From Cloeon dipterum (Eukaryota > Arthropoda > Insecta > Ephemeroptera > Baetidae), in contig NC_088788.1 of assembly GCF_949628265.1 (NCBI RefSeq), positions 30,862,335 to 30,926,334 of the forward strand: a DNA stretch of 64,000 bases, given 5' to 3'. Positions 1 through 64,000 of this stretch are shown piece after piece. Made by a program: the position numbers and the translations under genes. The notes under the pieces are model-generated. The model made no database searches and was not told where the DNA came from. It was given only the letters and a program-made list of their open reading frames with translations. Each line of letters begins with the position of its first letter. The stretch's first letter is position 1.

Positions 1-3000
1 GAATCGGTTGAGGGCTTCTTGCTCGATACCCTGGGCCTGAGTGCAGTCGTGCAGGTTCTCCAGCACTCTCTGCACCAAGGAGGCGGCAAAGGTCGGGTCG
101 CGCGAGCTCCTCACAAGCATCATGGTTTCATGAAGTGAGTGCAGCTGGCTCACCAGAGTGTTGCTCAGCCCAGAGAAGGAAGTCTGGATCCACTGTTCCA
201 GCTCAAGTCGGACCTTTTCAAACTGGGGGCCAAGAGGATCAACAGCTATTGGCTCTGTGCTTCTAGGTATGATTGCAGTGGCAACAGTTTCAGTTCCGAA
301 GCTCTGTGAAATTTTAAATATATTGGGGTTTCAATCGTAAATTGTGGGAATGCAACTTCAGATAGGAAAATAAGTTACGCACCGGTGGGGGCATCATGAG
401 AGCCTCTCGCTCTGGCAGCGGCTGGAAACCGGGTATGTTGCGAGCAAACTCTTCGTATACAGTCATTTGCTGAGGTGTGACCATTCCAACTTTGAGGCGG
501 ATTTGCTCTGGCATCCTTTCAGCTTGGTACTTGAGAGCAAGTGAGTCGCAATACCGCCTACCTTCGTTTTGGGCAAGTTTGCGCATTTCAAGTTCCTAAA
601 GTGAAATTTTTACAAGGGGGTTCGCAAAATTGCAGGCAAAAGCGGAATTCTTACGTTGGCTAGTCTTTTGTCGATTTCAATGATGGCCTTTTCAATGGCA
701 GTTTTCTGTATGAACGCACAGGCAAGTTCAATGTTCTCTTGGGCAACCATGGTAGCAGTGTGATCTACAAGTTCTTTGTGACTTGCAGTGGCACTCTGAA
801 AAGGACATTTAATATCAAATTTGTGTACAAAAATCAATTATACTTAAATGAACAAGCAATCATTGTTAATTTACTGATCAACAAATGTTTTTTTTGTAAA
901 TTAGGCGAGCCTAAAACACAGCATTTCAAACAAATGTATATTCATAATGGGCTTAGAGCCACTGTCAATGACATCACATTTAGTCCCTTCCCCTCTGAGA
1001 TACATTCGCTTAAATTAACCTAAATGGTTTAGTTTTTGGAAGTCACTTACCAAAAGCTGAGTTCCAAACGCTGACTTCAAGTTACTGCAGATTGCCACAA
1101 GTAAGCTGTCTCTGCAGGTGATCATGGCCATTCCTGCTGTCAAGTTGCGAACCATGTGATGGGCAGCTGCACGCATTCGATCTGGGTCAGGATCAAGAGC
1201 AAAGTCCTAAAAAACGAAACATCAGCAATCAAATCTTTCGGACATTTACTCGTTTCAAACCTTTTTGATGATCTGCTCGCAAGTCGTGAGGGAAATCTTT
1301 ATTGACCTATCCAAGACAGGTGCCATCCATTCCTGAACAGCGCGCTCGATCGCACCTTTGATGTATTGCTTGAGAGAGGGTTGAGCTTGGAATAGAGGCA
1401 GAGGGGGCACCACAATGTGTGCCGTCAGCGCGGCAAAGTTGTTTGCTTGAATTTCGTGGTAGGCAAACCTTGGCTCAGGTGGACCAGACGGTAGAGCGGG
1501 CGTTGGGGTGCCGGCTGTGGCGACAATTCCAGTGCTGGTGGCTGCTGAGCTTGTGGCTGCCGCAGAAACCATCTGCTGAGGCATTTCCTCTGTCGTTGCT
1601 ACGGTTGGGGATTTTTCAGTTTTTCAGTTAATATTGTTTTAGATAAAATTTACTTGTGGGTGGCTGCGGTGCTGGAGCAGGAGCACTGGTCGGAATTGTG
1701 ACTACACTGCCTGTGGAAATCTGCGGCTCAGGCTTGGCTGGATGCGACAGTTGAATCTCCAGGGTGCGCAGTTTGTCTTGGTCTTTGAGATAGACCGTTG
1801 GCTTCAGGTCCTGCAAGTGATCACGTGAAATGGACAAATCAGAGCGTACCTTTCATCTCTTACGTAAACGTCAATGTTCAGGTTCTTGCATAGAACTTCA
1901 ATTTCAAACTTAAGGTTGAGTTTTAGGTCTTGCTCTTGGTGCAGTTCTGCTAGCACATTCATGAGGGCCATGGTCCATGGATTTGGTGGCCTAAAAACCT
2001 ACACAAACACACATTAGTGGAGGAACTTTGATTTTGAAGTTCAAAAGAGTACCTTGCTTTTGGAGCAAGCTTCTAGGACTTTGGCCACAAATGGAACCAC
2101 ATACAGCAGTTCCTGCTGGCCCTTGAGATACGCTTCAGCAAGCAGAGCTTTTAAGTCCATGTCATTTTGAAGAATTGGCTTGTTCTTGGCCAGGGTCAGC
2201 ATTCCAAGCCAGTGTCCCAGATTTTTCAGCAGAGATCGGTCTGAGAAATTGGCGATGCCTTTTTTATCACTGTGAAGTAGGACTTTGATGTTCCTGAAGG
2301 TTTCTCTCACAACCATTTTGTTCAGGTCAGGTATTTTCAGGACATCAAGGAAATTTGAATAGAGAGCATGAAAGTTAAACTCGATGCTAGCTCGCTTCAT
2401 TACTAAGTACTGAGCTACCCATGGCCAGTATTCATCTGTTATTATGTCTTTCAAGTCATCACACTGAAACAAAACGTCATAAATAAATAATTTTAGTTAA
2501 GAGGCGTTAAAATTAATTTTGGTATAGTTAAAAAAATAAAATCATTGATCTGAAACTCCCAACATGGAGATGATGTACTATCTAAAAATTTGCAAAGAGC
2601 ATCAAAATTTTACCTTTGATTGCAGATTCAGCTGACTCAGGTTGTTGAAGATAAATGCGATTTTATCCTGCATCACTTCTGGTGGAGCAATGATTTTCTC
2701 CTCCTTTTCAGTCGCCACCAAGAGTGTGTCGATGTTAGTAGCCATAGCAATGGAAGGCTATATCAAATTATGATAAGTGTGTGAACATTTAAGTACAGTG
2801 TTATGATACTTACTCTTGAAGGAATGCCAGATCCAATTGTTGACTTCACAGCTGTGCTGCTTGTGGTTGAAACAGACGGGGGCAAGTTTGCTGCAACGTT
2901 GGGTGCAGGAGAATTGCTTGTTGTCACTGAAGGTTCTACACTTCTCATGCCGCTCTCAACATACTAGAGCCATGAAAAATCAGTCAAACATGTTTGAATA

Positions 3001-6000
3001 GAAAGGTCTTAACTTTTTGTAATGGATTAATTAATAAGAATAATTGTCATATTTTACTAGCAGCTAGATTGATTTACCTCGATCAAAGTTGGTGGGAAGC
3101 TCTTAAAGTTAGGCAGTTGAGAGACATATTCACAGTACTTTTGGTACTCTTTCAAGCGTCCCTTGAATCGGTCCAAGGCAGTGATGCCAAAGTTGTACAT
3201 TTTGCTTTGATATGATTGTTTCAAGGCGTCCAGCACATACCTCAAAGCGTATCCAAGCGCCAGATAGCTACTTAATGCGTGTTAGTGATATATTTAACAC
3301 ACATGATTTTAGCTGTAATACCTGACAAGCCCTCTTTCAATGATTCCACCAAATAGTTGAGCAGTAATGTATAGCTCTTTGTCTGGGTACTGAGGAAAGA
3401 ACTTGTATTCCTCAAACAAATTGCGTAGCATGCAAGTGAAGACATCCTGAAGATAATCATTGTTAGTTTAGTTTACAATCATTATCCAAATTTGATTTTG
3501 GTACCTTTTCTCTTTGATTGGGTGATGTTTGGAATTTCCTGAGCATTTCCAAAGTCTCATCAATTGAAAGGGTTGGATGAGGAGGATGGTTGTAAATTCG
3601 CTTAAAATAGCTATTAGCCTCTTCTTCCACTTCTTTTGACAGCATGTGGGTGTTTTCCGAAAATATCAAGGATTCTCCTAAAACAGAAAAAAAAACTAGT
3701 TTTGATCCACTCATTTAAACAAGGCATTTCATGAAAGAAAATTTCTGTGATATTCAATGAACTGGTAGAGCTGATAGGGCCAAATTAATATAATGGTCAT
3801 AATCTAAATCACATAGGAATACAATTTGAAAAACAGGTGTAAGTCAGAGACAAGAAACCTTCATGAATTCACAAAGCAATTGATCTCAACAGTGCAGAAA
3901 CGATGCTGCAGTATCAATATTGCTCAATTGTAAACAATGAATAAAATGAATTAAACTTGTCGAATAAAATTCATTTTAAGCTTTATGTTGTTCCATTACT
4001 TACCTGTTTCATTTGCAGATTTTTACTATCTAAAACCTGCATGATTCAAAGCCAGAAAGAGACCTGTATGACTTACCTTTGTCAGAAGAAGTTTCTAGTC
4101 TAGGAGGGCCCCCAATGGGATTGAGGGAGGTCTGAGACATGCCTTGAGAGGAGGCAGTTGATGTTATCTGCGAGCCAACAGGCCCTCCAGTATGCAGCTG
4201 AGCATTGAGCGGCAGCAAAGGATTGAATGGGCTGGTGGACGCCACTCCGGCGCCGATTATTCGCGAAGGAGATGCTGGTGTCGACACCTGGGACCCAAGA
4301 GAGTTGGAAAGCAACGGACCGAGATTTGTTGACACTAATGGTCCTGGCGACCCTGGCATGCTGAACGCGGACGCGGTGTGCGCTCCTAGAGCACTGCCAA
4401 CTCCACCGCCCAACGATAAGCTGCTCAAACTTGATCCAATGCTGGCCAAGCTGTCCACTTGTGGGGTTGAGAATAACTAGGGAGAGCGAGGTCAGATTTT
4501 TCAAGCAAGTTTAAAAGAGCAAGTGTACCTGTGCATTAATTCCAGCTGGATTAAACGCACTGTCAATACTGTGTCTCGGTCTTATGGCACCTGGCAAGGT
4601 TTGGCGTGGGTTGCCTAGAAGAATTTTGCAGTTGGCAACAGTCGTGCTAATCATCTCAGATAAGTCGTGGGATACGCTCCTGTAAAGACAAACGCTTTCA
4701 ATTATACTGCGTCAATCAAGTGTTTGGGGAAAAACCCACTTTTCAAAAGCCTGCAGGCACATGACCATTTGAGCGAGCTGATCTTGAGGAAGTTGAGCTG
4801 CCTTGGCGGTGTCATCTTTCACAATGCCGCCAAGCACCTGAGGAGTGCGTCTCTGTAACGACACATTAGCAAATTCACTTTTAATTGCTGATGCAATATC
4901 AAGATATGACGTGAAATGATTGCTGATTCCTCTCAAAAAATTAAAGCAAAAAGATTGACACAACTTACAAGGAAACCTGTTAGGATGTAATCATAGTTAG
5001 TGGTTGAATTAATCAATTAATTTTCAACACTGAAAGCTAACATAAAGTTTTTTTTAATTTTGAATGTGTTAGAGAGTTATGGAGCAATAATTTTAAGATA
5101 TTCTACAGGAATTTGATATGTTTTTAAGTTGGTAGTAAATAATAACGATTCAATAAAATTTTGAATCTACATTAAAAGGCAGTTTATAAACAGAACTAAA
5201 CAAAGAAATTTTAAAAGCCAATTTTGAGAATATCAGCTGATTTTTAACCCTGTAAATCGCAACTCCAACCAATAAGTTTTTACCAATGAACTCACTTCAA
5301 ATTACAATACTTTGTGTATCCAATGAGATTGTTACTTGTAAATCAAAGCATCCTTGAAGTTTCCTTGTTAGATGACAAGCTAGTGATTTTATACTTGAGA
5401 GCTGTGCAAACCGATCTTATCAAAGAATAAGATGAAGCTAAAAAACTAACCTGGAGGAACTTGACACAAGCTGAGATGAATGGCTCTCCTTGCTGAATCA
5501 TTTTGTCATTAAGCCATTTGTCCAACTTCAGGAAACCTCGTCTGGAGGCTAGACAAGCTAAGTCGATCACAAAGGGATAAGTTTGTTCTGCCAGCAGCAT
5601 GGAAAGGCCTTTCAAGTCTTGTGCAACGTCGAGAATTCTAGTAAGTCTTGTCTGATCGTTTTCGCCTCTGATGTAATACTCAGCCATGGCCGCCATTACC
5701 ACAGGCTGGAAGGCGTTGCTCTGTGGATCAAACAAGTTTAAAAATTAGGATTCAGCAGGTTTTAGGTTATCAAACTGATCTCTCACCTGAGCATGCCAAG
5801 CAGTGTGAAGGATGATTGCCGAGTTTGAGTGGTTGGCTAGGAATGTGGGTAGCAGAGCAGACAGCACATCTTTCCGCAGCTGCATCGAGCTTTTCTGCGC
5901 GTTCTGAGTGCTAGCTTGCAGCAGACCAAGCGCGAGAACGTCTGGGTACAGATTGAGAACCGGTTTCAAGATTTCAGTGACTGGGCTGCACAGTCCACGA

Positions 6001-8652
6001 TCACAGAGATACAGCAAAGTCTCCAACAGATCCAATGAGCGCCTAAATGAGCAATTTTTTCTAAGACCTTGTTATTTCCATGTTTTAAACTCAGTACCAA
6101 GTGTTCGCGTCCTTGCTATCAGAGTCTGGAGGCACCTTCAAGGTGTCGATCACCACTGGACGGAACGTGTAGTCGGTGAAGCTGAAGACATCAGGACTCT
6201 TCAAAATTTGTTGCACTAACGACAACTGGAGAAGACAGAATTAGAAGATCGGACGGACGAATAATACGTGTGTAATACTTGTCCTTCAGCATTCTCCCAG
6301 GCTCTGTAGATGTGCTCGATAGGGAAGAGATCTGGATGGAAACCCTGTGCCTGCAAACCTGACCTGAGGGCAGTCATCAACAAGGTGAGACCCTGCCTGT
6401 CGTTGACGCGGAATTCTTTAAAGTCGAGTTCTCTGACAACGTCGTCCCATCTCAGATTCGGTGCCATCTCTTTGATAGCCTGGACGAAAATTTCCACGTT
6501 CCATGTTAGTGGTATTGACTCTGGTTTCTCTTTGTCCGCGTAGAAATTAGAAGTCTTGTCAAGTCCTGTGTGGGTGCGCACCATGGCGCCGAGAACCCTG
6601 GCAATGGCTGCGGATGTGATCTCTCTGCCCAGGCTGGACAGCTGCCGGCGGCACTCCGCCGCAGAGGAACAACAGCCATACCCGAGCTCGATTATCAAGT
6701 CTGCTAATGAATTGTCCATCTGAAATTTGAAAAATTGCAGACCACGCAGTTCAGCCGCTGGCATGCTTCTAACCATTTTCGAGGGAGGCTCAATTGGCAT
6801 ATCAACAGATATGTCCAATGTGGATTTGTACAGGAATGGCGCAAGAATCTCAGGTACAGTTTCAGGACTGTAATTCTTGCACACTTGTTCCAGAAACAAG
6901 TCAAATGTTTCGGGGTTGACTCCTGAAAGAAATTGATTGGTAAAACCAGTTGTTTTGAGGGGTAGATTAATCACCAAAAGTATCACTCGACAACGCTGTG
7001 ACGTTGGCAAGGATAAAGTGGAGTGCTTCAGTACCAAAGTCCTTGGTAGTTTCGTCGCTGGACGCTCCAGGTTCTGCCAAGTTAAGGGTTACTTTAATAT
7101 TATGAATTTTACTGTTGAGATAGATTCTATTATATTACAAAATGATCGTCTGCTTTCATGGTTGGGTTTGATATTATATTTGGCTTGCGCGGTGCGGCTT
7201 CTGATTATTAACCTTTACGAGTGCGGAAAAAATGCGACACATTTGTGTAATTTGGCTATCCAGAGAATCAGCATAACAAGCGTGTCATGTATCCGCATGC
7301 GCAGGGATCTTCATTTGAGTAATCCAAATTAAAGTCCTACGTAAGCAGTTCAATAACGGTCATTATGATGAAATAAATTCTTGGTATTGGACTATTGGGT
7401 TAACATTTTTTGTTCAATTCTTGTGTGATAGGTGTTGGGTGTATGATTTTTTAGATTGGCTCTTATAAAGCATGAGCTCCATCATGTTTGTGTCTTTAGT
7501 ATTTCCTTTTACACATTTGCTGAGTGTTCATAGGAGCATGGGCGCACAAATTGTGCACAGGGAACGCACGCTGAGCTGGAAATGGACTTTCCTGTACCTA
7601 TTTCGTGTTTATATGGGTGGATGAATAGGAATATATGAAGTTTTATTGAAAATGATCCATTGACTTATGGATTTAAAAGAATTAAAATGCAACATACCTG
7701 CTTCAACGACACTTCGGACAAACTCTGGAAATTTCTGCTTGAGAAATCCAAGAGCTTGGCTTTTGGTGTCTGAGTTTGAGGAGTGCAGAAGGCTGAGGCC
7801 AAGAACGACTTCTTGGATGGGGGAAAAGCGCAACAATCGACTCAGCAAAGACAGGAGCTGCTGGGACGACTTGGGGCTCTAGAAGTGAGGTTAGTTAGAC
7901 GCATGGTTAAATAGAAGGTTATTGAGCAGTACTTTTAGAAGTTGGACCGCTTGCTCGAATGCGTAACAAAAGTTAGCAACAAGTCGAGACTTGGACAAAA
8001 GGGCGGCGCACTCCTGCTGGAGCAGCAGTATTTGCTGACTTCCTTTGTCCGATGTGGCTCCAACTTCGATGTATGAAAAGAGACTTCGCAACAGATGTCG
8101 GTCTGCCTCTTCACCGTGCAAGGCTATCAACTACAAGTCAAAAGAAATGAGCGCGTTAAATTATTTCAGCTTTTGTAAACCTAACGTGTCTAAGGGTATA
8201 AGCTATGTTTGAATTAAAAACAAAAGAAAATGCTAACGTCAAGATTGCGCACACATGGTAACAGTCAGTGTGACAGAAGTTAAAAAAAATCGATTTAAAT
8301 GAGTGGAATAGCCTGATGCAAAAAATATTAAAACAAAGTATTGGATGGAAGTCTGTGAGTTGGGATATTTCGTAATTGATAATCCTTAGCTTGGATGGAA
8401 ATGAAAAATGGAAAATGCAGCAAAATGATGCGCAACAAAAAAGAGGGGGAATGGATGCTAAGCGCTGATATGCACAACAGCGACCATGCACTTGAGATAG
8501 GTCAAGCTGACCAAAACCACACTTTTTAGCACTTTGCACACGATACGTACACAGGATAGTTCTTGAACACTTGTTTTGTAATTTTTCTTCGTTAAATTCG
8601 CAACCAAATAATTGATTTGTGACAAGGCAAAAGACAACGAATCCAGGTTCAT
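1..8652 (-). CDS. CNOT1: CCR4-NOT complex scaffold subunit 1 (partial, C-terminus outside window)
   Basis: CNOT1 is the scaffold of the CCR4-NOT deadenylase, which shortens mRNA poly(A) tails and represses translation. The start at 8652 ([17 protein letters not shown]) matches the conserved animal N-terminus; exon 1 is 8551-8652 and exon 2 runs from 8130 to 7933. The order of recognisable segments follows the vertebrate protein: N-terminal HEAT repeats (8130-5451), a Ser/Gly/Pro-rich linker (about 4030-4460), the TTP-binding and MIF4G/CAF1-binding region ([10 protein letters not shown] at about 3590; [17 protein letters not shown] at about 2200), then the DUF3819/CAF40-binding region ([18 protein letters not shown] at about 1330; [15 protein letters not shown] at about 500). 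The left edge falls near human residue 1650 of about 2376, so the NOT1 C-terminal domain is not in the window. Larger introns are 4853-5451, 7074-7697 and 8131-8550, with no further gene seen in them. The identity is certain; some exon edges are approximate. Confidence 0.97.
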
Positions 8653-9284
8653 AGTTCCATGAAGACAACTTCGAAAGCTTCTAACACACTTGAAGCCTCC
8701 TCAATGTACCACAAAATTCGCCTCCTTTTGTAATTTACAATCAAACAATTACTACTAGGTCGAAATAGTCCTTTATGGGTCACCATCGGGATGGTAAAAT
8801 AATAATATCACTTTCACAATATTATCATGGCTGCCTATCATCACATACAACCGATGCCGATAACTCCATCTTCCAACGTTGCCGTTCTCAGCGACTCATT
8901 GTCAGTTTAGCCAACAGTTTCACCGGAAAACCAAAATTGCTCATATCATTTTATTAGTAAATTCAACATATTATATATTTTTTTCAATTTAAAACTTTTG
9001 ATATTTAAAGTTTAATTGCTTTAAAGAATAATTTTTCAGGTAAAATCATGTTGTACGAATATCACTAGAGCAGAAGATTATCCACAAGTTAAAAATTTTA
9101 GTTCTCTATAACGCGCAAAGCGGCGCTGCTTTTCAGAGGCAGCAATTTGGTTGGACGAGCCGAAAGCAGCACCTGACGTCTCACGTTTCAGCGTTCGAGC
9201 GAATAAAACAAATTAAATAATAATATCTCCTCGTCCCAGCAACAAAATTTTAGGAGTTTTACCAGACTTCCGTTGTGTTGTATC
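8653..9284. promoter_or_regulatory. CNOT1/RPAP2 divergent intergenic region (putative shared promoter)
   Basis: The 632 bp between two start codons pointing away from each other must hold both 5' UTRs and promoters. It is AT-rich around 8950-9030 and more GC-rich with TGACGTCT at about 9175, close to the RPAP2 start. No coding sequence is seen. The promoter role is inferred from position only. Confidence 0.55.
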
Positions 9285-11680
9285 ATGGAACGAACAATTT
9301 TCCCGAAATCAATGTAAGTTCAAAGAAAAAATAAAATTAAAATGTTTAGATGGCATGGTAGAATGAATAACACATGTATGTAATAATGTAAAAAATGAAA
9401 TACATACATACACATCATGTATATTGTATAACCATGCTTGTGGTAAACTCTAGATTTTTTGTTTTCGTGCCCTCCACAAATTTTGGCATTTTGTCAAATA
9501 TGTATTCGAACACTGGAGGACACAGCACCATTAGACAAATACACTTCTTATAATATATTTTTACGCTGTCTAAAAATTATGTGTATCAGTGTGTAATGCT
9601 TTGCAATTTCAGTAATGGAAAAACTGTGACTGTTGGGGAAAAATCGACAGAAAATAGCCAGCAGTATCGAGATCATCGAGATGCTCGGTAATAATTTCTC
9701 GTCGCTCTAATTTTCCGTTAAATTTTCAATTTCATTTTTACTCTTCAGTGCAAAGGAAAAAACGGAGGCATCATCAATACAGTACAAACAAGAATGTTTC
9801 AAGAGGTCAAGGAGAATTATTGAGCAACTCTTGGAGAAGGACATTTCGGAGGAATATCTCCTAGAAAATGTTAATTTGCATTTTGTTTACCACGTGAACG
9901 GGTTGACATTTTTTTTCTGTGCAGGTAAAATACATTTCTCAGACAGACTACGATGATGTAGTTGTGGAGAGAGCGATTGTCAAACTCTGTGGCTATCCAG
10001 TCTGCAGCAATTTATTGGGACCTGTTCCAAAAAAGCAGTTTCACATATCTTCAGCTACAAATAAAGTGTACGACCTGACAGACAGAAAGGTAGTTAGTCA
10101 ACACGCGCGCGAATAAGTATTTATAACTTCTTTGCACTTACAGAATTATTGCAGCAACTGGTGTTACAAAGCATCTAATTACTTCAAGGACCAAGTCTTG
10201 TCTAGTCCAGTTTGGTTTCGAGAACACGAAGTCCATCATGACTATCACCTACTCACCCATACTGGAGATTCGGGCAAGCCTGGAGAAGAGGTTGCGATGC
10301 AGATCGATTCGCTGAATATATCAGAAAAGAAAGTAAAAGTGGAAAGACCGACTGTCAATTCATTTGCCTTCGCCGAATTGGAACAGTACCACAATGATGG
10401 AATTTTCAATCACGATTCATTAGAAATAAAAGAAAACTCAACCAACTGTGAGGCTGGAGACATGGAAGTTTGTTATTCGTTTCACGAGGAGAGGAAAAGT
10501 GAACCTGCAGTGAAGAAGGTGCCCGTGGAGTCCCAAAGACCAGCAACAACGTGCTGGGCAAATGGGGGCGACGTGAATCTGTCGCAGTTTCAGATCCCGA
10601 GGGCCCCAAAAATTCCTAAAATGCGTCCCGAACACAAGGAAGAACCTGTCGAAGTGGAACAGATTCCAGCTGAAAGCGAAGGGAGCAGGAAAGTGCCCAA
10701 GCGCATAGATAGAGCGCCATGCAATGCGAGGCCTGAGTCTGTCAAATTTGACGCTGAAAAGGTTGTGAAATTCATCAACGAATGGTTCACCATGGATACC
10801 CTTCAGATGGTGCTGGGCGCCAAGAAGTTGTATGAGCGCCTTCGCAGCAAAATAGACTCGCTATCCTCTGCTAGTGACGCTCCTGACTGGAAACCCACGG
10901 TTGAGAGCAAGCTGCTGCAAATCTGCAAAACGCTGAGCGAAAAGGAAGGACAGGAACAACAGCCTGAGGATGACCGCGTAGCATGCTCCGAGTTGGAGTT
11001 GAAAGTGGCCGCTTTTTACCAGGGCAAAACCAGCTATGTGAAAGAGCCACCTGCATCTTCTAAGGTCTCACCCATCCTTCCAATTGTGGACAGATACGAG
11101 CAAAAGCAGGCAAGAAAGAAGATAATCCTAACCAGACTGGAGAAAATGTAAGTAATTTTCATTTTAAGTCAATGACAAGTAAGAAGAGATTCAAATTTGA
11201 TTGACTGAAAATACGAAGAAAGCTTAATTTTTTAAGTAATATAAAAAAAGTTTCCATTAGTTTTTCACTATTAACATCAACAAGGAATCTTAAATTTGGA
11301 CTTGAAGTGTTCCAGAAATTGCTGAAATTTTGAGGATTGCTATCGATGATCTCGGGCTGAAGATGCAAATGCTAGCTGACACATTTGATCTGACAGCGCA
11401 CAACATAATGATGAAACCTCAAGAGTGGAATTTCATGGGTCTCATTGTTTTGCAATTGTAAGTATATCAGTAAAAGTATAGACTAACCGACTAATTTTAC
11501 CTTCTTAATTTGAGGTTGATTTCAAGCGACCATGATCCACAGAGGTTTGTCAGCAAAAAGAGCACTAAAGTCATGAAGGCGATGCTGAAGTCCTGCAACC
11601 TCAAAGAAGATTTCCTTGATCTGCTGATCATCCAACTTGTTGATGTTGACAGAATTTTAGCCAAGTTGACAAACACTTAA
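9285..11680 (+). CDS. RPAP2: RNA polymerase II-associated protein 2 (Rtr1-type CTD phosphatase)
   Basis: Seven exons join to 569 codons: 9285-9313, 9613-9687, 9749-9869, 9925-10089, 10144-11147, 11308-11457, 11515-11680. RPAP2/Rtr1 proteins are reported as Ser5 phosphatases of the Pol II C-terminal repeat and help import Pol II into the nucleus. The Rtr1 zinc domain is clear: [13 protein letters not shown] (about residue 96) and [15 protein letters not shown] (about residue 131) supply the metal-binding cysteines, followed by SPVWFRE. The middle exon is a low-complexity acidic/basic linker. The last two exons (for example [20 protein letters not shown]) resemble the helical C-terminal segment of animal RPAP2. 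An AATAAA lies just after the stop at about 11691. It is head to head with CNOT1. Confidence 0.93.
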
Positions 11681-13113
11681 TAGGATTTTTAAAATAAAGT
11701 CAAAATTATTTTTGCAACATAATATGGAATTTTTTTATGTTAGAAACTTCCACAAAATGAATGCTAAACTGGCACATTGTGTATCAATTCATAAAATTGG
11801 CATGAAAATGTAGAAGTTTCGAAGCTAGACAAGTAATTTGATCTTCAGAACCACCACCGCAGGATGCGATTTTACAACTTTTGACAAGGCGGCTTCATGC
11901 AGTATGAAACAAAAACATGCCAAATATATTGCTGAAGTGGTTTACTTCATTATCTTCTCCAAAGCAAGATGTTGGCAGAGATTATAATAAGTGCAAAGGT
12001 CAAAGCTGTAACCATATTGTGTGTTGAAAATAGGAACTTTACTCGCAAATTTTCCTAAAGTCGATTGTTTCAACTGAGGTATTCAGTCAGTGGCTGTTGC
12101 GCAGTTCTGTTGACAAAACCCCTTCAGCGTGTCACACAAGCTATTCATAGGTTTTAAATATTGGACTAGAAACTGTCGTGAGCATCAAGCATTTTAAGTT
12201 ATTCAAAATCGCGGTTAGCTTTGCACGGAGACATTCACCGATCTCTTTGCGCTCTAAATTGGTGAAAGAATTTGTCGGTTGAAATAACCACAAAATTCCG
12301 TCGGTTATTGCCAAAGCGAATTAATTTGCAATTTCAAGAATTATTTTGATTTAGAAACTGGGTTTCTTAATAACTGATTATGAGAACTTAAGTGACACTA
12401 TTTTAATGAGCAGAATCCTTGGAGAATCTCAAACTCCTAACTGACAATGAATGAGTGCAAATTTGAGCTTGATATGGTGTACACTGGCAGCTTTTCATAG
12501 AACAACACAACAACAAGCCAAAAATACCTGGATCGAAATCATCTGACAGTCATTTCAAATCTTCTCTTATAAACTGAGTATTTTCATTGAAAGTGCAACA
12601 AGAACCAATTAAAACATCAATTAAAAATCGGTGTTTCAGCAACCAATGGCCAACAGAATTGTTTCTCAAAACGCTATTAACGGCCAGTATATCATCGATT
12701 CCACAAAACAGCACCGTATGTTTGCAAACCCAAGTACCAGCAATCGCCAAATTGATACAACTTTGCCATTGATTAAAATGTGTCTGTATATTATGTTCAG
12801 GTTGTATTCTAAATAGACCATCTCAAATCTACGTCAGTCCCTCCAATTAAAAGGCTGTGCTGGACTGGCAAATTTTTCCGAGTACAATTTAAATATATCC
12901 AGTCTTCATGATCAATTTCTTAAAAAAAATTAGCATAACAGTGCTACATGGGGTGATTTTACCAAGAGGAATCGTACCAATAATGAATTAGCTGCCGTGT
13001 TCTTCTTACTTCAGTTTCTTTGGCTTGCCGAAGAAGAGGTTGCTGCCGAATCTGCAACAATGATGCGTAATATCTATAGAGCATGGAAAAATCAGTAGTG
13101 ATTTTTAAACCCG
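11681..13113. other. RPAP2-TSC1 spacer
   Basis: This is the 3' flank of RPAP2 plus AT-rich DNA. Short open frames occur (for example 12587-12816), but they have no family resemblance, no splice context and no compositional shift. I see nothing else in it. Confidence 0.5.
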
Positions 13114-13452
13114 TGGGCAATGAGCTCACCGGGTCCCAATTATACTGCTGAGCGGTTAACATGGCGCACGAGTGGCCGCAGAGGAGCTTGGGCCATCTTT
13201 TTTCGCCACCCCACACTGAGGTCTTTAATTGAAACGCCAGGTTTTCGTCCATAAAGCCGCCGGATACCAGCAAGTGGCGAGTCGGCCTCCCAGCCCGTTG
13301 ATCAATTTGAGTATATATCAAGTAGTTAAACTAACCACCTTTTGCCTTCTCTGACATTGGGCAGCCAGTATTAAATCCCAAGATCATTCAACTGCTCAAA
13401 TATCTCCCATTGCTTCGACACTCCTGAGAATGCCTTAACAACGCGAGCCAAA
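13114..13452. repeat. Interspersed repeat, copy 1 of 2
   Basis: This stretch aligns from end to end with 53050-53385 in the same orientation. Shared blocks include TGAGCTCACCGGGTCCCAA, ACTAACCACCTTTTGCC, TCTGACATTGG and CAACTGCTCAAATATCTCC, separated by many substitutions and small indels. Read on the minus strand it holds a frame (13321 to 12959) with KRWPKLLCGHS followed by DPVSSLPT, weakly like the middle of a RING finger (CGH, then a Pro-rich loop). Flanking minus-strand frames (13595-13371, 13764-13567) may belong to the same relic. There are no terminal repeats or target-site duplications that I can see. It could be a decayed multi-copy host gene fragment or a non-autonomous element; I cannot decide. 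Confidence 0.7.
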
Positions 13453-13824
13453 ATTTTCGATAGGTGCTTAACTCGTATTAGGTATAGCATGACGCATGCT
13501 TTGCGTGCACTTGAATTGTGAGGATCATAGCGATGTTTAGGATTCAAGTGCGGGCTGATTTGCGCCTTAATTTGATTCTCTAGCATTGCGATCACGATTC
13601 CATTTGGATTTGGGAGGGTTGCGAAAGCTTACTGACTCGCTACTTGCACCTTTCAAACATGCGTGAATTAATTTCACGGGACAAATGCCTAGCATTTCAT
13701 TAAAAGACCCTTGTGCAAAGGTGATAACACGAACTGGTCCTTTTATAGATTGGGCTTCCTCCAATGAGGCCCATGCGACATGTTATTAATTCACAATGTT
13801 ATTAGGACACGAAGTTGTTCGCTA

Positions 13825-16800
13825 TCAAGGGGTCGCCCATCTTGAAAGAGATGCACCGATACAAAAATCATACATAGGTAACTGACCTGATTTTGTTGCG
13901 CGTAAGAGTGGGGAAGCTGGTGAAGCTGAGGGATGCCCGGGCCGCGGATCCACTAGCGAGTGCAGGTCGGTGATGTCAGTCAGTGCTGTTGCAGTGGTAA
14001 CAGATGAAGAGGCCGATGACGAACTCCTGGACAGAGTGTCTGCCAGAGGACCTTGTCCGCCTTGTTTGATAGCTTTTGATAGCTTCGCGTCTAGCTGAGA
14101 TTTGTAGCTCTCGTTCATTTCCGACAGCTTCAAGATCTCTTCTTCATACTTCTGATTAATGCTTCGCAAAAGATGGTACTTGTTCTCTAGAGCCTGAATT
14201 CAGAGTTGATAAATTTTTGTTGAGATATTTTAAGATGAACTATTTACCTCTTGACATGACGCCGCCTCCTCTTTCGTGGCTTTTAGTAGTCTTTTCTGCT
14301 CTGATATCAAATTCTCCTTGCGGCTATTGGAGGTCTCTAGGTCCAGGACCCTAGCTTTCAATGCTTCCAGATTGGAGCTTCGCGACTCAAGCATCATTTT
14401 GGCATCTAATAGAGCGGTTAATAATTAACATATTAAAAGAAGGCCAAGATCCTACCAAATATCTCCTTTTTGCAAGATTCATCCAGCCTGACAACCTCTT
14501 CATCTCTCTGAGCAAGCAAAGGCAATTTTTCCAGCTGCTCCTTATGCCTCAAGAAAAGTTCCCCCATCAGCACTGTCTGCTTCTGCAACTGGCTAAGTTC
14601 TCCTAATAATCTCTCGCTGGTACTGGCACTTTCTTGGAGGTTTTTCAGTTCACTGTTCAGATCAAATATTGTGGCGTGTGCCTTCTCAACACTCTACAAA
14701 AATCGAATCATATGTTAGTCAACGCCTTGCGCTAGGAAAACAGCAAGCAACCATACTTTATTTAAATCTGCGATATGCAGGTTTTGCTGCGCCAATTGCT
14801 GTTGGAGACTTTTGTTTGCTAACTGCAGCGACTGATTCTCCCTGTCCAAGTTGGAAAACTTTCCCTGCCAAAAATTGGTGTTTTCTACATGTTCATCGTC
14901 CATTTGCATCATTTTCTTCCTTTTCGCATCCAACTCAGTCTGAAGCCTATCAATGTCCTTCTGCAGCAAGTTAATCTGCTCTTTCTGCCAATCATAAATA
15001 ATCCCATTAGACTTCATCCCTTGCATTAGAAATAGAAAAATGTCACACCAGCGCAGCGTTGTGCTCTTCCAGAGCTCTACTTGACCTCGACTTGCCAGCC
15101 AGTCTCCTGTTTCGTTCAGCATGCACCTCTCTTCTGTAACGTTCAAACTGCAGCTGCAGGAACATCAACTTCAACTGCAGTTTCAGCGACTTCACCTCGG
15201 ATTCAGCTCCTTCAAATTTAAGATGATGATAATAACTGGGAGCACTTTAGACGAAAGTAAAAAACCTGTTGCTTTGTTCTCTTTGCGGGCGTCATGCTTT
15301 TGGTGTGGAATTGAGTGGTCTGCGATTGCGACCGAAATGCACTCTTCCAACAGCTCATAAGGCGAAAACCCCTGATTCTTGTAGACTGGATCTTGCTGGC
15401 CGGCTGGGTAAACGGCTGGAATTAAATGCTCATAGGGCTGATTGGGCCACTGGTCCAGTGACGTCTGGGTGCCCAACGACAAACACTCCTTCACAGGTAT
15501 CAAGTTCCCAAGTTTCCCGTTTCCATTCACAGCTACAACCTGTACAGAACATTCATTTACCGATCTGCAGTGAACTTCAATTATTAATACTATTTAATGA
15601 GCTATAATTGACGCTTGGAAACCTAGAGGGAGTCAAAATTAGAAAAAAATAAATAAATAAAAGAGTGCATGCATCTGTTATAGTAATAAAACTGCTTCAC
15701 TTAAATTTAAATCTATCCAGGAAAAATAAAAATTGCTAATATAAACATCTTTTTTGTATTTTACATTATTGTCACGCTCTTCATTTTTGTGCTCATCCTT
15801 CTCATCCAGTCTCTTCATGTTAGGGCAAGAGCTGATGCGGCGCATTTTGGTGGTGATAGGGAAGTTGGGTCCTTCGCTGGGACTCGTTCCAGATGATGCT
15901 GAGCACAGACTGTTGTACCTGTCTCGTGCCTGCGACCGAACCCTCCTCGCAATTGTGAGCAACGACTGGCTGTCAGGCATGTGCAGCCCTTCTGAAGTGC
16001 AAGGTGACCCTTGAGCGTACTGGCACTCCTCGTACTCTCCAGATTCGTTCAATGTCTTGCAGTTGTGTTGCTCGTGGCTTGTGTTCTCCACCTATGCACC
16101 AAATGACTTTTTCAATTGTGTTTTAATCCAATTTGTATAAGGGTGTGCAAGTAATTTTAACTCTTCCTTCATTGTTCGAGCAGGATCACAACAATATTAA
16201 ATACCACATATGAGCTTCATATAATCAGACAGCATTGTATCTTAAAACTTATCCCCCCACAATTGATAGACTGAATTATTGTTATGATCCTGAACCACAT
16301 GCTATGCAAATTCAATGTGAAGAACAAAATTTCATATCCTCGCATGAATTCATAGGCATGGTGTCGACAAATAAAACAATAAAATCTTGCTAACCATCAC
16401 AGGGGCTGTTCTAGGCATCAGTGGCTGGTCCTTGAGTTCCAGACTATTGTTAAAAGCCGCAATGCCGTTTTTCTTAGGCCCCTCAATTGAGTTCTGCCGT
16501 TCCGACAGAACCTTTTGAAACACGGTACTACTGACTCTCTCCTCGACACCAAAACTACAAGACACAAGAGCTGAATTTTACTTGAAAAGAAACCAATAAG
16601 TGCATTACTGAAAAGGCGACGGCTCTTTCCGCAGAGGGGAAGCGGGAGTTGATCGATTTGGGCTTGTGCTGCGAGACGAATTCGGCTTGTTCCCTAAAAG
16701 ATTGAGGGCTCGGACCGCAGTTGAGCCAGCAACAGGCAATTTCTGAGGCAAGGGACGCGTGTCCTTGACTGGTGTGTTTTCTGGGGTTGCTTCAACTCCA

Positions 16801-18354
16801 GCCTCTGGGGGAGAGGAACCTTCATGGTGGTAGCCAATACTGTAGGACTGTTACGCGAATTAAATCAACGCCCAACGGTGCCAAAGGTGGTGGCAAAAAC
16901 GTACCTTGTTGTGGGTAACAGGAGTGTGCGGGTGAGATATCTTGCTTGCAGGCGGCGTGTCCAGGCAACAAGACAGACTCGGTGACCATGCATCCGTCTG
17001 CAAAGTAAGGGAGGCGACAGGGCTGGCGTTTGAGAATTGTAGCCGTTCCTCTAAGTTCCTGGTGGATCGATCCATCATGGCGTGATGCCTTTGAGTGCTT
17101 TGAGCACTGGAATCGGCGTCCCTCTGCACATTCCCATACAGTCGCTCCAGGGCGAACTCAGCACACTCCATGATCACATCATGATGGCCTTTGTTCATCC
17201 ACCTGATCCGAGAGTAAAAATTAGCCCTAACTGTTATTAATATTGTGTCTGGACCCCACCTCTCTTGCATGGTTTCCGTTTCAGGATTGGCTGTGACCAA
17301 CAGCGTATGGAAGCGAACAGTCTCCAGCATGGGCTGCAATGCAACAGAGGCACGAGGGGGAATTTAGAAAAGCTCTAATTCAACTCTGGTGGATCTCACC
17401 TTGATCGTGTGCTTGAAAATGCCCAAGTTTTCTTGTCTGCAGTAGTGGGCCTTGAGGAAATGATAAGTGCTGCAGGGAAACATGCCATACAGCCGTTGGA
17501 ATAGAAAATAGAGACCAATCTGCAAATGGTTAAGGTGCTCTTCTGACAACTTTGCTTGGTTTGATTTCCAGGAGGCAAGTCGGCTCAAGATCTCAAAGAT
17601 GTCATGCAGAACTGGTTTGACGTAGCCAGGAATTATAGGCAGCAAGATGATCAAAACCAGTAAAGCACTCATCATCGGCACTATCTCCGTCTCCACCTGC
17701 GAAATAAATAGTGATAATCATCAAGTGACGGCAAGGATTGCAAGCTTAAGCACGAACCTTGAGTAACTTCAGCAGTTCTTTCAAGAGAGGGTGCTGAGCA
17801 ATTCGATAAAGCCAGATAGGTTGCTTCCGCACAATGTATCCAAAGAGTGTGAGTCCCTGAAGTTTGTGTTGCCCTCTCAAAGAATCAGCAATTCTGGAAA
17901 TAAATTATAGTTGCGATGAGATGAGTGTGCTTGTTTGAGCAAACTGCAGTGTTTAATCTACCTCTCAAACAAATGGAAGTCATGAGGTTCTCGTACGCCA
18001 ACAATGACGTCAATGACGCGGCTGGAATTTGTATTCAGGTAGCGGTCAAAGAATCCATTCATTAACCAGTTGTCTTTAGCTGCAAATTAAATTTTTTACC
18101 AGTGAGCGATGTAGGGGAAAAATTAATAAAATTGAAAATTCAAAAATTTTAACAATGAAATATAATAGCTAATTAAGACTATTTCTTAATCGATGCGAAA
18201 ATAAAACAGTCAAGGACAGCAGCGGCGGACGTGACAAAATCGCAGAATTACTTTTGTTGAAGAAATTGTGGAAAATCTGCTTGGTTTCATCAACGACGAG
18301 GGGTTCGTGTGACTCGAGCCGCTCAAACAGCTCCGACGCTTGAGTTACGTCCAT
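13825..18354 (-). CDS. TSC1: Hamartin, TSC complex subunit 1
   Basis: Hamartin stabilises tuberin (TSC2) in the GTPase-activating complex that switches off Rheb and so TORC1. Exon 1 is 18252-18354 (MDVTQASELFERLESHEP); exon 2 ends near 18079 and joins in frame as KTKDNWL. The N-terminal helical core is well conserved: REPHDFHLFER, GYIVRKQPIWLYRIAQHPLL, then LVLIILLPIIPGYVKP and FQRLYGMFPCSTYHFLKAHY, matching the human order. The middle (16000-17200) is Ser/Pro-rich and poorly conserved, as in the family. The C-terminal half (14000-15150) is a long coiled coil, for example KDIDRLQTELDAKRKKM and KYEEEILKLSEMNESYK, as expected for the TSC2-binding part. The last exon either runs to the stop at 13825 or uses a possible donor near 13886; the 3' end is uncertain. 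Confidence 0.9.
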
Positions 18355-20276
18355 GGTGAAGTCTGTTGATGAACGACTTCTCCCTTGTTGTTATTATTTG
18401 CGTCAGACAATCAGAGGAGTTGGTCGGCGCCGAGTGTCGAAACATAAACGCAGCACTAGACTCGTCTCTGTTAGTTCAAGTGCCAAGCGACTCGGATCGT
18501 CCAACGCCGCTCCCCAGGTGGTTAACATGGCCTGCAACCTGCAAAAACAAATAGACGAGAGTGGAAGCCGACTCGGACACTACCAAAACAAGGTCAAGCG
18601 CGTCTCGCACGCAAACGTGGTTAAAAAACAATGCGCTTTTTACGATCGGCACCGTGTCTGGGTACAGTCTACACCGCGAGCGGGTCAAGCGCTAGAGAGG
18701 TCCCCAAATTCATCAATCGGGCCTGACCTAAGTACGAATGAGAGATTGATGACGTCTGTAACTCGCCAACTGCATGTCCCCCTCGGACGGCAGCCAATTT
18801 GTGGACAGAGAGCGATAAAAACAGACGTGTTACCAGCAAGATAGGCAGGCGACCAGCTGACTAAAAATCGACACTAGTTCTCGCCATGTTAGAGCGGAAT
18901 AAGCGTTGCCAACCTAATTGTGTCTCACTCTCGGCACTCTCGCATGAGCCCACTCTGTCTTACAGCAGAAGTTCTCAACTCATCGGTCGATAAGTCGATG
19001 CCAGAGTCAAGGCTGCCAATTTTTGCGAGCTGCTCACACCGCTTTTTGCGCGCAATATCCCAGCTCGCTCCTCGTGTGCAAATGACATTGAAAGAAAGGC
19101 AGGCTGCTTGTTGAGGCCCCACTCTCGGTAAAAGAGAGATAGAATTATTTACAGCACGCAACCGCGCATTTTTCTTTTTATAAGTCTCCCTTTCTTTTGC
19201 GCTAAATCAAAAAATTGCTAGTTGGCAACAAAGACACACTATAATAGACCCAGGCGATAAAATTAGAATATTATATGATACACAAGCAGGATAATGGCGG
19301 CAATAAAATTCTTTTATTGAAGTGCATGTAATTCTTTATTTTATCTCATCTTTACTGAATTCACGGTATCAACAGCTTAATGGCAGTTACCTGATTAAAA
19401 GTTAAACTTATAAGCTTGCTTCTTTACAACTTACAATGTACTACACATGGTGACGTAACACTGAATGAAATAAATAATCTGCATTATAGTCGAACAACTA
19501 TCTTATCTTCCCAATTCTTCAGGAAACAGGAATAAAAAAAGGCATTAAATTACGAGATGATGGACGCTTTGAATTCAATACAAAGTTTTCCATGCACATA
19601 ATATAACATATTGTAATAGTATGTGAAAATCATTCAGGAAAATGCAGAGAAAAAGAATAAATTGAAAGTGATTTTTCAAAATTTATAATATTTCAGTTTC
19701 TAGACACATTATACAATCAAAGTGGAAATAAAATCATTACAATAATTGGAACATTACTATTCAGTGCAACCAGACACAAAATATTCAACATACATATCGC
19801 TCACCTCTCAAATTTGGAAACATGTTTCATTCAAACCTGCACTCATGACTGGATCATTATTAAGCGAGAATATAAAAATTTAAGACTATACTTTTTAATA
19901 AAGCACTGTGTAGGTTAGAGCCTGTTTGAATGGCTTCTTAAATTGCATTTTCACATTTTAATGATGAAAGAGCAGTTATCATTGTGTCATCCCTATACAC
20001 CCTAAAAATTGTTTGTTGTGAGCATGGAACGTGCGTGACTGTATAGATAATAACGTTGGTGCTTGTTGAATTAAGTTACTATGTTCAAAAGTACTTTACA
20101 TTATAATACGATGGTGTGATAAAAATTGCTATTTAGTTGTTTGGGTTAATTTCAGCCTAGAATGTTGATTCCAGGTTTCTTTTGGATCATGTGTATTCAA
20201 TTACAAGCTTTTTACGCATATAATTAAAGATTGCATTGCTCTTACTAACCTACCTCACAGTCCAATAATTAAACTT
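18355..20276. other. TSC1 upstream region and GPR107 3' flank
   Basis: 18355-19150 is relatively GC-rich and probably holds the TSC1 promoter and 5' UTR. The open frames across it (for example 18353-18844) lack family resemblance and start antisense to the TSC1 start. 19150-20276 is AT-rich and probably includes the 3' UTR of the downstream minus-strand gene. I see nothing else in it. Confidence 0.5.
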
Positions 20277-23564
<3,288 letters not shown>

Positions 23565-23938
23565 TTTTGTTGTTAGTGACCGCGCCTCTTTGGGGACGGC
23601 CTGAAACTAACAGCTCAAATTGGCTTGGCGCTCGGGGAAAATGAAAAACGAGCACAATCCGGAATAAAAAAACCTTTATAATCGAGAATGCACTTCAAAT
23701 TAGAGATTTTGCAAAATACTTTAACGATTTCAATAGTTTAATATCATTGCACTTCATTTTTTAAAGAACATTAGGATAAAAGAAAAATTCAAATTTTGAA
23801 AACTGTTACTATTTAACCTATTTAACATCATTTAAGTTGTCATGTGATTTAGGTAACTAGGCAACGAAACAAATCGTTTTAGTTTGCTCATAAAAATAAA
23901 GCAGTGATTTTTAAAGATATTAAATCAGAGATAGTAGA
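23565..23938. promoter_or_regulatory. GPR107/dynein divergent intergenic region
   Basis: Only 374 bp separate the two start codons. The half next to the GPR107 start is GC-richer (about 23575-23640); the rest is AT-rich. It must hold both promoters or a shared one. No motif stands out enough to call. Confidence 0.45.
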
Positions 23939-26900
23939 ATGGAGGAAGATGAGATTAATTTTCATTTAGAAAAGTTGGGAGCTAACAATTTTTTGTATTT
24001 TGTTCACAAATATCATCAGAGCTCGAAACGTTACTGCCCATATACATTAACGTAAGATTTAAACTGACTTTCAAGTTATTAGCATAAATACGAAGTCGAG
24101 AGAACAATCATGAAATGATTTTTCGACACTGAATTCTAGTTCACCTGTTTGAAGTAGCTCAATTTTCAGAAGGACTGACTTTTCGAGATTAGAAAAGAAT
24201 GTCGAGTATTTCACAGTGAGCCACTATGGGGTAACGAGGTTTGCTCCCTACAGTCAGCCAGAAACTACGTCACACGAGAAATGGAACCAAGAAACGCAGG
24301 TTTACAAAAAGCTAAAAAAGGTAAAAAAATATGTCGATTGTCGCATTTGGATAACAATAAATTGATAAATAATTCTAACAGCTGAAGCTCTTCGCCACTT
24401 TCATCGTTTGGCGAGCGTTTCGCAACTGGCGCAAAAGTATCATGACCACCAAACTCGACATTTTGTACAAAACACTGCCATCTAAGGTTTTGTGGTACGA
24501 TGCTGCCCTAGGTCCTGCTCTTCAAACTTGCAAAGAAATCTGCTGCAAACTGAAAATGATGGGACTCGGGAAAGAACTCAAAGCTGAGCCACTGAGTCTG
24601 GTTCAGCTATTAGATGACCAGGTACAAAATGAAAATTCAAATTGTGCACATTTTTCACACTCATAAATTAAATACATAGATCCAAAACTTGAAAGAGATA
24701 AGGAGTCTCTTTTCAGTATTGAGAGAAACAATTCAAGATCAGTTGCTGGCGTCTTGCAAATATGCAATGAGCTTTGAAGGTTTGCCAACAACGGCCTCGA
24801 GTACTCGTCCAAGCTCTGTTATATCTATGGGTATTGCAAAATTTGATTTTTTAAAAATAATTAAATAATGGATTTTTTCTTTTTCAGGAAGTGGCAGGAG
24901 TCAACTTAAGCCACCAATAGAAGCAAAACATTCATTGTCTTACGCAGATCAAGAAAAAAGGATTAGTGTGAGCGCAAAGCTTGGAAGGTTATTTTTTATA
25001 AATTTAATATGACCCTCGAAAATTTTTTTACAATTATGTGATTGTAGATTTGTCCGGCTAGTGGACTGTCTTTTGCAACACACATTACATTCCGTTCTCC
25101 TGAACTCGTTCAGAGAATTTGTTTGCACTGTTGAAAATAGGTTTTGCACAAACACCCAAGGAGATGCCGAAAAATTGGTAAGAACTAAGAATTATGAGAC
25201 AAAACTGCGGAGTTTGCAGACAATTAAATTTTGTCTTTTATCTTTTAGGTCTGTCTGTGCAAGATCGAAGTTTCAATAGAAGAAGGAGAGCTCGTCTTAA
25301 CTCCTTCTCAGCTAGAAATGACTAATTCTCTGCGAGGACTTTTTCAAGCATGGGAAGATGCTGTGAACGCTTTTGATTTGTTTTCAAACGATTTAACTCT
25401 GAGCCCATACTTGAGGTAAGTACCGATTTAGAGAATTCTCTTGGAATTTCAAGCTTGAAACATTAGAAATATTGGATAATAATATCAAACACAAAAATGC
25501 TTGGAGAGTTATGAGGTGATTTATCAAACATACTATTTATTTCTAGGGAAAATGCATACAAGACTCATCTGCTGGATATTGTAACTAGCGATGAGAACAT
25601 TTCAAATTATAAAACGAGAGTGCGGAATATTCTAGAGAAAAATTTCCAAATGGCTCGTGGCTACATATTACAATATTCAAGAATCAACGATGCTCACATG
25701 ACAAATTTAAAACTAAGTTGTGATGACATCAGCCTCCAGACAGGTGAATTTTAGCATTATTTATACCGTTTATGGTTATGGGATTATTCATAAGTTTTTT
25801 TTCACGTTAGCAGATCCGCGGTACTTTGACAATTTGCTACAAGATTTCAAAGATCAGGAACAGGAGTTGGAGAAAATTGAGATCGTGCGGGTCATCGGAA
25901 TTTTTGAGCTCCAAATGGAAAAGATGAAATCGACTGCAACTCCTTGTCTTTTGTCGTTGAAAAACTTTACAAACTCACTTCTCCCAAAGTTAGAAGATTT
26001 TCAAATATAATTTTCTTACTTAAGTGGATTGTCTAATGTTTTTGTTTGATAGAATTAGTAGGCAAAAAGTAAACAAACTGTCAGCTGAGGTGCAGGACGC
26101 ACAAGCGTTTTTAGAGCTGCTTCCAAAAAATACGGCCAATTTTGTAGAGTTTTTAAACTATCTCGACAATACCATCGCGAAGGTACTGAAATAAGTTTAG
26201 ATGCAAATATAAATATCAAAGTAATAATTTCAGCTCCCCAGCATGCACGGTGAAATAGAATACTTGGAGAGCTTATTCACCATAATGAAGAAATACAACG
26301 TCACCTGCATGAAAGAGGACATTACTTCATTCACTGTACTGATATCAGATCAAAGAAAATTACTTTGGTTTCAATTTAAATATCCAACAGGTATTTCAAA
26401 AAAGCCTGGCGTCACTGCAGGGAAGTGTTACAAAGAGAGAAAAGCAACGGCCTGAAATCGTCAGACAGTTTGAAGAAGCGATGAAAAGCGACATAGAGCA
26501 AATCGCAAGCGAGCTCAAATCGGTTCTGAACGCGGCAAACGTACGTTAAGAGTTTAGACCCCTGCAAATTTGTTATCTATGCAACCGGCGTGACCGGCGA
26601 GCAGAACGGATTGCATAGCCACAGCGTCTGCAGGCATTTGATATTTCAGGAGCTGATTTTGCTTGACATTGAGTCGGACGTGGAGGAAGTTCAACTCATT
26701 ATTCACCAACTTCATTCAAAATTGAGTGAAATCGATAGGAAAAATGAATACTACAAAACACAGAAGATAAATTTCAATGTATTCGAATATATATTATGAA
26801 TCTAACGGGCTCATATCTCCTCAAAATCGCATCTCTCATAGGTTGATGTTGGAGAGTGCACAGACTTAGAAACAGCGAAGCGAGCAGTGGAGTTGCGGAA

Positions 26901-29900
26901 ACTGCTATGGGACAGTCTGGAAGCGTGGAATGCTAAGGTGGAAGACTGGGAAATGCAACCGTTCGACACCATTAATCCAAACGAGCTTAAAGAGTTTATT
27001 GACACAAGCGTGAACACGATAGACAAAATAAGCGATGGATTGCCGGAAAACAGCGTAATTCAGAAGTACTCGGAATTAGTCGAGAATATGAAGACGAAGG
27101 TGCATAATGAATTTAATAACGGATAAAATTTTGATGGACTAATTGATTTTGTAGCTTCCTGTAATAGAGTGCATGAGAAATGAAAACTTGAAAGAACGGC
27201 ACTGGAAAGAAATTGGATCTTTGGTCAAACAGGATTTGAGTTCAGATGAAACTCTTACTCTGCGGGTTATTGAAGATATGAATTTATTTGCAAATTTAGG
27301 CAGCATAAAGGAAATTTCCATTCGTGCTAGTATGGAAGCAGGGCTGAAAGAAAAATTAGGCCAGGTAATAGTGTTGTTAATTTAAATGAAGGAATAATTT
27401 AAAAAATGTATTTCATTGAAGATGGTTGCCAAACTGGAAAGTTTGGAGTTTGAAATGAAAGTTTACGGAGACAGCTTTATCATAGCAGACAACGCCGAGT
27501 TTGACCAAACTGTCAATGACACATGCATCGCGATTGGAGTGATTGCTAACTCCGACTACGCAGCTCCGATTATAGAAAGTGTAACCAGCATTGGAGCTAA
27601 GTTTGACTTGTTTACACGAACTTGGGTAAATCCCGTATTGATCTAGAATATCAGTAGCTTAATAATTGATTTAGGAGAAAATTAAAGCATTTCAAAAACT
27701 CTGGGTAACCATGGATTTAATTTTTAAGCAAGATGAAGTGAAAATTAAATTTGCCATGGAATTCAAAATGTTCGAAAAAGCGTCGCATTTATGGTTCTAC
27801 ATTGCAAGGCATATTTACCAGGTAAATTTTAGTTAATAGAATGAAAACAATTAAGTAAATTTTCGTATTAGACTGCATCCGCTGTAGAAGCGCTAATCGA
27901 ACATGGTATTTTGAGCCGTATTGAACTTGGATTCGCACTGATTAAGGAAGTCGGCGTATGCTTGACTACTCTCATCGAGCAAAAGAGAAACAAATATTCG
28001 CGCTTTCATTTTTTATCCGACGAAGAAATGCTAACATTTATAGCACAGGTGCGATACTGTAATTTTTATGGATGACGTAATATTTTACAATGTGCAGTTC
28101 AACAAGCCGGAATTAATGCAAGACTTACTGCCAAAAATGTTCTCGTCTTTGCGATACTTTAAGTATAAAACAGACAAAGAGGGTCAGATTCACGTGTTGG
28201 GCCTGTGCAGTTCCTCTCACGAATCACTGTTTCTGGAAAAGGTTTGAAAATTTAAAAGCCCGGAATTTATTCCATTGATTTAGGGTTAGCCAATTCTAGT
28301 AACACCAAACATTGACTGTTGGATGTCAAAATTAGAATTTATCACGTCTAAGACGATCAAGATGTCTATTTCTTCAGCAATGACAACGCCTGAACCAACA
28401 GATTTAGCTGAATTTATGTCCAAATATTCTGAACAGGTATGCTCACTTTGGAAAATGTGTAGTTAAAATTAATTTGATATCGTCTACAGGTTCTAGTGGC
28501 TGTCAAATACATCAAATTTAGCGAAAATGTAGAAAAAGGAAACATACAAACTCTCTATTTGGAGTATAAAAAGGTTTGAATGACACAATGAGTTAAATAT
28601 TCATTCTATAATAAAGAAAATATATTAGGGCCTGGAATCGATGGAAGATCTAATGAATTCCAGTCTTGACCCCGCATTTCTACACAAGATTAATGTCGTG
28701 ATCACAACGCAAATACATTTGATTAATTTGCTGGAACGATTGAAAAATGAAGAAAGTTTTAGCACATCAAGCTTTTCATGGCAGAAATGTTTGAGATTTT
28801 ACTGGAATCAAGAAAAGAAGCACTGCCGAATAAAAATAGGTCTGACCTGTACGGACTATGGATTCGAATTCATATCGTCAGAGGATATTTTCATTTGCAG
28901 TACAGGCACTGAAAAAACTTTGATAAATCTACTCTTTTCAATGCAAATCGGTCTTGGTAAATTAATTCTTGAATTTAATCCTTTGGCTGACAATTTTTCA
29001 CCACAGGAAATTACATAAACGGAGAGAGTGCCGTAAATGGGAAACGATTTGTGTTGAGAAACTTGGCAAATTTGATTGCTGTCAATTTCCTGCATTTTGC
29101 ATGCTCGAATATAATAACAGACAGAGTAAGTGAAGCAATGAACCCATAAATTGAAAGTTAATTTTTGTAATCTGCATTTCAAGACGCTTACCAGAATATT
29201 ATACGGTGCTGTGCAGAGTGGCAGCTGGTGTTGTCTCTCTAACACTGAAAACTTGACTGCATCCGCTTTATCTGTTCTCGCTCAGAATATTGCCACTGTG
29301 CTTCAGACAGTGAAAGCAAAATTATCTCTGTGAGTCACAGGACAATTCAATTAAATATTGACAATGTTATTACTGCAACCGGAACTTTTATAGATTTCAG
29401 CTTGAAGGAAGAGAAATAAAATGCAAGAGAGGCTTTGGAATAACTATGATCTCTTCAACAGGAACAGTTTCGAAAATTCCGAAAAATTTAATAAAGGTGT
29501 TTAGACCAATGAAGATCGACTCTCCGAATGAAGGTAGACGATTGCAAAGTTAGAACCAATTTAATAATTTTTAACACGATTTCTCAGCTTTCCTAGTCGA
29601 GAGTTTCATCAAAGTGAAAAGCTGCGATAGCGGCTTGAGCCGTGAAATACTTTCCAAATGGGAAGCTTATAAAAATACATTCAAAAGCCAAGCACCACAT
29701 ATCTTCAATGTGGGAAATTTGATTCGATCTATAAATTTAAAAGCAAGTGCGACAGCAAGCGATTTTCAAGAAGTTTTGGAAGACAAGCTAACAGCCCTAA
29801 CAGCAACAAACAGTGAACAAATTAAATTCGAGGGTGCCTTATGCAAAGCAATTAAAAGTGCGGCTTCTCGCATGGAGCTCATTCTCACACCTCGCTTGCT

Positions 29901-32900
29901 ACAGAAAGTTGTGAACATGCATCAGTTGATGAAACACCGCCAGCCAGTAGTTATCTACGGGAACGTTGCGAGCGGAAAAACTACCGTTTGGAAGGTTGGT
30001 GCAACTTTGTGCTTGCAATTATTCCACTCTGGCATGACAATTAATATTATATTTTTAGTTGTTCATAGAGAGCAAAAGAGTGCTGAATTCACAAGGAAAT
30101 GGGTTTAGCTATGATTACAAAGTAATTTGCCCACAACGATTGGCAGCCGCTGATTTTATGGGCTTCTATGATCAGAAATCGAAGAGATGGAACAGTGGTC
30201 TGCTTGAATCATTGATCGATAATGCAAAATCAACAAGCGTAGGTTCTCGTAAACTTTAAAGCAAAAAGAACTAACGCAGTCCTACCTCCAAATAGAATCA
30301 CGTAATGCTGGTACTAGATGGAAAATTGGAAAAGGATTGGATTCAGTATTTAGGGTCACTTTTTGAGAATACAGATCAGCACTTTCTCTTGGAAAATGGG
30401 AGAAAAGTATTTTTGCACATCAACGTTAATCTAGTTTTTGAGACCTCGAAGTTGGATATTGTAGCCCCAAGTTTCTTAAGCAGGTATATTTGCGTGAACA
30501 ATTATTGTTAGTTGTTAAATTAAATATGTATTTCAAGGTGCAATCTTCTAATGGTTGATGAAAGCCCAACTACGACGGTGATGTTAAAAGCGCAATCCAA
30601 ATTAAATCCTCTCGCTCTGAAATTTGCACCGACAATTCTGGGTGAACTTCAAAAGTTTAATAACGAATTAGCAAAATCGGATGCTAACGTGAGTTTTTTA
30701 GGTGCCTTAATTCTGATTAATTACTTTAAATATCAATGTAGGATGCAACAGTGCAAATCCAATTGATTTTTGCTTTTATTCTGGAAAATTTGAGACGCAG
30801 AGAAATAGCCACTCTCACAAGATCGGTAGTTTTGAAAGATATTTTCAACGCCATTAGGTCCACCATTCACATAACAAGATCAAGTTTACTGGTGGAAATT
30901 TTTGAGAAGTGGAAGAAAGGGAACGAATTTGAGTATGATCTGACATCATTGGTATATCTGCGTTTTAATAAAAAATCAATAAAAAGGAATTTTGAGCCAG
31001 ATGAATCAGAATTTCCAAGAGTTAAAGGGGCAAGTGAAGAAGGGTTCGGAGCTGATTTTCAACGTACGATTTCACTAATTCATCAGCTGAAAAACGAAGT
31101 TAACCCAATATTAATAATGGCTCCGACAGGTGCTTTAAGTTTTTACCTAATCTGCACCTAATATGAGTAATTACAAAATTAAACTAATTTTATTTTAAAG
31201 GCAGCGGTAAAACTTCCGCTCTAAGATATCTTCAAACGTTAGATGAAGTGGATGAAACAAGAAAGATGATTAATTATGCTGCTACCACCTCAATTGAAGC
31301 ATACGACAGTTTTGAATTTCGCGATTTTATTTTAAAACGATCTGCAAGGAGGAGTATGAAAAGTATAGGCGCGCCAAACGGGCGCAAGATTAGTTTCATG
31401 CTCGACGATTACCACTGTGCAAGCACTGAGCAAAGCGACTTTCTGCGCCTAATGCTAGATTACAAAGGATTATACGATGCAGCTAATCAATGGGTGCATA
31501 TTGAAGATGTGAATGTGATTTTGACCATGAACACAGATTCCGCCTTCAAAATGAGCAGTCGACTTGCTCGTCACTTCCTGCCTGTGCATTTAGAAGGGCC
31601 GAAAAAGGAAACATTGGTCGCGATATTTAAGGTGAAGGAGGTTTGAATTTAGTTAATTTAACAACATTTAATATTCGCAGAGGTCATCGGAGAATTTTCA
31701 AACATGTGGACTATCTGAAGTGTACAAGTCACTGATTGAAGCAGTTTTGTCAATTTTCTTTTCCATCCCCATTACGAAAGGAGCTAATTCATTGAGTTTC
31801 TTGGATCTGTATACACTGCTATCATCAAAGAGCATTTTAAGCTTGGCCACACAGGAAACAGACCAAGCAAACCTTATTAGGTAAAGGTTTGCACGGTATA
31901 ATTAATTTAAATAACAATTTTACGAATTTAAGGGAGGTGTTTAATGAAACAACGAGATTGTTTGGAGCCAAATTGCACGTAAAAGAAAACACCGAATCAC
32001 TGAAGGCTGAAATAATAAGAGAATTTGCCTTGCGGTTTGGAGCTGTGTGCGCCGAGGTGGAGAAATCATGCAAAATTGCCGAAAGCACTTACGACGTGTG
32101 CAACCACAGTCAGGATTTATCGACTAAAGATTGTCTGCAGGTTGGACTCTTTCTTCACTTTGTAACCAAGCGAAATTAAGGTAATTATTAAACAGGCGCA
32201 CTGCTCGGAAAGGCGGAAAAATATCCCAGAAAACTGTTTTCTCTTTGACAAGTTTGCGGAAGTAACAGCGGACGTTGCAAAGGCTCTTAAAACGGAAAGC
32301 AGAAGCGTGCTGCTCTTCGGGGAAAGTGGTGTTGGCAAGAAAATGATCGCAAAATGCTCAGCCCTCCTCCTTGATTTCGAGTGTGTATTTTTTCTAATCA
32401 CCGGTAAAAATAGTTTTCTTTTAGCTATCAAAACGATTGTTGATTTAAAATTTTAAATATCTTTATCATCACTCATCGAGGATTTTCATTGAATTTCAAT
32501 AATTTTAAAATTAAACTCTTTCATCTAGATGTGTACCAGTATCAATAACAGGCAACACAAGTGACGTGGAAACTCAATTAGAAAAAGCGTGTCTTAAGGC
32601 TCTTGCCGTAAAAAAGATGGTTCTAATTTTATCCTGCGATGATATTTCCTTCATCCAACGAAATAGGAACATATTGTGTTTGATAAAATATGGTAATCGT
32701 AGAGGTTATATTGAATTTAACGCATTAAAAATGAGTGTGTAGGAAAATCAACATTTTTCAGTTCAGAAAATTTTTTGCAAGAGGCTAAGCGTGCAATGCC
32801 GGATGCTTGTGATACAATCAAGAATTATGAAAACCTCACCCACATGCAATTAGTTGCACGCATTACAGATGTCTTAAAAGAAAATCTAAAAATCATTCTG

Positions 32901-35900
32901 TGCGTAACAGCATTACCAGATGAGTAAGTATCGAATCAAACCTTTTAGGAAGGTGAAGCATGAAATGATTTTAGCCTTGACGAATTTGAGGAAGCAAGAT
33001 ATTGCTTTGTGCAATACATAAGAAAATGGACAGTAGAAGATAATCAAGAAATAGCTAAATCACTTCTAAAAGTCGGCGTATACGAATCAAATTTTGCAAA
33101 TGCAAGCGGAATCGAAGTGTGTCTCTCTCAAATTCATATGGTAATAATTTATACTAACGTGCTCTAGCGCTCCTACTAAAAACAATTTAAATTTAATTCA
33201 GCTTGCAAAAGATGCATACCTTCGTGTGCTAGACAAAAAGATTTTTCTCACCACCTGCATGTACTTTGATTTCTTGCATTTGTTCAATGCAACCTACGAT
33301 GCAAATATACGAGAGCTGCGCGCGACACGCGACAAATGTGTGCATAGCATTAAGGTACGAGATAATTATTATGCCAAGTTACAGTAAAACTTAAACGCGA
33401 TTTGATTGATACAGAAACTGGAGGCAACATTCCAAGCTGCAGAAGAGTTGAAACAAGAACTTGGCATCATGGTGCCAAAACTGAAGGAGAAACGATTTTT
33501 TTGCGAGAATGTGACTAAAAGATTGCTGAGTGAGCGGTCGCAAGTTGAAAAATTCAAACTTGCTGCCAAATTAGAAGAAACGGATTTAAAAGTAAGTGGT
33601 ATTAGTTTATTATTTAGAAACTTGAAGTTGTTAATAAATGAATGACTAAATAATATATAAATGGAACAATTTTGCTTAAAAGAATAAGGAGCTTAATTGG
33701 TTTAAAAACAATTTTTGGACGGTAGGAAAAAACCGAGGAGGCGAGGATTCTCAGTACAGAAATTCAGAGAGACTTGGACGAGTGCACCCCAGCGATAGAA
33801 GCGTCGTGCAAAGCACTTGAGTTAATTGAAAGGAACGAGCTGAAAGACGTTAAAACGACTAATAAGCCTTCATCGTTGCTTCGGCTCTTGATGGAACCTG
33901 TTTGTCTACTGCTTGGTTGCAAGTAAGTGATTATGTCGAATTTTTTGGGTTATGTTACGTGGAACAATTCGTGTATTTTTTGTAGATCTGACTGGGGGTC
34001 TGCGAAAGCACTTGCGGCAGATCCAAATTTCATTAAAATGGCAATTGAGCTGGACAAGGAAAACATCCCTGAAGCAACAGCAAAGAAGCTAAAAGAGTAC
34101 GTCGACAATCCCAATTTTCTGCCAGAAGTTATGGAATCGCACTCGCGCTTCTGTCGGACCTTGTGCATGTGGGTACGAGCCATTCACAACTACGTCAAGG
34201 TTTATAGAAATCTGCAGTCAAAGAAGAGGAGGTTAGTTTGTCAAAATGATCTTAATTTGACTTTTGATTAAACTAACAACAAGTAACAAAAGTTTTAATC
34301 AAAGTCTATTTTTTCGAAGAGAAGAATTAAAAAAATCAGTCTAGATTTTTATGACTGCGTATTTTAGACTGGAATCGATCGAGAGCGAAATTCGAATTGT
34401 CATGTCCAAGTTAAAAGGTCACCAACAAAAATTGGCAGACACCGACGCCAAAGTGGCAGCTCTAGAGGTTACTCAAGACCAAGGAATGGCAGAGGCTGAC
34501 GCTCTATCTAACGCAGTTGAGGGAGCGACAGTCAAATTGAAGAGAGCCTCTCAATTAGGGTCTGCTTTCACGGAATTCGATGTTTGGAAAATCAGGCTAA
34601 CCGTAATTGTTCAAGCAGTAGAAATTAATTTAAATTTTAATAGAAAATTGTAGGATTATAATAGTAAAATTGATAATTTGTATGGAGACGTGTTGCTCTG
34701 CGCGGCATTAGTTACTTATGCGGGGCCACTCAACGAAAAATCAAGGAACGAAATCATGAAATCGTGGGTTGAATGCTGCGCTCAGAACAATTTGAAAACA
34801 TCATCTGATTTCTGGTAAAAATTTCAAACAAGATTTTGATACGTTTTTTTTAACTGAATCTGCATGTCTGGCAGTTTTGAGGGCATTATGAAGACGGCAT
34901 CCAAAATCCACGGATGGCACACTAACAAACTTTTGAGAGACAAAAATTTGTTAACGAGCGCTGTGATTGTGGACAAATCAAGAAAGATTCCGTTCATTGT
35001 TGATCCCCAAGAAAAGGTACAAAAGCAAAATAATGAAATATTTTGTACCTCGTACAATTTTTCAGGCGTGTCTATGGCTTCGAAATCTTTATGGGGCTCA
35101 AGCTAGCTTCATTTCAGCTTATGATCCAAATTTACTTCAGGAAATTGAAAAAGCTTTGGACCAAAATTTCCCTGTTTTAGTACAGGATGTCAATGAACAC
35201 GTGTCGCCAGAATTAATAGAGCTAATTGAAAGAAAACGTTCTGAACGGAAAATAAGGATTTTCATTTTGACGCGAAATCCTACGCCAAATTTAATGGCGG
35301 AGGTTTACAAGCATTTTAATGTGATTGATTTTTCGGTAACATCTGCGGGACTTGAAAATCTTCTGCTTGAGTGAGTTTAGAGAAGTTCATTTAAAAAACT
35401 AAAAAAAATGAATGCCTTAATTTAGTGAGATTATCCACATGAAGTATCCAGATTTGGAGAACCAGTTCAATACAACTGGTGCGCGTTTGAGAGCAGGAAA
35501 AAGGGACTTAGACGATATAGTTTGTGAAATGCAAGATAAACTGTGTCAATTCAAGGGCGATCTATTGGAGGAAGAGGCTTTGATCAATTCACTGTGCAAG
35601 AGCAAGGTTACTTTGTCTTTTAAGCTGAATTCAATGCAAAATAACACATTTTATTTTCTCAGAGCTCCATGGACGCACTTTTAACGGCGCGTGAGCGGCA
35701 CTTAAAATTGTGGAATGGCTTCATGGATCGTAAAGATATATTCCAGACGGTCGCCACGAGTGTGTCTGACATATTCATTGCTTTGACGCACATGCATAGC
35801 TGCAAAAATGTCTATCAGTTTTCTTTTCAAACTTTTAAAATGGTGATCAATTGGAAATTAAAATCAACCTTATTTTACAGACAAATAATACTATTTTGTA

Positions 35901-37301
35901 CGTTGCAGAAATTCTTAGAGCTGCTTAAAAGGAGATTTAGCCAAGCAGAGACAGAAGAGAACCTGAAGAAATCGGTAGAGAGTTTCAAGAAATGCGTGAT
36001 CACAGAACTTATTAATTATTTCGCTCACTGTTTCTGCCGTCAAGATATGGAATTATTTTGTCACATAATTTCCGGCAGTTTCGAGAGGCGCGAAATTCGT
36101 CAGAATCAGGGTGATGACGGGAAAGAAGAATTCCAAATCAACTTAGAAAATGTATTTAAGATCACGCTGATTTATTTCAAGAGTATTTAACAACAATTGT
36201 TTCAGGCACAAACTAATAAGACGCAAATCCAATTGCGGCTTGGCTTTGATATTCAAAAAGTTACTTTCAGCGTAGGAAATCTGAAAGAAAAGTATTGATC
36301 AAAACATATTAACCTTTTTAATCTGTAATTAATAAATATTATATTTTAATTTTTACAGGATAATGAGCTCAAGAAAGCTAGCACCAATAGCCTTTTTACT
36401 GGGACAAGATGTTTCGAATGAACTAAAAATTCTGGCAGAAGAACTGCGGCCCAAGGAAGCAGAGCAAGGCCTTGTCAACATAGCCCTTGGTAAAGGTCAA
36501 CTGGAAAAACCGACTTTCTGGCTAAAGAAAGCAGTGGAAAAGGGACTTTGGATACATTTCCAGGCCAGTTGAAATTAGCTCTCCAATATTTAATTAGTTG
36601 ACTTATTTTAATCTGCAGGACTGTCAATTGGAGTTTAAATGGCTCCAAGAGTTGGAGAGATATTTTTCGATCTTCAAATTAGACCCCAATTTGGTGCACG
36701 AAAACTTCAGAATGTTTTACAGTGTGAACTCAGATTTCGGAAAAATTCCACCAGGCTTGGGTCAGTTATCAATTTTGTTTTCAACAGAAGATTTTAACAT
36801 TGAATCAAACTGCTTAGTGGCAGCAGGTAAGTTGACTGGAAACAGGTTTATAATAATTAATTAACTCCTTTATTTGAACATTAACAAAGGTGCGCAGAAC
36901 CTGCATAGTTGTAATGAGCTTTTAAAACGCGAACAAATTATTGTTGGTGGTGGAAATTTTCCAATATTGAGAACTCACTTGTATTTGTATTATATAGTGC
37001 AAAATGTTGCAAGAAGGAAATTGAGAGATCCGGATGATTGCATTAGATATTACACAGGTAACATTTTTAAATATTATTATATTTTTGAGCCAATTATTTC
37101 AGTATTTTTGTTCACAACTTCAAATCCAAAAGATAGTGTGATCTTCAGAGGACATTTTAATGATTTTGAGCACTTCCGAGCTTTGCTTCAGCTTGCATTT
37201 GAAAATGACTGTATGTAAGGATGATTTTTCTTTTCTAATACACTGAACACAGTAATCGACATTGTTTTATAGTTAAAAACGAAGTTGATGAGCATACCTG
37301 A
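23939..37301 (+). CDS. Divergent dynein heavy chain with inactive AAA1 (pseudo-motor candidate)
   Basis: Dozens of short exons join in one open frame to roughly 3,300 residues, shorter than axonemal heavy chains (about 4,000-4,600). The N-terminus (EYFTVSHYGVTRF, then FIVWRAFRNWRKS) resembles axonemal inner-arm heavy chains. The linker is clear: NLKERHWKEIGSLV (27180), LIEQKRNKYSRFHFLSDEEM (27990). The ring follows in order. AAA1 (28800-29520) is degenerate. AAA2 has P-loop GNVASGKTT (29959) and LVLDG. AAA3 has APTGSGKTS, split by an intron at 31130-31200, FMLDDYHCA and SSRLARHF. AAA4 has GESGVGKK (32319). Then come coiled coil 1, the microtubule-binding domain, coiled coil 2, AAA5 (LLCAALVTYAGP, IPFIVDPQEKA) and AAA6 (IALGKGQ, WIHFQDCQLEFKWLQELE). 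After AAA6 only about 100 residues remain, so most of the C-terminal domain is absent. The stop at 37301 assumes a last intron; without it the stop is at 37218. No close family name fits; DNHD1 is one other possibility. Confidence 0.88.
28800..29520 (+). other. Dynein AAA1 module with all catalytic motifs lost
   Basis: The segment aligns with AAA1 through its flanks: FSWQKCLRFYW before it, LYGAVQSGSWCC (family: GLAQSGAWGC) and IPKNLIKVFRPM (family: LPENLKALFRP) inside it. The P-loop, in the family GPAGTGKTE, reads GESAVNGKR (29021-29047). Walker B, in the family CFDEFNR, reads CLSNTEN (29231-29251), so both acids are gone. Sensor I, ITMNPG in the family, reads ITMISS (29440-29457). Splice sites around it are standard and the frame is open. 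The motif replacements are read directly; loss of ATPase activity follows from dynein enzymology. Confidence 0.88.
33406..34620 (+). other. Dynein stalk and microtubule-binding domain
   Basis: Coiled coil 1 (33415-33900: KKLEATFQAAEELKQ, KEKTEEARILSTEIQRDLDE) leads into the tip domain. The tip (about 33880-34235) has LLRLLMEPVCLLLGC, SDWGSAKALAADPNFI, ELDKENIP and FCRTLCMWVRAIHNYVKV, each matching the conserved dynein tip pattern. Coiled coil 2 follows (34369-34600: SEIRIVMSKLKGHQQKLADT). This suggests the protein can still touch microtubules. The exon holding the tip begins at 33986. Confidence 0.85.
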
Positions 37302-38391
37302 TTGTGAGGGAGGTTCCGAGCTTGCATTCTAAAGAGAAAAGTAAAGAAATACATGACGTCGCAGCTTCATTGAGAGGGCGGATTAATATTATTTGAGTCA
37401 TTAAAATGTTGACGGATCTATCATTCCATGTCACTTTTCTTCAAGCATTTAAAAATTTAATGTGTATGATGGACAGAAAAGATATATGAGTAAGGTTTTC
37501 AGTAATTAACAGTTATTAAATTATCTGGTTGTAAATTTAAAATTCTTGATTCGAAAGATTCTGAAGTCACGCGCTTTAGAAGCATACAAGTTTGCTTAGA
37601 AAAAAATTCTTTTGACTAATTTTTACTGTTTTTCACTATTATTTATTATTTATTTTAACCCAATTAAATTTAATTATTTTTATGTATGTGTACAAATATA
37701 AACATTATGAAATTCATAAAATATGTATTTTGAATTACATATTTTATATAGTAACATATCTCCCTTTAGTCCCTTTTCCCTCGTCGGATTGTATTTTAAT
37801 TATAGAGATATTGTATTAAATTTAACCAGGGCTGATAATATAATAGTGTGCGATACGAATTATGAATAAATAAAAATGTGAAAAATGTTCATAATGAAAC
37901 ACAAAAGCGCACTGTGGAAAGTTGGAAAGAAGCTTGCAGAAGTCGCAGTCACATGTCAGCAACAGCAAAGGGTGCAGACAACTGAAAACACAGCCTCGGC
38001 TATAGCTGGCAGAAAATGAAACTTGACAATAACAGGCCTTTCACACGTACACCAGCACCATGCTTTCATGCTGATTTAAATTGCCAGCCGTCAGCCCCGT
38101 CTGACCTCGCCCCCGCGTGTTCGCAGCTGCGCCTTGATGTTAATGTTGATACTGCGCTGCACCCACTGGCTCCTGCTGCTTGCTGTTGTCATTGCTAACA
38201 TTGCCAGTGCTGGCAATTTGCATTCGGGACGAAAACTCACACACGGATCGATTCCATCGATGCACGGATGGAATAATTAGCGTCCCTTGTGTAAAAACCT
38301 TCGCCGCCAGGAAGACGAGATCGACCCCATCAAACTAGTGAACTTCATTGTTTTTTTTGTCGACAAACCTTTCTTTGTTTTCCGGCCGAAA
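37302..38391. other. Dynein-WW/CUE gene spacer
   Basis: 37302-37900 is very AT-rich. 37900-38391 becomes GC-richer and probably holds the promoter and 5' UTR of the next gene. No coding sequence is supported. Confidence 0.5.
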
Positions 38392-41376
38392 ATGGCAGAA
38401 CAGGTGCATGACAACTCCGCCTTTGTTGCGGCTTCGTCCAACCTGCCGCCCGGTTGGGATTGCAAATACGACGAAAGGGCAGGGCGATTGTAAGCATTAA
38501 TAATTAAATTCACAATTTCAGATAGCACGACTGTGTACAATGCTTAATGTGTTTTAAAATGAAATTTTTAAATCCTGTCCGTGAAGCGCGTGACTCAAGA
38601 TATATATTGATTTTCTTTGTTTATCACCCCGTGAACTGGGTCAATGATTGTAGACGCTCACCCCTTTATGTATTCTTCTCCCCAGCTACTACTTGAACTA
38701 CTTCACCAAGACAACAACGTGGGAGGATCCTCGGCTGAGATATCGCCCTGTTGCACAGCCCCAGCAATTCTTTTCATCAAGCAGCGTCCATAGTTCTGTC
38801 GCAGGAGAGTCCATTCCACTTCAGGTTAAATAAAGAAAACTAAAGCAAACTGCAGGAAAAAATCGATCATGTAATATCTGAATCCGTAGGATTTGACAAA
38901 TGTTCGTCCAAGTCCAATTCCGAGCCGAGCCTACTCATCGTCAGGCCCTTCGCCTCTTATGTGCAACCATGGCTTCATCCACAGTTCATCTCCGACAAGA
39001 GCGTCTGGAGCGCCTGCCAGTGTCTGCAGTTCACAGGACACCTCCCTGAATATTGAAACGGAGCAAGCCGTGGCCAAAATTGGGGCTATGTTTCCAACTG
39101 TTGAAGAAAACCACGTCCGTGCCCTACTTAAAAAGTAAGACTACTTGTCTATTCACTTAGCACATATTGTTAAAGGGACTAATAAGTTGCATCACACTAA
39201 CTGAACATGTCAAATAACTTAATATAATACACAGTGCTGTAAAATACCAAAATGTGCTAACTATACTGATTAAAATACTTTCGCTTTTGCTTCACTAACC
39301 CTCGCGGGTCTTTGTAAATAACCAGAATTTGGGAAATTCGGCAGTGGCTTTGAATAATATTTGCAGGTATCACAACCGCGAAGCAGTGGTCATCAGCGCC
39401 TTGCAGGTGGAGAAGCATCCCCTGACTACCCCCGGCCCCTATTCGACCCCGTCCCTGGCCCGCCACCACATTTCCTCCTCTAACCAGTTTGGCATTTACA
39501 ATGCCTACCAGCAAATGCTCAGCATGTCGCCCCCGCTGCGCCACTGCAGCCCTCCGCGAAGCCCAACCACCAGGCCTGGCTCAGGAGCCAGTAGCTCTGG
39601 CAGTTACGGTTCTCCAAGACCAGGGGAGATTATTCGAGGTTTGCCTCGACCGCACTCCTCGCCTAAGATGAAACTGAGGTCTCGGCTTGTTTAAATTACA
39701 TTGGCCATCTTTTTGTAGACCAGTCTTTTTATCATTTTTCCAACATTTCGTTTTACTGTAAAAACTATTGGTTTATATATAGTCAATATTATTTGTTTCC
39801 AGGAAAGTTGGGTTTTTTAGTTCCCTTTGTCTAGTGCCTGACAATTGTAAATCCTAAACTTATTGTATCAGAGATATTTTGTGTACATAATTCAACTCGA
39901 TTAGGCTTGCTAAAAGTTACTGTACAACAGGTATAGATATTGCATGAGCAGCTGTTTAGTGCCTGGTGGTAGTATAGTCAAGTTAACCCATTATAGAATT
40001 GAATTTATTAAGTTGTGAGAGTGATTGGTTGCCAAAACGTTTAACCAAAGCTCAAATCCTCAACAGGTACATGAAAGGGCTGTTTCCTGCCGCAGAGGAA
40101 ACTCTGCTCCTTGATGTGCTCAGCAACGCTGACAACAATGTCCAAAAGGCGTCAGAGAAACTAACCAGCATGGGCTTTGAAAAGAGGGACAGCCCACCAC
40201 CAAGAGTGCTGCAGAAGAGGAAGGAAGAGGAGCAGAAGGCCTTGCAAGAGAAGCAGCGCATGTCGGCCACTCCAACGCCTCCACCACGTCTCAAGAGTTC
40301 AGAAGAGAAGCAGAAAAGTGAGCTAGAAACTGTTATTTTATAGAATAATATAATATGAGGAATTTTGCAAAATTTCAACGTTCAAGATGAATTATTAATT
40401 TAATAATTGGAGGCATTTGTTTTGGTACGTCCACTGAGCAACATAGTTACTAAAATATTGGTCTTTTTCGGGTTTCCTGGTTGATGAAACTAGTGTTTCT
40501 AGTTTTACGATAGAGACAATTTATTTGGATTGATTTATCGACCTAATTTTCAGTGAAAAAGCGTCTGCAAGATTTGTATCCAGATATTCCTGAGAGAGTC
40601 GTGACGATTGCGCTTGACAGCTCGGATTTTGATGAGGAGCGTGCAAATCACATTCTTCAAGTGATGGTTGACGAGGAGGGCTCTAAGCCTTCAAGTGTTG
40701 ATACACCAAGCTCCAGCAAAGATGGGTAATCCTCAGAAAATCACTGGCAATGAAAACAAATACAGTGTAATTCTCAGGGAACTACACCACGAAATGAAAA
40801 TCTCCACTCAGAAAACTGACACACCATTGCTGGTGGAGTCTTCCCCTGCTCGATCCCGCAAGAACTCCCCCGCACGCAAGATAGAAAAGGAAAAAGCGTC
40901 CATCCACAAGCGTGCCAAAGGGAAGAGGGAAGTGCCAAAGTGAGTGTTTATTTGTTTAAAACTGCATTTAACTAATAATCTCTGCAGGGTATCAAGGGGC
41001 ACCAGTACAGCAGAGGACAAGGAGTACAAGTCATCATATCTGCAAAAAACCAGTGGACCAAACACTGAGAACCTTTCTGGTGCGAACAGCGATCTGCTTC
41101 TGTAAGTTTTACAACATTTCACTTGGTTGTCAACCACTGAACAAATTGTGTTATTGCAGAGTTGACTATGTCACGTGGCAAGGCCCCAACGCAGAAAATC
41201 GAACCGGACCAAGAGGTTTAGCCAAAGGTCCTGACAAATCTCTGCGTGAGGGAATGGCTTACACAGCAAGAGGGCCAAACAAGGGGTTGTGCAATGGGCC
41301 AGTCAAAGGCCTAGCTAAAGGGAGTATTTACTCTAGTTTGGCATCAGGCAACCTGGTTGACTCCAGGGGAAATTAA
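38392..41376 (+). CDS. WW domain and CUE/UBA-like repeat protein, function unknown
   Basis: I do not recognise an orthologue. The start at 38392 (MAEQVHDNSAFV) is the first ATG before the domain. One WW domain spans exons 1-2: LPPGWDCKYDERAGRFYYLN, then FTKTTTWEDPR, with both tryptophans and the proline present, so it should bind proline-rich ligands. Three CUE-like three-helix units follow: VAKIGAMFPTVEENHVRALL (39070), YMKGLFPAAEETLLLDVLSN (40070, followed by ASEKLTSMGF) and LQDLYPDIPERVVTIALDSS (40570). These have the hydrophobic pattern of ubiquitin-binding CUE domains. Linkers are Ser/Pro-rich. A basic segment (SRKNSPARKIEKEKASIHKR) precedes a C-terminal tail with repeated GP units (TGPRGLAKGPDKSL, RGPNKGLCNGPVKGLAKGS). 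A 52-bp intron at about 40728-40779 keeps the frame. A role as an adaptor joining ubiquitin and PPxY-type partners is inferred from the domains. Confidence 0.8.
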
Positions 41377-41936
41377 ATTTTATGAAATGATTATTCCACA
41401 TATTTTATGTAATCTCATAAGGTGTTTTATCAAACCTTCACTTAGCGCATTATTTTTATGGCTGATGTGACAGATGGTGTTGGAATTTTGTTGGTTGTTT
41501 GTCCTATACCAACACCTTTGCTTGTATTTTGACAATATTTACTCGCAAGCCACATGTATTTGAATTATCGCGTTTTGTGTCATTGTATATCAGGTATCTT
41601 GTGATGTTTAAAGTGCTGTTTGCTTGTGGTGATCATGTTTATTGCAATAACGTTGTATTGATAAAACTACATTTCACAGGTAGAAAAAAATGCCATATAT
41701 ATTTTTGTCGAAAGAAATGCCAACCTGAATCTGAATCAAATCAACTTAACAATACTCCAAAGAAGCATAGAATGTAATGTTTCTCTAGTCACTTGACGTT
41801 TTTTTTTTTTAAATATAAGTGTCGGCGAATTATCTTGTTTGATGTGCACCAATGGTGATATCAAAATAAGAGGTTTATGTAGCGAAATAAAAAAAAATTC
41901 TTTAACTTTTTAGTCTTCTTTCCATGATTCCTTAAA
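41377..41936. other. 3' flanks of the WW/CUE gene and TRMT112 (convergent)
   Basis: Tail-to-tail spacer of 560 bp. An AATAAA-type signal for the minus-strand neighbour is not obvious; AT runs at 41800-41815 and 41884-41900 are typical 3' UTR sequence. No gene is seen. Confidence 0.5.
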
Positions 41937-42672
41937 CTAAACTTCATCTTCATTCAAAAGCATGTTGGGCACCCCATCTTCAATAGGAAACTTTCTGCCT
42001 GTTTCTGGACACTCAAGTTCACCCTCAATGACTTCAACCTGGAAGGTGATTAAAACGCAAAAAGTCGAAGACGATAAAAGCAGATAAATTTACCTCCAAG
42101 ACAACGTGATGAACTTTTCTCAAAAATTCATCATTTTTATCATAGTCGTCAATATCTGACAAATTTTTGGGAATATCATCAGCATGTCCAACCTGATAAC
42201 AGATCAAAATATTAAGTTACATACAGCTTAAAATTGAGGTTGCACATACATGAGGTGACAAGACAAGCATAACGCAGATCCACCCATTGAGGGTGGAGGA
42301 CACATTCACGCATGCATTTAAATTAGGCGCGATTAGTTATTCTTTTGACAAATAAATACATACGACATGTCCTGAGATGAATGAATTGCACACAGGCAGT
42401 TTAAAATAATTTACATTTAAATTAAACTTACGCTTTCAGCTGCTTCCCATAAGGCATTCCAATCTAACTTTTGAATGATTCTGACGGTAAAATCCGTGTC
42501 AAAATCACAGTTAACAAGCCTGACGTTTTTAGCCTGAAAATTCATTATCTTAATAATTAGTAATATGGAACACAAATCAACAGAGCCAGCTTACCGAAAT
42601 TTTCAAAGGATATCCGACTGAAACACCCTTAATGCACCGGGAGGAGAGCATGTTGTGCGTGAGTAATTTCAT
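41937..42672 (-). CDS. TRMT112: Multifunctional methyltransferase subunit TRM112
   Basis: Four exons (42595-42672, 42432-42533, 42094-42192, 41937-42038) give 126 residues, almost the human length (125). TRMT112 is the obligate partner that stabilises several methyltransferases acting on tRNA, rRNA (BUD23, METTL5) and translation factor eRF1 (HEMK2). The sequence follows the family: [16 protein letters not shown] at the start, [36 protein letters not shown], then [20 protein letters not shown]. Of the zinc-site cysteines, the CPETG cysteine and C in LVNCDF are visible. It is head to head with BRCA1 across 634 bp. Confidence 0.96.
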
Positions 42673-43306
42673 TTTTGAAAAGTTATGTTCTCTTAAATCT
42701 TAAAATGTAAGTAAAATATCATGCACGTGTGAGTTTGGGACTCTTTTGAGAGGAGAGAGGTATGATGCAGATGCAGATGCCTCCTAACAAAAGACCAAGC
42801 ATGTGTTTGTAGTTTGTGCTTGAAATTGAAATGTTTAGGCGCTGCAAGCGCAGTCAACGGCAAGGAGTAGAAGTAAATCGATGAGTTGATGTTAAGAGCC
42901 AATAGAAATGCTATTTTCATACGTCCACTAAAACCTTCTTTGTAATTTGTGTAAAAAGACCAATATTGGACCAATAGGAACTCTAGTGAAAAAGTGTTTC
43001 GGCGCCAAAATAAAGCATGGCCGACGCCGACAGGTGGACCAAGACTTAAACAGGGTTGAAGCAGCAATATGTATTCGCTCTCAGCGCTAGTCACCGTCAC
43101 GTCAACTCCCTTTCTCTGACATTCTCAGTCTTTCAAAGTCGTCTATCTTCGTGAGTTGTGCAGTTTTGTACATCCAAACATTAATACATAATACATTATT
43201 ATCACTGTCAATGAAGTTCAGTGAAATAATTTATTGACTTTTGGGTTTACCAAGTCATCAAACGCTAATATGTATTTATTACATCCATTTCTGCAGTGTT
43301 GACATC
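42673..43306. promoter_or_regulatory. TRMT112/BRCA1 divergent intergenic region
   Basis: 634 bp lie between two divergent start codons. GC content rises at 42760-43110. An acceptor-like CTGCAG at about 43291 could mark a spliced BRCA1 leader. The promoter function is inferred from position. Confidence 0.5.
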
Positions 43307-46300
43307 ATGCACAGGACAAAGGGGACAACAACGACAACATCTCTGAGTGATGATGAAATCACTTTGCTTAGAATTAGCCACTCTCTACTGACAGAAAAAA
43401 TCAAATGCAAAATATGGTATCTATAATTTACCTATATGTATATGTAGTACACATATCATTACGCATCCGCATGCTCAATTATGAATAATATATATGGAAA
43501 AGCTAGAGTTCTCGCCGAGTTACAGTTTTCGCCTTTCAATGTTATTAGTATAGGGACGATAGATTTGATGCGTGTACATAAACGGTAAAGTCGGCGAAAA
43601 CTGTAGCTTTTCCATAATAGGGGATTCGCACTTTCCAATCACTCACACTTTTCGCTCTGATGGGAAGAATCAATGTTAATGCTCTATCCTATTAGCGAAA
43701 AGTGCGATTTGGCGAAAATTGTGAGTCTACTGTAATTATTAAGTGCATGATATGTGTGCTGAATTCGCAGCCAGAACAATATTGTATGTACTGCATGTAT
43801 ATGTCCAAAATCAAAGATTTAATCTAAAAAAGTCTCTTGTTTAACAGTTTTAATATCGTAATTCCATCTTACAGCAACAACAGTATGAAAAAAGTAGCTG
43901 GCATACAATGTGGACACGTCTTTTGCCGCCCATGCATTGTGAAACAACTTCAGAAAAGCTCACTATGCCCTTTATGTAATAGTGAAGTGGACAAAAATAT
44001 CACTATAGTCAACAAATCGTTGACTGTGTATTATGAGAATCTCCAGGACATCATCAAGCAGTGTGAAAGACTATTACCTAGACAGAGTTAGTGTTTTAAT
44101 GTTTTCTAATTATGTATTAGCTACACAAAAGTATTGGTAAACTAAAGGAATTTGCTTACTATTGTATTTTCTGATTTCAGCGCCAGTAGCTACTAAAAAG
44201 CGAGGAAACGAAGCTATGTCAGTCTCGGAGACTCCTCCAACAACTGCACGTCGCTCTAAAAGAAGTATGGCTTGCAAAACTCCCGCGGGAGAACACAGTG
44301 ATGCTGACCTGAGCAAACAACGAAAGAATGAAATTTCAGCAACCACAGTTACTAAACATTTTGACATGGAAAAGATATCAAACCGGAAGGAAAGCAAAGC
44401 TGAGCTTGAAGAGCTCAAGTCGCCTCTTAGGATGCCATCTCAGTTTCCAAACGAATCATCTGTGGTATCTCAATACAGCATAATTCCTGAGGACAAAGTA
44501 AGGTATTGGTTGGATGAAGCAAAGACAAGTGCAGTTCCAACTCAAGATAAACCCATTGACACCCCAATAACTCAATCGACTTTGGTGTCTGTTTCTCAAA
44601 CTCGAGCTAAGCATCAACAACAGCAGCAAACTTTTAAAACACCTCCAGTGCCACAAAGAACTACTGAAGAACCTCCTGCACCTGCTGAATCAGAAGAAAC
44701 GCAAGCAGATTCAATTATTGTTAGCAATGCCACTAGAAGAAACTATGCTGCAGAAGCCATCAAGGAGGACAGTATTCTCAACTTGGACATTTCCATTGAA
44801 GAATGTCCAGGGCTGTTCAAATCGCAATCCGATGAATATCAGAATAAGCGCGAAGAGAAGAGGTTGAAGGATATTGAGAAATGTGACAACTTGGAGAAAC
44901 CCAAATTGAGAGGGCTTGGTTTGAGGAAGAAGAAAGTTTTGCCGATCAAGTACGATGATGAAGATGACTCTGAGCCCAAATCCAACACTCCCATCAAAGA
45001 AACTAGAAGCCGTAACTCTATGTCGGATGTTTCCATTGAAGACTTCATTGAAGATGGAGTAAAGGAGAAACCTATTCGTCGCTATTCCAACAAAAAGTTA
45101 AACCCTCCAGTTAAAGTGCAAACTGATATTGACGTTGCGACACAGCAAGAAGTTTCCCCAATGAAGCCAGGAGTATTGAACAAAGAATTGCCTGCACTGC
45201 CTGTAAAATCATCTAGCATTGTTGAGGTTGCTTCGCCAGAGCACTCACCCTTGAAGAAAAAGAAAACTCCATCACCAGGCTTCTCAAGGTATCAAAAGAT
45301 GAAGTCAGATTTCATGGAGAAGAGGAAAATTCTGCCACTCGACATTAGTACAGGTTCAACTCGAAACGCGCCGGCAGCCAAGAAGAGTGTTTCTCCAAAG
45401 AGTAGTGAGATGGTGATTGATTCAGCAAGTGAGAGAACAGTCGCACAAATGACAGTAAATCAACCACTAGCTGAACCTGCAGCCAAGGAGACAAACCATG
45501 TTGAAAACCACCACAGTCCAAATTTGATTGAAAACTCATTGCCTATTGAGGGTTTGCCTGAAGAACTACAAGGCTCTTATTCAGGAAATGCCGCTGCTCC
45601 AAAAAAAGCAGAACGCAACAAACCTAGAGCTAGCAAAAAATTGCTTCCTGCACTTTCCATTCCTCCCACCCAAGAGAGCATTCAATCCTCAGCAAGCGCC
45701 ACTAGTGTTCGTAAAAGAAAAACCTTCTCTCTTGAGTCAAATACTGCTGATATCGTGGGTAACAGTCCCCCTGGCCAAAAGACGTTGCAGACATTTGCCG
45801 CTAAATGTAAAACTCCTGAGAAGAACGGTTAGTTTGAATTTTTCATTAAAATCTATTGTAATCATTATTTTATTTCCTTTCAGCCACTCTCAAGAACAGA
45901 ATTCAGTTCTTTAGACAAGGCAAGCTACACAGCGCTCGCAAGATGTACTCTGTTCAATTTTTTAAACTCGGATATTTGAGCCCCATTACTGTGAAACGGA
46001 ACATCAAATTTGTGTAGGTTAACCTTATTAAGTTATTTGTTTATTTATCCAGTCTGAAAATCCTGATTGTTTCAGCCGTAAGCAATTTCGAGATGCAGCG
46101 GTTCAGACTAGCCCAAGACATGCTTCACAAATGGATACGACTCTTGCTGAAAAGTCAAAGCTATCTTCCTGGGACCAGTCTGCCAAGTTGCCGAACCCTA
46201 ACAAAACAACTTTATCAGAAACTGTAGAAGCAGAGAAGCGAGTGGATGATTCATCTGATGAAATGGATCTTGTTGAGAAGAGCCAAGAGATGATCGAAAA

Positions 46301-48641
46301 TGACATATTTTTGCCTCAGTTGACAAAGGCTAAAGATTACGTGCTGGAACCTTGCCAGATTGACTCAAACGACATTATTCCTGCCAGCATGCCCACTGTT
46401 ACTCAAAGCTTGAAAAGGCTAATCGATTCCAGCTCCTTGTCATTGTCAGCTTCAACAGGAAGCGTTGAAACGCTGCTATCACTGAATGAGTCTGAATTCG
46501 ATCTGCAACAAGACCGGTCAGAGAAGCCAACGAAAAGGAGGAAACTGGCAAGCAGATTTTCTCAAGAAAATACACAGAACAGTGCTGATGTAAAAAGGAT
46601 GCTTCAAAAGACAGCTCCCAATCCAGTTGTTGACGTTGTAAAGGGCGATGGGAAAGAATTGCAGTGGAGGGACAGCAGCCAGGATGCAGCCGTGAGGGCG
46701 GTTGTAATGGAAGATCTAAAATATGCAAGAGAAAAGGCAACCCAAGCCCATTCCTTGGGGACAACTTGCATCATTGAATCAACTCCCAATGAGTGAGTTC
46801 TGCATTACTTGAAATTACCTACAAATCTGAAATGAATGTGTTTCTAGCAAAAACGTGGGTGATTTAAAAGCTGGAAATATAAACAGTCAGGATGTAAGTT
46901 TCATTGTTTTCAATGATTATTGTATTGACAAAACTGTTGTGTTTTCCAGGCGCAACCTGGAAAAGCTCTGAATGCTAGCAGAATCTCAGCTAAGGGTAAT
47001 AACATCAGTCCATTTCTCGAGGAATCTGATTCGGTATGCAAATGGTTAAAGGTTAAATCATTTGTAATGTATTGGTCCTATTAGCTCACGGAGAATGAAA
47101 TTGAGCACCAAAATTCAACAGCTCTGAATAACTCAAATGAAAGTTTCATCAAATTATCAGCTAATGAAGGAAAATTGGTTTGCAAGGTATAGTTTGTAAA
47201 CTAAACATTGTAAATACTATATTGGATTAAAAAACTACTGCAAGTGACTATCTTATCGGGATGAAATTCTATTTTGTAGGAGTCTGTGAATGAAGTTGAG
47301 GAGGAAGAGCTGGAAGTCATCGAAGGAACGCCCAAAGCAAAAAGGCAAAACCAATAGCAATTATTAAGACTCTATAATTTTGATAACTCTCTTTTCCTGC
47401 AGGTCAGAAGCAGTTGCAAAACTGGATCCTGCGGTGTCTTTCATTTTTACCAGTTTGGCTAAAGGTCAAGTTGCGCAAATTCAGAAATTCTGCCAGACAT
47501 TCAAGAGCTCCTCAGTCAACACTTCCATGAACCAAACAGTTACACATCTGGTGGTAAATTGTTACTATTTTGTTCATCATTCCCCAGGTTTCAAATATAT
47601 TTCAACAGGTGCCTCATTCTGAAGACATGAACACAGTCAGCACTTTGAAATTTTATCTTGCCGTGGCTAAAGGACTTTGGGTTGTTTCTATTCACTGGGT
47701 TTCAGATTGCATCTCTTCAGGGCGAATAATCCCAGAGGTATCCTAGTTGAAATAAGACTCATTATTTCTTGATAAATGAACTTGTTCTAGGAGCCATACG
47801 AAATGAAAAACATGCATGGGTTTGATGGGCCCCGCAAATCTCGCCTGAGCAAGGGGAATATTTTTCATGATTTTGAGATGTTTTGTTTGGATGGAATTTA
47901 CACTGGAGTAAGCAGAGAGCAGATCAAGGTAGCTTAATAAATATTTGACTGGCAAGCTCTACTCTTGGTTAATTAGGACATTATTCGCTGTGGAGGCGGG
48001 CTGGCCCTGAAAAGCATCAGGGAGCCTCAGAAAAAGAAGTACCGTTTAGTTATTTGCGCATCAGAAAATGTGGACGAAGGTATTATTTGATTTTTATATT
48101 CAACAATTATTTATCTGAGTTGATTCTCTATGTATGTGTGCTCGCCAAAATTTCCATTCCAAAGCCTCCGTGCTTGGAGTAAATTATTTAGGAACAATGT
48201 GGCATTGTTTCTGCAGACTAAAAATTATTGATACCATGTCACTGCTTGACAGCTGAGCAAATTGAAACTTTGTGATGTAGTCCTAGCAATTAATCAATAA
48301 CCTAACCCTGTTAAGACTAATTAGACCATGACAAAATTTGCGTTAGGGAAACCGACTTGCATTTAATTATTTATTAGAAAAAAATCTGTTTTGATTCATG
48401 TGATTGATATATATCCTTGAGAGAATCAAATTGTATGGTTTTCTGTCACGCAGGAGCTATGGAGGACAGCAACTGCGTAGTGCTCATGATGGACTGGGTC
48501 TTGGAATCTGTTGAGAACTACCGCCTGGCTAGCGCCTTCAACTATCTGCCCATTGGTGTGTCTGTGACCCAAGTTTCACAGTCTCATTTTGATTTGCCTG
48601 CTGATATGCTCCGCTTTGAGGCTAGTGATGAATCTATGTAA
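43307..48641 (+). CDS. BRCA1: BRCA1 homolog (RING plus tandem BRCT ubiquitin ligase)
   Basis: Fourteen exons give about 1,273 residues (human 1,863). BRCA1 pairs with BARD1 as a nuclear E3 ligase in homologous recombination and checkpoint control. The RING is split by intron 1 (43417-43874): CKIC closes exon 1 plus the first base of exon 2, then CGHVFCRPC and CPLC complete the C3HC4 set. Exon 3 (44181-45827) is a long, disordered, Lys/Ser-rich stretch, as in the family. The BRCT pair starts at about 47410: FTSLAKGQ with a Thr near the Ser1655 position, TVTHLV, STLKFYLAVAKGLWVVSIHW with the phosphate-binding Lys, then GFDGPRKSR, DIIRCGGGLAL and VVLMMDWVLESVENYRL. This fits BRCA1 better than BARD1; no ankyrin repeats are present. 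Exon 9 ends at 47344 with an apparent GC donor (intron 47345-47402). The last intron (48080-48453) is 374 bp. It ends 115 bp from the convergent PSMC2 stop. Confidence 0.92.
43493..43740. repeat. Foldback (inverted repeat) element in BRCA1 intron 1
   Basis: TATGGAAAAGCTA at 43493-43505 is the exact reverse complement of 43604-43616, and TACAGTTTTCGCC at 43521-43533 is the exact reverse complement of 43593-43605. A second, looser hairpin follows (CACACTTTTCGCT at about 43647; AGCGAAAAGTGCG at about 43696). The motif (A/T)GCGAAAA recurs throughout. It looks like a small MITE-type insertion or two nested hairpins. No transposase and no certain target-site duplication is seen. Confidence 0.6.
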
Positions 48642-48756
48642 TGAAGCAGTATTGTATTATCAAGATGATCGTATATTTTTCATTAAATGTGCTTTTTAAA
48701 TTTAAGCCTTAATTTTATTAATCAAAATAACACGAAATATTGCCACTTAAAGCAGC

Positions 48757-50408
<1,652 letters not shown>

Positions 50409-51757
50409 TTTTCAAAAATTTAAAAGGCCAATATTTGTTTAAATGTTAATAATATTCGCAGTCCTCGGAATGACAACTACAAAAATTGTGCATGAATTGG
50501 TTGAAAGACGAAAACAGTCGGCTTACGACTACGATGATTTTCGTAATTGTTTCGAAAACGAAAAGATGGCTTTGGAAGAACGCGCAGTGTATGATTTCGG
50601 TGCACTGCGCATAACAATATGACGCTAGGAGAAAACCGAGCGCATCTACCAAAAATTTAAACCATCATCATAAGAAGCACGAATGCGCATGATCAGCTTG
50701 ACCAGGTTAAGGTTAATTTTAAATCTGAAGCGCTCGAAAAGGTGCGCTATGCTGGATAATGTCTATTTTTTTTATTTTTAATGCTATGCAAATGTCACTC
50801 TCCGCGTCCTTGTACTTAAACCATTGAAATACGATCACTATTATGAAATTATAAATAAGGTACATTACAATGTTTTACTTACATTGGAATAACAGAAAGC
50901 AGAAAATTTAAAAAAAATTGACTTTAATTATTATATTTATCAGAATTCATTATCAATCAATTAATAATTTTATTAAACACTACTCTCGTGCACAACAGAT
51001 AATAATTTAATTATCAACGCAGTATGTATTTGTATATATAAGTGAGAACAAACATTTATAAACATCTATAAATATTTATATGAGTGTGGCAAAGTCGAAC
51101 AATGTAAAATCATTTTAATTTATCCTGCTCTTCCTAACATATATAAGTAATTTACTGCTAATGGCGGGTGCGCCTTTAAAATACTATATTTTTAATTTTG
51201 CTATTTAAAATTTTAGGTATTCTAGTGAAAACACTCGCTCGAACCCTGTCCCATTGTGCAGCCTTTCGAATTTTTATTTTCAGAAAAAAATAATATTGCC
51301 TTAAAAATCACGCTTCTTCCATTCAAACAATTTTATCTCATCGATGGTCCAAAAATAACAACTGATTATGTAGTGATAACCTGAAATTGAATATCCGAGT
51401 TTTGAAAGGAACGCGCCCCAGATCGCCCCTCCATCCCAAATATTAAAAACTTTTGCGAATGCAATGCGATGCAATGCATCCAACGTGCGACTGCGCTAAA
51501 AAGTGGGTGTAACGCGTCAAATGAAAATTTGGGGCATTTCTTCTGACTGGACATCGTGGGTCATAGAACTGCCGCAGAAATAATTCCCGACTTGTGATTG
51601 ACCTCAAACAAAAGAAATGCGCTAGTGTACTGTATAATCTATAGTGAGTGTGACAGCAGGTAGAATAGTCGCGGCTTGGCGTCGTGCCTGTGATGTCCTC
51701 TGCTCGCTGTTGTTATCTACTGCTTCTGTGGGAACTGTCCTGAAGCTACCGAGACTA
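50409..51757. other. PSMC2/NAA60 divergent intergenic region
   Basis: The first 300 bp is mixed composition and probably holds the PSMC2 promoter. 50750-51200 is very AT-rich. A 64-bp copy of a NAA60 exon start lies at 51210-51273 and is listed separately. 51400-51757 is GC-richer and probably holds the NAA60 promoter and leader. No separate gene is seen. Confidence 0.5.
51210..51273 (+). repeat. 64-bp direct repeat, upstream copy (duplicated NAA60 exon start)
   Basis: This stretch is identical to 51835-51898, including the ATTTTAG acceptor and the first part of NAA60 exon 2. After 51273 the two copies diverge completely (AT-rich with a further TTTTCAG at about 51277-51283). Spacing between copies is 625 bp. 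The identity implies a recent duplication or gene conversion. Confidence 0.85.
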
Positions 51758-52743
51758 ATGGCAGGGATCAGTTGGTACGGATTTAGGGTCATGCCCTTGA
51801 CAGCTCCGAATCACATCATTGTCTTTATTGTTATATTTTAGGTATTCTAGTGAAAACACTCGCTCGAACCCTGTCCCATTGTGCAGCCTTTCGAATTTGC
51901 AGCTTAGATTTTTGTGTCCAGCGGACCTAGAAGAGGTGTAAATTCAGATTATTTATATTCATTAAGCAACACTCTTTTAAAATTATATATATATTCGGCA
52001 TAATTTTGCCGTTTCAATATTTAGCAAGCATGGTACAGTTAGCAACGACGTGAATTAAAAATCCTGTGTGTCAGGTTCGGAGGCTGTGCCAGGACTGGTT
52101 TCCCATCGAATATCCAGACTCATGGTACCAAGACATCACTTCCGACCCCAGATTTTACTCATTGGCAGCAATCTACGGTGGCATAATCATTGGGCTCATC
52201 GTTGCTGAAATTAAGTCGTACAATAAACTCAGTAAAGAGGTAATAATATCTTGCCAATCAGAATAATTATTATTAATTTGCACATCATTTTTGTTATTTG
52301 CTTCAGGATAGCACAATTTTGTCTGTGTCGCCGCACGAAAGGATTGATGTGGGGTACATTCTAAGTTTAGGTGTAAGCAAGGTATACAGGAGAAATGGAA
52401 TCGCCTCACTCTTGCTGGAACACCTCATCCGTTACATGAATACAAACGAGAACGCTCACTGCAAGGCTCTTTTCCTGCATGTTCTAACCACAAATAATGC
52501 TGCGATTCAGTTTTATGAGCAACGACGGTTCAAGTATGATGAAACTCTCACTCTTGGTCGAATGCCAGTATATTATTCATTTATTTCAGGCTTCATTCAT
52601 TCCTGCCTTATTACTATTCAATTCAAGGCAAGAGCAAAGATGGATTTATGTACGTTCTCTACATCAACGGAGGCCACCCGCCCTGGAGTTTAGCGTATCC
52701 TTTTCTAAAAGATAAAAGTCACGCAAACCTTCTTTATATATAG
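51758..52743 (+). CDS. NAA60: N-alpha-acetyltransferase 60 (GNAT, Golgi-associated NatF)
   Basis: Five exons (51758-51774, 51842-51935, 52075-52239, 52307-52533, 52590-52743) give 218 residues. NAA60 acetylates N-termini of transmembrane proteins that face the cytosol. The family core is plain: LRFLCPADLEE, CQDWFPIEYPDSWYQDITS, GLIVAEIKSY, then the acetyl-CoA loop VSKVYRRNGIASLLLEHL, ALFLHVLTTNNAAIQFYE, HSFLPYYYSIQGKSKDG and VLYINGGHPPWSLA. A 56-bp intron (52534-52589) must be removed to read RRFKLHSFLPYYYS; reading through it gives an unrelated tail. The start is a 17-nt exon (MAGIS plus two bases), inferred because exon 2 has no ATG in frame. The C-terminus ends about 17 residues after the conserved W, shorter than the human Golgi-anchoring tail. 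Confidence 0.9.
51835..51898 (+). repeat. 64-bp direct repeat, downstream copy (in NAA60 exon 2)
   Basis: This is the partner of 51210-51273. Here the repeat continues into coding sequence (LRFLCPADLEE) that matches the NAA60 N-terminus, so this is the functional parent copy. Confidence 0.85.
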
Positions 52744-53049
52744 TTGATAAGTTGCTTGAATTTTGTATTTGATATATGAGTTTTTCAAGCGCAAGTGATA
52801 TCACTGGGTACATAATGATCTGTACCAGATAAATAGTCTTGGGAAACTTAAGAAACTGACAAGTTAAAAAGCAACTACTTTGGGTTACCCAAAGACATAA
52901 ATTATAATAATAATATATATTGCGCCCCGACTTAATATTTAGAGTTTTTTAATCTCAAATTATGAGATTACACACAGTCCTTCATTAAAATATAGTTGTT
53001 GGACTTCTCTATTTTTATTTTTTTCAAACCTCTGCTCAGCACATCCCGC
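52744..53049. other. NAA60 3' flank
   Basis: AT-rich sequence after the stop, likely 3' UTR. Nothing else is seen. Confidence 0.5.
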
Positions 53050-53385
53050 GGGCTATGAGCTCACCGGGTCCCAATATCACCGCCGAGAGGATAACATGGC
53101 CATCTTTTCGTCTTCCTGCACAGAGTTTTTTTTATTGAAACGCAGAACATTTGTCCCTAAAGCCGCTGGAATGGTGCAAAAACCAGCAAGTGGAGAGTCA
53201 GCGCCGTTGTGTCTCTCAGCCCGAGCCTGTTGAACTGTTGAGCGTTTCGAGTAACTTAACTAACCACCTTTTGCCATCTCTGACATTGGACAGCCAGTGC
53301 TGTTAGATCCCAAGATCCCTCAACTGCTCAAATATCTCCAATTGCTTTGATACTCCTGAGAGAATGCCTTGATAATGCGAGCCAA
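53050..53385. repeat. Interspersed repeat, copy 2 of 2
   Basis: Aligns along its whole length with 13114-13452 in the same orientation, with many substitutions and small indels. It is shorter inside the block after AACATGGC. The minus-strand frame seen in copy 1 is not kept here. Sequence outside the shared block is unrelated in the two places, which fits two independent insertions or duplications of one unit. Confidence 0.7.
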
Positions 53386-54475
53386 TGGGCTTGTTTTCTT
53401 TTGTCAGATCTAATTTTTTGGTGACTCTTTATCATAAAAACGTGCAAAAGTAACATTTTTTAGTTGATAATTTGTTTGAAAGTTTCCTTAACCTTTGGAA
53501 TCAGTGATTATATCAAGCATTACTGCGAAGTTCTGGTGCGTTCTGACCCTTGTTCGGTGCCTGCATGGATTTGGGGCCAGCTACAGGCAGTCACCGAGTG
53601 GATTTGGCCAAGAGTTGGGCGAGCAGCGCATAGCACATCGACCCTGTTCTGGTAGACTGATTACCCTACGTACGTTCAAGTATTATTTGACAATTCCTAT
53701 TCACATGTGTTGTTAATCGATTAAGAGAGCCCAAATAGAACAAATTTATATTATAGTTTGCTGTAATTCAAGAAACCTGTAAGAAACAAAGTATTTTATC
53801 GCCTACACGCCAACCAAAGCCTTTGCAAGAAATATTTGTTAAGAGTGATAATCCAGAAGTAGGGTCTCGTTGGTTCACAAATTATTACAGTGCTTCTAAG
53901 TCAGTTGATTTCTTTTTACCGTTATTCTACCCCCTATTGTGCCATTGGAAGACCCGCCCCTTGCACATTCCCCGGTGTCACATTTTGGAGAAATTCTTAT
54001 TTTTTAATCAAACATTAATCTAACTTTCCCAGATAATTATGGTATGAAGTAAATTATATTCTTCTTTTTATCATCATCAGTATTGTTAAAATAATTTTGT
54101 TTACAACTGACGCTTTTTAAATGTCACGCATCAAATGAACTCAACTATGTGGTCTAAAATTTAACCAAAGGTTCTCATGTTGGAAAACAGGTATATCAAT
54201 TTCTGCAAACTCATGTTAAATTTAAACAGTTCCCGTGTGCAACTCTGACAAAGCAAGTACTAAATTTTGGTGCAATGAATGATACTTTTGGAGTGTTCTT
54301 GAGCGATTGATGCAAATTTTACTGTTCAGATGTTTACACCACATAATTTGTCAAACAAATGAGATGGAGACTGTTATATTTTTAGATGTAGCACAAACTG
54401 TTATGTGGCACAAATGCAGTAGAAATGTGAAATAAAGAGAGAAATTGAGAACATTAAAATAGCCACTTTAACAAT
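53386..54475. other. Spacer between repeat copy 2 and the PRPF40 3' end
   Basis: AT-rich to mixed DNA with short unrelated open frames (for example 53495-53716). Part of it is probably PRPF40 3' UTR. No gene is supported. Confidence 0.5.
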
Positions 54476-57674
<3,199 letters not shown>

Positions 57675-58300
57675 TGTGCTTTTGGAGGAGCACCAAGCAA
57701 AAGCGACAGAGTGGACAAGGCAAGGACAGGGTGAAGTAGGTATATAGTATTGATTTGCAAAGGAAAAACATTCGGATTAACATGCGCAAGCAAAAAATAC
57801 ATGCAATCATCTGCCGTAATACATAATTGCAGCACCCAAGCCAAGAGAAAAATCATATCAACATAATAATGTTCACAGTATCATCGTTTGCGCAAAAACA
57901 ATGGCATCAGAGGTAAAAAAACAAAGATATTATGATGTACAAAATGTGTGCTGCGTTTTCTAGACTTACCTCAAGAAATTATATTCTGCATCAAAAGACC
58001 ACTTACAGAGCTAACCAGGTTTTAAATTGTTAATAATCTGGCAGGAGGCGGAATCCGGCTTCTGAGCGAAGCACACACACATGTAATAGCAAACAAACAA
58101 ATTGCAATTCTACCAACATAAGCGTGGATTTTATAGTTTTTTATGTTGGTAACACTACATTCATAATATTTTGTTTATCGTGCACTTTCACGTTGTTAGC
58201 GTTGCGTGTGGCTACTGTGTCTGCGTTTATTTTCCCAAAGTGTTTCTCTATCTCCCCTGGAGGTTCATCTAATCAACTGGGAAACTTGAATTATTAAACG
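57675..58300. promoter_or_regulatory. PRPF40/SYF2 divergent intergenic region
   Basis: 626 bp lie between the divergent start codons of two spliceosome genes. GC content is higher at 58030-58280. It must contain both promoters; a shared one is an inference from layout. Confidence 0.5.
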
Positions 58301-59658
58301 ATGGATGTGCAAGCTGGTCCTTCTACCTCCTCTGGTACAAGCTTCAAGGAAAAGCAGGCAGATAGAATGAAAAAGCTGCGTGACCTCCATCAGAAGAGGG
58401 TATATTATAATTAAATATATAAATAAGTTAACAACATTATACAATACAAAATAATATTATTATCTAAGAGTATTCAATCCTATTTACACGCATTTAGCAG
58501 GCTCATTTTAATTAATTACGCAATTAACTCGCCTGTAATTATTATTTTTTCACTTGAATGCAGAAATTAATTTTCACTGCTTTTGACTTTCAGAACGAAG
58601 CCCGTCAACTGAATCATCAGGAAGTTGTCGAAGAAAATAAAAGGAAAAATCTTCCTACTAATTTTGAGGCTAGAAAGCGAAGGGCTGAATGGATCTTGAA
58701 GGACGATGATGCAAGGAAAGAGGCTGCAGAAAAGGTGAGAACATTTTCTTAGTTCTTTATTGTTAACAAAAAGGAAACTGCTGAACAAACAAAAGAAAGG
58801 AATACATAACTACATAACTATATAATATAATTATTCTCACCTAATCTTGGTGCGAACAGTGCCACCCAAAGGAATGTACATGACCTGATTGGCACCAAAA
58901 AACAGAATATGCTGCTGTTTTTACTACTTTGAGTGTTAATATTTACAAAAGCCCCATTATTTATTCTTTTTTCAATGCTTCTTTTGACCTTGTGACCTTT
59001 TTTTTAAATTCAGATTTTTATTACTACATTGACACATTTTCCCTCTACTTAAGGATATCAAAATAATAGGGAAATTTTACAGGGAGAAGATTATGACAGA
59101 GTGAAACTTATGGAAGTTGGTGCTGATGAGGCTGCCAAATTGGATAGAAAGAAAAAGAAGAAAAACCCTGACCAAGGATTTGCAGACTATCAGCAAGCCA
59201 CCATTAGGTAACAGGCTCAAATACGCCATTTAAAAGATCTCATGCTATTTAATATTTTGACAGGCAATACACCCGTCTAGTAAACAACATGAAAGTTGAC
59301 CATGAGCAGTATGAAAGGCAAAAAGAATCTGTTGGAGAGGATGTATTCTACGGCAAACAGAACACTATTTTGCACGGCGTTCACAAAGACAGCAAAGAGG
59401 GTATTGACCGGATGGTCCAGGATTTGGAAAAACAGTACGCAGAAATCTGTTGATAGAACGACTCTTTATTTAAAATGCAATTTCCTTTGCAGGATCGCCA
59501 AGAGAGAGAAGTATAGCCGCCGAAGGATGCACAACGATGATGCCGACATTGATTACATCAACGAGAGGAACATGAAGTTCAACACAAAGCTGGAACGGTT
59601 TTATGGAGAGTATACCACAGAAATCAAGCAGAATTTGGAGCGAGGAACTGCTGTGTAA
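58301..59658 (+). CDS. SYF2: Pre-mRNA-splicing factor SYF2
   Basis: Five exons (58301-58399, 58594-58734, 59083-59207, 59264-59434, 59493-59658) give 233 residues (human 243). SYF2 is a component of the NineTeen-complex-related set in the activated spliceosome. The protein is highly charged and helical. Family motifs: [77 protein letters not shown] and the C-terminal [20 protein letters not shown]. Intron 2 (58735-59082) is AT-rich with no gene seen. An AATAAA lies at about 59762. Confidence 0.96.
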
Positions 59659-60283
59659 ATGGAGTCACAGGCTTAGTCATTCGCATACTGCTGATCGATA
59701 TCTCTGTGTGCATGGACAACTTTTTTATCATTAGCATTAAGGGGTAGATGTATTTCTCAAAAATAAATACAGATTTGGAGGCTAAATATATTGAAATACA
59801 AGTTGCGTCTTTATTTTTTGATTACTGTAGTAGTTTCCAAGGTAGTGCTGTCGAAATTAATATATGCAGTGATGGAGACGGTCCAGAAAATAAAATGACA
59901 TTTATCTACAAAAGTATCACAGCATATCTACATTATTTGATGAATTTTCAAGTTTCCTCTTATTGGATCATTAATTTTTATTCGAGTTGCCTTGTTTGGA
60001 TTTCATCAAAACCTGTTGACCGAGTGTGCGCCCGCATGGGTGTCTCAACAAATAATTTCTTTACTTAGAAAATGAGTTCATATGTTTTAATACACATATT
60101 GATAAATTCATTTTGTTTCCAGTCAAGGATCCAACCAGCAGACCCAAAATTCATTCTAGTTGGCCCATCATTTAGCATTTTAGACATTTTCTGTTCCAAT
60201 TCAGGAAAGATCCTTGCACATATTTTTAAATACAATAAATAACCAGATGCTTTTAAGTTGGATCAAAAGAATCTCTTTGTGGC
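59659..60283. other. SYF2 and desaturase 3' flanks (convergent)
   Basis: Tail-to-tail spacer. The open frame at 59748-60068 has no family resemblance. AATAAA-like signals occur on both strands. Nothing else is seen. Confidence 0.5.
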
Positions 60284-61941
60284 TCAATTTTCCTTCTTGT
60301 TCAACTCGATGGTGGCTCCCTTCTGCTCCTCCGTCATGTCCTTATCACCCCAGCCCCACAGTTGGTGGGTGCCATCGCCAGTGCGCAGCACTCGCTTCAT
60401 GACAACGTCACTCGGAACAGTCTTCAAGTCGTAGGCCCAGCCGATCAGCGCGAAGAAGTCGATAAAAGCCGTTGTGATATTCAGTCTGTAGTTGCCAAGC
60501 TCAGCGGTCTTGTAATCCCAGGGAAAGACGTGGTGGTAGTTGTGCCAGCCTTCACCCAGCGCCAAAGCAGCCACGGAGTAATTTTCAGAAGGATTGATGC
60601 TCCTTGAAATCAACAATGAAATTGGTATCAAAAATTTGATTGGGGATTTATCCTTCAACTCACTTGTCGTAGGGCTTGTTTCCCCACATGTGTGCAAAAC
60701 TGTTGACCATCCATGTCACGTTCAGGGTGAAAGCGTAACGAAGGAGAGTCGACACAAACCACGCGTTTGACCAAGTTTCGTTCCACAAATAGACTGGGAT
60801 CAGCGTGGGCAGTAGGAAGCAGATCAATGGCATCAAATACAGGTAGTACCTGAAATTTTAAGTAGCACGTAAGAGCGCGGAAGTTGGATGGTAAAAAATA
60901 TTTTAAAACAAATATTAACAATAGCCGTTTCTACTTTGCGCAAAATAGAGCTTTCCTCCAGGCATTAATTAATTAAACAAATTACAAAACCGTAAGAGAC
61001 AAACTTTTTAATTATAGTCATACAAGGAATTAAAATATAATTTTTTTCATGAGACAATAGTGTTTCAAAATAAATTCTAAGTTTGAGCAGAGAGATTTTG
61101 TTTTCAAATATAGCGGCAAAATATTTATTAAATATAAAAAAGAAGCTCCCCAGCCTAGGAAATTTAAATCATTAAAATACCTACTTCTTTTGGAACATAA
61201 CAATTTTGTCCTCTTCAAGATCCTTGAGACTGATTCCTCTGCCTTTTTCGATCACCATGGGGTGCTTGCGGCACACAAGCCAGCCAACGTGCGAGAAAAA
61301 GAAACCGCGCTTTGCATTGTGAGGGTCGGCATCGGTCTCGCTGTACTTGTGGTGCACACGGTGGTCACGCACCCACTCGTAAATATGGTTCTGAAAATTT
61401 CTACGGTCAAGTTCCATGTTGAAAGCCAAATCGCTTGAGTTGCTAACCTGGAACGAAAGGGTGTTGAAGAGCATGAGGATCACTCTCAAGGGCCACTTGG
61501 CTTTGTAGCCGCGGTGAGCCCAGAGCCTGTGAGCGCCAGCTGTAATCCCAAGACCTCCAATCTGGTACAGCACGAATGCTAAATATTTAAAAGAAAAAAA
61601 AAATAGAAATGTGACATTACACATACAACAAGCGAATATTACTGTATAACACGGTGGCTAGTTTAGCAGAGGCAAACATCAAGTAGACACCATAGAGCGC
61701 TGCCAAGTGCAAGTAGCCCAGCAGAATCACGTTTCGCCACCTGATTCTCAAGCGGTAGGGCTTGCTGCTGGTGGTTGACGACTCGGTCTTTTCAGTTTGA
61801 ATATTGCTCGGTTCAGAGTTCTTCATGTTCAGGGTGGACACCATGTCTGGGTCCTCATCCTCGTACAGAACGCCGGTGGGTCCATCTGGCTCTGTTGCTG
61901 GGCGCGGGGTAACCGTGTCAGGTCCAAGTGCGGCAATCACG
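60284..61941 (-). CDS. Acyl-CoA delta-9 desaturase
   Basis: An ER membrane di-iron enzyme that puts a cis double bond at C9 of stearoyl- or palmitoyl-CoA, using cytochrome b5. Exons recognised are 61643-61941, 61449-61578, 61186-61390, 60664-60849 and 60284-60602. All three histidine boxes are present: HRLWAH, HRVHHK (with YSETDADPHN) and HNYHHVFPWDYK. Membrane segments include NVILLGYLHLAALYGVYLMF, YTFVLYQIGGLGI and LMPLICFLLPTLIPVYLW. The N-terminus carries PTGVLYEDE, typical of insect desaturases. Exon 61643-61941 opens at a splice acceptor; its first ATG (MVSTLNMK, about 61843) lies after that motif, so the true start is probably in an upstream exon I could not find. The exact substrate preference cannot be read. 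Confidence 0.95.
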
Positions 61942-64000
61942 CTGAACAGAGAAATCAAGCAGGGCTCTTAATTTAGGTTATTTACAAATCAGAAATAACG
62001 ACGGTATATATTTACACAAAAATTTATTAACGATATCTTGGTAAGTAAAATAATTTTATCTTTTAAGTTTGTGGTCTCATTTAGTCTGTTAGCCCACTCG
62101 CAATTAGCTTGATAAGCGAATATTTTGTAATTAATTTTAAATTATTGTGCATTTAAATTTCAATAACCTCGTTGTTGGAAATTTTTATACTCCGACTAAA
62201 GAGATATGGAAATAGCCTGTTGCGCGTGTTTATTATCGCACCAACATTGATTAAGCTTGCTTGGAATTGCGTTTCAAATCGACATAGAATACACCCACAG
62301 TAAGTAAATATTTTAACAAAATCTGTATATTGAAACGATTTTCTGATGTCGATCGCTCTTATCGCATAATGCATAATGCTTTTTTGAAAGAGTGCTGCGA
62401 TTTCCTTTGCATCCCATAAAATATGATTTCACCATTTAGCTTTGTACGGAGCCTTGAAATGTCACTTCGATTTGAAAAGGGGAAGAGGCGCAAGCGTAAA
62501 CTCAATATACACAGCGAAAAGTTCCGAGTGGCCTATCTACGCGGAATACAGTACAGCAGTTGTTGCGATATCTCTTTCTTCGTGGCGGAGAATATAACAC
62601 TGTCTTGTAATAAGTCCAGAGCACCACAGGAAATCGCTGGCCATTTAATATATTCGCTGGTGGTGTTTTTCATGTGCACGGTGTATCCGCAGCAGTTTCT
62701 ATAGAGCGCGGGTGTGACGTCGCGGTGTGTGAAAAGCGAACGCGACGAAGTTTCCACTTCATGCGTCGTGATTATGAGGAGAAAAATAAGCACATAATGA
62801 AAAAAAGAGTAAGACTGCATGAATAAAGAAACCCAAGAGGTCTCGTCGCGAGATGTCGGTCGAATACACTTAATTATAGAGCCTTTGCTAAAAAAATGGT
62901 TGAGGTTGTATATTAATAATATCTTTGTCGAGGACAGGAAGTCACGTTAAGGTTTTTTCGGAGCTTCATGTGCTTGCGAAGGATTTTAGAATTAATTAAT
63001 AACTGCAGGCACTTTTAAGAAAGTCCGTCACTTTTGTGATAGAAATTAATAAGTAAAATGAAAAAATCAATTAAAAAATTGCATATTATTTGGCATTTAC
63101 AGGAAGCAGTAGGAGCACATTTAGAAGCTTTACTTATCTTCACTTAAAAACTTGCCTAAACTTTACGTGCGTTAAGAGATAAAAGCGATTACACCTGTCT
63201 GCAAACAAGAAAATGCAACCACACCTAAATGTGTCTACAAATTAACTCGTAAAAAGTAGGTCTTTGTTTTTGGTGCAATAAAGGAAAACAATATCCAAAA
63301 CGCATGTAAAATATAATATTTCGAATGTGCGCGCGTGTCCATGCGCATCAGGTGTGTGCTAGTACGGCGATTTAAAATTCAATGGACAACTAAGTAAGTG
63401 GACACGTCTCATATCGGCAGAGTCAAATAAAATGCAAATGGGCAGGCAAAAGACAATAGGCTTTTTGTTTGTCCCCATAATTAGCCGCGACGCTACTTGA
63501 CCTTTAACACAATGTGGTGCTCTTTCGGGGTCACTTGCTCGCAAGGTCCAAAATTAGAACTGCGGTTCCCACAATGCAAACTGATTTAAAGTAATTTGAT
63601 CACGTTGCACCGAGAAAATACTTTCATGCACATGCGACATGTTCGATTCTGAATTTAGACTCAAGGTGATCACACGGAGAACAGCCTACGCTCGCTGAGA
63701 TTCGCGAGCATTCCCTGCCGAAAATCAATACTTTTGCAACTCGGCCATTTTTCTCGCCTACGCAACTCACGGGGATGACACAAATTGCAAAATCGGCTCG
63801 TTGACCTCAAAAAGGTTCCATGAGTGCGGTTCTAGTGCATCGCCTTGCACCTTTTAATTTTAGAATCACGCGAGCCCCTGGCGGCCGCAGATGCGCTAAT
63901 CACAACGGTGCCCGTGCACGACGACTGGAGTGCCCTTAGCAACCCGATAAACTTAAATTTCAAACGCTAGCAAGACCTTCAATTTTAACCAACTGCTTCA
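61942..64000. other. Upstream of the desaturase, no gene recognised
   Basis: Probably contains the desaturase 5' exon(s) and promoter. GC-richer patches occur at 62700-62770 (with TGACGTCG at about 62713) and 63650-63960. Short open frames (62423-62704, 62533-62820, 63359-63544) have no recognisable similarity. The right end may lie upstream of a gene outside the window. Confidence 0.45.

Follow-up and report, generated by a model that had tools for sequence, protein, structure and literature searches.

The Dynein Gene and Its Neighbors

The window studied here is the whole stretch of 64,000 nucleotides of DNA analyzed, which looks like part of an animal genome. It contains a dynein heavy chain gene on the plus strand, together with several other genes identified by Pfam matches. 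On the minus strand lie a CNOT1-like gene (1–8000; CNOT1_CAF1_bind 204.9 bits, from a rough decode) and, between 16011 and 23606, a hamartin (TSC1) gene (Hamartin 65.3 bits) and a GPR107-like seven-helix protein (GOST_TM 93.2 bits), joined to one another by the rough decoding. A WW-domain gene (38392–39653, plus strand; 42.1 bits) is located directly 3′ of the dynein gene. Rough models on both strands between 48000 and 62000 correspond to PSMC2 (PRS7_OB 129.2 bits), a PRPF40-like protein (FF domain 41.1 bits), NAA60 (77 bits) and SYF2 (184.1 bits), with one further rough model giving a weak match to a desaturase (16.5 bits, below cut-off). Scans of the 64-kb window against Rfam and for tandem repeats gave no matches.

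The dynein gene was modeled by reading the DNA in three frames and applying a small splice-aware decoder, for which exons visible in the window served as training data, followed by correction by hand. This gave a computed frame of 51 exons (24171–37218) encoding 3256 residues with no internal stop, and on this splice model the open frame across all exons described in the initial annotation is borne out. Forty-one of the 51 exons are identical to those of the blind decode; the other 10, including the exon that carries sensor I, were adjusted or added by hand. All 50 introns have AG acceptors, 49 being GT-AG and one GC-AG, and their lengths range from 45 to 148 bp with a median of 57 bp. The model, which was chosen partly for its openness, contains no frame-breaking change or lost splice site. 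The sole GC donor, at 36564 (intron 36564–36618), was picked because it restores a DNAH6-like join, HFQ-DCQL. Within the exon 35663–36151 there is a stop-free stretch of 66 bases with GT/AG ends (35843–35908), noted by eye as a candidate for a further intron and kept as coding.

A probable first coding exon is found at 23939–24051 (plus strand). It begins with Met, reads MEEDEINFHLEK...PYTLT, has a GT donor and an AG acceptor, and is in frame with the exon 24170–24320; an in-frame stop lies upstream at 23921. The Met start at 23939 probably brings the protein to 3294 residues, with about 3290 codons open. The last exon (37103–37218) ends with the stop codon at 37216–37218, and there is an AATAAA sequence at 37865.

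The domain order is that of a dynein heavy chain, all features being on the plus strand. In the exon table the tail occupies 12 exons (24171–26778; residues 1–591 of the 3256-residue model). It is followed by the linker (26866–28376; Pfam DHC_N2, residues 600–1000, 234.4 bits, cut-off 31.9) and by an eroded AAA1 (28857–29718; AAA_6, residues 1125–1336, 113.6 bits, cut-off 25.2). Beyond these come the stalk and microtubule-binding domain (33349–34767; MT, residues 2284–2608, 96 bits, covering positions 7–340 of 344), AAA5 (34915–35668; AAA_9, residues 2638–2835, 120.6 bits) and the large part of AAA6 (36381–36759; Dynein_heavy, residues 3033–3140, 60.1 bits), inside which the intron with the GC donor is located. 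The Pfam families above cut-off are DHC_N2, AAA_6, AAA_7, AAA_8, MT, AAA_9 and Dynein_heavy. By the sequence match to MT, the gene retains the stalk and microtubule-binding domain expected of a motor dynein.

The P-loops of AAA2, AAA3 and AAA4 were said in the initial annotation to be kept, and all three were found in the DNA. That of AAA2 is GNVASGKTT (29959–29985; read from the DNA and by alignment), that of AAA3 is APTGSGKTS (31120–31217, interrupted by an intron at 31130–31200), and that of AAA4 is GESGVGKK (32319–32342), the remainder of AAA4 being strongly eroded. AAA3 also keeps the Asp-Asp of its Walker B motif (FMLDDYH).

The Gene Is Most Like DNAH6

The full-length protein matched DNAH6, a motor protein of cilia and sperm tails, best in the PDB (three species, 847–855 bits), followed by a Chlamydomonas chain (657 bits) and DNAH2 (539 bits). 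The tail alone, which matched eight chains in all, also gave DNAH6 of three species (142–146 bits) and then chains at 83, 62 and 61 bits. An intact protist dynein gene (L001, below) falls in the same class by its tail, for which the same six chains came first. The window gene has the class-specific tail of the DNAH6 class (DHC9). DNAH6 was likewise first for the linker (163–167 bits, next 130) and for the C-terminal third (320–331 bits, next 304), and led narrowly for AAA1–AAA2 (213–221 bits, DNAH2 at 197). The AAA3–AAA4 segment matched nine chains, the best at 59 bits, with DNAH6 absent.

The identification as a dynein heavy chain thus stands, with DNAH6 as the best PDB match at full length and for every segment but AAA3–AAA4; placement in a subfamily by trees is less secure. 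The four trees, built on short sets, contain few sequences and a very long window branch, with supports of 48–82. The split joining the gene to DNAH6 had a support of 59 for the linker and 82 for tail plus linker. Supports were 48–57 in the stalk–AAA5 tree, and in the AAA1–AAA2 tree the window gene was not sister to DNAH6.

In the classification of Kollmar, DNAH6 is DHC9A, corresponding to inner-arm dynein g, and DNAH14 is its sister class DHC9B (PMC6367277). No chain labeled DNAH14 was present among the best 60 of the 96 PDB matches. Among the chains compared, the gene is closest to that of DNAH6, an inner-arm heavy chain. In Drosophila, the DNAH6 gene is Dhc16F, knock-down of which is reported to leave 10 of 10 males infertile, and no orthologue of DNAH14 is given for this insect (PMC6367277).

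AAA1 Lacks Its Catalytic Residues

For comparison of the active site we used dynein loci found by searching genome contigs with the AAA1 of DNAH6. This gave 12 loci (L001–L012), evidently eukaryotic dynein DNA within contigs filed as bacterial genomes, i.e., bin contamination; four are filed under one Verrucomicrobiaceae bin. Eight of the 12 served as references. L006 was left out because its AAA1 is the same as that of L005, and L010, L011 and L012 because they contain in-frame stops or introns. The dynein AAA1 of L010 (2497–3036) has four in-frame stops, mostly at positions where its relatives differ, and may use a ciliate-type code. The same query in viral contigs gave four matches, none confirmed. 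Orthologues of the window gene itself were sought in the genome contigs (11 pattern matches, none confirmed) and in the viral contigs (three matches, none confirmed).

AAA1 is encoded by exons 28629–28956, 29007–29125, 29184–29329, 29394–29533 and the start of 29588–29994, separated by GT-AG introns of 50, 58, 64 and 54 bp. Three altered motifs were read from the DNA and aligned at the P-loop, Walker B and sensor I positions of the eight intact references and of human DNAH6. The former P-loop is now GESAVNGKR (29021–29047, plus strand), against GPAGTGKTET in all 12 of the dynein loci. The former Walker B motif, CFDEFNR in DNAH6, is CLSNTEN (29232–29252, plus strand) and has lost its Asp-Glu pair, and the former sensor I, ITMNPG in DNAH6, is ITMISS (29440–29457, plus strand) and has lost its Asn. 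The N-loop (TPLTDR) and the GR.ELP stretch are also altered. No part of the complete catalytic set (P-loop GK[ST], Walker B DE and sensor Asn) is found entire. The central claim of the initial annotation, a dead AAA1, is therefore confirmed: as read from the sequence, AAA1 demonstrably lacks the P-loop Thr, the Walker B Asp and Glu and the sensor Asn on which the known mode of ATP binding and hydrolysis depends.

Could the loss be an artefact of splice choice or assembly, or could an alternative exon restore the site? The gene model is computed, with 10 of its 51 exons adjusted by hand, which leaves some scope for this. However, the exons that carry the motifs align to DNAH6 without a break. 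The introns flanking the AAA1 exons are only 50–64 bp long, so that there is no space for an alternative intact exon. In addition, scanning all six frames of the window for intact AAA1 motifs, which detects those unsplit by introns, gave only the P-loop of the proteasome gene at about 49560 and an unrelated FDEF at about 59936. An alternative exon with an intact AAA1 was looked for in both places and not found; we reject it, and consider an artefact of any of these kinds hardly credible.

Erosion Extends across the Motor

The retention of invariant residues was measured against four references, each left out in turn as a control; one reference was exchanged for the linker, and three were used for the tail. 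In AAA1 the window protein keeps 29–31% of invariant residues (controls 90–93%). The corresponding values are 31–36% in AAA2 (84–92%), 43–50% in AAA3 (67–80%), 18–22% in AAA4 (75–84%) and 37–40% in AAA5 (71–88%). The stalk and microtubule-binding domain keep 37–50% (54–85%), the linker 42–53% (53–88%) and the tail 14–27% (25–37%).

In AAA1 29 of 87 invariant columns are kept. Divided on our own assumption as to which columns make up the nucleotide motifs, the losses number 26 of 37 inside these motifs, compared with 32 among the 50 other columns (p = 0.65). They are about equal in the two sets, and therefore the active site has not been singled out; a loss aimed at the active site only is rejected. 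The initial annotation had described an otherwise intact gene with three active-site losses independent of one another. This description does not hold, since the losses are as frequent outside the motifs, AAA2 is about as eroded as AAA1 or more so, as is AAA4, and about 400 C-terminal residues are gone. Judged from the residues retained, the pattern is one of constraint released over the whole motor rather than of a targeted removal of catalysis.

The C-terminal extension past the last aligned position is 127 residues long in the window protein, compared with 523 in DNAH6. Neither the AAA6 lid nor Dynein_C was among the 20 Pfam families matched at E up to 0.05 in a scan of this protein alone, and inspection by eye of open stretches of at least 18 codons downstream to 38450 revealed no recognizable C-terminal coding sequence. 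The absence of this end may prevent closure of the ring. Still recognizable are the tail, the linker, the P-loops of AAA2–4, the AAA3 Walker B motif, the stalk and the microtubule-binding domain.

These features bear on whether the protein might still act as a motor, with its power coming from AAA3 or from an AAA1 that works non-canonically through its remaining Gly-Lys. AAA3 has both GSGKT and the Asp-Asp Walker B, and the Gly-Lys is indeed left in AAA1. Against this, AAA1 is without its Walker B acids, sensor Asn, N-loop and GR.ELP stretch, and the C-terminal end is absent. Moreover, of the sites in dynein only AAA1 is said to be indispensable for motility, and it is described as complete in all isoforms (PMC4879348). 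We regard continued motor activity as very improbable.

Comparison with DNAH6 and with an Intact Protist Gene

The identity of the window protein to human DNAH6 is nearly flat along its length: 23–24% in the tail, 29% in the linker, 31% in the large part of AAA1, 16% in its small part and 24% in AAA2. For the protist gene L001 the same regions give 28–30%, 50%, 78%, 80% and 61%. Comparing the two profiles, AAA1 has therefore lost its place as the best conserved domain and now stands level with the tail. Modeled branch lengths are in agreement: the branch leading to the window gene was longer than that of human DNAH6 by 19-fold for AAA1–AAA2 (5.38 and 0.28), 7.8-fold for the linker and pre-AAA1 region (2.71 and 0.35), 3.5-fold for tail plus linker (2.02 and 0.58) and 4.4-fold for stalk–AAA5 (1.61 and 0.37).

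We also examined sites that are identical in DNAH6 and L001. The window protein keeps 60 of 176 in the tail, 73 of 202 in the linker, 19 of 55 in the pre-AAA1 region, 51 of 175 in AAA1, 35 of 113 in AAA2 and 131 of 356 in stalk–AAA5. Thus 29–37% are kept everywhere, and the difference from AAA1 is significant for none of the regions (p = 0.10–0.79). A singling out of AAA1 at matched conserved sites is unsupported, although the AAA1–AAA2 branch is the most extended. With about one third of matched sites kept throughout, general relaxation fits the data as well as does a kept function of the tail. On these alignments, the ATPase part is the region with the greatest loss relative to its normal constraint, and no region stands out as fully protected.

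Such evenness is what might be seen in a relic in early decay, i.e., a gene of the DNAH6 class, or a duplicate of one, that is under relaxed selection and in which the first frame-breaking change is recent or pending. This is the main rival to the reading of the gene as a non-motor protein. It draws on the erosion of all ring domains tested, strong in AAA4, on the missing C-terminal end, on the even spread of losses over conserved sites and on the long window branch in every region tested. The one GC donor and the ten hand-adjusted exons are also in its favor. There is a possible parallel in human DNHD1, described as a "ghost gene" that is perhaps turning into a pseudogene (PMC8754002), but DNHD1 variants have been linked to malformed sperm flagella (PMC9916431).

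Survival of the Open Frame

A relic must also account for the open frame. Under a model of neutral damage to a frame of 9771 bases, with 10% indels assumed, the probability that an unselected frame has suffered no disabling change is 0.077 at 0.2% neutral divergence, 0.0016 at 0.5% (where 6.4 disabling changes are expected) and 2.6 × 10⁻⁶ at 1%. The changes in AAA1 need far more divergence than an unselected frame survives, and hence the frame was still being maintained during most of the erosion.

From the real DNA, blind decoding recovered 94% of the model bases. After simulated neutral decay (six runs at each level) recovery was 87–93% at 0.5% divergence, 78–85% at 1%, 71–78% at 2%, 45–62% at 5% and 25–38% at 10%, the codon model of this simulation having been trained on the window gene itself, which biases it toward the real sequence. 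Retention of the frame by more than chance, as implied by the initial annotation, is supported, survival being far past the neutral expectation. It is possible that selection on the frame ended recently. In view of the frame, we think the relic rather unlikely.

A Possible Non-motor Axonemal Protein

On balance we lean toward a DNAH6-class inner-arm heavy chain that long ago ceased to be a motor and is still protein-coding. In such a protein the tail would still dock at an axonemal site, the stalk may still hold the neighboring microtubule, and AAA3 could perhaps set the strength of the microtubule grip. ATP binding at AAA1 is described as driving microtubule release and bending of the linker (PMC4879348), from which the window protein should be without a power stroke; lacking the AAA1 cycle, it would have no ATP-driven release either. 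Its role might be that of a structural or drag element, or of a partner in the assembly of other inner-arm components. The tether, dominant-partner or assembly roles proposed in the initial annotation are possible but hypothetical. More specifically, and more tentatively, selection may have continued while an axonemal chain of the DNAH6 class became a microtubule linker or drag element that does not cycle, a pseudo-dynein; we hold this to be possible rather than probable.

If the frame is kept as that of a working gene, its roughly 3290 open codons would encode a natural motor-dead dynein, with which one could separate those inner-arm jobs that need force from those that need only a docked protein with a grip on the microtubule. 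A pseudo-dynein, if real, would be to dyneins what motor-dead heads are to kinesins, and would mean that an axonemal dynein slot can be filled without ATP hydrolysis. If the gene is a relic, it would be a dynein gene caught early in its loss, with a bearing on the "ghost gene" idea for DNHD1 (PMC8754002). Among the papers listed by our literature searches, none was seen to describe a heavy chain of the DNAH6 class that lacks AAA1.

Comparison with Known Systems

The closest known protein is DNAH6, with which the window protein shares its tail, linker, stalk and domain order, and which is the best PDB match at full length and for the tail, linker, AAA1–AAA2 and C-terminal segments. It differs in having no AAA1 catalytic set, an eroded ring and a C-terminal end about 400 residues short. 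DNHD1, an orphan or "ghost" chain compared here by description only, likewise lies outside the normal set of motors (PMC8754002), but human DNHD1 is given as 4753 residues (PMC9916431) compared with 3294 for the window model.

In another motor superfamily, the partner heads of the kinesin-14 Kar3 are described as having the motor fold without catalysis and as aiding a motor (PMC4338441), whereas the window dynein has no known partner. A precedent among the inner-arm dyneins is DNAH12, a chain missing part of its motor that is reported to be needed for the recruitment of DNALI1 and DNAH1 to sperm flagella (PMC11949491). The two differ in what has been lost, DNAH12 being described as without the microtubule-binding domain (PMC11949491), while the window gene keeps that domain and loses AAA1. 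As DNAH12 shows, an inner-arm heavy chain need not be complete to be of consequence.
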